Source: an uncultured bacterium (GTDB lineage Bacteria > Bipolaricaulota > Bipolaricaulia > UBA7950 > UBA9294). Taken from it: a stretch of DNA of 64,000 bases. Positions 1 through 64,000 of the stretch are shown in pieces. Position 1 is the first letter of the stretch. Every line of letters starts with the position of its first letter. The translations under genes and the position numbers were made by a program. A model generated the notes under the pieces. It was not told the origin of the DNA. It did no database searches and saw only the letters and a program-made list of their open reading frames with translations. Location: positions 160,814 to 224,813 of the forward strand of contig CAIOGO010000014.1 of NCBI GenBank assembly GCA_903857865.1. The letters run 5' to 3'.

Positions 1-115
1 CCGTCTTCCCGCTCTCGTTCTTCCCAACCAAGCACGTTTCCTTCCGGTCGAACTCCACCACGCCGGAGTCGGTGACGCTCTTGTACTGCCTTACGTGAGC
101 TGACTTGAGCAACAC
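1..115 (-). CDS. OLD/RecF-like AAA ATPase, N-terminal fragment (runs off left edge)
   Basis: Reading leftward from a GTG at 115 gives 38 codons without a stop, and the frame leaves the window. Residues 31-38 read GKNESGKT, a Walker A loop in the form typical of OLD-family and other RecF/SMC-like ATPases, where 'GKN(E/G)SGK(T/S)' follows a short beta strand about 30 residues from the start. A strong GAGGAGG ribosome site lies 8 bases before the GTG, which decides the start. Known OLD proteins pair this ATPase with a Toprim nuclease domain; that part is not visible here. The next gene rightward encodes a SIR2 protein, so this edge looks like a defence neighbourhood (inference). An AAA_15/AAA_21 ATPase without nuclease is equally possible. 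Confidence 0.7.
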   Translation of the reverse strand, partial: MLLKSAHVRQYKSVTDSGVVEFDRKETCLVGKNESGKT

Positions 116-905
116 TTCCGTCCTCCTCGAAAGAACAGCCAGCTTCGGCCGTGCTACCTAGCAGCGACTAGTGGGGGGATTCGCGACCTGGCAAGTCGAC
201 CCGCTCGTCGCCTCACCTTCCCTCCCACCACTATTCACGATTCCCACATCCCTAGATGCTCACATGAGTATTCTTGTCAGACACCCTACAGCCCCGGGCC
301 TCCTTGGTCAAGTCGGCGGGACCAAAGGCAACGGGGTCTTGCGATCACGCATCCTGGAGTCGCCCAGCGCCGTCAACTCACTGCCGGGGGCAGCTCTCTA
401 CTCTTGCAGTCCCAGTGGATGCTCGAAGGCGCACCCTTCTCGCGTGAATCGGCTCTCGCGCACGAGGAGCGCCAGGACGCGGCCGACGATCGCACCATGA
501 CCAGCACTCTTCACCATCTCGCAATGGTCACACGCGTTCGCAGAACGGACCGGCAGGCCTCACCGCTGCCAAACGTTAGCCAGCTGGCGCTTACAGTTGC
601 AGGCGACAACGCGCCCTTCGTTCGCACCAACTTCCCCGCACTTCCCGGTTCTCGTAGCCCTGCCGCGATGTGTGATGGCAAGCATCTGGCCCTCTCGCCC
701 TCGCGTCCACTCAGGGCATCGCCAGGTGCACCCCAAGCCTGAGCTGCAAGAACAAGGCCTTGACGCCGACGGCTTCGGCAGAACTTGACGGTGAAGCCAA
801 TCGTCGCAGCTGCTACGCTGCGACGTGCTTGCTTGCGTGCCTGGCAGCCGCTAGCCTGTCTTTAGGATTCAAGGTACGTGGGTTAGTCGGGCGGAGGAGG
901 GGGAT
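116..905. other. Gene-poor interval upstream of the SIR2 gene
   Basis: This stretch separates the divergent ATPase and SIR2 genes. Short open frames exist but have no ribosome sites or recognisable family features. The middle part (337-695) is one copy of a diverged direct repeat found again after the SIR2 gene. The final 15 bases carry the ribosome site (GGAGGAGGGGG) of the SIR2 gene. Confidence 0.6.
337..695. repeat. Diverged direct repeat, copy 1, upstream of SIR2 gene
   Basis: About 360 bases align by eye, with roughly three-quarters identity and small indels, to 4034-4397 in the same orientation. Shared landmarks include ACGCATCCTGGAGTCGCCCA near the left end and GCAGGCGACAACGCGCCCTT and ACTTCCCGGTTCTC towards the right end. 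The two copies bracket the SIR2 gene. On the minus strand both copies contain a short shared peptide (VGR-x-LAL-x-x-RESRFT), so the repeat may derive from an old gene or a duplicated intergenic unit; neither copy keeps a convincing full reading frame. Confidence 0.75.
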
Positions 906-3728
906 GTGTTCCATTCCCGTGTCGTAGAGGTTCTCAATTCAGGCACCGCGTGGGCCTTCCTTGGAAGTGGGGTGTGCGCAGACGCAGGGCTCCCAACCTG
1001 GGGTGGGCTAGTCGACGCAGTACTTGCACGTGTCCCAGGTGGCGCTCGCGATGCAATTGAGCATGACCCCCTCTACCTGCGAGCAGTACGCGATGGTCGC
1101 CATGATTCACGTTTTGCCAGAATCCAGGCACACGTCGGCAGATCCGACTTGGAGCACATCGTGGAGACCGTCCTTGAAGCGGGCCAAGAGCCTGGCTGGC
1201 TACATCAGACCCTCGCCGACCTTCCTTTCCGTAGCTACATAACCACGAATTACGATCCTCTGCTCGAGGCCGCTCTGCGGTCAAAGGGATTGCACGGCTG
1301 GGCATCAGTCGGCAACACTCCCGAAGAGATCCGGAAGCTTGCAGGAAACCCCGAGCGCGTCATATGGCACCTGCACGGCTGCCTCGGAGGCGACCCACGG
1401 ATTTCGAGGCTAGTTCTCACCGACGCGGACTATGATGACGTCTATCTAGCAGAGGATTCACCGGCAAGCCTCGCGTTACGATCGCTGTTTCTGATGGCAC
1501 CGGTCGTCTTCGTCGGCTTCAGCTTCACTGATCCCGAAGTCTCGCGGGTGCTCCGCCGTGTCGGGCGCCTTGCCAGTCCAGAACGTCCCCTCATTGCCTT
1601 CGTCCCGGACCTCTCTGGACCAGAACACGAGGCTGAGCGCGATGATTTCCTCACCAGGTACAACATCGATGTCATCCCGTACGAGGCGGCCAACGGCTCG
1701 CATGCAGCCCTCCGCTCCACGCTTGACCTCCATTCGGCCTTCGTGCTCAAGAGATCCCTACGATTCGGCCACCCACGGCGCGCTGTCCCGTCCTTCGATC
1801 CAGAAACGACGAGCCTCATGCTCTACAACGAGCTTGTCATCGGGCCGAGCTCAAACCATGCGAGCAGTGTGTTGGAGGGACTGCTCAGAGCGCGAGTCAT
1901 TGCGCTGCTTACGCACCAAGGCTCACTGTCACTACTGGATCTTGACAGCGATCTTCGGGGCAGAACCTCGCTCTTGGTTGAGCCCGCGGGTTCGAATGGA
2001 GGCGCTTGCTCGTTCCTCGCCAACGTCGTAGGCCAGCTTGTGGCCGAGCGTGTCGTGTCAGTCGAGATGATGCCGGCGGGCCAGCGCTACGCTCTCACAC
2101 CCGAGTGGCAGAGGAAGGCCGAACAACGTAGCGCCCGAGCAGCCCTTCTTGCTTCGCAGTTCGCCGAGTCACTGCGTGGTCGCACATTGGCAATGGGCGG
2201 CGAGACCGGCGAACCCGTAGAGAGGGTCGTCGCCGTCGCTACAGCTTTCCTCGGAGAATGCGTGAAGCGGCGGGCAATTGGGACCGCAATGACCCTTGCC
2301 GCGCGAGAGGAACCACAACAACGCTTCCACATTGTCGCCCTGCTTCAGGCTCTTCCTGATTTCATGGCGCAGCTATCGTCTGCGGCAGAGGCTTATCTGC
2401 TCAGTCGGCTCGTCCGCGATGTCTTGACGTCGCCGAGTGAGGCCGAGCGCATTCACCTCGGCCTCGCCCTCCAGGCTGCCTTCGGGGCGCAACTCCTTGG
2501 GTGCGCCCCGGACGCCGTCCGGGCACGCCTCGACGACCTCTCATCGACACTCTTCCTGATTGATTCGACAACCCTGATACCGTACCTGGCGAAAGGATGT
2601 GTCGCCCATGAGGCGGCCCGCTTCCTCCTCCAACGGCTTACATCGATGGGCTGCGAAGTTGCGACACTGACGTCGCTCGCCGAGGAGGTCGCAGAGCACG
2701 CGCGCTATGCGATGCACAGAGTCTCGGCACAGACTGGCAGCCCCGATCTCTCCACTCTCAAGGCAATCACGGGAAGGGCGGGAGGCAGATCAAATGAGTT
2801 CTTGAACGGCTTCCTCACCGAGATCTCAAAGGGCACGGTGCAACCTGATCTGTCGGCCTATCTTGGCGCCTCCTGCCGTGTCCCAGTCTCGCGTACGAGC
2901 TGCTCTGCACAGCATGTTCAGGAAGCCTTGAGGCTCAATGGAATCGCCTGCTTGAGCTTTCAGGATTGGCCCGACTTCCAAGGCGAGTTCTGGGCGGAGC
3001 GGGAGGCTGTCGCTGGCGAGATCGCCCGTCGGCGTAAGCAACTTGGCAACTTCAAGCATGACCGCCAGACGCGCGCCGAGGCGGAATCGCTGATCGTCGT
3101 ACGGGAGTCGAGGAACCAACAACTAGGCACGTTGTCGGGCGCCGTGCCGCGTGCCGTCCGAAACGCCTACTTCGTCTCCCGCAGCAGGGTCATAGACGAC
3201 GTTGCAAGGCCGACCTTGCCTGTGACAATGCGGCCTGAGGCAATAACCCAGTGGGTTGCAACCCTGGCTCCTTGCGACATGGCAGAGCTAGCTAGCACGT
3301 TCGACTTAGTACTCCTCGAACTGGCTGAGCAAGGGTTCCGCGTGATTGAGGATCGCACGCTCTTGACAGTCTTCGGTCCACTGGTCGATGCATCCCGAGA
3401 TCGCCTGCCCGAGATCAGACTGCGCTATTCCACGCTGCTGGCCAACCGACTTGGGGAGGACCCATCCCGGGCATTCGCCGAAGTTCCGGACCTTGAGTTG
3501 CCAGTAGCAACAGAGTCCTTCTATGCCCAACTCGCGGAGTCGCTTGAGCGGCGGGCACTCAAGTCGGAGGCCGTCGCGCCACTTAACAAGAGCGAGAGGG
3601 CACGACTGACAAAGCTTGAGAGTGACGCGCGAGCTCGCACCCAGCGGAAGCAGCGGAGGAAGAAGACCCCTGAGGCACGTAAGAGAGCCAAGCGGAAGCG
3701 CAAGAAGGCGCGAAGGAAGCGAAAGTAG
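906..3728 (+). CDS. SIR2-domain protein with long C-terminal region, defence-type
   Basis: The 940-residue product starts with a SIR2-like NAD-binding domain: FLGSGVCADAGLPTW at residues 18-32, TTNYD at 113-117, an HLHG segment with likely catalytic histidine at 155-158, and VGFSFTDP at 203-210. Roughly 650 residues of unrecognised, probably helical sequence follow, ending in a lysine/arginine-rich tail (about residues 905-940) that could bind nucleic acid. In the defence-associated sirtuin families (DSR1, DSR2 and similar) such a domain depletes NAD+ when a phage is sensed; that role is inferred here from architecture and the neighbouring OLD-like ATPase, not shown. The GTG start follows a strong GGAGGAGGGGG site. 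The gene stands alone between two copies of a direct repeat, which suggests it was gained as a unit. Confidence 0.85.
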   Translation: MFHSRVVEVLNSGTAWAFLGSGVCADAGLPTWGGLVDAVLARVPGGARDAIEHDPLYLRAVRDGRHDSRFARIQAHVGRSDLEHIVETVLEAGQEPGWLHQTLADLPFRSYITTNYDPLLEAALRSKGLHGWASVGNTPEEIRKLAGNPERVIWHLHGCLGGDPRISRLVLTDADYDDVYLAEDSPASLALRSLFLMAPVVFVGFSFTDPEVSRVLRRVGRLASPERPLIAFVPDLSGPEHEAERDDFLTRYNIDVIPYEAANGSHAALRSTLDLHSAFVLKRSLRFGHPRRAVPSFDPETTSLMLYNELVIGPSSNHASSVLEGLLRARVIALLTHQGSLSLLDLDSDLRGRTSLLVEPAGSNGGACSFLANVVGQLVAERVVSVEMMPAGQRYALTPEWQRKAEQRSARAALLASQFAESLRGRTLAMGGETGEPVERVVAVATAFLGECVKRRAIGTAMTLAAREEPQQRFHIVALLQALPDFMAQLSSAAEAYLLSRLVRDVLTSPSEAERIHLGLALQAAFGAQLLGCAPDAVRARLDDLSSTLFLIDSTTLIPYLAKGCVAHEAARFLLQRLTSMGCEVATLTSLAEEVAEHARYAMHRVSAQTGSPDLSTLKAITGRAGGRSNEFLNGFLTEISKGTVQPDLSAYLGASCRVPVSRTSCSAQHVQEALRLNGIACLSFQDWPDFQGEFWAEREAVAGEIARRRKQLGNFKHDRQTRAEAESLIVVRESRNQQLGTLSGAVPRAVRNAYFVSRSRVIDDVARPTLPVTMRPEAITQWVATLAPCDMAELASTFDLVLLELAEQGFRVIEDRTLLTVFGPLVDASRDRLPEIRLRYSTLLANRLGEDPSRAFAEVPDLELPVATESFYAQLAESLERRALKSEAVAPLNKSERARLTKLESDARARTQRKQRRKKTPEARKRAKRKRKKARRKRK

Positions 3729-3784
3729 AAACGTCGGGGTCACATCTTGAGATCCAGCGTTGGATTCTAGCGAATTCCGACAGG

Positions 3785-3878
3785 AATCGGGGGACACATA
3801 CCTCAATTCCGCAGCCCGCTCGGAGGAGTGGCATATGCGGCGGGAAGCAACTGGGAATAAGGTATGTGTCCCCCGATT
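3785..3878. repeat. REP-like palindrome with GGGGACACATACCT arms
   Basis: Arms of about 25 bases (3785-3810 and 3854-3878) are almost perfect reverse complements and contain AATCGGGGGACACATACCT and its complement, around a 43-base centre. Arms with this GGGGACACA(T/A)AC core resemble the ends of elements mobilised by IS200-like REP-associated transposases (RAYT); no such transposase is in the window. Related but distinct copies lie at 50774-50838 and 57471-57536. It sits just after the SIR2 stop codon and could also act on the transcript end as a stem-loop. Confidence 0.7.
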
Positions 3879-4033
3879 GTCATCGCCCACAGCACGTCCG
3901 GCCGGTGTCATCTCGGACCACGGGCCCGTTGTCCTCGACCTCTCGCTCTCTGCTGCGGTCGCAACCGACCGCGCCGTGGCCGTCTTGAGCCTGAATGCCC
4001 CCGAGGGGATTCGGGACAGGTGTGAGGTTCAAA

Positions 4034-4397
4034 TCTTGAGAGCACGCATCCTGGAGTCGCCCAGAGCCGTCAACCCCCTGCCGGGGACAGCTCTCAGCTG
4101 TTGCAGTCCCGCCGGATGATCGAGGATGTGCTCTTGTGCTTGCGTGAATCGACTCTCTCGTGCAAAGAGCGCCAGGGCGCGGCCGACGATCGATCGCACC
4201 ATGACCAGCCACTCTTCACCATCTCGTAACGGTCACACGCGTTCCCAATCGGTCTCGCAGGCTTCGCCGCTGCCAAGCTGTGGACGGACGGCGTTTCCAT
4301 CTGCAGGCGACAACGCGCCCTTCGTTCGCGCCAACTTCCCCACACTTCCCGGTTCTCACAGCCCTGCCGTGATATGTCATCGCAAGATCTGACCCTC
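4034..4397. repeat. Diverged direct repeat, copy 2, downstream of SIR2 gene
   Basis: This is the partner of 337-695, in the same orientation and with the same order of landmarks. It ends about 75 bases before the ferredoxin gene. The rest of 3729-4471 contains the REP-like palindrome and no gene I can support; open frames on both strands here do not match each other between the two copies because of indels. Confidence 0.75.
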
Positions 4398-4471
4398 CGG
4401 CCGCGCAGCCCAACAGCCCAGGCTCGGTTTGCTGGGCGCCCGCCGTGTCGATAGAGTGGCCTCGAACCGCC

Positions 4472-4894
4472 ATGGCCAAGAGACTCTCCGTCATCGACGT
4501 CGACCGTTGCGTCGGCTGTCAGCTTTGCATCTATGCTTGCGCCCGCCGTGAGGGTCATGCCGGGACGGAGGGCGCGCGCATCGACGTGCGATCGGCCGGC
4601 GGGATGCGCCGCGGGTTCGTCGTCATCGTCTGCCGCGCCTGCGACGATCCCCCGTGCGCGCGAGCTTGTACGACGGGAGCACTCGTTCCGCGGGACGGCG
4701 GGGGCGTTCGATGGGCCGCCGACCAGTGCACCGCCTGCGGCGCGTGTCGTGAGGCGTGCCCGTTCGGCGCGATCCAACGGGACAGCGAGGATCACCCGCT
4801 CGTCTGCGTCTACTGCGGCACCTGCGCCCGCTACTGCCCGCACGGCGTCCTCGCGCTCGAGGAGATTGAGAGGTCAGACGATGCTGCCCGGTGA
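4472..4894 (+). CDS. Four-cluster 4Fe-4S ferredoxin subunit, AOR partner
   Basis: This 140-residue protein carries four cysteine-rich motifs: CVGCQLCIYAC near residue 12, a CRACDDPPCARAC motif, CTACGACREAC and CVYCGTCARYC. That pattern is typical of HycB/DmsB-like electron-transfer subunits binding up to four [4Fe-4S] clusters. Its last codons overlap the start of the AOR gene by 14 bases, so the two are translationally coupled and the protein probably carries electrons to or from that enzyme. Start: I chose ATG at 4472; an in-frame GTG at 4445 would add nine residues unlike the family. No separate promoter could be identified in the repeat-rich DNA upstream. Confidence 0.85.
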   Translation: MAKRLSVIDVDRCVGCQLCIYACARREGHAGTEGARIDVRSAGGMRRGFVVIVCRACDDPPCARACTTGALVPRDGGGVRWAADQCTACGACREACPFGAIQRDSEDHPLVCVYCGTCARYCPHGVLALEEIERSDDAAR

Positions 4895-6650
4895 CCCCCT
4901 CGCGCGCGTCCTCACCATTGACCTTTCGGCGCAGCGTTTCGAGATCGCGGAGCGTCGTGACCTCTTCGAGGAGTCGCTCGGCGGGGCCGGCGTCGCCGTG
5001 CGGATCCTGGAGGAGGAGTGCCCGCGGGATGCCGATCCTCTGGGCCCGGAGAACCCCATCGTCTTCGCGGTCGGGCCGCTCGTCGGCCTCTTCCCGCTTG
5101 CGTCGAAGACGGTGGCGATGTTCAAGTCGCCGCACACAGGCAATCTTGGGGAGAGCCACGCCGGCGGCCGCAGCGCAACCTCCATCCGCCTCGCCGGCTA
5201 CGGCGCCATCGTGATCCGCGGCGCCAGCCCGTCGCCGACCTATCTCGTGATTGACGGGGACCGCGTTCACTTCCGCGACGCGTCCGCGTTGTGGGGCCTC
5301 CAATCGAGCGCCACCGTCGGGCGCGTCCTGCGTGAGCGCGAGGCCGGATCCGGCCACCGCTCGATCCTGCGCATCGGTCCGGCCGGCGAACGCAGGGTCT
5401 CCTACGCCGGCGTGATCACCGAGACGTATCGCCACTTCGGCCGTCTCGGCCTCGGCGCCGTCTTCGGAAGCAAGCGGCTCAAGGCCATCGTCATCGTCGG
5501 CCGTCGCTCCTTGCCCGTCGCCGACCCGGTCAGTTACCGCCGCGTCTACGACGCGCTGTATGAAGCGGCAACGGCTTCCCCGATGATGAGGAAGTACCAC
5601 GACCTCGGGACGCCGATGAACGTCCTCCCGCTCAACGAACTTGGCGCGTTGCCGACTCGCAACCTGTGCGAGGCGCGATTCGACGGCGCCGCGGCGATAT
5701 CCGGCGAGGCTTTGGCCGAGGGGTTTCTCGGGAGACGCCTCGCGTGCAGCCACTGCCCCGTCGCCTGCATCCACCTCGCCGCCCTGCGCACGCCCCACCC
5801 TAAGGAGCCCTACTTCTACAAGACGTCGATGCTCGCCTACGACTACGAGCTGATCTATGCCCTCGGCAGCATGCTCGGCATGGGGGACCCCACGAGCCTA
5901 CTTCTCCTGATGGACGAAGCCGAGGCGCAGGGTCTCGACGCCATCTCGACCGGCGTGTCGCTCGCCTGGGCGACCGAGGCGCGCGAACGCGGGTTGGTAT
6001 CGGACCAGGATCTGGACGGCGTACGGCTCGCGTGGGGCGATGGGGTCGCGTACCGAGACGCGGTGCGACGGATCGTATCGCAGCCAACCGACCTCTACCG
6101 CGCGCTTGCCCGCGGCGTCGATGCGGCCGCCGCGGCGTATGGCGGCGAGGACTTCGCCCTCGCGTTCGGCGGAAACGAGATGGCCGGCTATCACACCGGC
6201 CCGGCCGGCTACCTCGGATTCCTCGTCGGGGCGCGCCACAGCCACCTCGACAACGCCGGCTACGCGATCGACCAGAAGAGGCTGGCGACGGGTCTTCCGG
6301 CTGCGGATGACGCGATCATCGATGAGATCGTGGCCGAGGAAGAGTGGCGACAGGTCCTCGCGAGCCTCGTCGTCTGCTTCTTCGCGCGCGGGCTCTACAC
6401 GCCGGACGTCACTCGCGACGCCCTCGCCTGTGCGGGCATCGAGGCAAACGAGGCGAGGCTGCGCGAGATCGGCACGGAGACTCTGCAGCGCAAATGGGCG
6501 TTCAAGCGCCACTGCGGCTTCGACCCCGCCTCGCTGCGCCTGCCGGAGAGGATCTTCGAGACCCCGTCGCCGTCCGGCACCATCGATCGAAGCGTCGTAG
6601 AAGCCCATCTCCGCCAGTTCGCCGAGCGGACGACCGCAACGCCGCCGTAG
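4881..6650 (+). CDS. Aldehyde:ferredoxin oxidoreductase family protein (AOR 1)
   Basis: The 589-residue length matches tungsten AORs. The N-terminal domain has the family's pterin-binding glycine-rich stretches (SLGGAGVAVRILEEE, GNLGESHAGG). A CSHCPVAC motif lies near residues 289-296, with the fourth cluster cysteine at about residue 498 (VVCFFARG); together these bind one [4Fe-4S] cluster, as in the Pyrococcus enzyme. The family oxidises aldehydes to acids, or reverses this, using a W- or Mo-bis-pterin cofactor; substrate cannot be read from sequence. ATG at 4881 is preferred because the protein then starts at the conserved domain, 14 bases inside the ferredoxin gene. The gene converges with the lipoprotein gene, 13 bases away. 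It is separate from the two AORs of the large minus-strand operon. Confidence 0.92.
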   Translation: MLPGDPLARVLTIDLSAQRFEIAERRDLFEESLGGAGVAVRILEEECPRDADPLGPENPIVFAVGPLVGLFPLASKTVAMFKSPHTGNLGESHAGGRSATSIRLAGYGAIVIRGASPSPTYLVIDGDRVHFRDASALWGLQSSATVGRVLREREAGSGHRSILRIGPAGERRVSYAGVITETYRHFGRLGLGAVFGSKRLKAIVIVGRRSLPVADPVSYRRVYDALYEAATASPMMRKYHDLGTPMNVLPLNELGALPTRNLCEARFDGAAAISGEALAEGFLGRRLACSHCPVACIHLAALRTPHPKEPYFYKTSMLAYDYELIYALGSMLGMGDPTSLLLLMDEAEAQGLDAISTGVSLAWATEARERGLVSDQDLDGVRLAWGDGVAYRDAVRRIVSQPTDLYRALARGVDAAAAAYGGEDFALAFGGNEMAGYHTGPAGYLGFLVGARHSHLDNAGYAIDQKRLATGLPAADDAIIDEIVAEEEWRQVLASLVVCFFARGLYTPDVTRDALACAGIEANEARLREIGTETLQRKWAFKRHCGFDPASLRLPERIFETPSPSGTIDRSVVEAHLRQFAERTTATPP

Positions 6651-6663
6651 CGCGCCGGACGTC

Positions 6664-8028
6664 CTATGGGACGACCAGGCGGTCGAGTCGGCCCGGGTTC
6701 GCTCCGTTCGGATCCGCAACCCAGAGGTAGACGCCGTCGAAGGCGAGGCCCGCTGGCGTGGGACCGGGAGCAGGAACCGACGCCAGGATCGCGCCCGTCG
6801 CGGGGTCGACGCGGTAGAGCGTCGCTCCAAGAGACATCCACAGCGAGCCGCTCGCCCACGCGAGCCCGGCCGGAGCGATGGGCACGATGCCCCGCGGCCC
6901 GACCGACGCAGCCAGAGAGCTTGGCGCAACGAACGAGCCAAGAACCGCGCCCGAGAAGGGATCCACCTTGAGGATTCGCCCCGTCCTCAAGTCGCTCACC
7001 CACAGCGCGCCGCCGCCGAACGCAAGCGCAAACGGAGTGAACGCATTGCTGTCGAGCACGGCAAGGACATGGCCCGGGTCGGTCGTCGGCACGTTCGGGT
7101 TCACCTGGTAGATCTTCCCGTCAGACGTGCAGGCCACCCAGAGCGCACCGCCGTTCCAGGCTACGCCTGCCGGCGTGCCGGCCGTCGGCCCAGGGACGAT
7201 GTTCTTTGCATCCGCCTTCGCGCCCAGAATCGAGGCCGACCCACCAGGTGCGTCAAAGGAGGTGAGGACCTGGCCATCGCTCAAGCGGATCTTGTAGATG
7301 CGCTTCGCCGTCGAGTCGCTGACCCAGAGCGAGGAACCGTCGTAGGTAAGGCCAATCGGGTCACCGCCGGGCGCCGTGAGTGTCGCCGCCACTCCCTCGA
7401 CGGTCACGGCATGCGTTGCGCTCGCGCTCGCTCCGTCGTTGTCCACGACCGTGAGCGTGGCAACTCGATAGCCGGGGGTCACGTATGTGTGGCTAGCGGG
7501 CGCCCCGATGCCTGTGCCGGTGGCCGGTGGTGTACCATCGCCGAAGTCAAGGCTGAAGGAAACGATCGACCCCGTCGGCGCCGGGACGATTCCGGCCGGG
7601 TCGAACGAAGCCGACAGGTTGAACGACACGGCCAGCGGAGCGGGACCATGATCGGGCGTCGCCTCGAACTGCGGGACCGGCGCAGGATTGACCACCGCAA
7701 CAACGGCCGTGCCGCGGCTCGATTGGCCGTCGGCGCTGTACACGATGAGAGTCACCGCGTAAATCCCGTTCTCGCGGTACGTGTGTGTCGGGGACTGTAG
7801 AGTCGACGTGTTGCCCGTCCCGCTCGCCGGATCGCCGAAGTCCCAGAACCTCGAAGACACTGGCCCCCAGGACGCGTCGGCGAACTGCACGGAGAGTGGA
7901 GCAACCCCCGTCGCTGAGTTGAGGACGGCGATCCCGGCCTCCAGAGGCCAGAGCTGGTCGCATCCGCCGAGAGCCAATACCGTAACCAAGAAACCGACTC
8001 CAATCAGCGCCCATCTGAGCCTTCGCAT
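6664..8028 (-). CDS. Lipoprotein with two PKD domains and a beta-propeller
   Basis: A lipobox (ALGGC, cysteine at about residue 23) follows a hydrophobic signal segment, so this 454-residue protein is exported and lipid-anchored. Residues about 35-110 and 115-210 are PKD (immunoglobulin-like) domains, recognisable by FWDFGDP and SLDFGDG turns and the paired 'HTY' strands. The rest is built from at least five repeats of about 45 residues with the core ALWV(S/A)D and a following KIRLSDG- or KVDPFSG-type strand, which fits an NHL/SMP-30-like propeller. Such proteins bind sugars, peptides or other surfaces; the ligand is unknown. The ribosome site GGGAGG precedes the ATG. A similar PKD-plus-propeller lipoprotein is encoded at 61246-62439. 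Confidence 0.8.
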   Translation of the reverse strand: MRRLRWALIGVGFLVTVLALGGCDQLWPLEAGIAVLNSATGVAPLSVQFADASWGPVSSRFWDFGDPASGTGNTSTLQSPTHTYRENGIYAVTLIVYSADGQSSRGTAVVAVVNPAPVPQFEATPDHGPAPLAVSFNLSASFDPAGIVPAPTGSIVSFSLDFGDGTPPATGTGIGAPASHTYVTPGYRVATLTVVDNDGASASATHAVTVEGVAATLTAPGGDPIGLTYDGSSLWVSDSTAKRIYKIRLSDGQVLTSFDAPGGSASILGAKADAKNIVPGPTAGTPAGVAWNGGALWVACTSDGKIYQVNPNVPTTDPGHVLAVLDSNAFTPFALAFGGGALWVSDLRTGRILKVDPFSGAVLGSFVAPSSLAASVGPRGIVPIAPAGLAWASGSLWMSLGATLYRVDPATGAILASVPAPGPTPAGLAFDGVYLWVADPNGANPGRLDRLVVP

Positions 8029-8191
8029 CGTGCCCTCCCGCCAAGCGGCTCGTCATGCCGCCGTCCGGATGTACAGCCGTCCTGCGGCCGCGTTTCGCGG
8101 GCTGCGCCGCCAGCGCTGAAGACTACAGCGATCGCCATCCGCAAGAGAAGGGCCGTCTCGAGGCTCTTCGGCGGACTAAGATGGATCGGAA

Positions 8192-9565
8192 ATGGGACGA
8201 GTCAACGGACATCACGAGACAGTGATCAGCGGCGGGCGCGTCTGGACGCGCGGCGAGTTGGTCGAAACAGACGTCGGAATCGACGGCGGGCGCATCGCCC
8301 GTATCGGCGGCCGGCTGGACGGCGCCGAACGCGTGGATGCGCAAGACTTGTGGGTTCTTCCCGGCGTCATCGACGGCCACACACACATGGAGGCGGCCGC
8401 GTTCGGCCTCCATTCGCGTGACACGTTCGAGTCGGGCACGCGTGCGGCCGCCGCCGGAGGCGTGACCACCGTCCTCGACTTCACGGCCGGAAGCGCCGAG
8501 TCCACGCTGGCCGAGCAAGTCCAGGCACGAGTCGCCGCCGCGCGGCGCGCCGTCGTCGACATCGGACTTCACGCCGAGATCGTCGGGTGGCGATCGGACC
8601 GGGCCTACGAGATCGCGGAGGCCGTCCGAATGGGCGTGACGAGCTTCAAGTTCTACACCGTGTACGCCGAACCCTCGAACCCGAGCCAGCTCGCCGACGC
8701 CTTTCGCGTCATCGCCGCCGCCGGCGGCGTGGCGATGGTCCACGCGGAGGATGCTGGCCTCATCCAGACAGCGACGGAGGCTCTGCCTCGCGGCGCGCGA
8801 CTGCACATGACCAGTTTTCCCCGGAGCCGCCCGGCGGCGAGCGAGGCTGCGGCCGTCTCGCTCGTGTGCCAGCTCGCGGAAATCGCGGGAGTGCGCGTCC
8901 ACTTCGCCCACCTCAGCACAGGCGCGGCGGTCGACGTTGTCCGCAACGCGAAGGCACGTGGGCTCCAGGTGACCGCGGAGACGTGTCCCCACTACCTGCT
9001 TCTCGATGAGCGGGCCTATGCCACGGCCGATGGCCGCCAGTTCAGCGTCATTCCCCCTCTGCGGTCTCCAGAGGATCAGTCCACCCTGTGGGTGGCTCTC
9101 GCCGACGGCACGATCGACAGCGTGGCCACTGACCACTGTCCATTCGTTCGAGCGGAGAAGGACCACGGCGACGACGTCCTATCCATCCCGTGCGGGCTCC
9201 CGGGCGTCGAGACTCTGCTGCCTCTCCTGCACAGCGACGGCATGGTCGCACGAGGCTTGTCTCTTGACTGGCTCGTACGAGCGTTATGCGAGAACCCGGC
9301 GCGCATCTTCGGCCTCGCACCGCAGAAAGGACAAGTCGAGGTCGGCGCCGATGCGGACCTCGTTCTCTTCGACCCGAGGAGGGCCTGGACGCTGTCAGCG
9401 GGCAACCTTCACATGGGCGCCGACTTCTCACCATACGAAGGACGCCGCGTCCGCGGCGCCGTGATCCGCACGCTCGTGCGCGGGCGCACTGTCTGGGCGG
9501 ACGGCGAGTGTTGCGTCGAGCCCGGCTGGGGGCGCTTCGTGCCCCGAAGCCAAGCACTCATCTAG
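8192..9565 (+). CDS. Dihydropyrimidinase/hydantoinase/allantoinase-type amidohydrolase
   Basis: The 457-residue protein has the cyclic-amidase fold signature: GVIDGHTHME (metal histidines) near residue 65, SFKFYTVYAEP with the lysine that is carboxylated to bridge two metals near 150, then MVHAEDAG, HFAHLS, TCPHYLLLDE and ATDHCPF for the remaining ligands. Relatives hydrolyse dihydropyrimidines, hydantoins, allantoin or dihydroorotate. It stands alone on the + strand, converging (4-base overlap) with the ribokinase gene at the end of the large operon. If it acts with that operon, ring opening of a reduced pyrimidine or purine-derived ring is a reasonable guess. The start at 8192 has only a weak upstream purine stretch. 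Confidence 0.85.
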   Translation: MGRVNGHHETVISGGRVWTRGELVETDVGIDGGRIARIGGRLDGAERVDAQDLWVLPGVIDGHTHMEAAAFGLHSRDTFESGTRAAAAGGVTTVLDFTAGSAESTLAEQVQARVAAARRAVVDIGLHAEIVGWRSDRAYEIAEAVRMGVTSFKFYTVYAEPSNPSQLADAFRVIAAAGGVAMVHAEDAGLIQTATEALPRGARLHMTSFPRSRPAASEAAAVSLVCQLAEIAGVRVHFAHLSTGAAVDVVRNAKARGLQVTAETCPHYLLLDERAYATADGRQFSVIPPLRSPEDQSTLWVALADGTIDSVATDHCPFVRAEKDHGDDVLSIPCGLPGVETLLPLLHSDGMVARGLSLDWLVRALCENPARIFGLAPQKGQVEVGADADLVLFDPRRAWTLSAGNLHMGADFSPYEGRRVRGAVIRTLVRGRTVWADGECCVEPGWGRFVPRSQALI

Positions 9566-10461
9566 GAGACCGCGCCCCCGCGATACAGCCGATCGACGTC
9601 GGTGCGACAAGGCAACGAGGGCTGGGCGCCCGCCTTCGTGGTCGCAAGCGCCCCGGCCGCACTGGCCCATCGGATGGCATCCATCATGGAACGCTCCATG
9701 ATGGCGCAAGCCAGGGCACCGTTGAAGGCGTCGCCTGCGGCCGTCGTGTCCACGACGGCGACCGGAAGGGCCGGAACGTGGTGCGCCGTCTCGCCGAACC
9801 AAAACGCACCGTCCTCCCCAGCTTTGCAGACAACACTGCCGACGCCGGCTCGTAGCAGCGCGCCGGCCGCGGACTCCATGTCATCCATATGCGTCAGCGC
9901 GAGGAGTTCGGTCCGATTCGGCGTCAACACGTCGACGCGACGAAGCGGCAGTCTGGAGAGGTCCTGCGCCGGCGACGGATCGAGGATGACCAGAGGACGC
10001 CCGCGCGGCAGACGGCCGAGGAGATAGACCACGGTGTCGAGCGGAATCTCCAACTGGAGAAGCAAGACGTCGGCAGCGGCCACGCGATGGAAGATGCGAT
10101 CGACGTAGTCGGCGTCGACCGTCCCATTCGCACCGGGAACACAGGCGATCGCGTTCTCCCCGCTCTCCTCGACCCAGATCGACGCCGTTCCCGTTGCTTC
10201 CTCGTCCATCGACTCGACGGCCGTCACGTCGACACCGTCGGCACGAAGGCCTTCGAGCAATCGCTCGCCGAACGGATCGCGGCCCACTTTGCCGAAGAAG
10301 AACACGGACGCGCCAAGGCGCGCCGCGGCGACCGCCTGGTTCGCTCCCTTGCCTCCAAGGTAGTGGCGCATGCTCTTCCCCGCCACCGTCTCGCCAGGGC
10401 GTGGGATGCGCGACACTTCCGTGACCACATCCATGTTGGCGCTTCCGAGCACGACAATCAC
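9562..10461 (-). CDS. rbsK: Ribokinase (PfkB family sugar kinase)
   Basis: The 299-residue protein begins VIVVLGSANMDVV and carries both PfkB signatures: GGKGANQAVAAARLGA near residue 39 and DTTAAGDAFNGALACA near residue 246, whose aspartate is the catalytic base. Conserved GGKGANQA and the NMD start favour ribokinase over fructokinase; the product would be ribose 5-phosphate. It is the last gene of the long operon. I chose GTG at 10461 because it overlaps the upstream stop codon as GTGA and gives a family-typical length; a longer open frame upstream lacks family similarity. It fits with the ADP-ribosylglycohydrolase-type gene directly before it, which could release ribose. Confidence 0.9.
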   Translation of the reverse strand: MIVVLGSANMDVVTEVSRIPRPGETVAGKSMRHYLGGKGANQAVAAARLGASVFFFGKVGRDPFGERLLEGLRADGVDVTAVESMDEEATGTASIWVEESGENAIACVPGANGTVDADYVDRIFHRVAAADVLLLQLEIPLDTVVYLLGRLPRGRPLVILDPSPAQDLSRLPLRRVDVLTPNRTELLALTHMDDMESAAGALLRAGVGSVVCKAGEDGAFWFGETAHHVPALPVAVVDTTAAGDAFNGALACAIMERSMMDAIRWASAAGALATTKAGAQPSLPCRTDVDRLYRGGAVS

Positions 10462-11837
10462 GACGCACGCTCCATGCACTGCGTTTTGGAACTTCGCTGC
10501 TGAGGGTTCTCGCGCGCCGCCTCGGCCTCCAGGCGATCTCCCCAACGCGTTGTCCAGGCCACGAGATCATCGAATCCGATCTCCTCGAACCCTTCGACGT
10601 ACGACTTCAGAGCCGCGCCGATGGGCTCGCTCCACCGCGGGGGGATCGCCTCGGAACCCAGCAAGCCCCCCATGACGGCCCCGACCTGCCCGGTCGTGCA
10701 ATCGGTGTCATAGCCGCACTGCAGCGTCGTGAGGATGGCGCGCTCGAAGTCGCCGTCGCCGAGAACGAGCCCGACGACAACGCAGGCGATGTTGGGGATC
10801 GTGTGAATCCAGTGGTACCGATCGAGCTCCGGGCGCAGTTCGCCCAACGCCGACCGCCAATCGCCCCGCCGGCGGCACACGTCGAGACTCCGCTCGACCG
10901 TGACCGCAAACGCGCCCTCGCTTGGCACGAACCGTAGTGCGGCTCGCAGGAGGTCCTCGATCGACCGCCCGGAGAACGCCAGACTGGCCAGGGCGGCGGC
11001 ATAGATCGCCCCGTCCATCCCCTCGCGGAAGTGAGAGATCGCGGCGTCGCGAAACGCAAGCTCAGCCGCGCGCTCGGGCGCAAGAGGCGCCAGTAGCCCG
11101 TGAACCGTGGTTCGCATCTGGCCTCCGACCCACGCGCCGCACGGGTTGCGCGGCCAGCGACTCTCGGGCGGGAAGATCCCGGCCTTCACGTTCTCGATCG
11201 CCGCCCACTCCGCGGTGTAAGCGAACGGCAGATGACCGACCCACTCCAGAGCGAGGTCCGCGCTCGTGAACGCGGGGCCGCACTCGTCGAGGGTGTGAAG
11301 CACGAGGAGGGGGTACGCCGTGTCGTCATTCTCCACCTTCGGCTGCGCCAGGTAGCCGGAGATCGGCGCGTGCCGGGCGGCGATCTCGGCGCTCGTCCAA
11401 CCCTCGACGGGATCGCCGAGCGCGGTCCCGATGCACTGGCCGACCCACGCCGCGCGCACGCGGTCGCCGTAGTCGACGGGCACGCCCGAACGTGCCCGCG
11501 TCGGCACACCACCCGGCACGATGGATCGGGACCGCAACCCCATCGCGGCCGGGGTCTTCGCGCGGTACTCGCTCCAAGTCGAGGGTTCCTCGCCACGCAC
11601 GTACGGAAGCGCCGCGGCGATGACGGCGTTCACCTGCGCGAGCACCATCGCCAGGCGACCCCACGACTGTGCCGCGTAAAGTGCCTCTGCCTCGCGCAAC
11701 AGCGGCGCCGCGTTGCTCATGTCAGCGCCAAGGTTCTCCATCGCCCCCACGGCGGCTCGAGTGGGAAGGACCATGACTCCGGACGCCGTCGTCATCCTCC
11801 ACATCGTCGCGATCTGGTTCGCCCGACTCTCGTCCAC
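10458..11837 (-). CDS. ADP-ribosylglycohydrolase family protein
   Basis: The 459-residue protein contains the family core from about residue 120: AWVGQCIGTALGDPVEGWTS, then ENDDTAYPLLVLHTL with the metal-binding acidic residues, and near the C-terminus GYDTDCTTGQVGAVMGGLLG, matching the conserved DTDxxA/TxxG(A) metal site. Members cleave N-glycosidic bonds of ADP-ribose adducts or related ribosides using Mg2+. The first ~110 residues have no recognised domain. The GTG start at 11837 follows GAGGAGGGA at good spacing and lies 14 bases after the previous stop. Neighbouring ribokinase suggests that the substrate is a small riboside rather than a protein modification (inference). Confidence 0.88.
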   Translation of the reverse strand: MDESRANQIATMWRMTTASGVMVLPTRAAVGAMENLGADMSNAAPLLREAEALYAAQSWGRLAMVLAQVNAVIAAALPYVRGEEPSTWSEYRAKTPAAMGLRSRSIVPGGVPTRARSGVPVDYGDRVRAAWVGQCIGTALGDPVEGWTSAEIAARHAPISGYLAQPKVENDDTAYPLLVLHTLDECGPAFTSADLALEWVGHLPFAYTAEWAAIENVKAGIFPPESRWPRNPCGAWVGGQMRTTVHGLLAPLAPERAAELAFRDAAISHFREGMDGAIYAAALASLAFSGRSIEDLLRAALRFVPSEGAFAVTVERSLDVCRRRGDWRSALGELRPELDRYHWIHTIPNIACVVVGLVLGDGDFERAILTTLQCGYDTDCTTGQVGAVMGGLLGSEAIPPRWSEPIGAALKSYVEGFEEIGFDDLVAWTTRWGDRLEAEAARENPQQRSSKTQCMERAS

Positions 11838-11851
11838 ATTCCCTCCTCGGC

Positions 11852-12994
11852 CTAGATCGCGGTCGCCAGCCACTCGACTACGTCAAGCACGTCCACCGTC
11901 GACTTCGCACGTCGCTTGGCGTCAAGGAACGCAATCTGACACGCCGGGCAAGCGGAGAGAAGGAGGTCGGCCCCGGTGGCGACGGCCTCGTTCCACCGTG
12001 CCTGTTCGTTCTCGACCGCCATCGGCTCGTAGCCGAAGCGAACGAAGTCGCCGTTGCCGCAGCAGAACGAGCCCGCACCCGACCGGCGCATCTCCACGCG
12101 ACGCGCCCCGGGCACGGCGTCGATGGCTCGGCGAGGCGCGTCGTAGATCCCGAGTCCGCGTCCCAGATTGCACGGGTCGTGATACACGACGACGCGCGAC
12201 TGCTTGCGGAGGCGGACGCTGCCAGCCGCCCTCCGCTCGCCGAGGAGCTCCGTCGCGTGGAGGACGCGGAATGGAAGCGGCCGGCCGAGCAGGTCGGGCA
12301 CCTCTTCTCGGAACATCTGCAGACACCCGGGACAGGCGAACACCACCTGCGTCGCGCCCGACGCCTCGATCGCCGCAACGTTCTTGCCCGCAGCCTCTCT
12401 CGCCCCTTCGAGGTCGCCGACCGCCAGGTGCGGATGACCGCAGCAGACTTCGTCGTCGAGGAGCGCGAAGTCGACGCCGGCCGCCTCGAGCACCTGATAT
12501 GCACCGCGCGCGATGCCGCGGCGCACGTAGGCGGGCGTGCAACCGACGAAGAAGACCGTCTCGGCCTTCTTCCCAACCCGGTCCGTGCCCGGCGCCCAAC
12601 CGAGCCGCTTCCCGCGCGCCTGCCCGTATGGATTGCCGGCGTCGGCGACCGCGCGCCCGACGCCGGCGAGTTCTGCCGGAACGAGTTCGCGCTCCGCAAG
12701 ATCGGCCTTCATCGCTCGATAGATGTCGAGCAGGGACAGATACTTGAAGCACTGCTCCTCGCACGCGCCGCACTCCGTGCACGCGTAGACGCGCATCGCC
12801 ACATCGGCGTCGTACTCTAACACACCATCGACGAGCGCGCGAGCGATCGCCATCTTGCCCCGTGCCCCGTACGACTCCATGCCGTATGTCACGTACGAAG
12901 GGCAGATCTTCTCCTGCCCTCCCACGGCGTGGTCGAAGCAGAAGCCGCACCGCAAGCAGCTGTAGATCTGGTTCGTGTAGACGGCCAGCCTCAT
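11852..12994 (-). CDS. Fe-S oxidoreductase, GlcF/HdrD-like, with CCG domains
   Basis: Two [4Fe-4S] motifs occupy the N-terminus of this 380-residue protein (CLRCGFCFDHA with CPSY, then CTECGACEEQC). Two cysteine-rich CCG-type domains follow, marked by CCGHP, CPGC, and CCGNGDFVRF near the C-terminus. This is the plan of glycolate oxidase subunit GlcF and of the heterodisulfide-reductase-like electron-transfer partners of FAD oxidases. The ATG at 12994 sits in an ATGA overlap with the GlcD-like gene and follows GAGGAGG. The two proteins probably form one 2-hydroxyacid dehydrogenase. An acceptor cannot be inferred. Confidence 0.88.
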   Translation of the reverse strand: MRLAVYTNQIYSCLRCGFCFDHAVGGQEKICPSYVTYGMESYGARGKMAIARALVDGVLEYDADVAMRVYACTECGACEEQCFKYLSLLDIYRAMKADLAERELVPAELAGVGRAVADAGNPYGQARGKRLGWAPGTDRVGKKAETVFFVGCTPAYVRRGIARGAYQVLEAAGVDFALLDDEVCCGHPHLAVGDLEGAREAAGKNVAAIEASGATQVVFACPGCLQMFREEVPDLLGRPLPFRVLHATELLGERRAAGSVRLRKQSRVVVYHDPCNLGRGLGIYDAPRRAIDAVPGARRVEMRRSGAGSFCCGNGDFVRFGYEPMAVENEQARWNEAVATGADLLLSACPACQIAFLDAKRRAKSTVDVLDVVEWLATAI

Positions 12995-14400
12995 CGTTCC
13001 TCCTCGTCGATCAGGAGCCCGGGGTTCAGGATTCCGTTCGGATCCAGCATGCGCTTCATCGATTGGAGGAGTCCGTACGCCGTTCCCAGCTTGGGCATGA
13101 TGTGAGGCGAGATGCCGGCGCCCAGCCCACCGGGACTCATCCGCCCTTCGGTGAACATGCGCTCCGCGACTTCGCTCCGAAGCTGCATCCCGTACGCCCA
13201 CGCGTCGGGCTGGCGCTCGTCGTAGAGCGTGTCGATCCACAGGTATGCCCCGTTGCGCGAGAAGTAGGCGTCGACGCCCTTCACGCGAATCCCGTGCGTC
13301 TCGAACTCGCGCTCGCGCTCCGCCTTCATCGTCCGGAAGAGCGCCACGGCGTCGGCGAGCCCGCGCGAGGAGACGAACCCGGCCACCTCGGGGCAGAAGA
13401 AGGGTCGATCACTGTAGTAAGGACCCGGAGCCGTATTGCGCAACCACGAGTACATGTGCTCTTGCCAGTAGTGGCGAGTCCCCTCGGCAGGACGCGGCCG
13501 CCCGCGGTGGGACTCGCAGATCGCCTCCGCCTCGCGGACACGTGCGTCGGCGGCTACCGCCCGATCGCGCACGACAACGTGCAGGAAGGCGTCGCCCTCC
13601 TCGCCCGTGGGCTTCGGCCCCCCGAACAGTCCGACGAGGAACGTCGCCGCACCCCGACCTTGGATGCCCGTCGCGGCCTCGACCGCGTCGCGATACTCGT
13701 CGAACGCGTAGAACCGGAAGAGCTCGCACTCAGGAATCCGCTGAATGCGATACACCACGCGCGTGATGATCCCAAGGATGCCGTAGGAGCCGATGAACGG
13801 TCCGGCCAGATCGGCGCCGTTCGCATTGCGTTCGATCGGCTCCGATGCCGGGTTGGCCCACGATCCGGTTCGCACCACGTCGCCGGTCGGCAGGACAACC
13901 TCGAGGGCGAGAACGTGGTCGCCCGTCATCCCGTACTCCGTGGCGCCGTGAGGTGTGGCATTGACCGCCACGGTTCCCCCGATCGTGCACGAGAACAGTC
14001 CTCCGCCACCGGGCACGCCAAGCTCCCATCCGTCGCGACGCAGATCGGCGTCGATTCCGTGCCAGATCGCGCCGGCCTGAGCCACCACGAGGCGGGCGGC
14101 CGTGTCGATCCGCTCGACGCGGTTCATGCGCGTCGTCTCGAGCAGGATCACGCCGTCCTTCACTCCGCTCCCGAGGAACGTCGTCGCCCGCCCTCGCGTG
14201 TACAGCGGGTGCCGGTGGTCGTTCGCCCAGCGGACGATGGCCGACACCTCCTCCGTCGTCGCCGGGCGCACCACGACGCTCGGAATGCCGGCCTTGTCCG
14301 GCCCGCAATCCCGCGAGTAGCAGAGGCGGTCCACCAATCGGTCGGACACGTGCTCGGGTCCGACGATGGCGGCCAGCGCAGTAGCCACGTTCTCACGCAT
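12991..14400 (-). CDS. FAD-linked oxidase, GlcD-like
   Basis: The 469-residue protein has a PCMH-type FAD domain: PLYTRGRATTFLGSGVKDG near residue 65 and GGGGLFSCTIGGTVAVNA-type stretch near 130, both phosphate-binding segments. The C-terminal region follows the GlcD/lactate dehydrogenase pattern and ends GILNPGLLID, where the family typically has 'NPGK'. It likely oxidises a 2-hydroxyacid (glycolate, lactate, or a sugar-derived acid) and passes electrons to the GlcF-like protein encoded by the next gene. The start ATG at 14400 overlaps the upstream gene by 8 bases, with GAGGGTGG upstream; a GTG three codons earlier is possible. Confidence 0.9.
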   Translation of the reverse strand: MRENVATALAAIVGPEHVSDRLVDRLCYSRDCGPDKAGIPSVVVRPATTEEVSAIVRWANDHRHPLYTRGRATTFLGSGVKDGVILLETTRMNRVERIDTAARLVVAQAGAIWHGIDADLRRDGWELGVPGGGGLFSCTIGGTVAVNATPHGATEYGMTGDHVLALEVVLPTGDVVRTGSWANPASEPIERNANGADLAGPFIGSYGILGIITRVVYRIQRIPECELFRFYAFDEYRDAVEAATGIQGRGAATFLVGLFGGPKPTGEEGDAFLHVVVRDRAVAADARVREAEAICESHRGRPRPAEGTRHYWQEHMYSWLRNTAPGPYYSDRPFFCPEVAGFVSSRGLADAVALFRTMKAEREREFETHGIRVKGVDAYFSRNGAYLWIDTLYDERQPDAWAYGMQLRSEVAERMFTEGRMSPGGLGAGISPHIMPKLGTAYGLLQSMKRMLDPNGILNPGLLIDEEER

Positions 14401-15724
14401 ACCGTTCACCCACCCTCTTCGCTTCGGCGAGCACGGCGCGCTCGTCGATCGTCACCATCATTCGGTCCTTCATCACCACGCGGCCATTGATCACCACGGT
14501 TTCCACGTCGCCGGCACGGGCGCAATACACCAGCGCGGGCACGATCTCGTCCGTCAGCCGGAAGAGGTGTGCACCGCCCAGATCGATCAGCACGACGTCG
14601 GCCAGCCGCCCTTCGTCGATCGTCCCCGAGTCGAGACGACACGCCTTCGCTCCACCTTCGGTCGCGAAGCGGAAGACGTCGCGCGCGCCGAGGACGGTCG
14701 GGTCCTGGGCGGCCACCTTCTGCAGCATGGCCGCGCAGCGCATCTCTTCGAACGGATCCAGGAGATCGTTGGATGCCGCGCCGTCCGTGCCAAGGGCGAT
14801 GGCCGCTCCGGCGCGCCGCAGAGCCCCGATGGGCGCGATGCCGCTCCCGAGCTTCATGTTGCTCTTCGGGTTGTAGATCACGGCCACACCCCGCCGGGCC
14901 GCAAGCTCAATCTCCCCTTCCGTCAGGTGCACGCCGTGCGCGGCCGTGATCGGGCTCGCGAGGAATCCGATCGACTCGAGGTAGTCAAGCGGCGTCCTGC
15001 CCGTCAGCGACACCGATTGCTCCACTTCCCACGCCGTCTCCGACACATGCGTCTGGATCCCCAGGTCATGCTCGTCGGCACGCTCGCGGATCCACCGCAG
15101 GAGACCCTCGCTGCACGTGAACGGCGCCGAGGGGCCGAGGAACACGGTGACCAGAGGACTTTCCTTCGGCACCTGGTGCCACGTCTCGATCAGACGAACG
15201 GTGTCATCCTTCGTCTCGTTAAGCGAGACCATGACATCCTCGGGCACCCACTGGTCGACCAGGGTCATCGCCGCCACGCCGCGGATGCCGACCTCGAGCC
15301 ACGCCGCGATGACGCCGTCCAGGTTCATGTCCATGTCGACGAACGTCGTGATCCCGCTCCGCACCATCTCGATCGTCGCCAGCATCGACCACAGGCGACC
15401 GACCTCCTGCCGGCCGTGATGCCACGCGTCGTCCAGGACGCGCCGCACGAAGGGGAAGGTCACGGCGTCGCACCAATCGACAAGTGAGAGGTCGTCCCGC
15501 CGACCCTTGAGCATGGATTGATAGAGGTGCGTGTGGGCGTTCACGAATCCCGGCACGAGCGCACGCCCCTGCCCATCGAGCACGGTGGTCCCCGGCGCCA
15601 ACCGGCGGGCATCGATCGAACCGATTCGAGCGATCCGAGCCCCATCGATCAAGACGTCGACGTCGCGCTCGACGCGATCCGCGTCCCGCACGAGATACGA
15701 CACCCCACGAACGAGAATCATCAT
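14393..15724 (-). CDS. Amidohydrolase, MtaD/SAH-deaminase-like
   Basis: This 443-residue protein has the metal-dependent deaminase pattern: GFVNAHTHLYQSML near residue 65, QTHVSETAWEVEQ near 215, AAHGVHLTEGEI, NPKSNMKLGSGIAP, and LGTDGAASNDLLDPFEEMR near 310, where the aspartate is a metal ligand. The pattern is closest to the MTA/S-adenosylhomocysteine (adenosine-type) deaminases and chlorohydrolases, which remove exocyclic amino groups from nucleosides or bases. It overlaps the PreA-like gene by 4 bases (ATGA) and the GlcD-like gene by 8. Substrate is uncertain, but a nucleoside or purine base suits the operon. Confidence 0.85.
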   Translation of the reverse strand: MMILVRGVSYLVRDADRVERDVDVLIDGARIARIGSIDARRLAPGTTVLDGQGRALVPGFVNAHTHLYQSMLKGRRDDLSLVDWCDAVTFPFVRRVLDDAWHHGRQEVGRLWSMLATIEMVRSGITTFVDMDMNLDGVIAAWLEVGIRGVAAMTLVDQWVPEDVMVSLNETKDDTVRLIETWHQVPKESPLVTVFLGPSAPFTCSEGLLRWIRERADEHDLGIQTHVSETAWEVEQSVSLTGRTPLDYLESIGFLASPITAAHGVHLTEGEIELAARRGVAVIYNPKSNMKLGSGIAPIGALRRAGAAIALGTDGAASNDLLDPFEEMRCAAMLQKVAAQDPTVLGARDVFRFATEGGAKACRLDSGTIDEGRLADVVLIDLGGAHLFRLTDEIVPALVYCARAGDVETVVINGRVVMKDRMMVTIDERAVLAEAKRVGERYA

Positions 15725-16773
15725 CCTCTCCCTTCCCAGACGAGCGCACCGGCGGGGCAGACAGAGACGCACAGGCCGCACTCGCGGCACGCCTCGCCGA
15801 CGTCGGCAGGACTCCGCCGCGCCTGGTACGGACAGACGCGAACGCAAGCCTCACAATGGATGCAAGCCACCTCATCGAATCCCATTCGGACTCCTCGAGC
15901 TTCCTCCCATCGCGCGGCGCCGACGGCGTCCTCGATCGACGTGAGGCCGAACTCGTCCAAGCGATCGCTGAGATCGCCGCGCAGTCGGCGGAAGAGGTCG
16001 AGCCCGTGGACGAGCGCTCCGCTGCAGATCCCCACAGCACACGCTCCCGCGAGCAGCATTTCGACCGCCGTGTCGGCGTCCTCGACGCCACCCGTTCCGA
16101 TGACAGGGACCGCCACGGCCTGGCGCACGGCGGCCACTGCATGGAGAGCGATCGGCAGAATGGCCGGCCCGGACAGCCACCCAGCCGTCGCGCCGAGGAG
16201 GGGGCGGCGGGTCCGCGGGTCGATGCGAAGCGCGGGTCCGACCGAGTCGATGACCGTGAGAGCGCTCGTTCCTCTCTCGACGCACGCGCGCGCCGTGCCC
16301 ACGAGGTCACGACCGTTCGCGCTCAGCTTGGCAAACACCGGGATCCGAACGCGGCGCACGGCCGCATCGACCAGGCCGGGCAGCGTCGCCTCGTCGTACG
16401 AAACGACTTCCAGCGCGTCCGCGCCCGCCTCCTCGAGCGCCGCGGCAAGCGCCTCGACGTCGGCCGGCTCGAGCCCGACGCTCGCAATCACCGGCACACC
16501 CGCATCCTTCGCGAGCGGGATCTCCCGCTTGATCCACTGGGCCGAATCGAGGTCCGACCAGCGCTCGGCGTTGAGGACTCCGCCTCCGACACGGACGAGG
16601 TGCGGCACCGGTTGAGTCGCCGCACGACGGCTGATCGTCTTCGTGACGACCGCAGAGGCGCCGGCGCAGTACGCGCGAACGATGGCCTCCCCATTCCAGG
16701 ACAGCGGCCCCGACGCGAGAACCAGCGGGTGGTCGAGTTCGAGTCCACCCACGGCGGTGCGAAGGTCAGCCAC
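15721..16773 (-). CDS. Dihydroorotate dehydrogenase-like flavoprotein with C-terminal ferredoxin domain (PreA-like)
   Basis: The 350-residue product has an N-terminal DHOD-type FMN barrel (PLVLASGPLSWNG near residue 17, TKTISRRAATQPVPHLVR near 45, VPVIGTGGVEDADTA near 235) and ends with two [4Fe-4S] motifs, CIHCEACVRVCPY and CRECGLCVSVCPAGAL. This matches PreA, the pyrimidine-reducing subunit of NAD-dependent dihydropyrimidine dehydrogenase, in layout though it is shorter. No PreT-like NAD subunit is present, so the electron donor may be ferredoxin. The GTG start follows GGAGAGGAG and overlaps the previous gene by 8 bases. Both flanking genes are amidohydrolases, consistent with reduction and hydrolysis of a nitrogen ring. 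Confidence 0.85.
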   Translation of the reverse strand: MADLRTAVGGLELDHPLVLASGPLSWNGEAIVRAYCAGASAVVTKTISRRAATQPVPHLVRVGGGVLNAERWSDLDSAQWIKREIPLAKDAGVPVIASVGLEPADVEALAAALEEAGADALEVVSYDEATLPGLVDAAVRRVRIPVFAKLSANGRDLVGTARACVERGTSALTVIDSVGPALRIDPRTRRPLLGATAGWLSGPAILPIALHAVAAVRQAVAVPVIGTGGVEDADTAVEMLLAGACAVGICSGALVHGLDLFRRLRGDLSDRLDEFGLTSIEDAVGAARWEEARGVRMGFDEVACIHCEACVRVCPYQARRSPADVGEACRECGLCVSVCPAGALVWEGRG

Positions 16774-18103
16774 GGCTTTCTCCTCTCCAGAGCCGTTGGG
16801 CCTCGCGGCGCGCGCCCCCCCGCACCTCGACCTCGTCCATCGTCTGGACAACCCCGTCCCTCATCACATCCCGCCCCGCCACGATGGACAACCTGACGTC
16901 GCCGCGACCGCGGAAGAGGACGAGCTGATCCAGGACGTTGCCTCGCGTGAGTGGGGTGTCGGTGGCAGCGTCGATGCCGATCACGTCGGCCGCTCGCCCC
17001 GACTCGAGCACGCCAACCTCGGGCCAGCCGACGGATGTCGCGCCCCACGCCGTCGCCATCGCGAAGACGGTGCGTGCGGGCATGACCGCGGCATCCGCGC
17101 GTGCACCCTTGTGGAGGAGAAACGCGCCGCGCATGACTTCGAAGGGATCGTTGATGTACCCGTCCGTCCCCAGCCCGGGCGAGAGACCGCGGTCGATCAT
17201 GCGCGGCACGGGGGCGATCCCTCCACCGACTTCGCAGTTGGAGAGTGGCATGTGGGCCATCCGGACGCGCCGCTCGGCCAGCCGCTCGATCTCTTCATCT
17301 GTCAGCGCAACGCCCTGCGAGGCGAGCACGGCTTCGTCCCACAACCCCAAGCGGTCGTACCAGAAGACAGGACGCTCGCCATGGCGGCGCAGGCACTCCT
17401 CAGGCTCGTAGGTGCTCTCCGAGAGATGGAGGTGCAGACCGCAGCCGGCTCGGGTGGCACTCTCCTTCGCCGCGAGGACGAAGCTCTCCGAACAAGTAAA
17501 ACTCGTGTGCAAGCACTGCATGCCGCGAATGCGGCCGTCACTGCGCCGCGCTCGAGCGAACCGCTCGTTCTCGTCCAGCGCCCTCCGTCCAACCTCCGTA
17601 CCGTGGCGCTCCGACGCTTCGAGGCAGAGCACGGCGCGCACGCCGGCACGCTCGACCACAGCGGCCTCCAGATCGAGGATGCCGGCCTCGGAGAACGGCG
17701 CCTCGAGCACGTCACAGAACGTCGTGAACCCCGAGCGGATCATGTCGACGCACGCAAGCGCGGTCGCCGCCCCGATCATGGCCCCGTCGAGACGGTCTTC
17801 GACCCGCGGCCACCAGAAGTCGGCGAGAAAGCGGTCGAAGCCCCTCGGCGGTTCCCCGACGAGCGGGATCCCGTGAGCAAGGCGGCCGTACGCGTGCTCG
17901 TGCGCGTTCACAAATCCTGGGCAAAGAACGAGGTCCCCCGCATCCGTGACCTCGGCGCCTCCCGCACGGGAGAGCAGATCCTCGTTGGGGCCAAGCGCGA
18001 CGAGGACTCCGTCCTCGATCAGGATGCCCCAATTCTCTTCCAACGCGGCGCCAGCGCCCGCGAGAACCGCTCCACCGAGCACGATGCGCCTAGCCACCGC
18101 CAT
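16766..18103 (-). CDS. Amidohydrolase, chlorohydrolase/guanine-deaminase-like
   Basis: This is a second 445-residue deaminase-type amidohydrolase. Metal-site motifs are GFVNAHEHAYGRL near residue 60 (HEH instead of the usual HTH spacing residue), HLHLSESTYEPEE near 215, MPLSNCEVGGG, and LGTDGYINDPFEVMR near 310. It differs clearly from its neighbour at 14393-15724, so it is not a recent duplicate. Its role could be deamination of a guanine-, cytosine- or triazine-like ring. ATG at 18103 overlaps the preceding AOR gene by 14 bases. Confidence 0.83.
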   Translation of the reverse strand: MAVARRIVLGGAVLAGAGAALEENWGILIEDGVLVALGPNEDLLSRAGGAEVTDAGDLVLCPGFVNAHEHAYGRLAHGIPLVGEPPRGFDRFLADFWWPRVEDRLDGAMIGAATALACVDMIRSGFTTFCDVLEAPFSEAGILDLEAAVVERAGVRAVLCLEASERHGTEVGRRALDENERFARARRSDGRIRGMQCLHTSFTCSESFVLAAKESATRAGCGLHLHLSESTYEPEECLRRHGERPVFWYDRLGLWDEAVLASQGVALTDEEIERLAERRVRMAHMPLSNCEVGGGIAPVPRMIDRGLSPGLGTDGYINDPFEVMRGAFLLHKGARADAAVMPARTVFAMATAWGATSVGWPEVGVLESGRAADVIGIDAATDTPLTRGNVLDQLVLFRGRGDVRLSIVAGRDVMRDGVVQTMDEVEVRGGARREAQRLWRGESRG

Positions 18104-20003
18104 ACCCCCACAGCGCCCGGCCGGCATCTCCGAGGCCCAATCGATCGAGCGTGGCCGCCGTCGGCCACCCCGTCACCAAGTCCCAACCGCGCAGGGCGTA
18201 GTACTCGTCGAGCATCTTCGGCGCGTGCGCAACCTGACCCCGCGCGCCGCGCGCCGGCGATGGCTCGGCCGTCATGCGCTCGGGCAGACGGTCGTCGGCC
18301 CGCCCGATGCCAAGGCGCGCGTTATAGGCTCGCGCCAGGTTGACGATGCGCTCGCCGATCGCCCTCAACTCCTCCTCGTCCAACGCCCACCCGGTGGCCA
18401 GCCGGAGGCCGGCGGCGATCTCAGGCCAGTAGATCTCGGCCATCACGAACGTCCCGCCTGACTTGCACACGCCGACCGAGTCGACGACCGCGCCGAAGTC
18501 CTCGCCATCCTTGACCAGAAATGGCTTGTGCCGCGTTGCGTGAGGATCCGCCATCTCGGGAAGGAACTGCGGGCCGTAGCGCCGCAAGACCTCCGCAGCG
18601 CTCCCCGTTTCATCGACCGTCGGGAACGCCTTCAAGTGGTCGGCGCCGCGATTCGACGTCATGTGCGCCAGGCCCATGGACTGCTGCGCGCGCCCGTCTT
18701 GCGCCGGGATCTCCATCCCTTTGACTTCCATCGCGTAGGGCCGCGCAGCGGCGCCGAACGCCGCGGCCGCCCGCCGCACGCCTTCGGCCAGCACGTCGCC
18801 GACGCCCTCGCGGGTCGCAATGCGCTCCACGAGAGAGAGGATCGTCTCGACGTTGCCCCACGTCGCGTCCAGGCCGTCGAGATCGCCGCGCGTCAGGATG
18901 CCTCGCTGGACGAGCTCCATCGCGAAACCAATCGCGCGGCCCGTCGAGATCGTGTCCATCCCCAAGCGGTCGCAGCGATCGCTCGCGAACAGGATCGCTT
19001 CCAGATCGGCGTTCCCGAGGCCCGCGCCGAACGCGTTCAGCGTTTCGTACTCCACGCTCGACGTCTCGAGGCCGGCGAAGCGTCCCGCGTCGATTCGGTA
19101 CACCTTGTCGCACCGCACGGGGCACGCGAAGCACCCGGTGTCTCGAACGAAGTACCGCTCGCGCAGGGTCTCGCCGCTGATCTCCTCGGCCTTCGCAAAC
19201 TCCCCATCCTGGAAATTGCGCGTCGGGAACCGACCGATCTCGTTCACGACGCGCACGAGACCCGGGGTCCCGAAGCGGGAGCACGCCGGGAACATGGCGT
19301 TGGCGCGAAGTCGCGCGTGCAGGCTCTGAGCCAGTTCGATGAATCCGGCGCGGTCCACGAAAGGCACGCGCTTCGAGCCCGAGACGGCGATCGCCTTGAG
19401 CCGCTTCGCGCCCATCACGGCGCCGAGCCCGCAGCGACCGAAGCTGCGATTCGGCGTCGCCTGGATGGAGGCAAAACGAACGCCGCGCTCCCCGGCCGGC
19501 CCGATTGACGCCACCTGAAGGGCGGGGGCAGCATACCGGTCACGGAGAGCGGCCTCCGTCTGAATCGTGTCGAGTCCCCAGACGTCGCCCGCGTCGTCGA
19601 TCGCGGCCACGCCGTCGGCGATCCGCAGCACGACGGGCGCATCGGACGAGCCACGCACGACCACAGCGTCATACCCAGAGAACTTGAGACCCGGACCGAA
19701 GGTTCCACCGGCGTTCGAGTCTCCGTAGATGCCCGTGAGCGGCGACCGGGCGATGGCCTCGGTGCGCCCCGAGCACGGCCACGCCGTTCCCGTCAGCGGC
19801 CCGGTCGCCACGATGAGGACGGCGTCCGGCGACAACGGATCCACGTCGGGTCCCACTTCATCCCACAGGACCTTCGCGCCGAACCCGCTCCCGCCGAGGT
19901 AGGCGCGGGCGAGCGTAGGGTCGAGAGGCCGCGCCTCGAGGCGTCTTGAGGAGAGGTCGACGTGGAGCACCCGGCCGACGTAGCCACCGCGCGCACGCGT
20001 CAC
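18090..20003 (-). CDS. Aldehyde:ferredoxin oxidoreductase family protein (AOR 3)
   Basis: The 637-residue protein has the AOR N-terminal pterin segments (YLGGSGFGAKVLWDE, GIYGDSNAGGTFGPGLK), a CFACPVRC cluster motif near residue 287 and the distal cysteine in SVGVCKSGGTF near residue 510. This shows an intact W/Mo-pterin enzyme with one [4Fe-4S] cluster. The start GTG forms GTGA with the stop of the preceding AOR gene and has GGGAGGACGG upstream. Tandem AOR genes of about 640 residues, each distinct from AOR 1, suggest that two related enzymes or a heteromer act on the operon's aldehyde or related intermediates. Confidence 0.92.
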   Translation of the reverse strand: MTRARGGYVGRVLHVDLSSRRLEARPLDPTLARAYLGGSGFGAKVLWDEVGPDVDPLSPDAVLIVATGPLTGTAWPCSGRTEAIARSPLTGIYGDSNAGGTFGPGLKFSGYDAVVVRGSSDAPVVLRIADGVAAIDDAGDVWGLDTIQTEAALRDRYAAPALQVASIGPAGERGVRFASIQATPNRSFGRCGLGAVMGAKRLKAIAVSGSKRVPFVDRAGFIELAQSLHARLRANAMFPACSRFGTPGLVRVVNEIGRFPTRNFQDGEFAKAEEISGETLRERYFVRDTGCFACPVRCDKVYRIDAGRFAGLETSSVEYETLNAFGAGLGNADLEAILFASDRCDRLGMDTISTGRAIGFAMELVQRGILTRGDLDGLDATWGNVETILSLVERIATREGVGDVLAEGVRRAAAAFGAAARPYAMEVKGMEIPAQDGRAQQSMGLAHMTSNRGADHLKAFPTVDETGSAAEVLRRYGPQFLPEMADPHATRHKPFLVKDGEDFGAVVDSVGVCKSGGTFVMAEIYWPEIAAGLRLATGWALDEEELRAIGERIVNLARAYNARLGIGRADDRLPERMTAEPSPARGARGQVAHAPKMLDEYYALRGWDLVTGWPTAATLDRLGLGDAGRALWGYGGG

Positions 20004-21856
20004 GCCGTCCTCCCGTCCGAGAGCCCGAGCCGCACCAGGGTCGTCGGCGTCGGCAACCCGTCCTCGCCCCACCCGCGGAGCCGGTAGTACTCGGCCAGCA
20101 TGTCCGGAAGCGAGTCGATCCGTCGCTCGTCGTGGGCCTCGCCGTGCGCGACGGGCAGCGGCTCCTGTGTGAATCGCTCCGGCAACCGGTCATGAGTGGC
20201 ATCGACGCCAAATCGAGCGTTGAGCAACCGCTCGAGGTTGACGATGCGCTCTCCGACCTCCAGGAGCCCATCGGCGTCCAACGCGAGTCCCGCCGCGGTG
20301 ACGGCCTCAGCCAAGTGCGCGGGGTCGAGCGCGTAGACCTCCGTCGTGGTGAATTTGCAGACACCGAGCGCGTCGGAGACCGCACAGTAGTCCTCACCGA
20401 ACCGCACCAGCGCAGGCTTCGTCGCCTCGTCGGCGGGGTCGAGAACGCGCGGGTAGACGGTGGGCAGCAGGCGCCGAGCCGCCGCGTCCAGCCCGGCGAC
20501 GTCGATCGTCGGCAGCGCGTACAGGTGGTCGGCGCCGCGGTTCGACGTCGCATGTCCCAGTCCGAACGCCTTGGCCACCCGCGGCTCCTGCCCAGGAATC
20601 TCGAGCCCCTTGACGTGAAGCGCGTAGGGAATCGCCGCAGACCCGATCTCCTTTGCCGCGGCCCGGACGCCGCGGCAGAGGAGTTCGCCGATCCCTTCGC
20701 GACGCGCGATCCTCTCGACCAGCGCGACAATCGTGTCTCCCCGCCCCCACGAGAGATCGACAGATTCGTCATCCAACAACCCGCGTTCGTGGCACTCCAT
20801 CGCGAACGCGATCATGGCCCCGACGGAGATCGTGTCCAGCCCGAGTTCGTTGCACAGCGCGTTCGCGTGAAGAATGGCCTCAAGGTCGCCGCACCAGCAG
20901 TTGGCGCCCAGCGCGTCCAAGGTCTCGTACTCCGGCCCGGCGCTGCGTGAACGGTGCACGCCAGAGTTCACCTCGGAGATTCGGCCGCAGCGGATCGGGC
21001 AGCCGGGGCAGCCCTTGGTCTCAACCCGGTACAACTCGAGGGCGTCTGCATCGATCGCGTCGCCGAACGGGACTTGCCCGAGTCGATGGTTCATCGCCGG
21101 CAGATCTCCGCTCGCGTTCTTGATCCCGACGAGGAACGGCGTCCCCCAGCGCAACAGGTCGCGCACTCCGGGCGTCGCGAGAATCCGCTGCGTCGCGGCC
21201 CGAGATCGCGCCAGGAAACCTGACGGAAACCGCGGCCAGCGACCGCCGTCGACCACGATGGCCTTCACGTTCTTGGCGCCCAGCACCGCGCCCCCGCCGC
21301 ACCGCGCCGCGGCGCGCCCGCCGTCGACCATGACCGCCGCCAGCGGCACGCCGCGCTCACCCGCGGGCCCAATGCACGCAACCGCGGCCGCCGTCCCCTT
21401 GCGCAACGCTTCCGTCGCCTCAGGCACTCGGGACCCCCAGAGACGCCCCGCCGCCTCGAGGCGGATGCCGGACTCGTCGACTCTGATCACGCTCGGTTCT
21501 GGGGCGCACCCCACCAAAACGAGGGCGAGGATCCCGTGCGCCGTCAGGCGCGGCCCGAAGGATCCCCCGGCGTTGGCGTATCCGTAGATGCCTGTGAGCG
21601 GCGATCGAAATGCCATGTGAACGCGCGACGACGCGGGCCACGGACTGCCGTTGAGCAGGCCAGCACCCATGACGAACGGAGCCTCCGGATCGAGCGCATC
21701 GTGCTGCCAGAAGGCCCGTTCTTCGAGGAGGCGCACAGCCACGCCACGCCCGCCGAGGTACGCCCGGCGCGATGCCTCGTCTTGCCTCTCTTCGCGCAGC
21801 CTCCCGTCTGTCAAATCGACGGTGATCACGCGCTGGGGAAAGGGACTACCGCTCAT
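20000..21856 (-). CDS. Aldehyde:ferredoxin oxidoreductase family protein (AOR 2)
   Basis: The 618-residue product shares the family layout: YLGGRGVAVRLLEER and GIYGYANAGGSFGPRL pterin-binding segments, CPGCPIRC cluster motif near residue 289, and DALGVCKFTTTEV near residue 500 for the last cysteine. It is the first of two adjacent AOR genes and follows the Mch-like gene with an 11-base overlap. ATG at 21856 is preceded by GGAGGG. The association with Ftr and Mch homologues is unusual; the enzyme may act on a formyl- or aldehyde-level intermediate (inference). Confidence 0.92.
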   Translation of the reverse strand: MSGSPFPQRVITVDLTDGRLREERQDEASRRAYLGGRGVAVRLLEERAFWQHDALDPEAPFVMGAGLLNGSPWPASSRVHMAFRSPLTGIYGYANAGGSFGPRLTAHGILALVLVGCAPEPSVIRVDESGIRLEAAGRLWGSRVPEATEALRKGTAAAVACIGPAGERGVPLAAVMVDGGRAAARCGGGAVLGAKNVKAIVVDGGRWPRFPSGFLARSRAATQRILATPGVRDLLRWGTPFLVGIKNASGDLPAMNHRLGQVPFGDAIDADALELYRVETKGCPGCPIRCGRISEVNSGVHRSRSAGPEYETLDALGANCWCGDLEAILHANALCNELGLDTISVGAMIAFAMECHERGLLDDESVDLSWGRGDTIVALVERIARREGIGELLCRGVRAAAKEIGSAAIPYALHVKGLEIPGQEPRVAKAFGLGHATSNRGADHLYALPTIDVAGLDAAARRLLPTVYPRVLDPADEATKPALVRFGEDYCAVSDALGVCKFTTTEVYALDPAHLAEAVTAAGLALDADGLLEVGERIVNLERLLNARFGVDATHDRLPERFTQEPLPVAHGEAHDERRIDSLPDMLAEYYRLRGWGEDGLPTPTTLVRLGLSDGRTA

Positions 21857-22847
21857 GGCGCCCTCCGTCAGCTCGCCCGAGAGCGGAAGCCAGGAGCTCA
21901 ACGTCGACGGCACCCGCCGACGCCACTCGGCCGGTCGTACGGTCCACGAGCGTGATGCAGGCGACCTTGTTCAGATCGGATAACCCGGGGATGGCCTCGA
22001 ACACGCCGCCGGCCTCTGCCAAGAGCTCCGAGAAGAGGCGCCCATAGGTGGGCGACGAGCGGAAGACGAGAGCCTCGGCAGTAGCTCTCAGGTCCCAACT
22101 CGGCGCAGCCTCGACGATCATCGTCACCCGCCCGGCGTAGTGGATCATGTCATCCTGCGTCACCACGGGAATGCCTCGACCGCCACAAGGGGCGAGCGGC
22201 ACGGCGCCGAGAATGCTGACGACGCAGCGCGGATCCAGCCCGATGGACTGGTCGAGCGTGAACAAGACGCACTCGTTCAGCCGTCCGGCGAGCTGAGCCA
22301 CGCCAGCCAAGCTGTTCGACGGGACCACGACGAGCGTCAGCTCCGCGGGCCGAAGTCCGGCCCGCCGCGCGATCGCCTCGACGACGTCCGCGTTCGGCAG
22401 GCGCGTCGCCTCAACGACGGCCACGCCCCAGGAGCAGACGCCGTCGACAAGGTCCGACGGCCGATCTAGTTGGCCGTCCATGCAGGCGCGCACGGGTCCG
22501 GAGACGCGAATCGCCGCGTCCACTTCGTCAAGAGCGAAGGAAACTTGCAGTCCATGGATAGAGAGGAAGGGTCGCCACGAGCCGCCGACCAACTCGGGAA
22601 GCGGGATGCCTAGGACGTCCGTCATGCCCAGCGTCGCCTTCATCATGCCCCCATGCGCAAGCTCCGCGACGCGTCGTCCGGCCTCCCACGACCCCCGCGT
22701 GGCGACGCCGCAGTCCAGGATGAGCGCCCCGGCGTGGCCTGGCCGGACGTCGACCTCGAGAACCGGCGCGTCTTCAACCAGCGACCGAACGAGCGCCGCA
22801 GTCCGGGCACCAGCCCACTCCTGTTCCGCGCTGCTCCAGCCCGCCAT
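21846..22847 (-). CDS. mch: Methenyltetrahydromethanopterin cyclohydrolase-like protein (Mch family)
   Basis: The 333-residue length is close to the ~320 residues of Mch. Family landmarks are the CGVATRGSWEAGRRVAELAHGG segment near residue 47, the GRGIPVVTQDDMIHYAGRV region near residue 223 and the C-terminal SSPTYGRLFSELL, IPGLSDLNKVACITLVDRTTG and ASAGAVDVELLASALG segments, which follow the archaeal and methylotroph pattern closely (SS-YG-F, V-N-TG, G-V-SFG). Mch interconverts methenyl- and N5-formyl-tetrahydromethanopterin. Several positions are divergent (for example LSDLNK where the family has a proline-rich loop), so a paralogue with another pterin or ring substrate is possible. It follows Ftr by 12 bases. 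Confidence 0.8.
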   Translation of the reverse strand: MAGWSSAEQEWAGARTAALVRSLVEDAPVLEVDVRPGHAGALILDCGVATRGSWEAGRRVAELAHGGMMKATLGMTDVLGIPLPELVGGSWRPFLSIHGLQVSFALDEVDAAIRVSGPVRACMDGQLDRPSDLVDGVCSWGVAVVEATRLPNADVVEAIARRAGLRPAELTLVVVPSNSLAGVAQLAGRLNECVLFTLDQSIGLDPRCVVSILGAVPLAPCGGRGIPVVTQDDMIHYAGRVTMIVEAAPSWDLRATAEALVFRSSPTYGRLFSELLAEAGGVFEAIPGLSDLNKVACITLVDRTTGRVASAGAVDVELLASALGRADGGRHER

Positions 22848-22859
22848 CTCGCCTCCCGC

Positions 22860-23774
22860 CTAGCGGTCCTCGGTCGGAACGACGTCGCGCAGGGCCAGCT
22901 TGCGGCCGCCCCATGCTCCCTCGAACGACGGGGCCGTGATCCCGACGATGCCCGACGTTCGAGCGAAGGCGTCGATGGCTACGCGCAGGCCGATTCGCAT
23001 CGCGTCGACCGACGTCGCGACGAGGGGGAACTCGATGACGGAATCTACGTCCGCCGGGACCTTCGTCGCCACCCGCCCTCGAAGCGATGGGCAGAAGGGC
23101 TCGTTGATCGTCACACCCTCGCCCTTGTAGCGGGTCCCGCCCACCTTGGCGCCGCTGATGCCGCCGACCGGGTAGTTGAACACCGCCACGCCCGGCGCGT
23201 CCCGCACGACGCACGCCGCCGCTTCCATTGCGCCCATCAGGCAAGCCGCCTCGTTTTGCCCGAACACCTCGAGGACGCCGTCGGTTCCCGCCACGACGTG
23301 AACGCGTCGCTCGATGAACTGATTGCCGGTCATGATCGGGATCCGAACCACCTCGCGCTCGCCTACACGGTCCAGCGCCTCGTACCCGTCACCCCATCGC
23401 GACACCCGCGCAGCCAGGTCGACGACCCACTCCACCGGCCCGTTCGCACCGCCGTCGAAGAGCGAACACGTCGGAAGGTGAGGAAAGATGTACAGACGGT
23501 CGAGCAGCGCCTTCTTGAACGTCTCCAGACCGACCGCCGTCGGGGCATTGAGTTGGAGCGCGACGCCGCTTCGCCCATCCGGGGTTGCGGACGACGCGAC
23601 GAACCCATCGATGCACCCCTGGATCGGCGCCGCGGTGATGATCCCGAACCCGCACAGGTAGCTCGCCTCGGCCATCGCGACGGCTTCGGTCGCCGCGGTG
23701 AGAATGAGGCGGGCGGTGTACAAGTCGGTGCACTCGCAAAACGTGTCCTCAATCTCGATCCCTCGGTATCTCAT
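22860..23774 (-). CDS. ftr: Formylmethanofuran:tetrahydromethanopterin formyltransferase-like protein (Ftr)
   Basis: The 304-residue protein aligns by eye over its whole length with Ftr (about 297 residues): GIEIEDTFCECTDLYTARLI at the N-terminus, ATPDGRSGVALQL near residue 62, RIPIMTGNQFIERR near 147, GQNEAACLMGAMEAA near 178, PVGGISGAKVGG-type stretch near 210, then INEPFCPSLRGRVATKVP and the final beta segment GITAPSFEGAWGGRKLAL. Ftr moves a formyl group between methanofuran and tetrahydromethanopterin. Formylmethanofuran dehydrogenase subunits, methylene-H4MPT dehydrogenase and Fae are not in the window. ATG at 23774 follows GAGAGGAG and overlaps the NAD-kinase-like gene by 4 bases. Confidence 0.88.
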   Translation of the reverse strand: MRYRGIEIEDTFCECTDLYTARLILTAATEAVAMAEASYLCGFGIITAAPIQGCIDGFVASSATPDGRSGVALQLNAPTAVGLETFKKALLDRLYIFPHLPTCSLFDGGANGPVEWVVDLAARVSRWGDGYEALDRVGEREVVRIPIMTGNQFIERRVHVVAGTDGVLEVFGQNEAACLMGAMEAAACVVRDAPGVAVFNYPVGGISGAKVGGTRYKGEGVTINEPFCPSLRGRVATKVPADVDSVIEFPLVATSVDAMRIGLRVAIDAFARTSGIVGITAPSFEGAWGGRKLALRDVVPTEDR

Positions 23775-24811
23775 CCGTTCTCCTCTCGCTCCATCTCTCC
23801 ACGAGGCGAAGCCGCCCGTCGGATCGATACGACGGCACCCTCGACCGTGCTTAGCGACACTATCGCCGCGGGAGACGCCGCGCAACGCGGTGTCCCGTCA
23901 ACCACGAGCGCGGATCCCAGCCGGAAGCCGCCCATCTCCACGACGTCACCGGGCGCCAGTCCCAGATGGAAGATCCGCAGAGGCTCGGCGGCCTCGAGAT
24001 CGTTCCGACCGAGCCGGGTCCGAATCATGAGCGCACTCGCCGCCGCCACGACTCCCAGGCAGCCAACGTACGGCCCCCAACAGAGAAGCCCGCTCACGGC
24101 TTTGCCCCGGCAGGCGTCCGTGTCATTGAGCGGCGATGCGACGATCTGTCCCCCCTCGAGCTCAGCGCCCGCAAGTAGCCGTCTCCCGTTCTTCGCAATC
24201 CACGTCGCCTGTCCGCACGCTGAGATTGGATCAGCCGTTCGGTCCTCGCCGCGAAGCCCCGCCGCCGCATCCAGATCTACGCGCCGCCCGCAGCGCGTGC
24301 CGAAGAACGTGTTCGCAACCGTCGCATCGTGGAACGCCAGCCCCACCTTCACCCCGTCGAAGCGCACCTCGAGGGCGTGCACCGGGACATCGGCCCACGA
24401 CGAGGCAAGGAACCCATCGAGTTCCACGGCCGTGGTTCCGACGAGAGGCCCCACATTGGACGACCCGACGCCGACGCCGAGCAGGCGAACCACTGATCCA
24501 GCCGAGGAGAGAACGCTGCCGATGTCGCCCAGCGTGCCGTCGCCCCCAACGCCGATCACCGTGTCCACCCCCGCCTCAAGGAGTTCTCTCGTCAGGCCGC
24601 AGGCGTCGCCCACCGGGCCGCGGACCTTCCGACAATCCAGGCCGCACGCGTCCGCCGCAGCGGCCTCGAACGTGTCGGCAACGAGGACCACGTCCCGCTC
24701 CCGGAGCGCAGGCAGCAGGCGAGCGAGGATGCCCTGCAGCGCGTCGGGCCCGGCGCCCGCGCAGGGGTTGGCGATGACGCCGATTCGGCCAAGATGCTGG
24801 CAGGCACTCAC
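23771..24811 (-). CDS. NAD kinase-like (ATP-NAD kinase superfamily) protein
   Basis: The 346-residue protein starts with a Rossmann-like strand and ANPCAGAGPD loop at residues 11-20, then the diagnostic GVGGDGTLGDIG near residue 104, the ATP-NAD/diacylglycerol kinase phosphate-binding motif. Beyond about residue 200 it lacks the usual NAD kinase GGP(I)xP-type segments that I would expect and instead has its own long beta-rich half. It is longer than typical NAD kinases (about 290). It lies between the ABC permease and Ftr with 4-base overlaps on both sides (GTGA and ATGA), so it is an integral part of the operon. It may phosphorylate an unusual cofactor or substrate rather than NAD. Confidence 0.7.
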   Translation of the reverse strand: MSACQHLGRIGVIANPCAGAGPDALQGILARLLPALRERDVVLVADTFEAAAADACGLDCRKVRGPVGDACGLTRELLEAGVDTVIGVGGDGTLGDIGSVLSSAGSVVRLLGVGVGSSNVGPLVGTTAVELDGFLASSWADVPVHALEVRFDGVKVGLAFHDATVANTFFGTRCGRRVDLDAAAGLRGEDRTADPISACGQATWIAKNGRRLLAGAELEGGQIVASPLNDTDACRGKAVSGLLCWGPYVGCLGVVAAASALMIRTRLGRNDLEAAEPLRIFHLGLAPGDVVEMGGFRLGSALVVDGTPRCAASPAAIVSLSTVEGAVVSIRRAASPRGEMEREENG

Positions 24812-25635
24812 TTGATCGCTCCTCCCGTCAGCCCGGAAACCAAGTACCGCTGCCCGAGCAGAAACAGCACGAACACGGGAATCGTGACCAGGAGGGCGGC
24901 AGCCGACAGCGGGCCCCATTGCACAACTCCGCCCGACCCGAGGAAACGGGCGAGATACACGGGCAGCGTCCAGGTCTCGTTCGTCCGCATGATGACGAGG
25001 GCAAAGAAGAACTCGTTCCAGGAGAGAAGCAGCGAGAACGTCGCCACCGCCAGGAGACCCGGCACGGAGAGCGGGAGGATGATGCTCACGAGCGCCCGTA
25101 GGCGCGTGCAGCCGTCAATCCTCGCCGCCTCCTCCAAGTCGATGGGGATCTTGTCGAAGTACCCCTTGAGGAGCCAAATCGAAAACGGAAGAGCAAAGCT
25201 CGTGTGCATGATCACGAGCCCCGGCAGCGTGTTGATCAGTCCGTACACCTTCAAGACCGTGAACAGCCCAAGCACCATGATGATTCCGGGAAACGCCTGC
25301 GTCGCCAGGAGCCACATCGAGAACGCCGTCCGCCCACGGAACTTGAACCGCGACAGGGCGTAGCCGGCCGGCGCGGTTACGATGATGGCGAGAATCACGG
25401 TCGAGAACGCGACGATGGCCGAGTTCCGAAGGTTGATCAGGAACGTGCCCCCTGTAATGACCGTGCGGAAATTGTCCCAGGTCACTCCGTGCGGAATTCC
25501 CATCGGAGACTCGAAGATCTGGGTCTGAGTCTTGAGGGAGTTGAACACGAGGAGGAGGAGGGGGAACACGAGGAAGGCGATCATCACGAGGACGGCGACG
25601 TGGAGGAGGACTTGCTTGAACGGATGCATCCTCAT
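24808..25635 (-). CDS. Sugar-type ABC transporter permease (MalG-like)
   Basis: This 275-residue membrane protein has about six hydrophobic helices, the first at residues 12-32, and the ATPase-contact loop LEEAARIDGCTRLRALVSII at about residue 178, in the EAA---G pattern of CUT1 importers. It ends with the typical C-terminal sequence QRYLVSGLTGGAIK. With the MalF-like partner and the solute-binding protein it makes a carbohydrate- or nucleoside-type importer. No ATP-binding subunit is encoded nearby, so a shared MalK/MsmX-type ATPase is implied. Start ATG forms ATGA with the preceding stop. Confidence 0.92.
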   Translation of the reverse strand: MRMHPFKQVLLHVAVLVMIAFLVFPLLLLVFNSLKTQTQIFESPMGIPHGVTWDNFRTVITGGTFLINLRNSAIVAFSTVILAIIVTAPAGYALSRFKFRGRTAFSMWLLATQAFPGIIMVLGLFTVLKVYGLINTLPGLVIMHTSFALPFSIWLLKGYFDKIPIDLEEAARIDGCTRLRALVSIILPLSVPGLLAVATFSLLLSWNEFFFALVIMRTNETWTLPVYLARFLGSGGVVQWGPLSAAALLVTIPVFVLFLLGQRYLVSGLTGGAIK

Positions 25636-26522
25636 TGCAGCACCTCACGGATGTACAGGACGACGACGCTCAGCAAGATGAGCAGGATGATGATGCCGAT
25701 CGCCGCGCCGTATCCGGCCTGCTGCGAGCCGTACGCCCAGGTGTAGGCGTAGAGGGGGAGCGTCATCGACGCGTTGGCCGGTCCCCCTCTGGTCAAGACG
25801 TAGACGATGTCAAACGAGTTGAACGTCCAGATCGACTCCAAAGTGAGAATGATGAGGATGACCTTCTTGATGCTCGGAACGACAATCCGCAATTGCGTCT
25901 GCAAGTAGCTCGCGCCGTCGATGGCCGCCGCCTCGAGAATGTCTCCTTCGAGCGACTGCAGCCCAGCGAGGATCATGATCGTGACGAACGGAATTCCCAT
26001 CCAGATGTTGGCAATGATGCACGTCCACAGGGCGAGGTGTGTATCGATGAGCCACGCTGGGAGGTGGATCACACCAAGCCCCGAGAGGGCGGTGTTGAGT
26101 GGCCCGCCGGAGAGAAAGATGTACCGCCAGATGAGTGACACGACGACGCCGGGCAGAGCCCAGGGAATAAGCGTGACGGTCCGGAACGCACGACGGAAGC
26201 GAAGATGCCGCGAGTTGAGCATCGTAGCCAAGATGTAGGAAACGAAGAACATCGCGGCGACGCTGGTCACGGTCCAGACGAGGCTGTTGAGGAGTGCGCG
26301 GATGAAGACGGGGTCGCGGAAGAGAAGAACGAAGTTCTGCAGACCGGAGTAGACGTTCTTCCCCGTCAGCGCACGGAAGGAGTAGAAGACGCGGGAGATG
26401 CCCTGAGCCAAAGGATACAGGCTCACGAAGCACAGGACGGCGAGGGCGGGTGCCACGAACGGCAGGGCCCGCTTCTCCTCGAGGAAGGGTCGCCGCGCGT
26501 TCGCGGACCTACTGGTCTTCAT
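25632..26522 (-). CDS. Sugar-type ABC transporter permease (MalF-like)
   Basis: The 296-residue protein has six predicted membrane helices, the first at about residues 21-41 (FVAPALAVLCFVSLYPLAQG), and the EAA loop LEAAAIDGASYLQTQLRIVV near residue 203. These mark the MalF/UgpA-type half of a CUT1 importer. It overlaps the dehydrogenase gene by 14 bases and its partner permease by 4. The transporter presumably brings in the compound degraded by the operon. Confidence 0.92.
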   Translation of the reverse strand: MKTSRSANARRPFLEEKRALPFVAPALAVLCFVSLYPLAQGISRVFYSFRALTGKNVYSGLQNFVLLFRDPVFIRALLNSLVWTVTSVAAMFFVSYILATMLNSRHLRFRRAFRTVTLIPWALPGVVVSLIWRYIFLSGGPLNTALSGLGVIHLPAWLIDTHLALWTCIIANIWMGIPFVTIMILAGLQSLEGDILEAAAIDGASYLQTQLRIVVPSIKKVILIILTLESIWTFNSFDIVYVLTRGGPANASMTLPLYAYTWAYGSQQAGYGAAIGIIILLILLSVVVLYIREVLQ

Positions 26523-27534
26523 CGAAACGGATCACCGTCTTCAGCGCGTCAGGCTCCGCGGCCCGAGCGAACGCCCCTGCGGCGTCGGCAAAGGGCACCG
26601 ACGCCGTGACCACGCCGTCCAGCGCTCCGGGATGCTGTCCCATCCACGCCACGGCGTCTCGAAAGTGGCGAACCTGGAATCCGAAACTTCCCGCGACCGT
26701 CACCTCGCGGTAGTGGATGGCAAAGGCGTCCAGCGCGAGCCGCTCGCCCTTCGGGAGGCCACCGAAGAGGAGCGCCGTGCCCCCCGACGCCGTCCAGCCG
26801 ATGGCTCCCTCAGCGACGGAACGGTCGCCCACGGCGATCAGGACCCGATCGGCCTCGGGCGCACCGAACGCCGCGGTCAGCGCTTCGCCCAGCGGCATCT
26901 CGATGGGATCGACGACCGCGAGTCCGAGGCGACGAAGATGCTCTGTTCGTGCCAAGCTCACCTCGCTGATCAGGACTCTTGGGGTCAGCGTCCGCGCCAC
27001 CAAGGCCAAGAGAGCGCCCATGGGTCCACCCCCAACGACGAGGATTCGATCGCCCGAGCGCACGCACGCACGCTCGATCCCGTTCATCGCACACGCCAGC
27101 GGCTCGGCCAGCGTGGCGACGGCGTCGGACATCCCGTCAGGAACCTTGAACGTACCCCGGGCGATCACGTCATGAGGCACGATCAGGTACTCCTGGAGCG
27201 CGCCGGCGACGAAGGCCTTGTGCTGGCAGAGTTCGCCGACGCCACGCAGACAGATCGAGCAACCGCCGCACTCCACGTACGGCGCGCAGACCACTCGCTC
27301 GCCCACCACCAGCCCCCGAACGTCGTCGCCAACCGCGTCGACAACGCCAACCACCTCGTGCCCCAGGACGCACGGCGGCCGGAAGTACGGGTGACCGCGG
27401 CGGAACGCCTTGATGTCCGTGCCGCAGAGTCCGACGGCACGCACGCGGAGGCGTGCCTCGTCCGGCCCGGGACGCGGGATCGGCGCCGTTCGCACCTCAA
27501 TGCGCCCGAGATCCACGAGCTCCGCAACCCTCAT
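26509..27534 (-). CDS. Zinc-dependent medium-chain dehydrogenase (sorbitol/threonine dehydrogenase-like)
   Basis: The 341-residue enzyme has the catalytic zinc cysteine in LCGTDIKAF near residue 34, GHE near 58, the structural zinc loop CGGCSICLRGVGELC near 87-101, and an NAD(P)-binding GGGPMG near residue 160. The family oxidises polyol or alcohol groups to carbonyls. In this operon it could oxidise a sugar hydroxyl. I prefer ATG at 27534, which gives the usual MRVAELV start after GAGGCGAG; ATGs at 27555 and 27561 are alternatives. A 124-base gap with stem-loops precedes it, the largest within the operon. Confidence 0.88.
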   Translation of the reverse strand: MRVAELVDLGRIEVRTAPIPRPGPDEARLRVRAVGLCGTDIKAFRRGHPYFRPPCVLGHEVVGVVDAVGDDVRGLVVGERVVCAPYVECGGCSICLRGVGELCQHKAFVAGALQEYLIVPHDVIARGTFKVPDGMSDAVATLAEPLACAMNGIERACVRSGDRILVVGGGPMGALLALVARTLTPRVLISEVSLARTEHLRRLGLAVVDPIEMPLGEALTAAFGAPEADRVLIAVGDRSVAEGAIGWTASGGTALLFGGLPKGERLALDAFAIHYREVTVAGSFGFQVRHFRDAVAWMGQHPGALDGVVTASVPFADAAGAFARAAEPDALKTVIRFDEDQ

Positions 27535-27609
27535 CTCGCCTCTATCGCGTGCCATCCCCATCCTGTCCGGCTCTCCGACTCAAGCTCAAGTGGACCGATT
27601 CGGTTCTTT

Positions 27610-27660
27610 CGAGGGAGGGGGCGCAAGGCCCCCTCCCTCGGCCAAAGGCGCAACGCGCCT
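27610..27660. repeat. Two adjacent stem-loops inside the operon
   Basis: A 13-base-pair stem (27610-27640, cgagggagggggc and complement) is followed by a 6-base-pair stem (27646-27660, aggcgc and gcgcct) whose end includes the stop codon of the upstream gene within CTAG. No T-run follows, so it is probably not a classical terminator; it may stabilise or attenuate the operon transcript between the binding-protein part and the enzyme part. The arrangement resembles the twin-hairpin elements found further right. Confidence 0.6.
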
Positions 27661-28180
27661 AGTACTCCACGCGAATGCCGATGACGTACCACGACCACTG
27701 CTCGGGGGCATACAACTGCTCCACCCCAGCGATCTGGTAGGGGAATACCAGCTTCAGCGGTCCGCCGGAGCTGGCCTTGATAGCCTTGTCGTTGGCCGAG
27801 TACGCGATCAGGATCGGGTAGTCAAACGCATCCTTGATCTGGATGACGAACTCCTTGGCGTCCGACGCGATGATGACGACGCGCTTCGCGTCGGCCGGAA
27901 TGCCGACGTACTTGAGCAGATCGGACAACAGCACGCCCCCGTACAGCTTCTCGCCCATCCACGGATCGGTTACCGTGTAGGCGAGGTAGGGCAGCGCCTT
28001 CACCATGTCCAGGTCGAACCTGAACACGCCGGCGCCCTTCATGATGTCGATGTCATTGTGGAGGGCGATCGTCCCCGACATCGTCAGAGCAACCGGGCCT
28101 ATCGGCGTGGGGCCTGTCCCCAGCACCGCGACACCCATCAACGCAACGATCAACAACCCGAGACACAACGTTCGCTTCAC
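27659..28180 (-). CDS. Exported small molybdopterin-binding-like domain protein
   Basis: GTG at 28180, after AAGGAGG, gives a 173-residue protein with an N-terminal signal segment (residues 4-25). The mature part resembles the oxidoreductase molybdopterin-binding (SUOX/YedY-like) fold in its short, cofactor-doubtful form: VTDPWMGEKLYGGVLLSDLL, then FVIQIKDAFDYPILIAY, and GGPLKLVFPYQ near the C-terminus. The cysteine that would coordinate Mo in true sulfite-oxidase-type enzymes is absent. It lies between the binding protein and the dehydrogenase genes. Role unknown; a binding or accessory function is as likely as catalysis. Confidence 0.65.
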   Translation of the reverse strand: MKRTLCLGLLIVALMGVAVLGTGPTPIGPVALTMSGTIALHNDIDIMKGAGVFRFDLDMVKALPYLAYTVTDPWMGEKLYGGVLLSDLLKYVGIPADAKRVVIIASDAKEFVIQIKDAFDYPILIAYSANDKAIKASSGGPLKLVFPYQIAGVEQLYAPEQWSWYVIGIRVEY

Positions 28181-28268
28181 CTTGGTCCTCCTTCCCCCTC
28201 GTTCGTTTCTGAGACATCCGCTTCCCTCCTGCCGTTCCGCGCGACGAACCACCTCCTTCGTCTCTCTC

Positions 28269-29543
28269 CTATTGAAGTCCCATGCGGCGAAGGTACTCGT
28301 TCCCATCATCCATCGCCGCCTGCAGCGCCTTGTCCAGGTTCTTCGATCCAAGGACGACCCGCTCAATCTGCGGGATAAATGACTGCCATTCCCAGCCGAA
28401 GAAACCGAACATCTTCGGCTTCACATCCTCCGCAAACGGAAGCCATTGATAGAGGACATTCCACTGATCCTGTGTCGTCTGAAACTCCGGGCGGGCGAGC
28501 GCTGACTGGCGAATGGGGAAGAGCCAGTCGGCCTTCGCGATGCGCACCTGGTTCTCCGAGTTGGTGAAGTAAAGCAGAAACTGCGCCGCCTCGTCCTTGT
28601 GAGCCGAGCCGGAGTAGATGAAGACGCCCTGCGGGTCGGACTCCGTAACGTTCCGCACGGGCCCCTTGACCTCAAGCATTCCCCAGTCGAGTTGGTTCCG
28701 AGTGAGGTTGATGATCCAGCTCCGGACCCAGCACCCGAAAGTGAACATTGCGTACTTGCCCGTCTTGAAGCCCTGGAGCAGGCTCGTGAAGTCATAGCTC
28801 AGGACGTCCTGCGGCATGACGTGGTCCACCGTAATCAGGTTGGTGTAATACTCGATCGCCTGCCGTGCCGCCTGGTCGATCTCGACGTGCCACGTGCCGT
28901 CGTCATGTTTGACGAGGACCTGGCCGCCGTTTTGCGCAACAAGGCACCACCAGAGCCGCTGTTCGAGCGGCGCCAGGAGCCCCCACGTCGTCGTCTGACC
29001 GCTCGCGTCCGTCTTCGTCAGTCGGAGCGCGTAGTCCCGCAGCTCGTCCCACGTGACCATCCCGTCGGCCGGCGGAGTGATCTCCGCAGCGGCGAACATC
29101 GCCTTGTTGTAGAAGACGACGAGCGTTTCCTGCAGAAAGGGGACGCCGTAGATGCTTCCCTGATCGTCGCTGACGCCGTCCCAGCTCGCCTGGGACGTAT
29201 CGGCCAGCGTCGCTGCATCGAGGTAGCGGTTGAGCGGCTCCGCGTACCCCTGGACACCATACTCGTAGCACATGACAGTGTCCTGGTGGATCACATCCGG
29301 TCCCTGTCCGGCCTGGAAGCTCGTGAGGAGGTAGTCGTTGATGTTCTCCCACGCCACCGAGACGATCTCCACCTGGATGTCCGGCCGCGCCGCGTTCCAC
29401 TCCGCGACGATGTCCTCAACCTCGGTCACCGTGTCGTCTTGCCAAGCCGGCGTCAGGAACTGCAGCGTCACCGCTCCGGCGCACACCGCGGTCGTGGCCG
29501 CCAACAGCGCCGCCAGGCCGCCCACCCACATTGCTCGCCTCAT
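28269..29543 (-). CDS. ABC transporter solute-binding protein (sugar family)
   Basis: The 424-residue precursor has a type I signal peptide ending about AVCAGA (residues 17-22) without a lipobox, which implies a periplasm. The mature protein has the family-1 extracellular binding protein pattern: TLQFLTPAWQDD start, WNAARPDIQVEIV, GQGPDVIHQDTV, FYNKAMFAAA and a tryptophan-rich C-terminal half ending YLRRMGLQ. The gene follows the phosphoesterase gene by 24 bases, with GGGAGG before the ATG. It would deliver substrate to the MalFG-like permeases; ligands of the family include oligosaccharides, glycerol-3-phosphate compounds and nucleosides. Confidence 0.92.
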   Translation of the reverse strand: MRRAMWVGGLAALLAATTAVCAGAVTLQFLTPAWQDDTVTEVEDIVAEWNAARPDIQVEIVSVAWENINDYLLTSFQAGQGPDVIHQDTVMCYEYGVQGYAEPLNRYLDAATLADTSQASWDGVSDDQGSIYGVPFLQETLVVFYNKAMFAAAEITPPADGMVTWDELRDYALRLTKTDASGQTTTWGLLAPLEQRLWWCLVAQNGGQVLVKHDDGTWHVEIDQAARQAIEYYTNLITVDHVMPQDVLSYDFTSLLQGFKTGKYAMFTFGCWVRSWIINLTRNQLDWGMLEVKGPVRNVTESDPQGVFIYSGSAHKDEAAQFLLYFTNSENQVRIAKADWLFPIRQSALARPEFQTTQDQWNVLYQWLPFAEDVKPKMFGFFGWEWQSFIPQIERVVLGSKNLDKALQAAMDDGNEYLRRMGLQ

Positions 29544-29567
29544 TGCGCTACCTCCCATCCACATGGC

Positions 29568-31211
29568 CTACTCCGCCAGCTTGACGCTGAAGATGAGGTC
29601 GAATGACTTGATCGGATCTGCGCTGGTCGGGCGATACATGCCGACCAACGAGATGTGGTCGCCGCGCACGACGATAAGGGGGAACTTGCTCACGATGATC
29701 GTCTTCGTCCCGTCGGTGGCGGAGATGTCGCTCCCCATGACGGCGCGAACCTCCAGGTTGGGAACGCCGACCATCTTCCCTTGGAAAACCTCGGGGTGAG
29801 CGATGATGTCCCCGAGAGACAGCCCCGGTTCGAGCACGTAGAAGCTCTGCTCGCCCGCGATCGATGTCCCGTCGGCCATCACAAACGTGAGCGACAGAGT
29901 GTGGTATCCCGACGGGAGCGTCGTCACATTGAGGTTGCCCGCCGCCGTGCTCCAGAGACCGTTGTCCGAGACGCGGGCCACCATGTCGTCGCCGTCATCC
30001 CAGCGATAGGACGCCGACACGGCCTCTCCCCAGACACTAGCGACGAGGCGATCCGTCCACGTGAGGGCCGCCGCCGCCGGCGAGGCGAACCAGACGTCAT
30101 TCGCTCCCACCGTGCGCCACGTGCTTTCGAGCCGCCCGCGCGAGACATCGTAGACGCGGTAGCCGAACCCAGTGCCGTCGGGGTTCGGGCCTTCCCACCA
30201 CGATCCGCACACGGCCCCGGACGTCAGCTCGACGAACGGCTCCTCACGCAGGACGAAGTTCGTGTGCCAGTGGCCGTTGATCAGGGCGGTGATATCGGAG
30301 TCGGCGAGAAGGTCCCACAGCGCCTCGTTCTCCGGAGTCTCCGCCCAGTCGGTCGTCGGCTCGTGGCAGAAGACGAGGATTGGCGCGTTGGCATCGACGT
30401 ACGCGAGATCCTGGCGCAACCACTCGAGCTGCGTGGCGCTCACCGTGTAGATCTGCGCCGTGCCCGAGAGCTGGTGTGGATCGAGGACCACGCAGTGGGT
30501 CCCCTTCATGTTGAACGAGTAGTACGTCGGGCCGAAGTGCTCCTCGTAGACGGCCTTGTCCACGGCCGGATCGCGGACCTGATCGTGGTTACCGACGGCT
30601 GCATAGACCGGCGGCGTCAGCCGCGAGACGAAGCCCTGGTCCACGGTCGCGAACCACGACTTGACTTCGGCGAGACCGGGCCCCTTCGCGTTCGCGATGA
30701 TGTCACCGGTGAGGATCACGAAATCGGGTTCGAGCGCGTTGATCTCGGCAACGAGGCCGTCCAGGGTGTTGTCAGGCAGGAACGCCATTTCCCGGTCGGC
30801 GAACGCCCTCGAGAAGGCATCCGGATCCGGCGCGAAATGGATGTCCGACAGTTGGGCGAAGACGAGCGGGCCGGACTCGTCGCGAGTCCCGAGCGGAAAG
30901 AGGACCGACTCTCCCTCGCCGGCGGTACGGTACCAGCCGGCCAAGGGCTTCATCCCGTTGGGAGTAGAGAGGAAAACGAATCGAGAACCTTCATTCTGCG
31001 GAAGCGAGAACCGGCCCGCCTCGTCCGTGCGAACGACGGAGATTCCATCGCTCACCACCGCGCCGGCCACGCCCTCGCCCTCGTCAACGACGAGATTGCC
31101 GTTCCCATCGAGGAACACCGCACCTTGGACCTCCGCTGCGCACAGAGCCCCTCCGCCAAATCCGAGTAGGAGAAGAGCGATCGAAACGATGCCTCCAGCC
31201 AGGCGTCTCAT
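29568..31211 (-). CDS. Secreted calcineurin-like metallophosphoesterase
   Basis: A signal peptide (residues 1-25) precedes an SdrD/Cna-B-like beta domain of about 85 residues, which is the metallophosphoesterase N-terminal domain type. The catalytic domain then shows the dimetal motifs QLSDIHF near residue 115, LTGDIIANAKG near 165, GNHDQV near 209, FCHEP near 286 and NGHWHTNF near 315. A C-terminal beta domain of about 200 residues completes the 547-residue protein. It probably acts outside the cytoplasm on a phosphorylated substrate (nucleotide, phospholipid head group or sugar phosphate) ahead of import. Only one base separates it from the aldolase gene upstream. Confidence 0.85.
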   Translation of the reverse strand: MRRLAGGIVSIALLLLGFGGGALCAAEVQGAVFLDGNGNLVVDEGEGVAGAVVSDGISVVRTDEAGRFSLPQNEGSRFVFLSTPNGMKPLAGWYRTAGEGESVLFPLGTRDESGPLVFAQLSDIHFAPDPDAFSRAFADREMAFLPDNTLDGLVAEINALEPDFVILTGDIIANAKGPGLAEVKSWFATVDQGFVSRLTPPVYAAVGNHDQVRDPAVDKAVYEEHFGPTYYSFNMKGTHCVVLDPHQLSGTAQIYTVSATQLEWLRQDLAYVDANAPILVFCHEPTTDWAETPENEALWDLLADSDITALINGHWHTNFVLREEPFVELTSGAVCGSWWEGPNPDGTGFGYRVYDVSRGRLESTWRTVGANDVWFASPAAAALTWTDRLVASVWGEAVSASYRWDDGDDMVARVSDNGLWSTAAGNLNVTTLPSGYHTLSLTFVMADGTSIAGEQSFYVLEPGLSLGDIIAHPEVFQGKMVGVPNLEVRAVMGSDISATDGTKTIIVSKFPLIVVRGDHISLVGMYRPTSADPIKSFDLIFSVKLAE

Positions 31212-31212
31212 C

Positions 31213-31959
31213 CTAGCCTCCCTTCCCGTGGACGGCCTCCACGAGCGCGCGGACGGCGTCCGTGGGATTCGCCGTCCCGAACACCGTCCGTCCGAACGCG
31301 ACGCCCGCCGCGCCGCGCTTCACGGCCTGACGCGCCATTTCTGCCAGATTCTCCGACTTCGCCCCCCCGGCGACGAGCACGGGAACCGGACAACTTCGCG
31401 GGATGTCGGCAAACGTCGGCTCGCCCCCGCCATACGCTTTCACGACATCGGCGCCAAGCTCGTACGCCACACGGGCACCCAGAGCGATCGACGGGACGTC
31501 GTGGAACTTCTTCGGGTCGGCGATCAGCATCTCCGCCACGAGCGGCATGCCCCACCGCGCGCACGACTCGCCGATCTCGGCAAGCAGGGCGAGCGAGGCC
31601 GCCTCCCCCGGACCGCCGAGGAAGCCCATCGCAATGACCGCGTCCGCGCCAACGGCGACGGCGCGCTCGACGGTGAGGATCTGCCGGTGGTAGTCGAAGC
31701 ACGGATTCGCGTCCGTGCTCGCTCCGGTAACGCGCACGATGAGCGCGCAACGTCCGGCGTAGGAGGCCGCCGAACGCTCCAACGCTCCGGGGTTCAGGAT
31801 GATCCCGTCCGCTCCGCCGTCCACGACGCGCAGGACGATGCTTGGCATGTCCTCCAGGCCGGGCATCGCCCCGTTGAACTGCCCGTGGTCGAGGGCGATC
31901 ACGACCGACCGCCCGTCCTCGCGGAAGAGCCGCGCCAACCTCGTCGTCTTGCCGATCAC
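31213..31959 (-). CDS. Class I aldolase (DhnA/LsrF/FbaB-type)
   Basis: This 248-residue (beta/alpha)8 protein has the DhnA family pattern: VVIALDHGQFNGAMPG at residues 19-34, GADGIILNPG, LIVRVTGAS, ADVVKAYGGGEPTF near residue 168 with the probable Schiff-base lysine, VLVAGGAKSENL and GVAFGRTVFGTANP near the phosphate-binding end. Family members cleave or form phosphorylated ketoses (fructose-bisphosphate, phospho-AI-2, ADTH). In this operon it might split a sugar phosphate derived from the imported compound. Its GTG start overlaps the repressor stop codon as GTGA. Confidence 0.85.
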   Translation of the reverse strand: MIGKTTRLARLFREDGRSVVIALDHGQFNGAMPGLEDMPSIVLRVVDGGADGIILNPGALERSAASYAGRCALIVRVTGASTDANPCFDYHRQILTVERAVAVGADAVIAMGFLGGPGEAASLALLAEIGESCARWGMPLVAEMLIADPKKFHDVPSIALGARVAYELGADVVKAYGGGEPTFADIPRSCPVPVLVAGGAKSENLAEMARQAVKRGAAGVAFGRTVFGTANPTDAVRALVEAVHGKGG

Positions 31960-32954
31960 TTTCCACTCCTTTGCGCGATACAGGTACCCCCGGGGACGAG
32001 CGTCGTCGTCAACCGCAGCGAGCCATCCTCGCCGTCGAGAAGGCGGCGGGCCGCTTCTCGCCCCATTTCGTGAACGGGGACCTCGACCGTCGTAAGCTCC
32101 GGACGCAGGAACGTCGCGTAGGGAACGTGCGGCACGTGGTCGAATCCGGCCACGCCGAGGTCACCGGGGACCGAGAGCCCCTCCTCTTCCGCGGCGCGCA
32201 GGACGCCGAACGCCATGAGGTCGTTGCCCGCCACGATCGCGTCGACCTCTTCGCGCTGCAGAATCTCGCGCGCGCACTGAAAGCCTGACTCGAACGTGAA
32301 CGTCCCCAGCCGCAGGCTCGCGAGCTTCTTGCCCGCATGGCGGAGCGCATCGCGGAATCCGCGCAGCCGGTCCTCCGCCGTGCTGACGTCCGCGGGGCCC
32401 GCCACGTACGCGATGCGCGCGTAGCCCAAGCCCAACAGATGTTCGCCAAGTCGTTGGCTGGCCGCGCGGTTGTCCGCCTCGACCACCGGAAACCCGTCCA
32501 GGCGGCGGTCGGCGAGGATCACGCGCACGCCGCGATCCGCCAAGCGCTGCATGGCCCGCGCGTCCGGACGACCGGTGGGGACAAGCAGGACGCCCTCGAC
32601 GTCCTCCGCCAAGAGCATGTCAAGGTACCGCGCCTCGCGTTCCGGTTCATGGTTGCTGTCGCAGATCAGCGCCGTGTACCCGCGTTCGAAGGCCACCGAT
32701 TCGACACCTCGGGTGAGCAGGGCGAAATAGAGGTTCGTGATGTCCGGAACGAGGATGCCCAACACGTGCGTTCGCTGGCGACGGAGGCGCTGGGCCGCTT
32801 TCACTGGGGTGTAGTCGAGAGCTCGAATGGCCGCGAGAACCCGCTCCTTCGTCTCGGGGCGCATGTGGTCTGCAGCGTGATCGTTGAGCACGCGCGAAAC
32901 AGTGCATGGGGCGACGCCCGCGTGTTCAGCCACTTCCCGGATGGTTGCTCGCAT
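31956..32954 (-). CDS. LacI-family transcriptional repressor
   Basis: Residues 4-24 form the LacI helix-turn-helix (TIREVAEHAGVAPCTVSRVL), followed by the hinge around residue 55 and a periplasmic-binding-protein-like effector domain (GILVPDITNLYFALLTRGVE onward) of normal length at 332 residues. The gene is the first of the long run and a palindrome matching LacI-type operators lies 7 bases before its start codon, so it very likely represses itself and the genes behind it until the imported compound or a derivative binds. Its stop overlaps the aldolase start by 4 bases. Confidence 0.93.
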   Translation of the reverse strand: MRATIREVAEHAGVAPCTVSRVLNDHAADHMRPETKERVLAAIRALDYTPVKAAQRLRRQRTHVLGILVPDITNLYFALLTRGVESVAFERGYTALICDSNHEPEREARYLDMLLAEDVEGVLLVPTGRPDARAMQRLADRGVRVILADRRLDGFPVVEADNRAASQRLGEHLLGLGYARIAYVAGPADVSTAEDRLRGFRDALRHAGKKLASLRLGTFTFESGFQCAREILQREEVDAIVAGNDLMAFGVLRAAEEEGLSVPGDLGVAGFDHVPHVPYATFLRPELTTVEVPVHEMGREAARRLLDGEDGSLRLTTTLVPGGTCIAQRSGK

Positions 32955-32961
32955 GGTCGGG

Positions 32962-32975
32962 GGAAATCGTTTTCC
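32962..32975. promoter_or_regulatory. Probable LacI-type operator
   Basis: The sequence ggaaatcgttttcc is a 14-base near-palindrome (12 of 14 positions symmetric) with a central CG, the usual form of LacI-family operators. A second half-like copy (gaaatcgttg) follows directly at 32976-32985. The site lies just upstream of the repressor start codon on the - strand. I could not identify matching copies elsewhere in the window with certainty. Confidence 0.7.
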
Positions 32976-33120
32976 GAAATCGTTGCATCACTCTAGTCGT
33001 CGGCTTGGGATGTGTCAAGTGGCGTGCGCTTCCTTTGACCCACTGGCGGAATCGAGCGACGCGGACGCTGCACACCGCTCTCCCAGCGGATGCGCGTCGG
33101 AGTCCGGGAACGCGCTGTGC

Positions 33121-33318
33121 CTAGTGTGTCGACACGGTCGGTGCCGCGAGTGCCATCAACCGCTCGGCCGCAGGCCGAGGGTCAAACGGTCCGTACAGGC
33201 AGTCGCCCAGGTTGACGACACGGCGAATGCCGCGGCGCGCGATCTCCGCAAGAACAGCATCCAGAGCACGAACGTTGCCGTGAATGTCCGACAAGACCGC
33301 GATCGGCTCGCAATCCAC
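33121..33318 (-). pseudogene. Truncated YfcE-like metallophosphoesterase
   Basis: The 65-residue frame begins IAVLSDIHGNVRALDAVL and NLGDCLYGP, the first two metal-binding blocks of the small calcineurin-type phosphodiesterases, which normally run to about 240 residues. It stops right where the GNHD block should start (...LAAPTVSTH). Sequence beyond the stop shows no continuation in any frame. It follows the aminotransferase gene by 27 bases and seems to be what is left after a deletion or recombination that brought the repressor-headed operon next to it. Confidence 0.75.
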
Positions 33319-33345
33319 GTGCGGGCTCCCTTCCGTTCCGACACA

Positions 33346-34443
33346 CTACCGGCCGAGGACGCGTTCGAGCGCGGCGACGAACCGCTCGTTCTGCGGCATC
33401 GTCCCGATCGAGACGCGCAAGCACTCCGGCAGGTCATAGGCCGCGCATGGGCGCACGATGACGCCCTCTCGCAAGAGCCGTTGCTGCACGACGCCGGCCT
33501 CGGGGCCGATGCGCACGAGGACGAAGTTCGTGTGGCTTTCAGCGAACTCGAGGCCGAGGCGCCGGAACTCCCCGTACAGAGACTCGCGCCCCTTCCGGTT
33601 CTCCGACACCGTGAAGCGCACAAACTCCTCGTCGTCGAGCGCGGCGATTCCCGCCGCCTGGGCGACCGAGTTCACGTTGAACGCCGGCTTCACCTTGAAC
33701 AGCGGGGCGATCGTGTCCCGATGGCCGAAGCCATAGCCGATGCGGATCCCGGCCAGCCCGTAGACCTTGGAGAACGTCCGCAGGACGAGCACGTTCCGCC
33801 GCCCTTCGCGCACGTAGCCCAGACTGTCGGGAAACTCGGACGAGTCGGCCATCTCGGCGTAGGCATCGTCGAGAACAACCAACACGCTGTCCGGCACCCG
33901 CGCCATGAATCGGTCGAGTTCGGCGGCCGTCACCATCGTACCCGTCGGGTTATTGGGGTTGCAGACATAGACGATGCGCGTTCGGGCGTTCATCGCCCGC
34001 GCCATGGCGTCGAGGTCGATGCGGTAACCCGGCGCGAGCGGTGTCTTCACCAGCTTCGCCCTCATCGCGTGCGTGTAGATGTCGTAGATCGGGAACGACG
34101 AGCGACTGGCAATCACCTCGTCGCCGTCGTCGAGGTAAGCCATGGAGAGCTCGAGAATCAGGTCGTCGGCGCCGTTTCCGACCGCCACTTCGTCGAGCGA
34201 AAAGCCAAATCGATGCGCAATGGCCATCCGCAGGTCGTAACTCGCGCCATCGGGATAGATGTTGGCCGTCTCGAGCGCGCCGCGCATGGCGTCCAGCGCC
34301 TTCGGCGAAACGCCGAGTGGGTTCTCGTTCGACGCCAGCTTGATCACGTCGTGGATGCCGAGTTCCCGTTCGACCTCGCCGATCGGCTTGCCCGGGACGT
34401 ACGGCTTGATCGAGTCGAGACCCCGCTGCGGACGAAGCGACAT
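33346..34443 (-). CDS. hisC: Histidinol-phosphate/aromatic aminotransferase
   Basis: The 365-residue protein is a PLP-dependent fold-type I aminotransferase: LASNENPLGVSPKAL at residues 36-50, CNPNNPTGTMV near 160, DDAYAEMA near 193 and TFSKVYGLAGIRIGYG near 222, with the PLP lysine. Sequence details are of the HisC type. No other histidine genes are present; instead it is clustered with IorAB and an ADP-forming acyl-CoA synthetase, so transamination of aromatic amino acids to arylpyruvates is more likely its main job here (inference). It starts 9 bases after the synthetase stop. Confidence 0.88.
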   Translation of the reverse strand: MSLRPQRGLDSIKPYVPGKPIGEVERELGIHDVIKLASNENPLGVSPKALDAMRGALETANIYPDGASYDLRMAIAHRFGFSLDEVAVGNGADDLILELSMAYLDDGDEVIASRSSFPIYDIYTHAMRAKLVKTPLAPGYRIDLDAMARAMNARTRIVYVCNPNNPTGTMVTAAELDRFMARVPDSVLVVLDDAYAEMADSSEFPDSLGYVREGRRNVLVLRTFSKVYGLAGIRIGYGFGHRDTIAPLFKVKPAFNVNSVAQAAGIAALDDEEFVRFTVSENRKGRESLYGEFRRLGLEFAESHTNFVLVRIGPEAGVVQQRLLREGVIVRPCAAYDLPECLRVSIGTMPQNERFVAALERVLGR

Positions 34444-34452
34444 GCTGACCCC

Positions 34453-36564
34453 CTATTCGATTCTTGCGGTGATGAGGTTCGCGCGTTCGCGCACGTCAGT
34501 GCGCGCAGCGTCCGTGCTTACACGCACGGTGCGCACGGCGCGAACGTCGCCGATGACGCCCCCTGTCTCAAGGGCAAAGACGGGGTTGAGATCGAGTTCC
34601 TCCAGATCCGGAACGCGGAACGGAAGCTGTGAGACGCGGGCAACGAGCGCCGCCAAGGCGCTGAGATCGCGCGGCGGCCGGCCGCGGAACGCGCCGAAGA
34701 GTCTGCACCCTCGCAGCTCGTCGAGCATCCCGCGCGCTTCCGCTTCGCAAATCGGCGCGACGCGCAACGCCACGTCGTGGAGCACCTCGGCGGTCACGCC
34801 TCCCAGGCCCACCGCGACGACCGGGCCGAACTGCGGGTCGCGCGAGACACCGACCAGCACCTCGACCGCATCCTGCACCATCGGCAGGACGAGGACGCCG
34901 CGGAAACCCAGGTCCTTCGTTCGCTGACATAGCTCCGAGAACGCAGAGCGAACCTCAGACTCCTTCGCGATGTTGAGGACGACACCGCCGACGTCGGTCT
35001 TGTGGACGACATCCGCAGCCACCACCTTCATCGCGACCGGGAACCCCATAGCCGCAGCAGCGGCCGCTGCCGCAGCCGCCGTCGGCGCAAACCGGCGCGC
35101 TGGAACGGGCAAACCTTCGCCCTCAAGCCAGTCCATCGCTTCAGGCTCACCGAGGACGGAATCTGTTCCAGGAAGTGAGCCTTCGGCAGGCTCGGGGAGA
35201 GGGAGGTCACGTCGAACCAACCGCCTCGCCCGATCGTTCGCGAGGAGTGCAAGGACCGCAACGGCGCGTTCGCCCGTCGGGAAGTCGGGCACGCTGCCGG
35301 CGATCAGCACGGGCAGCGCCGCGGCCGCCGTCTTCCCGGCCATGAACGTCGCAGCGACCGGCTTGCCCGTGGCCTTCGCCGCAGCCACGATCCCGCGCGC
35401 GACAGGAGCCGCATCGAGATACGGCGTGTTGACGTCGATGGCCACAGCCGCGTCGTATTCCGCGAGAGCCATCGACAGCACGTCGCGGTACTCCGCCTCA
35501 CCGCCCTGCACCGTGAGATCGATGGGATTCCCGAGGCTGCAGAAGGATGGAAGTCTCTCGGCCAGGCGATCGTGCAGGGTCCGGCTCGGCGCCGCGAGGT
35601 CGAGGCCGGCCGCCTCGGCCCGATCCGTGGCGAGCACGCCCGGTCCGCCCGAGTTCGTGACGATGACGACGCGCTTTCCTCGGACCGGTGGAAACGAAGC
35701 GAGCCCCCGGCACACGTCGAACATCTCTTCGATCCCGTTGACGCGCATCGCGCCGCACTGGCGAAACGCGGCGTCGTAGACCGCGTCGGACCCGGCGAGC
35801 GAACCCGTGTGTGACAGCGTCGCGCGCCCGCCGGCCGCCGAACGGCCCGACTTGATGACGACGAGCGGCTTCACGGCCGTCAGCCGCCGCGCGGCGGCGA
35901 GGAACGCGCGCCCGTCCGACACGGTCTCGAGGTAGAGCGCGACGACCTTGGTCTCTTCATCCTCGCGGAGGTAGTCGAGGAAGTCGACGTCGGTGAGGTC
36001 GGCGCCGTTCCCGTACGAGACGAACTTGGAGAACCCGACGCCCTGCTCCTCGGCCCACGAGAGAACGGCGCCACCCAGCGCGCCGCTCTGCGATACAAGA
36101 GCAACGTCGCCCATCGGCGGCCGCGTCTCGAGCGTTGGGAAGAGATTCCGCTTGGTGTTCACGAGGCCCGCGCAGTTCGGGCCGATGAAGCGAATCCCGC
36201 AGGCGCGGGCAACGCGGACGAGAGCCTGCTCCTTCGCCGTCTCGCCGCACTCAGAGAACCCGGAGGCGATGACGGCCGCCGCGCGAACCCCCGCGCGTCC
36301 TGCGCCCTCAAGCATGGCAGCGACGGTGTCGGCCGGCGAGGCGATGACGACGAGATCGACTGTGTGGCCAGCAGCCGCGAGGTCAGCGAACGAGCATGCC
36401 GCGGCCCTGACTCCTGGAGCGCCCTCCCCGCGCGGGTTCACCGCGTAGACGGGCGAGTAGCCGCCCGCGACGAGTTGATCGACGAGGACGCGGGCGATCT
36501 TGCCCTCGCCGGTGGATCCGACGACGGCGACTCCGCGCGGCCGGAAGAAAGCGTCGAGACCCAT
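34453..36564 (-). CDS. ADP-forming acyl-CoA (acetate/aryl acetate) synthetase, fused alpha-beta
   Basis: The 703-residue protein contains an N-terminal CoA-binding domain (FFRPRGVAVVGSTGEGKIAR), succinyl-CoA-synthetase-like domains with the HTGSLAGSDAVYDAAFRQ block that carries the phospho-accepting histidine region, and a C-terminal ATP-grasp domain starting about residue 475 (AMKVVAADVVHKTDVGGVVL). This is the complete alpha-beta fusion that converts acyl-CoA, ADP and phosphate to acid, CoA and ATP. Following IorAB, it would conserve energy from arylacetyl-CoA. Start ATG at 36564 gives the conserved N-terminus; an in-frame GTG a few codons upstream is possible. A run of seven alanines (AAAAAAAA-rich stretch near residue 465) links the two halves. 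Confidence 0.92.
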   Translation of the reverse strand: MGLDAFFRPRGVAVVGSTGEGKIARVLVDQLVAGGYSPVYAVNPRGEGAPGVRAAACSFADLAAAGHTVDLVVIASPADTVAAMLEGAGRAGVRAAAVIASGFSECGETAKEQALVRVARACGIRFIGPNCAGLVNTKRNLFPTLETRPPMGDVALVSQSGALGGAVLSWAEEQGVGFSKFVSYGNGADLTDVDFLDYLREDEETKVVALYLETVSDGRAFLAAARRLTAVKPLVVIKSGRSAAGGRATLSHTGSLAGSDAVYDAAFRQCGAMRVNGIEEMFDVCRGLASFPPVRGKRVVIVTNSGGPGVLATDRAEAAGLDLAAPSRTLHDRLAERLPSFCSLGNPIDLTVQGGEAEYRDVLSMALAEYDAAVAIDVNTPYLDAAPVARGIVAAAKATGKPVAATFMAGKTAAAALPVLIAGSVPDFPTGERAVAVLALLANDRARRLVRRDLPLPEPAEGSLPGTDSVLGEPEAMDWLEGEGLPVPARRFAPTAAAAAAAAAAMGFPVAMKVVAADVVHKTDVGGVVLNIAKESEVRSAFSELCQRTKDLGFRGVLVLPMVQDAVEVLVGVSRDPQFGPVVAVGLGGVTAEVLHDVALRVAPICEAEARGMLDELRGCRLFGAFRGRPPRDLSALAALVARVSQLPFRVPDLEELDLNPVFALETGGVIGDVRAVRTVRVSTDAARTDVRERANLITARIE

Positions 36565-36581
36565 CAACTCACCCTGCCCCA

Positions 36582-37229
36582 CTACGATCCACTCCTGCCA
36601 GCCTCCGCGAGTCGGGCGAAGAGGGCACAGCCTGTTGCCTCGAGGCCGAGTCGGAACGCCGCGACGTTGGCGGCAGCCGCCTTGGGCCACCGCGTGGCGA
36701 CGACCTTCTCGACGCAGGCCGCGTCGAGCACGCGAGCGAGCGCCGGAACGGCGCAGGCAGCGCCGAGGACGACGAGATTCGCCGCGGCCGACCTCCCGTC
36801 GATGGGCGGAATCTCGGACGGCAAGAGGACGACGGGACGCGCGCCGGCAGCTTCGATCGCGCGAATCACGGCGTCGCGCTCCGGGTATCGCGCTGCGCCA
36901 AGCATGACGCCCGTCGGAGCCCAGACGTCGTCGTACAGCACGAACGAGCCGCCCGGCTTAACGAAACACACTCCGCGCAGCGCCTCCGAGCGCTCCATCG
37001 TCACGACGAGGTCGGCGGCCGCCTCGCCGATGCGCGGGCCGACGCCGTCACGCCCAAGGCGTAGCTCCGCCTTCACGAACCCGCCGCGCTGGGCCATGCC
37101 CTTCGTCGGAGCGAACGACGCGGGGGCGTCGGCTGCGAGCGCCGCCCTCAGGAGGATCTCGCCGATCGTCAGGATGCCCTGCCCCCCGACGCCGACCAGG
37201 ACGATGTCACAGGTTGCCGATCGTGTCAT
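36582..37229 (-). CDS. iorB: Indolepyruvate:ferredoxin oxidoreductase, beta subunit
   Basis: The 215-residue protein is the gamma-like subunit of 2-oxoacid:ferredoxin oxidoreductases: CDIVLVGVGGQGILTIGEIL at residues 7-26 and SFAPTKGMAQRGGFVKAELR near 42-61. It joins IorA to oxidise arylpyruvates to arylacetyl-CoA with ferredoxin reduction. ATG overlaps the IorA stop as ATGA and follows GGAGG. Its length is normal for the family. Confidence 0.92.
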   Translation of the reverse strand: MTRSATCDIVLVGVGGQGILTIGEILLRAALAADAPASFAPTKGMAQRGGFVKAELRLGRDGVGPRIGEAAADLVVTMERSEALRGVCFVKPGGSFVLYDDVWAPTGVMLGAARYPERDAVIRAIEAAGARPVVLLPSEIPPIDGRSAAANLVVLGAACAVPALARVLDAACVEKVVATRWPKAAAANVAAFRLGLEATGCALFARLAEAGRSGS

Positions 37230-39232
37230 GATCGACCTCCACGTCCGCCGTCGAAGCCCCCGCCCACGGGCTTCGACCCGCGCGACTGCAGCGGCGAGCC
37301 GGAGCAGTCGCCTGCTGCCTCGCAGCCGGCGTTCGGCGAGCAACCCAATGCATGAGTGGGACACACCGCCGCGCACAACCCGCATCCATTACACAAGGCG
37401 GGGTCTACGTGAACCGCGCCGTCAGAGAGAGACAAGGCAGGACAACCAGTCGTCCGCAGACACTGCTTGCAGAGGACGCACTTCGCGGCGTCAAGCTGCA
37501 CCGTGCCCGCCGCGGGGCCGCGCCGACGCGCCTGGATCGCGCACTCGCGCCGCGCGAGCAGGACGCGCACGCCGGAGGGCACCTTCAGGAACTCGGTCAG
37601 GATAGCTGTGGTCTCCGCGAGATCGTACGGGTCGACGATCGCGAACCGATCGACGCCGAGCGCGGGAATCAACTCGGCAAGGTCAATGCGCCGCCCGCCC
37701 TTCTGCTCCGTTTCCGCGGTGCCGGGGTTCACCTGCATGCCTGTCATTCCTGTCCAGCCGTTATCCATCACGACGACGACGAGGGGCACGCGGTGCTGTA
37801 CGGCGTTCAGGACTCCTGGAATCCCTCCGTGGAAGAAGGTCGAGTCGCCGATGGTCGCGATCACCGGCGTCTTCATCCCGGCGTGGACGTAGCCCTGAGC
37901 GAGGCTGACGCTCGACCCCATCGAAACCTCGTTCCAGAGGAGGTCGAACGGCGGGTTCATCCCGAGGATCGTGCAACCGATATCGCCGGTCACCATCACC
38001 TCGTCCTTCTTGTACCCCGCCTTCTTGATCGCCGCCTCAATCGCCATGTACGTGCCCCTGTGTGGACAACCCGAACAGACGGTGATCGGCCGAGCAGCTG
38101 CGAGCTGCTCGGCTTGGAGAACGGCCTTGGGCCGTTCTCCCAAGCTGCTTGCCGACGGCAAGCAGCCTTGCGCCCTCGCCGAACTGCTCCGTCCCAAGGG
38201 CTCAACCGCCTTCGTGAGCCCTCGAAGCAGCTCGGCAGCCCCATACTCCCCCGACCTCGACAGCGTCCCGTCGAGTTTGCCGACAACGCGGCCGGCGAAC
38301 CCCAAACGCTGGGCGTCGACCAGCAATTGGCGCTCGAAGTGAGCCTCGAGCTCTTCGAGGACGAGGATCGAGTCGCAGTGCGCGAACAACTCCCCCACTT
38401 CCTCGGTCGGGAACGGTATGGTCGACGCTGCGTGCAGCACCGAAACCTCGCTGCCGGCGATGCCGGCCGTGGCCAGCGCTTCGTCCAGATACGCGGCAGG
38501 CGCCCCCACGACGGCGATGCCGAGACCGCCCTTCTTTCCGAGGCGGAGCGGGTGCAGGCCGCGCTCGTGGAGGAAGCGCCCCGCAGCTTCGAGCCGCGCA
38601 AGCAGCGCCTGGTGCTGATTGAGGCAGATGGCGGCGCCTGCTTTCGTGTACCGGGCGATATTCCTTTCGAGAAGGACGTCTCCTGCAGGAGGAAGCGCCG
38701 CCGCGCTATCTTCCAGGCCCACAATGGCGTACGTGAGCGCCACGGCCGTCGTCAGGCGCAGGAAGACGAGGCCGCCGATCGCCTCCGACAGCTCAAATGC
38801 CACCTGTGCGAGCCGATAGGCCTCTTCGATGGACGACGGTTCGAGCATCGGCGCATCCGTCATGAGGGCGAAGCCGCGCGTGTCCTGCTCGGGCATCCCG
38901 GCCGACACTCCCGGATCGTCGGCGACATAGACGACGAGTCCGCCATTCGTCCCGGAGTAGGCAATCGAGACCACCGCGTCGTAGGCGACGTTGAGGCCCG
39001 ACATCTTCATCGTCACGAGCGCCCGCCGGCCGGCCCACGCCGCGCCGGCCGCAATCTCGAATGCCACCTTCTCGTTCGTCGACCACTCGACGTGGCGGCC
39101 CGGCAAGTCGCGAGCGAGCAAGCTCGCCAACGCCTCCGTCGACGGCGTGCCCGGATACCCCGTGACCACGCGCACCCCGGCGCGCAGAGCGCCCAGCCCA
39201 ACCGCTTCATTGCCTGTGAGAATTCGCTTCAT
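37226..39232 (-). CDS. iorA: Indolepyruvate:ferredoxin oxidoreductase, alpha subunit, with palindromic insertion
   Basis: The 668-residue subunit has the pyrimidine-binding domain at the N-terminus (LTGNEAVGLGALRAG, GYPGTPSTEAL, EWSTNEKVAFEIAAGAA), the thiamine-diphosphate site (CSGCPHRGTYMAIEAAIKKAG; GDIGCTILGMNPP; GDSTFFHGGIPGVLNAV) and two C-terminal [4Fe-4S] motifs (CVLCKQCLRTTGC, CNGCGLCAAVC). It is somewhat long for the family: the segment before CSGCPHRG (about residues 350-385) is encoded by a block of palindromes and reads as an alanine/serine/glutamine-rich linker. The frame stays open across it. Gene starts with MKRILTGNEA, the usual beginning. Confidence 0.92.
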   Translation of the reverse strand: MKRILTGNEAVGLGALRAGVRVVTGYPGTPSTEALASLLARDLPGRHVEWSTNEKVAFEIAAGAAWAGRRALVTMKMSGLNVAYDAVVSIAYSGTNGGLVVYVADDPGVSAGMPEQDTRGFALMTDAPMLEPSSIEEAYRLAQVAFELSEAIGGLVFLRLTTAVALTYAIVGLEDSAAALPPAGDVLLERNIARYTKAGAAICLNQHQALLARLEAAGRFLHERGLHPLRLGKKGGLGIAVVGAPAAYLDEALATAGIAGSEVSVLHAASTIPFPTEEVGELFAHCDSILVLEELEAHFERQLLVDAQRLGFAGRVVGKLDGTLSRSGEYGAAELLRGLTKAVEPLGRSSSARAQGCLPSASSLGERPKAVLQAEQLAAARPITVCSGCPHRGTYMAIEAAIKKAGYKKDEVMVTGDIGCTILGMNPPFDLLWNEVSMGSSVSLAQGYVHAGMKTPVIATIGDSTFFHGGIPGVLNAVQHRVPLVVVVMDNGWTGMTGMQVNPGTAETEQKGGRRIDLAELIPALGVDRFAIVDPYDLAETTAILTEFLKVPSGVRVLLARRECAIQARRRGPAAGTVQLDAAKCVLCKQCLRTTGCPALSLSDGAVHVDPALCNGCGLCAAVCPTHALGCSPNAGCEAAGDCSGSPLQSRGSKPVGGGFDGGRGGRS
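38092..38166. repeat. Three-hairpin palindromic element inside iorA
   Basis: Three adjacent palindromes: 38092-38110 (gagcagct, 3-base loop), 38113-38144 (cttggagaacggc type, about 13 bp) and 38144-38166 (gctgcttgcc, 3-base loop). They lie in frame within iorA, in the linker between the N-terminal domain and the thiamine-diphosphate domain, and keep the frame open. The GGAGAACGGC stem matches the style of the elements at 42030, 43535 and 44186. Confidence 0.8.
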
Positions 39233-39545
39233 GTCTCGTCACGACCGGCCAGAGTATCAAGCATCGACTCGTCTGTCTCACGCCAAGAACGCCAAGCGCG
39301 CCAAGGAGCCTGCGACGATTCCACCTCTCCACTGTAGCGTCGGAGCTTGCCTCCGACGTCCATGAAGGTCCCACCAGTCTGGATGCAGCGCCGGGACCCA
39401 GGTCTCCGACGTCGCATTCCGCGTCGTCCGACGACGTCGTTTCCATCTGCCAACGTCGCACACAATGAGGTGCGGCGCGTTCTCTCCATAGAACCGAACG
39501 CGTAAGCACCCTCTCCATAGCCCCGGGTGCGATGCTACAGCTGTC
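39233..39545. other. Intergenic region upstream of iorA
   Basis: No gene is supported here. It includes a stretch of CGCCAAG-type short repeats (about 39281-39304), a hairpin at 39338-39358 (cgtcggagcttgcctccgacg) and further GACGTCG-rich sequence. The iorA promoter is presumably here but no clear -35/-10 pair stands out. Confidence 0.5.
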
Positions 39546-41984
39546 TCACCAGTGTCTGTCCGGCTTCACGACGTCCTTGCCGGCGTCCGCGGCGGCGATG
39601 ACCTTCTCCGGCGTAAAGGGCAGGCTGAAGATCCGCACTCCGAGCGCGTCGGCGACAGCGTTCGCCACCGCCGGCGCCGCCGGCGTCAGCGCCGGCTCGC
39701 CGATGCCCTTCGCCCCGAACGGCCCGACGCCGGTCCCCGACTCGAGCACGATGACGTCGGTGGCTGGGAAATCACACGAGGTTGGGATCAGGTACTCAGC
39801 AAGCGACGGCGTCTTCGTCATTCCCTTCTCGACGACGTACTCCTCCATCAGCGCGTAGCCCAGGCCCTGGTGGCTGCCGCCCGCGATCTGGCCTCGCACC
39901 GCGGCGGGGTTGATCGCGCGGCCCACGTCGTGGCACGCGGCACTCTTCAGAACTTCGATCTCTCCGGTCTCTGTGTCCACGGCGATTTCAACCGCGTGCG
40001 CCCCGAAGGTGAAGTCGGGCCAGATGTCGCCCTGTCCGGTCTCTGGGTCGAGTCCGTCCGTGAACGGGGCATTGAACTGGGCCAAGTGGGCAAGCGGCAG
40101 GCCACTGGCAGCCGCCTTCGCCACCACTTCGGCCAGCGGGAGACCGCGGCTGCCCCGCACCTCCGAGTTGCCGCAGCAACTCGTACGCGACTGTGGCGCA
40201 GTCGCGCGGGAGTCTCCCGAAGCGGGAACTCCTGGCCCCTGTTGGCTCATGGCTACTGCGAAGTCGTTGTCGAGATCCACGTCCTCCAGCGACACGCCAA
40301 GCATCTCGGCTGCCTTCTTGACAAGGCTTGCGCGCACGACGCCGGCCGCCTGGAGGACCGCGTTGCCCGACATGTAAAGCTGGCGTGTCGCCGTCGACGT
40401 CCCGGCAAGCGGCGTCACTGCCGAGTCGGTGGCGTAGATCGTCACCCGCTCGAGCGGCACCCCAAGGACCTCGGCCACGATCTGGCAGAGCGAGTTCGAC
40501 TGCCCGGCACCGATGTCGGGCACGCCGCAGCGCACGACGACCGTGCCGTCAAGCTCCATGCCGACCCACGCCCGCGACGTGTCGTGGAACCAGGTGATCC
40601 GGCCGTAGCTCTGGAAGTAGGAGGCGAACCCTCGCCCCACCTTGCGCGTCGGCGAGTCGGGCGTCTTGTCGCCCAGCGCCGCGAGCGCCCGCGTCGCGCA
40701 CTCCTCCGACCACGCCGCCGAGCGAATGGCCTGCCCCGTGACCGTCGTATCGCCCGTCTTCAGGTAGTTGATCCGCCGCAGTTCGAGCGGATCAATGATC
40801 AGCGCCTTCGCGATCTCGTCCATCTGCGACTCGTAGGCGAACGCCGCTTGCGGCCCGCCGAAGCCGCGGAACGCGCTCGTGAACGGCTGATTCGTCGCCG
40901 CGGCCACCGAGTCGATCTTGACGTTGTCGATCTTGTACGGTCCGGCCGCCATGCCCGTCGCGTAGAGGAGGACGTAGGGCGTGAGATAGGGGTATGCGCC
41001 CGAGTCGGCGAGCATCGTGATCTCTGCCGCCGTGATCCGCCCCGTGCGCCTCACGCCCGTGCGGTGCGTGATCTTGAACGGGTGGCGCTTCGACGTCGCC
41101 AGGAACGATTCCTCGCGCGTGTAGACAAGCTTCACCGGCCGCCCGGTCGCGCGAGCGAGCAAAGCGAGGAAGATCTCGACTGTCACGTCCTCCTTGCCGC
41201 CGAAACCGCCGCCGACCATCGTCCCCTGGACGCGAACGCGGTTCTGCGGGATTCCGAGCGCTTTCGCGACCGTGCGGAAGTGCTCGACAACCTGCGTGCA
41301 GACGCGAATCGTGATCACGCCCTGCTCGTCGACCCACGCCACGCCGGCCTCCGGCTCGATGTAGGCGTGCTCGACGAACGGGACGTAGAACGTGTTCTCG
41401 ACGATGACGTCGGCCTGAGCCATTCCCTTTTCGACGTCACCTTTGCGAACCTGCCAGCGCGCGACAACGTTGTCATCTCCGGAAACCTTCGGTGCATCGG
41501 GTTGCAGCGCCTCTTCGGGGCAGAAGACGCCGGGCAGTGCCTCGTACTTGAAATCGATGAGCTGCAAAGCAGCCTCAGCGATTTCCAAGCTCTCGGCGCA
41601 GACGAGAGCCATCGGCTCCCCGTGAAAGCGAACGATGTCGATCGCGAGGACGGGCGCATCCGAGCCCTTCCGCTGCGCGCGCCCGGTCTGCCCCGGCAAG
41701 TCCGTCGCCAGTCTCGCGTTCGGCAGATCTGCGCCAGTTAGGACGCACGCCACACCCGGGAGCGCACGCGCCTTCGAGACGTCGAGGCGAACGATCCTGC
41801 CGCTCGGAATCGGCGAGCGGAAAACCTTGGCGTGAAGCATGTTCGGCATCGAGAAGTCGCCGGCATACACCGTCGCGCCAACCGCCTTCCCGAGCGCATC
41901 CACCCGCCGCAAAGGCTTTCCTATCTGCTTCAGCGAAGGCAGATGATGCGGCGGCAAGGGCTTCGGGGTCACGCGATCGCTCAT
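39546..41984 (-). CDS. Xanthine dehydrogenase-family molybdopterin subunit (set A)
   Basis: The 812-residue large subunit follows the xanthine oxidase/CO dehydrogenase large-subunit plan: KAVGATVYAGDFSMPNMLHA near the start, the substrate/Moco segment VGGGFGGKEDVTVE near residue 260, FRGFGGPQAAFAYE near 370 and the C-terminal GPFGAKGIGEPALTP block with the catalytic glutamate. It pairs with the adjacent 2Fe-2S and FAD subunits to hydroxylate an aromatic N-heterocycle or aldehyde; substrate not readable. An unusual ~30-residue segment (about residues 585-612, serine/glycine/cysteine-rich) is encoded by three palindromes. ATG forms ATGA with the preceding stop. Confidence 0.9.
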   Translation of the reverse strand: MSDRVTPKPLPPHHLPSLKQIGKPLRRVDALGKAVGATVYAGDFSMPNMLHAKVFRSPIPSGRIVRLDVSKARALPGVACVLTGADLPNARLATDLPGQTGRAQRKGSDAPVLAIDIVRFHGEPMALVCAESLEIAEAALQLIDFKYEALPGVFCPEEALQPDAPKVSGDDNVVARWQVRKGDVEKGMAQADVIVENTFYVPFVEHAYIEPEAGVAWVDEQGVITIRVCTQVVEHFRTVAKALGIPQNRVRVQGTMVGGGFGGKEDVTVEIFLALLARATGRPVKLVYTREESFLATSKRHPFKITHRTGVRRTGRITAAEITMLADSGAYPYLTPYVLLYATGMAAGPYKIDNVKIDSVAAATNQPFTSAFRGFGGPQAAFAYESQMDEIAKALIIDPLELRRINYLKTGDTTVTGQAIRSAAWSEECATRALAALGDKTPDSPTRKVGRGFASYFQSYGRITWFHDTSRAWVGMELDGTVVVRCGVPDIGAGQSNSLCQIVAEVLGVPLERVTIYATDSAVTPLAGTSTATRQLYMSGNAVLQAAGVVRASLVKKAAEMLGVSLEDVDLDNDFAVAMSQQGPGVPASGDSRATAPQSRTSCCGNSEVRGSRGLPLAEVVAKAAASGLPLAHLAQFNAPFTDGLDPETGQGDIWPDFTFGAHAVEIAVDTETGEIEVLKSAACHDVGRAINPAAVRGQIAGGSHQGLGYALMEEYVVEKGMTKTPSLAEYLIPTSCDFPATDVIVLESGTGVGPFGAKGIGEPALTPAAPAVANAVADALGVRIFSLPFTPEKVIAAADAGKDVVKPDRHW
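40164..40232. repeat. Three-hairpin palindromic element inside molybdopterin subunit gene
   Basis: Palindromes at 40164-40183 (cgagttg, 6-base loop), 40187-40205 (gcgactg, 5-base loop) and 40209-40232 (ggagt-tcccg with one mismatch pair) sit in frame within set A's large-subunit gene. The encoded peptide is unlike anything expected in the family at that position, so an insertion is the simplest reading. Confidence 0.75.
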
Positions 41985-42646
41985 CGCTGCCCCCTCTCCG
42001 AGCCACGATCCCCTGTACTGAGCCCGCTTGGAGAACGCGAACCATCGTGCCCGCGTTCTCCAGTAAGCGACGCCTGCGGCGTCGCGACAGCGCCAGAACC
42101 GCCCGGAGAATGCGAACCGCCGTCCCCGCATTCTCGTGTAAGCGATGCCGTAGGCATCGCGGCAACAGCAAGCCGTTCAGCTTGCAGCCTTGAAGCTGCA
42201 AGCTGAACGGCCTCGATGATCTGCCCATACCCCGTGCAGCGGCAGAGGTTGCCGGACAACGCCTCGCGGATCTCGGCCTCGCTCGGATTCGGATTGCGGT
42301 CGAGGAGCGCCTTGGTCGAGATGATCATCCCTGGCGTGCAATAGCCGCACTGGACGGCGCCCACGTCAGCGAACGCCTCCTGAATCGGATGAGGCTTGTC
42401 GAGCGTTCCGAGCCCGGCGTTCGTCACGATCTCCGCTCCGTTCGCCTGCCAGGCCAGCACCATGCAGCTGTTGACGGCCGTTCCGTTGAGCAGCACGGCG
42501 CACGCGCCGCACTCGCCGATCTCGCAGCCGTTCTTGACGTCGGTGTAGCCGAGGTCCCGGAGCGCCTGAAGGAGAGACACGTTGGGATCGAGCGCAAGCT
42601 CGTGCTGCCGTCCGTTCACGCGAAGCGCGGTCTTCTTCTTAGGCAT
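41981..42646 (-). CDS. Xanthine dehydrogenase-family 2Fe-2S subunit (set A) with extended C-terminus
   Basis: Residues 1-155 form a normal CoxS/XdhC-type subunit: CEIGECGACAVLLNG with C-terminal partner cysteine binding a plant-type [2Fe-2S] cluster, then CGYCTPGMI and CRCTGY for the second cluster. The following ~65 residues are a low-complexity serine/glycine/arginine tail encoded entirely by four or five palindromes at 42030-42211, making the protein 221 residues instead of ~160. The ATGA overlap with the large-subunit gene depends on this tail's frame. Start M at 42646 overlaps the FAD subunit gene by 8 bases. Confidence 0.88.
   Translation of the reverse strand: MPKKKTALRVNGRQHELALDPNVSLLQALRDLGYTDVKNGCEIGECGACAVLLNGTAVNSCMVLAWQANGAEIVTNAGLGTLDKPHPIQEAFADVGAVQCGYCTPGMIISTKALLDRNPNPSEAEIREALSGNLCRCTGYGQIIEAVQLAASRLQAERLAVAAMPTASLTRECGDGGSHSPGGSGAVATPQASLTGERGHDGSRSPSGLSTGDRGSERGQR
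42030..42211. repeat. Two twin-hairpin elements plus long palindrome in 3' end of 2Fe-2S gene
   Basis: Hairpins: 42030-42061 (ggagaacgcg, 12-base loop), 42067-42085 (gcgacgcc type), 42106-42135 (gagaatgcg), 42142-42160 (gcgatgcc type) and 42172-42211 (16-base arms gccgttcagcttgcag). The first four form two similar units, each a GAGAA(C/T)GCG hairpin followed by (g)taa and a GCGA(C/T)GCC hairpin, with paired substitutions that keep both stems intact (C/T change matched in the other arm). Confidence 0.85.
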
Positions 42647-43511
42647 TCGACCCTCCTCGCGTCAGCGCCAGGGCGGCCTCAGCGAGAAGCCGGCGCACGA
42701 GCGCCTCCACAACGCGCAGCTTGTACTCCGACCCAGCGCGGGGCGCAGCCGCCTTCGCCGCAAGAGCTGCCGCCGCGGCGATCGCCTCGGGGGTCAGCGC
42801 CTTGCCGACAAGCGCCGCTTCCGCAGCGCGGGCTCGCACCGCGACGGGAGACGCCGCGGCGAGGGCAATTCGCGCGCTCGTGCAGCGCCCGGTCGTGTCT
42901 CCGTCCAGCAGGACCGCCACATCCACCTTCGCCATACACGAGACCTTGCGCAGCCCCATCTTGCGGAATGCACCCGTCGCGGTGGCCGACGGAATACGGA
43001 ACCGCACCGAAACAAGAAGCTCGTCCGAACGGCGGATGGTGGAGAACGCGTTGACGAGGAACTTCTCGAGTGGGACGCGCCGCATTCCGCGCACACTGGC
43101 GAGCTTCACTTCGGCGTCGAGCGTCAGGAGTGCGGGCGCGGTGTCGGAGCACGGTGCCGCGGTGACTAGGTTCCCGCCCACTGTCGCGCGGTTGCGGATC
43201 AAGGCGTTGGCGAAGCTCGAGCAGGCTTTGACGAGCACCGTCGCGTGCTTCGCAAGGATAGGGCTCTCGAGCATCTCGGCGATCGTCGTGGCTGCGCCGA
43301 TGATGACTTCGGTGTCCGTGACCTCGATTCCGTGAAGGTCACGCAGTGCCGCAACGTCGACCACCACCCGGGGCTGATGCGTTCCCGCGCGCATGTCCAC
43401 CATGAGGTTGGTCCCACCGGCGATCGGCTCCGCGCCCTTGACCTCGGAGAGGATCTTCAGAGCCTCCCCGAGTGTCTGAGGTTGCTGGACTTCGAACTGT
43501 GGGAGACTCAT
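42639..43511 (-). CDS. Xanthine dehydrogenase-family FAD-binding subunit (set A)
   Basis: The 290-residue CoxM-type subunit begins MSLPQFEVQQPQTLGEAL and has the FAD pyrophosphate motifs AGGTNLMVDM near residue 31 and TVGGNLVTAAPCSD near 110. It transfers electrons from the 2Fe-2S clusters to an acceptor. A nearly identical start, MSLPQFEV, recurs 105 bases upstream (ATG at 43616) in a frame that ends after 36 codons; that copy is a partial duplication and not the functional start. The real ATG is at 43511. Confidence 0.9.
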   Translation of the reverse strand: MSLPQFEVQQPQTLGEALKILSEVKGAEPIAGGTNLMVDMRAGTHQPRVVVDVAALRDLHGIEVTDTEVIIGAATTIAEMLESPILAKHATVLVKACSSFANALIRNRATVGGNLVTAAPCSDTAPALLTLDAEVKLASVRGMRRVPLEKFLVNAFSTIRRSDELLVSVRFRIPSATATGAFRKMGLRKVSCMAKVDVAVLLDGDTTGRCTSARIALAAASPVAVRARAAEAALVGKALTPEAIAAAAALAAKAAAPRAGSEYKLRVVEALVRRLLAEAALALTRGGSNA

Positions 43512-43700
43512 CCCTTGCCTCCAACGCCAAGCCTGGAGAACGCCCCGTGGAGCGTTCTCCCTAGCCGCGCCCGGCGCGCGGCCGTGGGCTGAACAACCTC
43601 GAACTGCGGGAGACTCATGCCCCACCTCCAATACCGCCCTGGAGAAGGAGAGCCATTCTCACTCCTTCTCCCTAGCTGTGCCGCTTGCGGCACAGCCGGC
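43475..43700. repeat. Tandem duplication of FAD-gene start with two twin-hairpin elements
   Basis: Two units of about 105 bases follow each other: each contains the gene-start codons (43485-43511; 43589-43616), the same leader, and a twin hairpin. Unit 1 hairpins are 43535-43560 (ggagaacgc) and 43564-43582 (gccgcgc); unit 2 are 43641-43671 (ggagaaggag) and 43675-43696 (gctgtgccgc). In both, the hairpins are separated by ccctag. Hairpin stems differ between units although the leader is conserved. Confidence 0.85.
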
Positions 43701-45170
43701 CGCCCTGAGAACAGCACGGGTAATGCTTGCATAGCCCGTACAACGACAATGGCTTCCCCGCAGGTAGTCGCGGATCTCGTCCTCGGTCGGCTGCGGAATC
43801 TCTTCGAGCAGCTTCTTCGTCATCATCAGCATGCCCGGCGTGCAGTAGCCGCACTGGAACGCGTCCTCATCAATGAAGGCCTGCTGGAGCGGATCGAGGG
43901 TTCCATCGGGAGCGGCGAGCCCCTCGATGGTCCGCACGTCGGCCCCGTCGGCCGAGACAGCGAGGACGAGACAGCCGAGCGCCGGCCGGCCGTCGAGCCA
44001 CACCGTGCATGCGCCGCACTCGCCGATGCCGCAACCGTACTTCGAGCCCGTGAGCTCCAGCCGCTCGCGCAAGACGTTGAGCAGGAGCTCGTTCGGCGCC
44101 ACGTCGATCTCCATCGCCTCGCCGTTGACTGTCAGCGAGATAACCACTGACTCATCCGCGTCCACTTCGAGTGAGGGCAAGCCCTGGAGAACAGGCCTTG
44201 CCTGTTCTCCCCTAGGAGCAGGCGCAGCCTGCTCCCGTTCTCGTGCAAGTGTCGACCTACCCGCTGTTTCTGTTCTGGACCAGGCCGACACGACGGCATC
44301 ATGGACGAGTGCTACAGCTACCTTCCTTCGGTACTCGGCCGTAGAGCGCACGTCGTCGATCGGCTGAATGTCGCCGGCGACCGCTTCCGCGGCAGTCAGC
44401 ACCTTCGCGTCGGTCATCGCCTCTTTCGAGAGCAGGAGCTCGCTCTTGCGCGCCCGCAGGATCGTCGGGCCGACCGAGCCCAGTTCGATGCGGGCTGAGG
44501 CACAGCGCCCGGCCTCGTCGCGCGTGAGGCGCACGGCGACGTTCACCTTGGCGAGGTCGGCTCGCACGCGGCCGATCTTGAGGAATGCCGAACCTGCCTG
44601 CCCGACGCTCTTCGGCAGCCGCACGGCCGTCAGGATCTCGCCGTCGCGCAGCCGCACCTTGCCCGGCCCTGAGAGAAGGTCGCCGAGCGGCACAACGCGT
44701 TCGCCCGTCGCGCTCGCAAGGATCGCTTCTGCGCCGAGGACGAGCAGCGCGGGCACGGTGTCCGAGGCCGGCGAGCCGTTGCAGATGTTGCCGCCGATCG
44801 TTCCGCGCATCGCGATCTGCGTCGAGCCGAAGGCGGCGGCCGCCTCGGCGAGCGCCGTGTAGGAGGTCCAGAGTAGATTCGACGTCGCAAGCGACCGAAT
44901 CGGCGTCAGCGCTCCGATACGAACACCCGAGCTCTCCTCAGCGATTCCCGAAAGGCCGGGGACGTGTGTGATGTCCATCACCTTGGAAGGCAGCGCGTCG
45001 GCAGGCTTAGCCTGCATCTTGATGTCGACGAGGACGTTCGTGCCGCCCGCGAGAATCCGCGCGTCCGGGTGCTCCTTCAGCATTGCGAAGGCTTCCTTGA
45101 GTGACGTCGGCCGCAGATAGCCAAAGCGGTGGGCAATCAGATGAGTATTGGGATTGTGCGGATTGCTCAT
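43659..45170 (-). CDS. Fused FAD + 2Fe-2S xanthine dehydrogenase-family subunit (set B)
   Basis: Residues 1 to ~300 of this 503-residue protein are a CoxM-type FAD subunit (LAGGTNVLVDIK near 41, TIGGNICNGSPASD near 123). Residues ~345-495 are a CoxS-type 2Fe-2S subunit (CGIGECGACTVWLDG, CGYCTPGML, CRCTGY). The joint (about residues 305-340, rich in A/R/P) is encoded by a twin hairpin at 44186-44235, and the last codons and stop lie inside another hairpin element. This suggests that the two genes were fused, possibly by insertion of the element over a stop/start junction. ATG at 45170 gives MSNPHNPNTH; the family core begins about residue 10. Confidence 0.9.
   Translation of the reverse strand: MSNPHNPNTHLIAHRFGYLRPTSLKEAFAMLKEHPDARILAGGTNVLVDIKMQAKPADALPSKVMDITHVPGLSGIAEESSGVRIGALTPIRSLATSNLLWTSYTALAEAAAAFGSTQIAMRGTIGGNICNGSPASDTVPALLVLGAEAILASATGERVVPLGDLLSGPGKVRLRDGEILTAVRLPKSVGQAGSAFLKIGRVRADLAKVNVAVRLTRDEAGRCASARIELGSVGPTILRARKSELLLSKEAMTDAKVLTAAEAVAGDIQPIDDVRSTAEYRRKVAVALVHDAVVSAWSRTETAGRSTLAREREQAAPAPRGEQARPVLQGLPSLEVDADESVVISLTVNGEAMEIDVAPNELLLNVLRERLELTGSKYGCGIGECGACTVWLDGRPALGCLVLAVSADGADVRTIEGLAAPDGTLDPLQQAFIDEDAFQCGYCTPGMLMMTKKLLEEIPQPTEDEIRDYLRGSHCRCTGYASITRAVLRAAGCAASGTAREKE
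44186..44235. repeat. Twin-hairpin element at the FAD/2Fe-2S fusion joint
   Basis: Hairpin 44186-44210 (ggagaacagg, 5-base loop), then ccctagg, then hairpin 44215-44235 (ggagcagg, 5-base loop). It falls exactly between the two domains of the fused subunit and is read in frame. Confidence 0.85.
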
Positions 45171-45238
45171 CGTGCACCGCCTTTCGTCGAACCGGCCTTC
45201 TCCAGCGCGGAGAGAACCTTTTCGGGCCGTGATCGGGT

Positions 45239-45300
45239 ACCGCCTCCGGCGGTCCCTAGGGCAGAACGAGCGCACACCCTTGGACGCGCGCCCGTTCTGC
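45239..45300. repeat. Twin-hairpin element between set B genes
   Basis: A short palindrome at 45239-45253 (accgcc type) is followed by ccctagg and a longer one at 45261-45300 (gcagaacg and complement, imperfect inside). It occupies most of the gap between the fused-subunit start (45170) and the large-subunit stop (45316), where nothing else is seen. Confidence 0.75.
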
Positions 45301-45315
45301 TGGCAGCTCTTCCGA

Positions 45316-47679
45316 TCATCGCTTCCCTCCGCCGTCCGCTAGTGCAGCGACGATGTCTTCCGGCAGGATCGGTAGCTTCGTGAAGCGATGACCGATCGCG
45401 TTGGCAATGGCATTGCCATACGCCGCGGCGACGGGATTCATCGCCGCCTCGCCGATGCCCTTCGCCCCGAACGGGCCCGTTGGCTCGTAGGTCTCGGCGA
45501 AGTAGGTCTGGAGGTTCTCAACCCGCGGGCTCTCGTCGAACGCCGCGATCTTGGCGTCCATCGGGAAGCCGCGCGACGTGAGCTGGCCGTCGTCGCACCA
45601 CGCGCAGCCTTCGATGAGCGCGTAGCCGACGCCCTTCGACAGGCCGCCTTCGAGCTGGCCTCTGGCCATCGCCGGGTTGACCACTGTGCCACAGTCCGCG
45701 CCGAGTGCCGCGTTCACCGTGCGCACCGCGCCCGTCCACGTGTCGACCTCGACTTCGAGGAACACGGCCACGTAGGCCGGCGGGCAGCTCGTCGGCCGAT
45801 AGCTCTCGACCGCAGCGATGGTCTTCCACGACTCCGACCAGCAACGCGTCGCGATCTCTTTCAGACTGATCTTCCGATCGGGGATCGAGGGTGCATAGAC
45901 GACGCCCTGGCCTAGCTCGGCGTCGAGCCTGAGGTCGAGCGCGTCGGGGTACATGTTCAGGAACTTGGCTGCCGTCTCGAGGATGTCCTTGCGCACGCTG
46001 TTGGCGGCCTTGACCGCCGCGCCGCCGCCGGCGTAGACGCCGCGCGTCGCGTGGGTGACACAGTCGTAGACCGTCGTCGTCGTCCCGACATCGGCCACGT
46101 TCACGAGATCGAACGGCACACACAGGGTCTCGCCGACGAGCTTCGCGATCGCCTCGAGCGTGCCGCCGCCGTGGTCCATGAGCGCCGTCACGACGTCGAC
46201 CGAGCCGTCGACGTTGAGCTTGACGAGCGCACCCGAGAAATCGATCACGTCGCCCGGCTGCGGCGCCCCGGCGCTCGACGTGTGGAACCCGCGAGCCATT
46301 CCTATCCCCCTGCAGAACCGCTCGCCGTTCATGCGGTTCTGCCCAGCGACGCCGCAGCGTCGCCCCCATCCGATTCGCTTGGCACCTTCGTCGAGCAACT
46401 GCGGGACGCCATCAGAACGGACGATCGACTTCACCTGCTGCCCCTGGCCCCAGAACGTGTCGCCGAGCCCGACGTAGTTCTTCTTCCGCAGCTCGATCGG
46501 GTCCATGCCAAGCTTCTCGGCCAAGATGTCGATCAACTGCTCCGCGGCGAACGTGACCTGCGGGTTCCCGAAGCCCTGCATCGCGCAAGACGGCGCCTTG
46601 TTCGTGTACACGGCCGTCCCACGATAGCGCACGTTCGGCAGCCGGTAGAGCGACACGAGCCAGCCGACGGCCACTCCGAGGAACGAGTACGCCTGGATGT
46701 TGTGCGCGCCGATGTCGACGGTGACCTCCATCTTCGCGCCGAGCAGCGTCCCGTCCTTCTTCGCCGCGAGAGCAAGGTCGATGCGGCAGCCGTAGCGCGA
46801 GTGATCGTGCGCGTCCTCTTCGCGAGTCAGCGTCAGCTTCACCGGCCGGCCGCTCTTGAGCGCGAGCGCGGCGCAGATCGGAATCGGCGAGTTCATCTGG
46901 ATGCTCGACCCAAACGTCCCGCCGATCGGCACCCGCCGCACGTCGATCTTCGACAGCGGGATGTCGAAGATCTGCCCGAGGATGATGCGCACGTTGTGGA
47001 TCGACTGCGTCGTCGGCCACACCGCAAGCCCGCCGTTCGGCTCCGGGCGCACGACGCACGACTTCGTCTCCATCTGCGCGTGGTAGACCTTCGGCAGGTC
47101 GAAGGTCTCGCGCACGACGACGTCGGCGTCCTTGAACGCCTTGTCCGCATCGCCCTCGTCGACCGTGCGTGCGCAGGCGATGTTGTTCTTGATCTCGATC
47201 TCCTGCTCGCCCCACAGGATCCGGTCGTGGATCCTCGGCGCGCTCGGCTTCATCGCCTCGAACGCGTCCGTCACAACCGGCAGAACCTCGTACTCGACCT
47301 TGATCGCACGCAGCGCCGCTTCCGCCAGCTCTTCGGTCTCCGCAGCCACCGCCGCAATCGCGTCGCCCATGCGCCGCGCCTTGTCATAGAGGACCTGATG
47401 GTCTTTGTGGAGCACCGGCGGGATCGTGATGATGCGCTGATTGAACTTCGCCTGCGGCACGTCGGCGAACGTGATCACAGTTGCCCCCATCGCGACGGCA
47501 GCCGAAGCGTCGATCGACTTCACGATCGCGTGCGCGTAGGGGCTGCCAAGGATGCGGCCGTGCAGCAAACGGGGGAGCGAGACGTCCACGGTATATCGTT
47601 CCTGGCCAGTTACGCGGGCGATCCCGTCCTTGCGAGCAAAGTCGCGCCCAAGGAGTCCGTGGTCGACCCTCTCCGTCAT
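45316..47679 (-). CDS. Xanthine dehydrogenase-family molybdopterin subunit (set B)
   Basis: The 787-residue protein has the large-subunit pattern (GRDFARKDGIARVTGQERYTVD at the start, GFGNPQVTFAAEQLID mid-protein and GPFGAKGIGEAAMNP with the catalytic glutamate near the C-terminus). The usual GGGFGGK motif of the molybdenum site is replaced by GGTFGSSIQ near residue 260, so substrate channel or cofactor contacts differ from set A. A twin hairpin at 46312-46363 encodes an extra ~17-residue loop. Start ATG at 47679 follows AAGGAG; a TTG two codons before is less likely. It is the first gene of the set B-set A run. Confidence 0.87.
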   Translation of the reverse strand: MTERVDHGLLGRDFARKDGIARVTGQERYTVDVSLPRLLHGRILGSPYAHAIVKSIDASAAVAMGATVITFADVPQAKFNQRIITIPPVLHKDHQVLYDKARRMGDAIAAVAAETEELAEAALRAIKVEYEVLPVVTDAFEAMKPSAPRIHDRILWGEQEIEIKNNIACARTVDEGDADKAFKDADVVVRETFDLPKVYHAQMETKSCVVRPEPNGGLAVWPTTQSIHNVRIILGQIFDIPLSKIDVRRVPIGGTFGSSIQMNSPIPICAALALKSGRPVKLTLTREEDAHDHSRYGCRIDLALAAKKDGTLLGAKMEVTVDIGAHNIQAYSFLGVAVGWLVSLYRLPNVRYRGTAVYTNKAPSCAMQGFGNPQVTFAAEQLIDILAEKLGMDPIELRKKNYVGLGDTFWGQGQQVKSIVRSDGVPQLLDEGAKRIGWGRRCGVAGQNRMNGERFCRGIGMARGFHTSSAGAPQPGDVIDFSGALVKLNVDGSVDVVTALMDHGGGTLEAIAKLVGETLCVPFDLVNVADVGTTTTVYDCVTHATRGVYAGGGAAVKAANSVRKDILETAAKFLNMYPDALDLRLDAELGQGVVYAPSIPDRKISLKEIATRCWSESWKTIAAVESYRPTSCPPAYVAVFLEVEVDTWTGAVRTVNAALGADCGTVVNPAMARGQLEGGLSKGVGYALIEGCAWCDDGQLTSRGFPMDAKIAAFDESPRVENLQTYFAETYEPTGPFGAKGIGEAAMNPVAAAYGNAIANAIGHRFTKLPILPEDIVAALADGGGKR
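46312..46363. repeat. Twin-hairpin element inside set B large-subunit gene
   Basis: Hairpins at 46312-46342 (gcagaaccgc, 11-base loop) and 46346-46363 (gcgacgc, 4-base loop), separated by cca, lie in frame in the gene. Confidence 0.8.
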
Positions 47680-48183
47680 TCGCAACTCCTTGGCTGCGCG
47701 ACGAGAGCGCCTACGGCGTTCTCGCTAGCTGCTGTGAGCGAGCACCAGGTGCGAGCAAGCACGCAGCCGAAGTCCTGCCCGACAACTTCGAAGGTTCTGT
47801 TGCTCGTCATACCTCTCCCCTCGCTTGGAGAACGGTGCAACCGTTTTCCCCAGCTGCTCCGAACGAGCCTGCAGCGCGAACAAGGACGCAACCGCGCTCA
47901 TGCCCCATCGTTCTCCCCCATCGCGGCCGGGCTTCACCGCGTTCTGATTGTGCAGCAAGTAAGGCGGGAGGGCGAGCGGATGCTTCTCATCGGCTCGATC
48001 GCGGTCGAGTACCGCGCGCCGAGGCCATAGCTACTACGGACGGCAAGAAGTAGCCCCCGCACGAGGGACCGGAACGCCTTCAGCAGCGGTGCCGGAAGCT
48101 TCGGCGGCACCACCAAATCAGGTTGCTCCAGCATAGCTAGTCCGTGATACTGGCTCATGTGTGGGTCGTAAAGCTGTATACGA
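47680..48183. other. Intergenic region between molybdopterin subunit and reverse transcriptase genes
   Basis: This 504-base gap carries at least two palindromes, 47702-47723 (cgagagcgcc, imperfect) and 47827-47849 (ggagaacggt type with one T:G position), each followed by a (c)tagctg or cagctg segment as in the twin-hairpin family. It holds no gene I can support. Promoters for both flanking genes, and any structured RNA of the reverse transcriptase, should be looked for here. Confidence 0.6.
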
Positions 48184-50043
48184 ATGACTAATGCCTCTAT
48201 TGGATTGATAGCTCCGCACGAGGGTCCCTCTGATGTGGGCTTCGAGACACTTGCCTCGCTCAGCAACCTGAGACGCACGTGGCAGGTGGTTCGCAAGGCA
48301 GCGCGGTCCTGCCGTTGTCGAGATGCGGTCGATTGGCTCGATTGGGCCACATCGGTTGAGGACACTCTGCCCGACCTCCGGAGGCAGCTCCTGAAGGGAC
48401 TCTACACACCACAGGCGCCTGGCCGCTTTGAGGTAGCGAAGTCCCAGGGTGCGTTCCGGACGCTGACCGTTCCCAACATGCGCGACGTGCTCGTCTACAG
48501 ACTAATCGCCGACGAGGTCCTGCGCCGCGCACTCCCAAATAGGGTGCCTGGCGCTTTCTTCTCAAGATCCACCAAAGCAGACGCGGTGGGACAGTTGCTG
48601 TCGAGAGAGGAGGCGGAGTACGAAGGCTACTTCGCAAGCTGGCTTGCGTATCAGGAGTACAGGTCGGTGACACTGCTCAATGAGCCAGCCGAAGTCCTCG
48701 TCATCACTGACATCTCCAACTACTTCGACTCGATTTCCCACGACCTACTCACCGAATACCTCGCGCCGCTCGGGATTCCCCGGAAAGCCCTTGGGCTGCT
48801 TCGCAGGCTGCTCGAAGTCCTCAAGCCCTCTACAGGGCACTCGCCGAATCCGAACATCGGCATCCCAGTTGACGAGTTCGACTGCTCGAGACAGCTTGCT
48901 CACGTCTTCCTCTTTGAGCACGACGCTCGGATCGTGGCGAAGGTCGGACCAACCCGCTATGCGAGGTGGATGGACGATCAGAACATGGGCGCGCGCTCTT
49001 TCGTCGAGGCGCGCCGAATCATCAATGAATGTGTCCACTCGCTTGCCGCACAGAGAATCACGTTGAACTCCGGGAAGACCGTACTGCTGCCGAAGAGCAG
49101 CATTGGGGACTACCTTCATCTGCAGACCAACGCAGAGCTTACAGCATGGTGGGACGCCTATGGTCACGGCCCAGCCGCCACTTCTCCCCGGTCCCGGACT
49201 TCACTCCGGAAGTCATGGGAGCAGGCTCTCTCAAGGGGTGAGGAGCGTGTAGGCAGTTGGGACAAGGTTCTCAAGCGGTTCTATGGGTACGCCGCGCGGA
49301 GCGGGGACGGCATGCTCGACGCGCGCATGTACGACGATCTTGTTGGCTACCCGCACCTTGCAGAACGCGTCTTCACCTCCCTGGCGCGTCGTGACGAGGG
49401 CGACAAGCTTCTCAAGCTGTTCGGGAGGTACTGCACAAGCGGCGAATCCCTGTACGAAGATGTGGAGGCGCACTTCTTCGAGGCGTGCTTGCTTCTTGAC
49501 TGCAGCGCAGAGGCGGAGGAGAAGCTTGTGGAATTCGCAAGAGACGCGGCGCGCGGCGCTCAGAACGCGATGACAGGGAAGGCGCTCCCACGCGCAGGAG
49601 CAGTCCTGCTCCTCTATTGGATGGGAGGCACCGCCGATTCTCTAGTCGACTTGTTCACGAGGGATGATGCACGGGCACTGCCCGCTGCAGTCGCCCGCGC
49701 CTGGCTTGCTTGCGCTGTCGCACGGGATGGCCGCGCGCTGCGACAGCTTCAGGCAAAGCTCGTCGGCCACCCGAGCGATGATGTGGCTCGCCTTGCGGCG
49801 TTTCTGGACGACCTCCAAAGAGGGCACGTTGAGCGGGTGGGGCAGTACTGCAATCAACGCCCAAGATATCCCATGCCCCGCAAGTTCTATGATGCTCGGG
49901 CCTGGCTTCAGCTTGAGCTCTTGTCACGCGCGCCAGGACCCGTGCGCAAGAATGTCGGACGCAACCTGGGACGCTTCGCCAAGCTGGCGCGCACCGCTCA
50001 AGAGAGGCGGATTCTGCGCCGTGTCAGGAGGCGCGTGAAGTAG
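48184..50043 (+). CDS. Reverse transcriptase, DRT/UG-like
   Basis: The 619-residue protein has reverse-transcriptase blocks in its first half: TVPNMRDVLVYRLI (blocks 1-2), VLVITDISNYFDSIS with metal aspartate D176, GIPVDEFDCSRQLAHVFL-type block 4, and ARWMDDQ with D264-D265 as the YxDD-like centre. The C-terminal ~300 residues are helical and unrecognised. No group II intron maturase or retron-specific part (VTG-type motif) was seen. Known stand-alone bacterial RTs of the unknown-group/Abi type act in phage defence, and this one sits with a small membrane protein in an accessory region, so a defence role is likely (inference); its class cannot be named. A weak ribosome site makes the ATG at 48184 less certain. 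Confidence 0.85.
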   Translation: MTNASIGLIAPHEGPSDVGFETLASLSNLRRTWQVVRKAARSCRCRDAVDWLDWATSVEDTLPDLRRQLLKGLYTPQAPGRFEVAKSQGAFRTLTVPNMRDVLVYRLIADEVLRRALPNRVPGAFFSRSTKADAVGQLLSREEAEYEGYFASWLAYQEYRSVTLLNEPAEVLVITDISNYFDSISHDLLTEYLAPLGIPRKALGLLRRLLEVLKPSTGHSPNPNIGIPVDEFDCSRQLAHVFLFEHDARIVAKVGPTRYARWMDDQNMGARSFVEARRIINECVHSLAAQRITLNSGKTVLLPKSSIGDYLHLQTNAELTAWWDAYGHGPAATSPRSRTSLRKSWEQALSRGEERVGSWDKVLKRFYGYAARSGDGMLDARMYDDLVGYPHLAERVFTSLARRDEGDKLLKLFGRYCTSGESLYEDVEAHFFEACLLLDCSAEAEEKLVEFARDAARGAQNAMTGKALPRAGAVLLLYWMGGTADSLVDLFTRDDARALPAAVARAWLACAVARDGRALRQLQAKLVGHPSDDVARLAAFLDDLQRGHVERVGQYCNQRPRYPMPRKFYDARAWLQLELLSRAPGPVRKNVGRNLGRFAKLARTAQERRILRRVRRRVK

Positions 50044-50163
50044 AGGCGCAGGGTTGAGCGTTCCGCACTTCCACGGGGGCCTGGGTGTGCCCTTTGCGCC
50101 CGCCGATTCCCCCCTCGCATCGTGCGCGGACGTGCAGTATTGTCCTGAAGACGCTGAGGTGCT

Positions 50164-50655
50164 ATGACGAAGAAGGGATCGCGTCTAACGAACGACGACA
50201 GGTCTGTTGGGGACGGGACTGAGAAGAAGGACCCGAACCTGTTGGTCGAGTACCAGAAGGCACAGGACTCCGCCCACATGTTCGATCAACACATCTGGAC
50301 GACCACGAGCATCTTCTGGGCTGGGAACTTCCTTCTATACGGCTTCGCGATCCAGGCGTTGTCAGCCGGCAACACACTGCTTGTCAAGGCCGTGACAACG
50401 TGCTTCGGGATCCTGGGGGTCACCCTTGTCTGGTTGGAGAGGGTACTGGCACTCCAGTTCAAGAAGCTATCTGATGCGAAGTACGATCGATGCAAGCAGA
50501 TCGAGAGGATCTTCGGCTTCCGTCAGCATTTACTCACGGAGAAGGTGCACAAGCCTGGATCTCAGAGGAGAATGTACCTCTGGATTACCATCGCATTCAC
50601 AGCAGCATGGGTTATCGTGACATGTCTCGCCTGGCTTCTACCCGTGCGAAGTTAG
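50164..50655 (+). CDS. Small three-helix membrane protein, SLATT-like
   Basis: This 163-residue protein has two close membrane helices (about residues 47-67 and 72-92), a charged cytoplasmic helix, and a third helix near residues 139-160. The first part (EYQKAQDSAHMFDQHIW) is amphipathic. The layout resembles SLATT-type effector proteins, which are predicted pore formers paired with RTs or nucleotide-signalling enzymes; I cannot confirm family membership by eye. It lies 120 bases after the RT gene in the same direction and is probably its accessory protein. Confidence 0.65.
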   Translation: MTKKGSRLTNDDRSVGDGTEKKDPNLLVEYQKAQDSAHMFDQHIWTTTSIFWAGNFLLYGFAIQALSAGNTLLVKAVTTCFGILGVTLVWLERVLALQFKKLSDAKYDRCKQIERIFGFRQHLLTEKVHKPGSQRRMYLWITIAFTAAWVIVTCLAWLLPVRS

Positions 50656-50773
50656 GCGGCCGCAAGCGATCCCCCGAACAGCTTCACCCAAGGCCAACTA
50701 GGCTCGTACTCGCCTATGCAGGCGCCGGCCCTCGCGCCCGTACAGACACCTGAGAGTACGCTACAGGACTAGA

Positions 50774-50838
50774 GTTCCGGAGACACAATACAGAACCCAC
50801 GCTGATCGTGCTTCGATTCAGTACTGTGTCCCCGGAAC
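50774..50838. repeat. REP-like palindrome, gttccgg-gacaca subfamily
   Basis: Arms 50774-50791 (gttccggagacacaatac) and 50821-50838 (gtactgtgtccccggaac) pair with two mismatches around a ~29-base centre. The element matches 57471-57536 including centre segments (gaac, gatcgt-cttcga). It sits in the gap between the RT module and the nuclease module, both of which point toward it. Confidence 0.8.
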
Positions 50839-50893
50839 CCCAACCTTGCGCACAATCGGGCGCAACACTGCGCGTCTGCCACTCGCCGCGGCG

Positions 50894-52039
50894 TTACTCC
50901 TGATACGGAAAGAGAAGGGGCTCCGTCGTACTGAACCGGCGGATGACTTCTGCTGCAGCCTTGTCTCTCGCGCACTCGTCGGCCCGCTGCGCCAGGATGG
51001 CTTCGCGAGTCGCAAGAATGGCCGTCCGCGGGCGAATTGCTGCTCCTTTCAATGCGTAGCGCATCTCCCGCTCCTCAACTAGTTCAGCACAAAGCAGGGC
51101 CGTTAGGGCGGTCTTTGCCATTCTCTCCGCGAGGGGGCGGGCCTGGTAGTGGTTGAGGCGCTCCTCGTAGTAGCGAACCACCTCGCCCTCATCGAAGCTG
51201 ATACTGGCCGCCAAATCTACTTCCTCCTTGGCTTGTGCCTGAAGCTCCACGAGGCTACCGACGAACTCCGAGGCAACGCACGCGGGCGGGCTCTTGTAGA
51301 AGACAGTCGCCATCTCGCTCCCGCTGACCTCTACGCCATCATGGACAAGTCGACGGGTCAGTTCCTCACTGGAGTGTCTGCTCCAGTGACTCTTGGCCCG
51401 ATCCATGCTTGAGAACAGCTGCAAGCGCCCGCCGTGGTGCGTATCGCAGTACCACAGCTTCAGAAGGTGCGGAGGTGCCCCGCCCTTGTTTGACACGTTG
51501 CGCTCCAATCTGGCAAGGGAGGCGGCAGCGCGTTGTTCCTGCCCACCCTTTACGCACATCACAATCTCGAAAGAGCCGATCTCTGCGCCCACCTGCTTCG
51601 CAAGATACCCTTGCCACTCAAGAAGATCATCTGCTTTCGCCCATGTTTCCTGCACGAACCCCTCGAAACCATGGAACTCAGTCGAATGGTCAATCTTCAC
51701 CTCGACGGCTAGGACGGAGCCAAGAGTCTCATTCAGAAGAAGAAGGTCGAAGCACTTTGGCGGGCGCGCTAGTGTAGGATCAAGCTCCAACTCAGCAAGG
51801 GGCTCGTTGCACAGAATCTGATACCCCGTTGTCGTAGCGAGCTCTCCACCGGGGAGAAACAAGGAACCGCAGAAGCGCACGAGTAGGTCATGCTCCATGC
51901 TGATCTCCATCTCGCGGCGCAGCAATGCTAATTGGAGCGGCTGCTCGGCCTCAAGAATGCTTTCGTACACTTCACGGGCGCGTCGATTGGTCTGAGTAAT
52001 GGCTTCAAGGGCCGCGGCATCGAGAACGTGGCGTGTCAT
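50894..52039 (-). CDS. PD-(D/E)XK nuclease-like protein of unknown family
   Basis: The 381-residue product has D98 in KCFDLLLL followed by EVK at residues 113-115 (VLAVEVKID), the PD-(D/E)XK nuclease signature (D-x14-ExK), and nearby strands. The remainder (mixed helical, with a C-terminal ~70-residue helical segment) is not recognised. It shares a 4-base overlap (ATGA) with the upstream gene, so the two form an operon. The setting suggests a restriction or defence role, not shown. Confidence 0.6.
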   Translation of the reverse strand: MTRHVLDAAALEAITQTNRRAREVYESILEAEQPLQLALLRREMEISMEHDLLVRFCGSLFLPGGELATTTGYQILCNEPLAELELDPTLARPPKCFDLLLLNETLGSVLAVEVKIDHSTEFHGFEGFVQETWAKADDLLEWQGYLAKQVGAEIGSFEIVMCVKGGQEQRAAASLARLERNVSNKGGAPPHLLKLWYCDTHHGGRLQLFSSMDRAKSHWSRHSSEELTRRLVHDGVEVSGSEMATVFYKSPPACVASEFVGSLVELQAQAKEEVDLAASISFDEGEVVRYYEERLNHYQARPLAERMAKTALTALLCAELVEEREMRYALKGAAIRPRTAILATREAILAQRADECARDKAAAEVIRRFSTTEPLLFPYQE

Positions 52040-53163
52040 GCCTCAAGAACCGCGTAAGGGTCAACCTGAGCCAGAACGAACTCGTAGAACCGCAGCATCG
52101 TGCTGAGGCCGGTCCGCTCGCCTGGGAGTAGCCGGATATGATCCTCATTCGCCCATATCCGGAACCTAGACACCCGCTGAACATCAAAGAGCTCGGCGTG
52201 GAGGAAGAGACTGCCCTCTTCCTCCATGTGCTCTAGGACCTGGAAGTCGTCGGCCTCGAGTGTCTGCACTAACCCGCGACTGACCTCATAGTAGCGGAGC
52301 GGGGAGTTCAGACGGATCGTCAGCGGAAACGCAACCGGGACAGAGCGAGGACTGCGTGAGGCGCCGACCGGCACTTGCCCCCGCTTCGTCCTGTACACGA
52401 TGCTCCGCTGACGTCTGGCCTCGGGGATCATGTGCTGCTCAAGGAGATCGAAGAATACGCGCGGCTCGCCGCTGCACAGCGCCAAGGTTCCCGCGTGGCT
52501 CATGCGGATCCGCGTGGCCGGCCGCGAGAGCTCCACGACTGCGCTTGAGATCGCCGTACCGTAGAAGTCACGGAACTCGGGATACGTCGCGCGCCCGTCG
52601 ACACCCCAGTAGTGGATTGCGCGAGCACAGGGCTCGCGCCCTGTCCCGTCCACGGCACTTCCGGGCGACGTTCTTGCGGTGAACTGCACAAGCCGCCCTT
52701 CTGGGTGCTGCGCGAACAATGCCTCAAGGACGCGCTGCATGAGACTGGGATAGATGACGAATAGGTCCATCTGAGAGGAGCCCCTAAGGAGGGTTGGCAT
52801 CAGGAACTTGTCTATCTCCATCGTCTTCCTGCAGTCTGTGTAGAAGACCGCCAGGCCATTATCCCAGTCCAGGCAAAGCGATGCCGAGAATTCCTCGCAC
52901 CCTTCGCCATGGGACGACGCTGCGGGTCTCGAGATCCTCCATACAGCACCCAGATCATCTGTGACCTCAAGGCCACCGCGCCTGAGGATCGACAGAAGCC
53001 TCTCAGGCGAAGAGAAGCCGAGCAGCGCAATCACGACATACAGGTCGTTGTGCTCAAGCAGACCGGGTATGTCTGTCTCGTGGATGAGGTAGTTCCTGTA
53101 CTCAAGCTCAGATGCAAACCTGCGCGACGGCGAGTCGAACAGGCGGGGCACCTCACGAGGCAT
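52036..53163 (-). CDS. Unknown protein, partner of the PD-(D/E)XK nuclease-like gene
   Basis: I do not recognise this 375-residue protein. It has no signal peptide or membrane helix and is a mix of strands and helices, with conserved-looking aromatic and acidic clusters (for example CLDWDNGLAVFYTDCRKT near residue 95 and IHYWGVDGRATYPEFRDFYG near 186). It is co-transcribed with, and probably acts with, the nuclease-like protein downstream. A target-recognition or sensor subunit is one possibility. Confidence 0.6.
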   Translation of the reverse strand: MPREVPRLFDSPSRRFASELEYRNYLIHETDIPGLLEHNDLYVVIALLGFSSPERLLSILRRGGLEVTDDLGAVWRISRPAASSHGEGCEEFSASLCLDWDNGLAVFYTDCRKTMEIDKFLMPTLLRGSSQMDLFVIYPSLMQRVLEALFAQHPEGRLVQFTARTSPGSAVDGTGREPCARAIHYWGVDGRATYPEFRDFYGTAISSAVVELSRPATRIRMSHAGTLALCSGEPRVFFDLLEQHMIPEARRQRSIVYRTKRGQVPVGASRSPRSVPVAFPLTIRLNSPLRYYEVSRGLVQTLEADDFQVLEHMEEEGSLFLHAELFDVQRVSRFRIWANEDHIRLLPGERTGLSTMLRFYEFVLAQVDPYAVLEA

Positions 53164-53401
53164 TCCAGCTCCTTTACTGACTCAGATCCTAGGATGTCCG
53201 CCCGCTGCCGTCAATCGGGTCGAGCAGATCGAGCCAGCCCCTCGGGGCATATCGGCACATGCGCAGCGAGGCCTGCACGGCACCGCTGCCCCCCGGGCAC
53301 ACAGACCCGGCCACGTGCACAGCGGCGTAGGGGCCTGATCTTCAGTATTGCTGTTCGCCAGCATCTCACATCGGTATGAGTTCACCCAACGCCGCCCTGC
53401 T

Positions 53402-53480
53402 CTACGGCCTCTTGATCAGGTAGCCCTGCGTATGGCCGTCGAGGAAGACGTCGGCGGTGCCGAAGGTCTCGTAGCCGGGG
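53402..53480 (-). pseudogene. Acetyltransferase (GNAT) C-terminal remnant
   Basis: The minus strand reads GYETFGTADVFLDGHTQGYL followed by IKRP and a stop, which is the last ~25 residues of a GNAT acetyltransferase. The same sequence recurs with 80% or so identity by eye at 62926-63010, part of a longer remnant. Upstream residues are missing, so it is a fragment. Confidence 0.75.
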
Positions 53481-53521
53481 TCATGGGGTCAGGGCGGCGG
53501 GGTCAGATGCTGTATCGGATG

Positions 53522-53788
53522 TCAAGTCACCTCCTCGGCGGGAGCGCGGAACGATTCACCGCTCTCGTAGATGGCATGCGCAAGGAGTAGGAGCTTCCGT
53601 GCTGCGGCGGTGCGCGCGACCTTGTCCGGTTTGCCCTGATCCTTCAGCCGACGGTAGATGGCTTGGATGTTTGGGTTGTAGCGGGCGGCAGACAGAGTCG
53701 CTTCGTACAGACGCTTCCGCACTTCGCGGTTCCCGCGCTTGCTGATCCGCGACTTGCTCGACGACATGGGACTTGGCGCTCGTGGCAT
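53522..53788 (-). pseudogene. IS110-family transposase, C-terminal remnant
   Basis: This 88-residue frame matches the end of IS110/IS902-type DEDD transposases (SKRGNREVRKRLYEATLSAA, then YNPNIQAIYRRLKDQGKP and KLLLLAHAIYESG). The N-terminal DEDD domain is missing; the start after residue ~8 is arbitrary. A separate N-terminal remnant is at 57309. Confidence 0.85.
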
Positions 53789-54000
53789 TGCGAGGGGCTG
53801 TCTGCTCTCGGCAACGCTCTGATCCGCCTCGGCGGCGACAGCGCAGCCGCCGGCGCCGTCAAGGTGACAGGTCGAATCTACAACCTAGACCGCTGCTGCC
53901 GCCAGAGTGGCTACGTCACGGCGGTGCCGCACTCCGCCTTTCGAGAGTGGAGCATCGGTAGCCGGGAGATGCACGGCGAGCATCGCTGGACGCGCTACCC

Positions 54001-54279
54001 TCACGGCCCTCTCTTGCCGTCGTCCTTGATGCACGTGTCTTTGAGCTTGTAGTTCCCATCGGCACGCACGTGACTCCCGACCGTCGTGGAAGCAGAACCA
54101 CTCTCGATATCGGTTCCCTCAGCTTCGTACCCACCCTTGACTCGAACGTGGCTCCCAACCTCAACGTCCCTAGCGTCCTTCAGCGACTGCCTGCATCTCT
54201 TCCGGGCTTGTGTCGCGATAACGGCCCCTACAATGGCGGCAGACCCTGTGATGATCGCCGCCCAGATCTCTGGCGCCAT
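54001..54279 (-). CDS. Small membrane-anchored protein with two GSHVR repeats
   Basis: ATG at 54279, after GGGGTGAG, yields 92 residues: a hydrophobic N-terminal helix (about residues 5-23), a basic stop-transfer, and two similar repeats (VGSHVRVKGGYEAEGT and VGSHVRADGNYKLKDT). The repeats suggest a short beta structure. No family recognised; confidence rests on the start site and repeat structure only. It lies divergent to the ATPase pair. Confidence 0.5.
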   Translation of the reverse strand: MAPEIWAAIITGSAAIVGAVIATQARKRCRQSLKDARDVEVGSHVRVKGGYEAEGTDIESGSASTTVGSHVRADGNYKLKDTCIKDDGKRGP

Positions 54280-54534
54280 CTCACCCCGTCCTCGTGGTCC
54301 TACCCTGTGACAAGACAGACTCCGCATGTATACTGCGGCACGTTACGTGATTGCAAGAGCTTCGATCCGAGAGAGCGATGGGGCACGGAGCATGCGTGTG
54401 ATAGGAACCGAGAGCACATCGACTAACCCGTGGACAGCCGTAGGGGGCGCGTCAGGGATCATCAGCACGCATCAGCCGGCGTGCACTGACCGGTACCGAA
54501 CCGGCTCGCAGCAGAGCACAGACCCCCGCACGCC

Positions 54535-55371
54535 ATGACAGAGCCTTTCAGGATCAACTGGAGACGAGAGTTGGCGCAGGCGGTCGCTTTCTGCGCTGCC
54601 GACGGGGCTGCTCTGATGCTGGTCTCTGGTCCGAACGATTCAGGCGTACGCAGCTTCATGAAGGTACTCGACTCGGAGATACAGGCAGCGGTGGGCGACA
54701 GCCTGTTGCTCTCCCTGCACTCGTCGATGCTTGAGTGTCAGTATCCAGAGGGGATTGCGGACGCGATCATTCAGGCATGCGGTGGGGCCAGTCCGTCGGA
54801 GTATGCATCCCCGCTGGTATCCATCGCAGCCGACAACAAAGTCGGGGGAGACTTCACGGTCGAAAACATTAGTGTCGAGCTCGGCGAGAGTCAAGCAGAT
54901 CGAGCTCGGCGTCAACGCGAGCAGATCGCCGCAATGCGCGCCGCGGTCGAGCGAGTGGCCTCGAGTCGCCACATAATCCTGACTCTCTCCGATTGGGATA
55001 AGGCAGACAGGATGTTGGCAAGGTGGGTAATGGATGTCCTCTGGGAGCGACAGCTGTCTTCTGTAGCGGGAAGTGTCAAGTGCATTGTCGCGTGGGACTC
55101 GATCGGCAGCGATGCTTTCCTGGAGCAACGCCGGGCCATGTTCTCTGCTGAGATAGCGCTGCCTGAGCGGTATGCCGGAGATTCCGTTTCTCACGCTATC
55201 GACGACATCGTATCAGTGCTGCGGCAGACCGAGGGTCTCGAGGATGAACGAACTGCTGCCGCAGCCGCACGGGTCCTTGTGACCGCATCCGAGATGCGCC
55301 CGATTCGGGTCATCAATGGCCTGGCCGCGGTTCTGACAACGTCAGCGCAATACTCGAAGGGCCCTGCATGA
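54535..55371 (+). CDS. Degenerate P-loop ATPase-like protein
   Basis: The 278-residue protein looks like an AAA/STAND-type ATPase domain: a strand then SGPNDSGVRSF at residues 31-41 in the Walker A position, but lacking the lysine of GxxxxGK(S/T), and a Walker B-like segment HIILTLSDWDKAD near residue 146. It may bind but not hydrolyse nucleotide. The stop overlaps the next start by 4 bases, so the two are coupled. I do not recognise the family; ATPase plus large partner pairs are common in defence islands (inference). Confidence 0.55.
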   Translation: MTEPFRINWRRELAQAVAFCAADGAALMLVSGPNDSGVRSFMKVLDSEIQAAVGDSLLLSLHSSMLECQYPEGIADAIIQACGGASPSEYASPLVSIAADNKVGGDFTVENISVELGESQADRARRQREQIAAMRAAVERVASSRHIILTLSDWDKADRMLARWVMDVLWERQLSSVAGSVKCIVAWDSIGSDAFLEQRRAMFSAEIALPERYAGDSVSHAIDDIVSVLRQTEGLEDERTAAAAARVLVTASEMRPIRVINGLAAVLTTSAQYSKGPA

Positions 55372-56843
55372 GCTTCCGGCTGAGCGACTCGCTTGCGTCG
55401 TATGTCGGCAAGCTCTCCGCAAGCCATTGGCGCGCGTTGCTGTGCCTAGCTCCCGCTATCTCGGTGACGCCGTGTCTGGCCCGAGACGCCATTGGAGCCC
55501 TGGCTCCGGAAGCAGATGTTGGGATGCTTCGCGGGCTACGTCTTGCGGACTTCGCTGCCCAGTCAGGCGGTGAGACTGCCCTCCTCGAGCCCGAGCGTGC
55601 AAGCTTGGTTTACGCTCTTCTTGATGATGAAGCACTCTCCAGCACTGTACTTCGCTGGTACTTGGACAGACTAGCGCGCGACGCCAGCCCCGACGCGGAA
55701 CTCGGGGATCCTCGCTGGTGCAGACTCAGGGCGTCGAGTGCCTACTTCACTTCCCTTCTCCACGGAGCTCAGACTGGAATGCCGGTCTTCTGGGAGGCAT
55801 TCATCAGTGGCGGTATGGAAGAGCGGTACCTCGTGTCGCGCCTGGTGGGGGAACTCGCAAGCCTCGGCATTGAGGGTTGCGCAGTGAATCAGCTGTATTT
55901 CACCGCGCTTCTGCGATGCCAGGAAGGCAGGCCAACGGCAGCCTGCAAGCTGCTGTCAGAGGTAATTCGTAGGGCCAGCAGTCCCGCCGAGATGGGGCCG
56001 GCCATCGCGCTGCTCGCGCAGATCGGGCAGCAGGCACTCGCGGACGGCGAAGAGGTGGAGCCGGGGCGCAAGGGGAAGCAGGCACTCAACCTTCCGGTCC
56101 CCAGCGGTGACGACCGCCCCGAGCCTACGGCCATCCTCAACCCGTCCCGGAGAGCGCCATCTTGGGGGGCTCCGGAGGCGTCTGCGGTCTGGCGCCTTAT
56201 CTTCGATGATTACCCGCATTCGCGTTTCATCAGCCAGTTCTGGGCCGCGTACTTCGACTCCCAGCTCAATCTCGACAGGGTCTTGTGCAACCTTGAGCGT
56301 TGTGAATTGCCGCGCCAGGGCGTTCCGAGCAGGATCGAATACATGCGTAATGACGTCGCTCGGTCTATCATATATGTTCCCATGTTGCCTCTTGCTGACA
56401 CTGACATCTTCAACCTAGCACCTCTTTCACACTTCCGGCCTGAGACACACTCCTGGGGCAGAGCCCAGCCCTTCACGCAGCACTACCATTCCCGTTCCGC
56501 CGCGTGGCGCACTTCCGAATGGCCCAGGGGTGAACGCTACCGCTGGGAGCGTGCGCTGTCGGAACTCCTCCGGTTCTGGGCAGGTTTCTGGCTTGAGCAG
56601 GCCAGGAACGAGGATGCGGCACTGGCCGACGGCACCATCATTCTGAAGAGCAGACATGCAGATCACGTAGCGCCCTACTACAAGGAAGTCTGGATGAAGT
56701 ATTCTGCCGACGAGCGCCCGTGGAAGCCCGGACACTGTTCTGGAACAGAGGAGCCGGATCTACATGCAGCGAGATCCTGCATCGACCTCCTGTTCCTGCG
56801 AGAGTCATTCACGGTCAGGAGCCTGACGGACGATCTTCGCTAG
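55368..56843 (+). CDS. Unknown large protein coupled to the ATPase-like gene
   Basis: This 491-residue protein is predominantly helical and soluble. The N-terminal 90 residues resemble a winged-helix after an ATPase module (LSASHWRALLCLAPAISVTP, then DVGMLRGLRLADF), as in STAND/NACHT-type proteins where the helix-rich part senses a partner. The ~270-490 region is aromatic-rich. It overlaps the ATPase-like gene by 4 bases, so I read both as one functional unit split over two proteins; an unrecognised defence system is possible but unproven. Confidence 0.55.
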   Translation: MSFRLSDSLASYVGKLSASHWRALLCLAPAISVTPCLARDAIGALAPEADVGMLRGLRLADFAAQSGGETALLEPERASLVYALLDDEALSSTVLRWYLDRLARDASPDAELGDPRWCRLRASSAYFTSLLHGAQTGMPVFWEAFISGGMEERYLVSRLVGELASLGIEGCAVNQLYFTALLRCQEGRPTAACKLLSEVIRRASSPAEMGPAIALLAQIGQQALADGEEVEPGRKGKQALNLPVPSGDDRPEPTAILNPSRRAPSWGAPEASAVWRLIFDDYPHSRFISQFWAAYFDSQLNLDRVLCNLERCELPRQGVPSRIEYMRNDVARSIIYVPMLPLADTDIFNLAPLSHFRPETHSWGRAQPFTQHYHSRSAAWRTSEWPRGERYRWERALSELLRFWAGFWLEQARNEDAALADGTIILKSRHADHVAPYYKEVWMKYSADERPWKPGHCSGTEEPDLHAARSCIDLLFLRESFTVRSLTDDLR

Positions 56844-56950
56844 GGCGTTGGGGTCACTCCACGTCCTACAGACTGCCGCGGACTGACCTCGCGACCTTGA
56901 CTGAACCCTCGCGGCGATGGGGTCTACCATCGAATTCTGTTGCAGGTGGC

Positions 56951-57144
56951 TGTCCAGCAGCGCTGGACAGCTAGGGAGTTGCTGACGCAACTCCGGGCTT
57001 GTACAGACGCGCGGGTGGCGGCTCGGCGAACCGAGCCGCTAGGGGAGTTGCTGCGCAACTCCTTCAATGCTGACGAGATTCTTGCTCCTGGGATGTCCAT
57101 GGCTGCTCAGACACTGAGCAGCTAGGCAGTTGCCACGCAACTGC
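56951..57144. repeat. Cluster of three CTAG twin-hairpin elements
   Basis: Three units, each hairpin-ctagg-hairpin: 56951-56971/56976-56995 (ctgtccagc; ggagttgc), 57019-57040/57045-57063 (gcggctcgg; ggagttgc) and 57103-57123/57128-57144 (gctgctca; cagttgc). Gaps between units are 23 and 39 bases. The second hairpin is similar in all three, the first is different each time. This is the rest of the interval 56844-57308, which holds no gene. The orientation is opposite to the copies at 43-44 kb. Confidence 0.9.
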
Positions 57145-57308
57145 TGATCGTTGCTCGACTCCGAAATGCCGCCCCCGTCATCTGTGCCATCCAGGGAATG
57201 TCCGAAGGGATGGTGCTAAGGCACTCACGCTACGCTTGAGTGACCTGTGGCTCTGAGCAGTAGACGAGACCGCCTGGATGAGCGAACTCGCGCTGCAAGG
57301 AGGCACGC

Positions 57309-57548
57309 ATGGAGTCTCAGCTTCGCGTCGGCATCGATGTCGGTTGCCACGCACACCGGGTTGGCATCGCCGACCCCGCCGGCTCAATCCTGGAAGAGTT
57401 CGACATCTCGCACAGCGAGGCCGGCTTCCGGGAGTTCTTTCGCCGGGTCGAGGAGCGAAGAGCAGAGAGAGTTCCGGGGACACAATACCGAACGTCGCGT
57501 CGATCGTACTTCGACCAAGTACTGTGTCCCCAGAATCCGCGAAGTTGA
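57309..57548 (+). pseudogene. IS110-family transposase N-terminus interrupted by a REP-like element
   Basis: After AAGGAGG and an ATG, the frame encodes GIDVGCHAHRVGIADPAGSI and ISHSEAGFREFFRRVEE, the first part of a DEDD-type IS110 transposase with its first catalytic aspartate. From about 57471 the frame runs into a REP-like palindrome and ends soon after. The remaining ~270 residues of the transposase are not downstream. The other end of an IS110-type transposase is 3.5 kb away on the opposite strand. Confidence 0.85.
57471..57536. repeat. REP-like palindrome within the IS110 remnant
   Basis: Arms 57471-57488 (gttccggggacacaatac) and 57519-57536 (gtactgtgtccccagaat) pair with few mismatches. 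The element is the same subfamily as 50774-50838, down to the centre (gaac, cgatcgt-cttcgac), and lies inside the transposase frame, indicating insertion after the IS110 gene was there. Confidence 0.8.
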
Positions 57549-57692
57549 CTGCGCTCTGGCTGTACGAATAGCCTGGACGCATGTGGCGCCCGGAACGACT
57601 GAACGCGTCCGGGCACCGTGTTCTGCCGAGCGGTCCCTGGAAGCCATCGGCGTGGCGCTTTGAGTTGATCACGAACCGCGTAGGGAGGGCTC

Positions 57693-58598
57693 ATGAAGGG
57701 CATGTCGCCGCGCGAGGCGAGGCATCTCATCGATCAATCGATTCGCCTCCTCTTCGAGCGCCTCTCGCCGCACATCCTTGAGGAGTCCTTCGCCCGCAGC
57801 ATGGGGCCGCCGCCCGATGTCTACAGCGAGCGAATCCTACAGGTCCAGACGATTGCTCACGCGATAGCCGTCCACCTGCACCTGAACGTGCGGACGATCA
57901 TCGTGGGGTTTCGGTCGAACCTCGGTGCGGCTGCACGCGTGGAGCTCTCCCCGGATAGTGACCTTTTTGTCGATGTGGATTCGTCGTTGAAGTACGACTA
58001 TGACCTGCTGGTCGCGATTCTCGCGCACGAGGTCACACACATCTTCCTCTACCGCGCTGGCATCTCCTATTCCGGCGAGAAGGAGAACGAGCTACTCACG
58101 GATACTGCCGCGGCCTACCTCGGCCTGGGAGCAGCGATTCTCAACGGCCACAAGACTGAGTCCTTTCGCATCGTGCGGGCCAACTACCTTTCCACAGAGG
58201 AGTTTGGGTATGTGGCCGCCGCGCGGGCCTACCGCTTCAAGGAAGACCTCGTACCGCTGTTGACAACCCAGGACGGAAAGGCTGCACTCTCGCAAGGTCT
58301 GGCAATGATCAAGGCCAGGCTGCGAAGGCCGCCCTACGTGACGGCCTCGTCTCTGCGAAGGGGCCTCTACGAGCTGAGGACGAGGCGAGCCTTGAAGTGG
58401 GCGTCCACCGCTGCGCAGTCCCCGCCGCCCCCGAGCCCGCAGGTACCGACGCCTGGCTACAGCTTCGCCCTCGACCAGGGCGTAAAGGTGCGCTTCCACT
58501 GCGCAGCCTGCAACCGCGGCTTGCAGGTCCCCGTCTCTGCTGGGGAGCTCGAGGTCCGCTGCCCGACCTGCGGTGCCACTTATAGGTGCGCGACCTAG
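57693..58598 (+). CDS. HEXXH zinc metallopeptidase-like protein with C-terminal zinc ribbon
   Basis: This 301-residue protein has LAHEVTHIFL with H112-E113-x-x-H116, the zinc-peptidase motif, and a downstream ELLTDTAAAYLGLG segment with acidic residues which could provide the third ligand (as in related HEXXH families). The last 45 residues form a zinc ribbon (CAACNRGL and CPTCGATYRC) that probably binds a ligand. A proline-rich linker (residues 246-257) separates the two. Function unknown; no inhibitor or toxin partner is adjacent. Confidence 0.75.
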   Translation: MKGMSPREARHLIDQSIRLLFERLSPHILEESFARSMGPPPDVYSERILQVQTIAHAIAVHLHLNVRTIIVGFRSNLGAAARVELSPDSDLFVDVDSSLKYDYDLLVAILAHEVTHIFLYRAGISYSGEKENELLTDTAAAYLGLGAAILNGHKTESFRIVRANYLSTEEFGYVAAARAYRFKEDLVPLLTTQDGKAALSQGLAMIKARLRRPPYVTASSLRRGLYELRTRRALKWASTAAQSPPPPSPQVPTPGYSFALDQGVKVRFHCAACNRGLQVPVSAGELEVRCPTCGATYRCAT

Positions 58599-58806
58599 CC
58601 AGCGAGCCGGTGCGCTCGAGTCCGAACTTGTCTGGGACGGGGGATCACGCGCTTGCTACGTGCCGTGCAGCTTGCGGACCGGCTTGCAGGAGCCGGCTCC
58701 GCTCGATGCGCTACAGCGGCCTCGGCGCCGGGGGTCAGCACTTGTTTCTTGACATCTGATGTGCTTCCTCATCCTCTACGACACTGCTTGCACTTCAGAC
58801 GAGCCG

Positions 58807-60057
58807 CTACCGTGCGATCGCCGTCCAGGGCACAGCAACGATCTTCTCGCCAAGTCGAACGATCTCACTACCCGCGTAGACGAGCACGCCGGCGCGGCAG
58901 GCCGGGTGGCTCACAAGGAACCGTCCGAGGCCGCGGACGTCGTCGTAGCGCGCTGTCTGTGAGAGCTTGACCTCGATCGCGAGCAGGCTCCGTCCCCACT
59001 CCAGCACGAAGTCGACGGATGCACCCGCCTGCGAACCCCAGTGATACAGCCGCCCCGGCGGCAGCAGCAGATCGTTCGCAACCTGCAGATGGTGGTACAC
59101 AAGGCACTCGAACAGGGCGCCAACCTCACGCGCGTCACGGAGTCCATCGAGGCTGTAGTGGCCCATGAGGTACGCCGCGAGCGCCGGGTCCGCCCAGAAG
59201 AGCTTGGGTGACTTCACGAGGCGAGCCGTCTTGCCCGCGGCGAACGCAGGGAGGCGAGCGAGGAGGTACGAGGTCTCGAGGAGGTTCAGATACCTGTGCA
59301 CGGTCGGCTGCGACACCGCGGCGTCTCGGGCAATCTCCGTCTGATTCGCCAGCTGCCCGGTCCGAAGCGCGGCGAGCTCCATGACGCGCCGGTAGTCGGT
59401 GAGAGCCGAAACCTGGGAGAGGTTCCTCAGGTCGCGCTCCATGTACGTTCCAACGTAGCCCCTCCACCACGAGAGCACAGCCTCGGGCGAAGACAGGCTC
59501 GGAAGCTCGGGCATGAAGCCGCGCAGGATGAGAGGCAATGGGTCTAGCGCACCCTGGGCTCCGCCCTCGGCGGGGAATCGGCCGCTGAGGAAATCGCGCA
59601 TGAGCTCCGGTGCGCCGCGGCTCTGTATCTCACCAAGCGCCATGGGGCGCAAGACGAGGTATACGGCCCGACCGGCAAGTGACTCGCCAACCGAGCGGAG
59701 GAGCTCGAAGTTGGCCGACCCGGAGAGGACGAACCGCCTCTTCCGGTCGCGGTCGACAGCGCGTTTCACTGCGAGGAGCAGGGCCGGCGCCCGCTGCGCC
59801 TCGTCGATCACGACGCGCGTCGTCCCCGCCCATAGTTCTTCGGGCTCGCGCTCCGCTTGGCGGAGCACATCCGCATCGTCGAGAGAGTGCGTGCGCCAGT
59901 CTGCGGTCGCCGTCGCGTGCTGGAGGAGCGTCGACTTCCCGACCTGCCGCGCCCCGGTCAAGACAACGACGCGGTGATCCGCAATGGAGCGCGCGAGCTC
60001 CTGCTCGATCCACCTGGAGCGGTACTTCCATTCTGCGCCTGAATGCTTTCCATTCAC
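58807..60057 (-). CDS. DUF4143-type ATP-binding protein
   Basis: The 416-residue protein starts with an AAA domain (VVVLTGARQVGKSTLLQ, Walker A at residues 35-42; RVVIDEAQRAP as Walker B; FVLSGSANFELL sensor) and a middle winged-helix region (YRRVMELAALRTGQLANQTEIA, VSQPTVHRYLNLLETSYLL). The C-terminal third has an IKLSQ-type PD-(D/E)XK-like core (LLAIEVKLSQTARY), the usual architecture of the AAA/DUF4143 family. These proteins are abundant in accessory regions and their targets are mostly unknown. GTG at 60057 is my preferred start; the ribosome site is weak. Confidence 0.88.
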   Translation of the reverse strand: MNGKHSGAEWKYRSRWIEQELARSIADHRVVVLTGARQVGKSTLLQHATATADWRTHSLDDADVLRQAEREPEELWAGTTRVVIDEAQRAPALLLAVKRAVDRDRKRRFVLSGSANFELLRSVGESLAGRAVYLVLRPMALGEIQSRGAPELMRDFLSGRFPAEGGAQGALDPLPLILRGFMPELPSLSSPEAVLSWWRGYVGTYMERDLRNLSQVSALTDYRRVMELAALRTGQLANQTEIARDAAVSQPTVHRYLNLLETSYLLARLPAFAAGKTARLVKSPKLFWADPALAAYLMGHYSLDGLRDAREVGALFECLVYHHLQVANDLLLPPGRLYHWGSQAGASVDFVLEWGRSLLAIEVKLSQTARYDDVRGLGRFLVSHPACRAGVLVYAGSEIVRLGEKIVAVPWTAIAR

Positions 60058-60067
60058 GCCGTGAATG
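60051..60067. promoter_or_regulatory. Dyad over the DUF4143 gene start
   Basis: A perfect 7-base dyad (cattcac-gcc-gtgaatg) covers the likely GTG start codon. Such a site could be an operator through which the protein or another regulator limits expression, or simply a translation-blocking hairpin. No other copy was seen. Confidence 0.35.
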
Positions 60068-60139
60068 ATATGCACGCACGGACGGCAAGTCAAGTGCCCA
60101 CGGTGACTTCCCACAGTCGGAGACTGCGGACCTCAGGAG

Positions 60140-60411
60140 CCAGCACAGCGTTTGCATCATGCCGACTCCTGCTTCGATGCAGTCCACGTCGAAGACGTCA
60201 CGGAACACAGCGCGCGAGATCGCCGGAGCAATGCGTCGGCGCGAGTCTCACCACGCCCAGCTCGAGTAGGCATTGGGTGCTCGCCCGGATGGCCGTTTCG
60301 TCTGCCTCGGCCAAGTGGAATTCCCCGAGCACGAGGACGATGGTCTCGCCAGGAAAGAGAGCCTGTGCAGCTTCGACCATGGACGGGAGCGGGCAGCCGT
60401 TGGCCCCGCGC
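60140..60411 (-). pseudogene. Metallo-beta-lactamase-fold protein, frameshifted C-terminal remnant
   Basis: The minus strand encodes GANGCPLPSMVEAAQALFPG and VLGEFHLAEADETAIRAS, then LELGVVRLAPTHCSGDLARC, matching the end of MBL-fold hydrolases (GCSHPG, GGFHL, PTHCTG). After a stop at 60198 the match continues in another frame (FRDVFDVDCIEAGVG). So the gene is both truncated at its N-terminus and frameshifted. It occupies part of the 60058-60488 gap; I see no other gene there. Confidence 0.75.
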
Positions 60412-60488
60412 CGGATCCTTGGTCTCTAGCGTCACGGCGCCCGCTCCCTGTACATTGGAGGATCGCAAGGGGCTGGAGGAGGGTGCTG

Positions 60489-61130
60489 ATGAGACGATGG
60501 GTCGTAGTGATGCTGATGATGGTTGCTGCTCTTGGCCTCTCGGGGTGCATGCACGAGCCTAGCGGACCAGAGCTTCTGTTCGCGGACTACTTCACGAGCG
60601 CAGACTCGCCGGGTTGGTGGCAGGGACAGGACAGCGACGTGGGAGCAGAGTGGCAGATCGCCAGCGGTCACTACTCCGGACAGCTCGCCGATGCCGACTC
60701 GTATTACTACGTCTGGAACACAGAAGTGACGGGGCTGACGGACTTCCGCATCCAGGCGACCACGAGCCAACTCGGAACGGCCACCGACCACTCCTGGGGG
60801 ATCATCTTCCGCGCTGACGACGACGCGTTCTACGCATTTGAAATCTCCGCCGACGGGTATGTCCAGCTCAGCGTGTGGACGCCGGACAATTGGAACGCCA
60901 TCTACGATTGGGCGCTGTGCGCCGCGATTCGTCCCATGGGGCAAACGAACGCGCTGCGCGTGGACGTCCACGGAACGTCGTTTGCGCTCTACGTGAACGA
61001 CGTGCTAGTCACTCAGGTGACAGACTCCACGCTGAGTAGCGGCTCCGTCGGCTTCATCGTGGAGACGTGGGACGACCCAGACGGCGGCGCGTGGTTCGAC
61101 GATCTCGAGGTATGGACGCTGGGCGACTAG
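60489..61130 (+). CDS. Lipoprotein with concanavalin-like (LamG/DUF1080-type) domain
   Basis: ATG at 60489 follows GGAGGAGG. A lipobox (LGLSGC, cysteine at residue 20) follows a hydrophobic signal segment. The ~190-residue mature part has the beta-sandwich features of DUF1080/LamG domains (DYFTSADSPGWWQGQ near the start, WGIIFRADDDAFYAFEIS mid-way, WFDDLEVWTL at the end), usually a carbohydrate-binding fold. Probably a surface protein that binds sugars. It is followed in the same direction by the PKD lipoprotein, 115 bases away. Confidence 0.8.
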   Translation: MRRWVVVMLMMVAALGLSGCMHEPSGPELLFADYFTSADSPGWWQGQDSDVGAEWQIASGHYSGQLADADSYYYVWNTEVTGLTDFRIQATTSQLGTATDHSWGIIFRADDDAFYAFEISADGYVQLSVWTPDNWNAIYDWALCAAIRPMGQTNALRVDVHGTSFALYVNDVLVTQVTDSTLSSGSVGFIVETWDDPDGGAWFDDLEVWTLGD

Positions 61131-61245
61131 AAGGCACCACGCGCTGGTCGCGCGCGAGGCAAGGCACACCATCTGAGGCCGTTTGACAGCCTCTCCGCCG
61201 CAGACGTAGTCTGGCTCCCGAGACAAGCTTCGGGAGGTGGGTGTT

Positions 61246-62439
61246 GTGCGGAAGGCAACTCTGGCGCGCATCTTGGTTCTCGTGACTCTCAGTGTTGGCA
61301 GTCTGATGCTGGCAAGCTGTGATTGGCTTGTTCCGCAGCCCCGGGTCGACTTCACGTTCGCCCCAGCGTCGGGCGAGGAGCCGCTGGTCGTGGACTTCGC
61401 ACCGGTCCTGGAGGAGGCCGTGGTCAGCTACCTCTGGACGTTGGGCGACGGTTCGACGTCGGCGGAGCGGACTCCGTCCCACACGTACTATGCCGCGGGC
61501 ACGTACTCGGTGACGCTCGCGGTGGTGTTCGAGGGCGGCGAACCCTCGTCGGTGACGAAGACAGACTCCATCGTCGTGAGCGCAGGGCCGATGTTCAAAG
61601 AGTCGGATGGCCTCTACTGGCTCGACGAGGACCTCGGCCTGATCACGCGCGGCACGCGCGACGGACTCGGAGCGCAGGAGACGGTCGTCGGAGGCCTTCG
61701 GAACGCGTCCGCCATGGCCGTGAACTCGTCGCACGTCTTCTGGGGAACGTCGTCGACCGTGTGGCGCATGCCGCTCGACCACAGCAAGGGCTGGGAAGCG
61801 ATCGCTTCGAACCAGAAGCCGATCGTGGACCTCGCGGTGGACTTGAAGCTGAGCAAGGTCTATTGGACCGTGACTCCCAGCCTGCCGATCATGGTCGATC
61901 AGTACGACGGCGGCATCTACCGCGCGAACTTCGATGGGTCGAGTCGCGAGACGTTCAAGAGCTACCCGGCGAGCAGCAACTGGTTTGCGACCGAGGTTGC
62001 CGTCGATCCGTTCGGCGGGTTCGTCTACTGGTTCTACGCGAAGAGCGACTACGTCGGTCCTCTTGGCGCATCGGACGCCAAGGCGATGGACTGGGAGGGC
62101 GAGATCCAGGGCAGCACCGTCTTGGGAATGGTCACGACGACGATCTACCCGCTGCCTGAAGGGACGCAACTCGCGGTGAACGAGGGGCTGCCACACATCG
62201 CCCAGTACCTCTATTGGACGGACTCCGTCGCCGGGATGATCTGGGTCGGCAAGATCGACGGCAGCGGGCATTGGGAGCTCATGCGCGGACTTCCCCATCC
62301 GAAGGGCATCGCGATTGACGCGAGCGACAACGCGCTCTTCTGGTCGGACGATGACGGCATCCATCGCGCCAACCTCGACGGAACGAACGTGCAGCTGCTG
62401 TACGACGTGACCGCCGACGTGCTTGACGTCGGGCCGTAG
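61246..62439 (+). CDS. Lipoprotein with PKD domain and YWTD-like beta-propeller
   Basis: GTG at 61246, 8 bases after GGAGG, gives 397 residues with a lipobox (LMLASC, cysteine near residue 23). Residues about 32-115 are a PKD domain (YLWTLGDG, THTYYAAGTYSVTLAV-type strands). The rest has repeats of the YWTD/LDL-receptor propeller type (GLYWLDEDLGLITR, KVYWTVTPS, YWTDSVAGMIWVGKIDGSG, LFWSDDDGIHRANLDG). It resembles the lipoprotein at 6664-8028 in plan, suggesting a lineage-specific surface-protein family. Confidence 0.82.
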   Translation: MRKATLARILVLVTLSVGSLMLASCDWLVPQPRVDFTFAPASGEEPLVVDFAPVLEEAVVSYLWTLGDGSTSAERTPSHTYYAAGTYSVTLAVVFEGGEPSSVTKTDSIVVSAGPMFKESDGLYWLDEDLGLITRGTRDGLGAQETVVGGLRNASAMAVNSSHVFWGTSSTVWRMPLDHSKGWEAIASNQKPIVDLAVDLKLSKVYWTVTPSLPIMVDQYDGGIYRANFDGSSRETFKSYPASSNWFATEVAVDPFGGFVYWFYAKSDYVGPLGASDAKAMDWEGEIQGSTVLGMVTTTIYPLPEGTQLAVNEGLPHIAQYLYWTDSVAGMIWVGKIDGSGHWELMRGLPHPKGIAIDASDNALFWSDDDGIHRANLDGTNVQLLYDVTADVLDVGP

Positions 62440-62470
62440 GGAACACTGCGGGGAGGTCACGCAGCCAAGC

Positions 62471-62887
62471 ATGGGTGAGCCTCGAGGCGAGCAGAGCGCG
62501 AAGGCGGGAGCTTTGCGCGAGCGCCGGTCGCAAGCGTTGTGGGCGGCCAACTGCGCCGAGCGCGTGCTTCCGCTGTTCGAGGAGCAGTACCCCGACGACA
62601 ACCGCCCTCGGAAGGCCATCGAAGCGGCGCGCGCCTGGGCGCGGGGAGAGATCAAGGTCGGTGAGGCTCGGGCCGCTGCTCTGGAAGCGCATGCAGCGGC
62701 TAGGGCTGCCGCTGAACATCCCTCAGCCTGCGCTGCTGCCCGTGCTGCGGGACACGCTGCTGCGACCGCGCACATGGTCGGCCACGCTGTTCACGCCGCC
62801 GCCTATGCCGCGAAGGCCGCGGCTGCCTGCACCGTAGTAGGTGGTGCAGGTAACGCTGAACAGCAACGAGAAGAGACTGACTCTTGA
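62471..62887 (+). CDS. Small immunity-protein-like helical protein (putative Imm5-type)
   Basis: The 138-residue protein has ALWAANCAERVLPLFEEQYP and DDNRPRKAIEAARAWARGEI, the beginning of a domain often annotated 'putative immunity protein', followed by an alanine/histidine-rich helical half with A-A-R-A repeats. It is all helical. Family members occur beside polymorphic toxins but also alone, and no toxin is visible here, so the role is open. GGGGAGG lies 13 bases upstream of ATG. Confidence 0.7.
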   Translation: MGEPRGEQSAKAGALRERRSQALWAANCAERVLPLFEEQYPDDNRPRKAIEAARAWARGEIKVGEARAAALEAHAAARAAAEHPSACAAARAAGHAAATAHMVGHAVHAAAYAAKAAAACTVVGGAGNAEQQREETDS

Positions 62888-62925
62888 CTTCTCGGACGAA
62901 CGGCCTGCGATGTAGCCAGATCTGG

Positions 62926-63135
62926 CTACCGCACAATCCACAGCTTCTTGATCAGGTAGTCCTGCGTATGGCCGTCAAGAAAGACGCCAGCCCTCCCGAA
63001 CGTCTCGTAGCCGAGTTTGCGGAAGAAGCCGGGAGCCTGGAACGAGAAGCACGTGCCCTGGGCGGCGACGCAGCCGTGCGCCTTGGCGATTCGCTCTGCC
63101 TCGGTCACGAGCCGCGGCCATCTTCGCGGAATCCA
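62926..63135 (-). pseudogene. Acetyltransferase (GNAT) C-terminal remnant
   Basis: Reading leftward from about 63135 gives LVTEAERIAKAHGC, then FSFQAPGFFRKLGYETFGRA and a GHTQDYLIKK ending, the C-terminal half of a GNAT acetyltransferase. The N-terminal half with most of the acetyl-CoA site is missing. Its last 85 bases are nearly the same as 53402-53480. Confidence 0.75.
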
Positions 63136-63230
63136 GACCTGGCGCCAGCGTCACATGAGGCGAGCGTGTAGACGCTTCTGTAACAGAATTGTATACTGCC
63201 TCGTCACCAGTCTGCATTCGAGGGAGGGCC

Positions 63231-63488
63231 ATGGCTACGGGAAGCGCGACGATCCGGATCACGAATCAGTCCCGCGAGACCGTTCGCGAGTTGGCTCGCG
63301 AGACGGGGCTGCGACAGCAGGAGATCCTCGATCTTGCAGTCGAGGCCTATCGCCGACAGCTCTTCCTCAAGAACGCGAACTCGGCGTTCACCGCGCTGCG
63401 CTCGAAGCCGGTCGGCTGGAGCGCCGAGCAGGCAGAGCGAGAGGTCTGGGACGGAGCGCTCGGCGACGGGATCGAGGGAGATGCCTAA
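63231..63488 (+). CDS. Ribbon-helix-helix antitoxin-like protein, MazE position
   Basis: The 85-residue protein begins ATIRITNQSRETVRELARET-type sequence and LRQQEILDLAVEAYRRQLFL, a ribbon-helix-helix/CopG-like DNA-binding domain, with an acidic C-terminal tail that would wrap the toxin. ATG follows GAGGGAGGG. It overlaps the toxin gene by 8 bases and probably represses their common promoter. Confidence 0.82.
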   Translation: MATGSATIRITNQSRETVRELARETGLRQQEILDLAVEAYRRQLFLKNANSAFTALRSKPVGWSAEQAEREVWDGALGDGIEGDA

Positions 63489-63834
63489 GGTCGGGCCGAA
63501 GCCCTCGCGCGGCGACGTGTGGCTGGTGGACCTCCATCCGACTCGCGGGCACGAGATCCACGGAACGCGCCCGTGCGTCATCGTCTCCGTCGATGATTTC
63601 AACCACGGTCCGGGTGAGCTTGTCGTGGCGCTGCCGGCCACGACGACCGACACGAGGATTCCGTTCCACGTACGCATCGATCCGCCGGAGGGCGGGGTCG
63701 CGAAGCCGACGTTCATCAAGACCGAGCAACCGAGGTGCATCAGCATGAACCGGCTCGCGAAGCATCTCGGCCACATTCGCCCCGAAACGCTTCTCGAGAT
63801 CGACGATCGGCTGCGCATCCTGTTGGATCTCTAG
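63481..63834 (+). CDS. mazF: MazF/PemK-type endoribonuclease toxin
   Basis: The 117-residue protein starts with RGDVWLVDLHPTRGHEI and continues HGTRPCVIVSVD, the conserved beta core of MazF, and ends with IRPETLLEIDDRLRILLDL. MazF-type toxins cut mRNA at short sequences; the partner upstream neutralises it. The gene is intact, and the end of a transposable element begins only 3-4 bases after its stop codon. Confidence 0.9.
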   Translation: MPKVGPKPSRGDVWLVDLHPTRGHEIHGTRPCVIVSVDDFNHGPGELVVALPATTTDTRIPFHVRIDPPEGGVAKPTFIKTEQPRCISMNRLAKHLGHIRPETLLEIDDRLRILLDL

Positions 63835-63837
63835 CCT

Positions 63838-64000
63838 GTCCAGTTTCGGAATGGTGTTGACACTTCAGGCCTCCTGACGGACTTCGTGACTGATCGCACC
63901 CCAGAAGACCTCCGCCGGGGTGCGCCCTTTGGTGCGGTAGCCCTGATGGGGTCGCTGGAAGTTGTAGAACTCGAGGAACCCGTCCAACGAGGTCTGCAAC
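63838..64000. mobile_element. End of IS481-type insertion sequence (continues right)
   Basis: Immediately after the MazF stop, tgtccagtttcggaatggtg begins a terminal region that resembles IS481 ends; the other end is outside the window. Transposase coding sequence begins at 63865 on the minus strand. Confidence 0.7.
63865..64000 (-). CDS. IS481/IS3-type transposase, C-terminal part (runs off right edge)
   Basis: The minus-strand frame entering from the right ends with LDGFLEFYNFQRPHQGYRTK and GRTPAEVFWGAISHEVRQEA, then stop, which is the end of the rve integrase core of IS481-type transposases (YNFQRPHQGY, TPAEVF). The rest is outside the window. Confidence 0.85.
   Translation of the reverse strand, partial: LQTSLDGFLEFYNFQRPHQGYRTKGRTPAEVFWGAISHEVRQEA

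Follow-up and report, generated by a model that had tools for sequence, protein, structure and literature searches.

Divergent Ftr and Mch homologues in a conserved Bipolaricaulota operon tentatively linked to riboside degradation

Introduction

The nearest described counterparts of the two proteins considered here are Ftr/FhcD and Mch, for which NCBIfam holds the equivalog models TIGR03119 and TIGR03120. For the surrounding genes, one point of comparison is clostridial purine fermentation, which is anaerobic, employs deaminases and amidohydrolases, has xanthine-dehydrogenase-type genes nearby and moves one-carbon units via H4F and FTHFS; in the C. acidurici genome no glycine formiminotransferase gene was found for the formimino-THF route, and several steps of anaerobic purine breakdown are without assigned genes (PMC3519856). 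This purine pathway paper, the closest in appearance, names no genes matching the operon described below. A second resemblance is to a plasmid cassette of Mycolicibacterium arabiense whose listed genes run LacI-ADPRGH-SBP-permease-permease-ribokinase (ADPRGH, ADP-ribosylglycohydrolase; SBP, solute-binding protein), and on a Rhizobium plasmid ADPRGH is found together with a BMP-family ABC transporter. Our literature search found no ADPRGH-nucleoside-ribokinase clusters, and the operon's enzymes go unmentioned in a paper on Bipolaricaulota metabolism. Here we analyse a 64,000-nucleotide stretch (the window) of a Bipolaricaulota MAG (2.24 Mb, 91% complete) that contains a single FTR and a single MCH match genome-wide.

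Results

The two genes at the centre of the analysis are adjacent:

21846..22847, minus strand: Mch homologue, cyclohydrolase fold, putative third subfamily (Pfam MCH; AF2 model against 4gvq; Q101/R189/E192 aligned with A. fulgidus Q93/R183/E186)
22860..23774, minus strand: Ftr homologue, formyltransferase fold, putative third subfamily (Pfam FTR and FTR_C; AF2 model against 1m5s; E248 aligned with M. kandleri E245)

A sequence-only reading of the window had held that both products resemble their families over full length, and the open reading frames, recovered where that reading had placed them, bear this out. Pfam MCH scores 162 bits over residues 15-321 of the 333-residue Mch homologue, and FTR (84 bits) and FTR_C (70 bits) together cover residues 1-298 of the Ftr homologue, which starts with ATG and has 304 residues. 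Because the NCBIfam scores lie well under the curated cut-offs (147.4 bits against 292.6 for TIGR03119, 140.8 bits against 228.8 for TIGR03120), we regard the two as full-length but sub-threshold relatives. The AF2 models have the full-length folds: the Mch model aligns with 4gvq over 302 residues (Z 37.8, rmsd 2.3; Z 35.7-37.8 across 1qlm, 4fio and 4gvq), and the Ftr model with 1m5s over 270 residues (Z 28.2, rmsd 2.8; Z 25.6-28.2 across 1ftr, 1m5s, 1m5h and 6s6y).

The aligned A. fulgidus residues Gln93, Arg183 and Glu186 are presumably catalytic in Mch, and their equivalents are all invariant. Glu245 of M. kandleri, which we take to be a catalytic residue of Ftr, likewise has an equivalent that does not vary in 12/12 sequences of the new clade and 6/6 canonical sequences, and other positions, many glycines among them, are invariant in both groups. 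In contrast, identity to the canonical proteins is only 30-34% for Ftr and 25-31% for Mch, and in each protein about 45 family-invariant positions are altered, many of them to residues that are invariant in the new clade.

In trees with relatives from 13 genomes, both proteins form separate clades on long branches with 100/100 support; the trees are unrooted and include only six Ftr and four Mch reference sequences. The clades fall outside both the sampled archaeal and the sampled methylotroph enzymes, with long joining branches, and on this small set of references the trees support neither group as the origin of the pair. Among 100 genomes examined, Ftr co-occurs with Mch in 12/13, with the operon's GlcD-like gene in 12/13 and with an orphan kinase gene in 13/13, indicating co-inheritance (hypergeometric p 1e-12 to 2e-15, not corrected for shared ancestry). 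The Ftr-positive MAGs are 56-92% complete, and some relatives originate, according to the titles of their records, from lake sediments. Since the cluster reaches contig ends in G006 and G011, apparent gene losses there are not established. A pattern scan of 84,980 species gave matches in Bipolaricaulota members alone, with two motifs that are both clade-specific, so absence outside the phylum is not established. Contamination or mis-binning was ruled out because orthologous operons occur in 13 genomes of the phylum.

The replacement of so many family-invariant residues by ones that are instead invariant in the clade might mean that the folds have been kept and the formyl/methenyl chemistry lost, the proteins now carrying out some other reaction on a base or a folate-like ligand; genome G032, in which we found Ftr and no match to Mch, points the same way. 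We consider this unlikely: the Mch Arg/Glu pair, the Ftr Glu and numerous glycines vary in neither group, and the two genes have remained adjacent, as consecutive steps would predict.

If the pair simply belonged to an H4MPT one-carbon pathway, the remaining genes might have been missed in incomplete MAGs, given the completeness range above. A match to beta-RFAP synthase, the marker of H4MPT biosynthesis, was found in 0/13 Ftr-positive genomes (control archaea gave matches), and a match over the cut-off to FwdA/FhcA (TIGR03121) likewise in 0/13. With equivalog scores this far under their cut-offs and a gene context unlike that of a real H4MPT locus, such membership is scarcely credible and can be considered largely refuted. 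A complete H4MPT pathway elsewhere in the genome, which would have refuted the sequence-only reading, was looked for through the biosynthetic marker and FwdA/FhcA and rejected because these were missing in 13 genomes, and searches of the scanned window genes gave no match to Fwd, Fae or methylene-H4MPT dehydrogenase, in keeping with the absences the sequence-only reading had reported. The evidence thus supports placing the pair outside any H4MPT pathway. H4F one-carbon enzymes are present: FTHFS occurs in 12/13 and FolD in 11/13 of the Ftr-positive genomes.

The pair belongs to a 20-gene operon on one strand, conserved in 13 Bipolaricaulota genomes. Its other genes, and a hydantoinase-like gene beside it that is a conserved neighbour or operon member in relatives, are as follows:

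8192..9565, plus strand: hydantoinase/dihydropyrimidinase-like amidohydrolase beside the operon (TIGR02033, 386 bits against a cut-off of 393)
9562..10545, minus strand: ribokinase (TIGR02152, 303 bits, above the cut-off of 299.65)
10458..11873, minus strand: ADP-ribosylglycohydrolase-family putative ribosidase (Pfam, 160 bits)
11852..13240, minus strand: GlcF/LdhH-like iron-sulfur CCG protein (CCG and Fer4)
12991..14409, minus strand: GlcD-like FAD 2-hydroxyacid dehydrogenase (FAD_binding_4; glcD 127 bits; co-occurs with Ftr)
14393..15847, minus strand: AH1, nucleoside/8-oxoguanine-deaminase-type amidohydrolase (profile matches; best solved relative 4f0r; metal/catalytic set present)
15721..16851, minus strand: PreA/DHODH-like flavoprotein with 2x[4Fe-4S] (DHO_dh and Fer4; eight clade-invariant Cys, 330 to 365)
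16766..18127, minus strand: AH2, SsnA/NECH-type amidohydrolase (profile matches; HxH and HxxE present)
18090..20072, minus strand: AOR2, aldehyde:ferredoxin oxidoreductase family (AFOR_N and AFOR_C; CFACPVRC motif)
20000..21913, minus strand: AOR1, aldehyde:ferredoxin oxidoreductase family (AFOR_N and AFOR_C; CPGCPIRC motif)
23771..24919, minus strand: ATP-NAD kinase/DAGK-like orphan kinase (Pfam DAGK_cat, 26 bits; in 13/13 Ftr-positive genomes)
24808..25635, minus strand: sugar-type ABC permease 2 (profile match; conserved)
25632..26522, minus strand: sugar-type ABC permease 1 (profile matches)
26509..27561, minus strand: Zn-dependent medium-chain alcohol/polyol dehydrogenase (profile matches)
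27659..28366, minus strand: secreted-looking molybdopterin-binding (SUOX-fold) domain protein (PF00174, 41 bits; conservation begins at about residue 37 or later, and the true start is probably further in)
28269..29564, minus strand: ABC solute-binding protein (SBP_bac_1)
29568..31211, minus strand: calcineurin-like metallophosphoesterase (profile match)
31213..31959, minus strand: DeoC/LacD (DhnA-type) aldolase (profile matches)
31956..32954, minus strand: LacI repressor (nearest curated models RbsR and CytR, then PurR, UriR and others, every score under its cut-off)

Wherever the orphan kinase and Ftr genes are on the same contig, they adjoin or lie one gene apart. Xanthine-dehydrogenase-type genes lie near the operon. 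The Mycolicibacterium cassette shares with it LacI, ADPRGH, the solute-binding protein, two permeases and ribokinase, whereas Ftr/Mch, AOR and amidohydrolases are not annotated there.

The sequence-only reading had also pointed to the setting of the pair among AORs and amidohydrolases. Two of each are indeed in the same operon, with a third AOR and the hydantoinase further along, and both operon AORs combine AFOR_N and AFOR_C with a CxxCxxxC motif. The Mo/W subunit of Fwd (Fwd/FmdB) belongs to a family other than the AFOR-type enzymes, so the parallel to Fwd drawn from the AORs is merely superficial. The companion proposal, that the amidohydrolases parallel FwdA, was rejected on scores and active-site type. 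AH1 and AH2 score highest as SAH/5'-deoxyadenosine/8-oxoguanine/SsnA-type deaminases; AH1 carries the HxH...HxxE...H...D deaminase set and has the MTA/SAH deaminase 4f0r as its best solved relative (217 bits), and TIGR03121 is matched above the cut-off in no genome with the pair. These results also bear on a bacterial Fhc-like route, in which Mch and Ftr would shift a formyl group off a pterin onto an amine acting as carrier, to be hydrolysed to formate by AH1 in the place of FhcA. FhcA, too, belongs to the amidohydrolase superfamily, and the AH1 gene directly follows Mch in several genomes. Nevertheless, with the deaminase character of AH1 and its nearest solved relatives, no FwdA/FhcA match over the cut-off and no FhcB/FhcC-type gene seen in the operon, we judge this route very improbable.

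Discussion

We tentatively propose, at marginally short of an even chance, that the pair adds to the Ftr and Mch families a third subfamily, independent of H4MPT and working inside a LacI-controlled operon that degrades an imported riboside. The recruitment to another formyl/methenyl chemistry suggested by the sequence-only reading accords with the position of the pair outside the H4MPT pathway and within a conserved catabolic operon. A riboside, that is, a nucleoside-like compound, would enter through the sugar-type ABC transporter and lose its ribose to the ADP-ribosylglycohydrolase, with the ribokinase acting on the freed sugar; stripping and opening of the base would fall to the deaminase-type amidohydrolases and the hydantoinase, and redox steps to the ferredoxin/flavin oxidoreductases (AORs, PreA, GlcD/GlcF). 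The substrates of all these enzymes are predictions, and a weak point of the scheme is that it gives the AORs, GlcD/GlcF and the aldolase no particular intermediates. Pointers to a riboside are the LacI repressor, which is closest to the RbsR and CytR models and also scores high with PurR and UriR, the ribokinase score above its cut-off, the placement of AH1 in the nucleoside-deaminase group, and the Mycolicibacterium and Rhizobium plasmids on which ADPRGH occurs together with transport genes. DraG-type glycohydrolases are known chiefly for acting on alpha-linked ADP-ribose, so a nucleosidase role for the ADP-ribosylglycohydrolase is an extrapolation.

Because the Arg/Glu pair is kept, Mch would be expected to work in both directions between a cyclic methenyl (amidine) group and its N-formyl counterpart, its target being either folate or, directly, an imidazole-type ring of the base; Ftr would shift the formyl group between amine nitrogens. 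On this reading, the chemistry of the two proteins would have been recruited to free a formyl unit or pass it on. We infer that the one-carbon unit most likely ends on tetrahydrofolate, to leave via FolD and FTHFS as formate with ATP. Clostridia use a formimino-THF route where the Bipolaricaulota operon has Ftr/Mch. No operon-linked formiminotransferase was found; the host genome's FTCD-domain protein is encoded away from the operon (G000:C4), beside outer-membrane, FabA-domain and FtsW-family genes. That this protein exists elsewhere and that G032 has Ftr without a detected Mch both weigh against a riboside pathway ending in H4F, as does the fact that conversion of 5-formyl- to 5,10-methenyl-H4F is uphill at neutral pH.

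The operon might instead degrade methanopterin itself, scavenged from dead methanogens. Each part of that molecule finds a plausible enzyme: the phosphodiester could be cut by the phosphoesterase and the alpha-ribosyl bond by the ADP-ribosylglycohydrolase; ribose would go to the ribokinase, 2-hydroxyglutarate to GlcD/GlcF and deoxyribitol to the alcohol dehydrogenase and aldolase; and the amidohydrolases could attack the pterin, with Ftr/Mch dealing with any formyl/methenyl groups bound to the molecule. The hosts are without the beta-RFAP synthase required to make H4MPT, the uptake part of the operon includes a secreted molybdopterin-type pterin-binding fold, and the lake-sediment origin of some relatives would fit. 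However, an H4MPT ligand should have left the Mch pocket better conserved than the roughly 45 altered positions suggest, GlcD/GlcF and the phosphoesterase are assigned at family level only, and a literature search on methanopterin degradation found no such pathway; we think this substrate quite unlikely. Somewhat unlikely, too, is the broader notion that the Mch and Ftr folds, no longer cofactor enzymes, have been recruited to process a scavenged natural product itself. They might then provide the ring-opening cyclohydrolase and the deformylase for anaerobic breakdown of a purine riboside, or else belong to a methanopterin catabolic pathway, which would be the first of its kind.

The operon suggests that this poorly known phylum has an anaerobic pathway not yet described, and it supplies concrete candidates for the release of one-carbon units from a riboside. 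In metagenome annotation, Ftr and Mch are commonly taken to signal H4MPT-dependent one-carbon metabolism; because this clade keeps the catalytic residues in genomes without the H4MPT marker or FwdA/FhcA, annotation on that basis can mislead.

Full-length Ftr and Mch homologues that branch apart from the reference sequences

The two homologues of the H4MPT (methanopterin) one-carbon enzymes lie side by side:

22860-23774, minus strand, Ftr homologue, 304 aa
21846-22847, minus strand, Mch homologue, 333 aa, 12 bases downstream of Ftr

The sequence-only reading that both resemble their families over full length is borne out by strong full-length Pfam matches, by full-length NCBIfam equivalog matches (scores ~50-60% of cut-offs), and by AlphaFold2 models (mean pLDDT 79.9 for Ftr and 89.0 for Mch) that fit solved Ftr 1m5s (Z 28.2, rmsd 2.8, 270 residues aligned) and Mch 4gvq (Z 37.8, rmsd 2.3, 302 residues aligned); its identification of the proteins was thus right. 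Identity to reference proteins is 30-34% for Ftr and 25-31% for Mch, and in unrooted trees with few references each clade splits from the archaeal and methylotroph sequences with 100/100 support and long branches.

Alignments show that Mch Q101, R189 and E192 and Ftr E248 are invariant in both the new clade and the references. We take these to be the catalytic residues of the structural literature, A. fulgidus Q93, R183 and E186 and M. kandleri E245; in the 4gvr chain the position of E192 (A. fulgidus E186) is changed from E to Q. Approximately 45 reference-invariant positions per protein are changed in the clade, many to another invariant residue. The overall pattern is as expected for retained chemistry, an altered binding surface and purifying selection, judging from sequence. 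The folds are already known and the chemistries here are probably also of known type; our literature search found no Ftr/Mch subfamily outside H4MPT metabolism that is fixed in a catabolic operon.

One-carbon gene content

Ftr and Mch are sole copies in their 2.24 Mb, 91% complete assembly. Relatives recovered by DNA scan are mostly labelled Bipolaricaulota or Acetothermia, and the few labelled Atribacteria, Neomarinimicrobiota or uncultured bacterium belong to the same phylum by genome search. None of the 13 Ftr-carrying genomes has beta-RFAP synthase, the H4MPT biosynthesis marker, or FwdA/FhcA above the curated cut-off; FTHFS is present in 12 and FolD in 11. On an Azospirillum plasmid, a true H4MPT locus groups fae and mch with genes for methylene-H4MPT dehydrogenase, beta-RFAP synthase and Fhc; no comparable locus was seen here.

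A conserved operon

Twenty same-strand genes run from LacI (32954) to ribokinase (9562), overlapping or separated by at most 97 bases; the larger overlaps are an artefact of longest-ORF choice. Across the phylum one main arrangement is Ftr-Mch-AOR1-AOR2-AH2-PreA-AH1-GlcD-GlcF-ADPRGH-RbsK, and a second is Ftr-Mch-AH1-GlcD-GlcF-ADPRGH-RbsK, then AOR1-AOR2, then AH2-PreA-hydantoinase where the contig continues. Ftr occurs in 13 of 100 genomes, accompanied by Mch in 12, by GlcD in 12 (GlcD is also in two others where the cluster meets a contig end) and by the orphan kinase in all 13 (plus one genome cut at a contig end). These overlaps are far above chance (p 1e-12 to 2e-15, with related genomes not independent). 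The kinase (23771-24919) has weak DAGK/NAD-kinase similarity, and a sequence search for solved relatives found none.

The sole genome with Ftr in which no Mch gene was found, G032, carries a hydantoinase gene inserted between those for the kinase and Ftr (locus L038, contig C184), which hints that a cyclic amidohydrolase might replace Mch there.

Surroundings of the operon

Upstream of the operon the window contains:

39546-47685, two xanthine-dehydrogenase/Mo-hydroxylase subunit sets, one with a fused FAD and [2Fe-2S] subunit
33346-39232, indolepyruvate:ferredoxin oxidoreductase, ADP-forming acyl-CoA synthetase and HisC-like aminotransferase, adjoining the xanthine-dehydrogenase-type genes

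The latter three recur upstream of the Ftr cluster at the relative locus L031; xanthine-dehydrogenase-type genes were seen there in none of the relatives whose flanks were read. A third AOR-family gene (4533-6650) lies on the strand opposite to the operon; two genomes of the same genus (L084, L085) have it as well, with a PKD-domain gene and a hydantoinase as neighbours. The gene at 906-3728, whose 940-aa product has a SIR2-like domain (PF13289), possibly serves in anti-phage defence, and 48184-50043 resembles a reverse transcriptase of the group II intron type, at 69 bits and below cut-off.

Putative substrate and proposed mechanism

Several lines of evidence, taken together, point to uptake and degradation of a putative riboside. 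The ribokinase scores above its curated cut-off; the LacI regulator is nearest RbsR and CytR, PurR and UriR scoring high as well, and all of these matches are below their own cut-offs; AH1 groups with SAH/5'-deoxyadenosine/8-oxoguanine deaminases and has a complete metal and catalytic residue set; and ADPRGH is found together with LacI, ribokinase and ABC genes of the sugar type in Mycolicibacterium, and paired with a BMP-family ABC transporter in Rhizobium. The hydantoinase, PreA-like protein and second amidohydrolase are compatible with nitrogen-heterocycle degradation. Breakdown of methanopterin itself would match the operon's parts list well, but the changed Mch residues argue against the same ligand and we consider it unlikely.

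A small, secreted-looking SUOX-fold (PF00174) molybdopterin-binding domain protein (27659-28366) is encoded at a conserved position between the genes for the solute-binding protein and for the ADH/permeases, and is possibly an extracytoplasmic accessory binding pterin or another ligand. At locus L034 (1-12437) the genes for the solute-binding protein, the SUOX-fold protein and both permeases are present in a second, tandem copy upstream of the Ftr cluster.

For riboside degradation, an Mch-type step would interconvert a cyclic methenyl amidine and an N-formyl amide, acting on folate or on the base itself, and an Ftr-type step would pass the formyl group from one amine to another. On tetrahydrofolate, 5-formyl to methenyl conversion is uphill and would perhaps be drawn forward by later steps. 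Most likely, Mch and then Ftr would remove a one-carbon unit from the degraded base and load it onto tetrahydrofolate, from which it would most likely exit via FolD and FTHFS as formate, yielding ATP.
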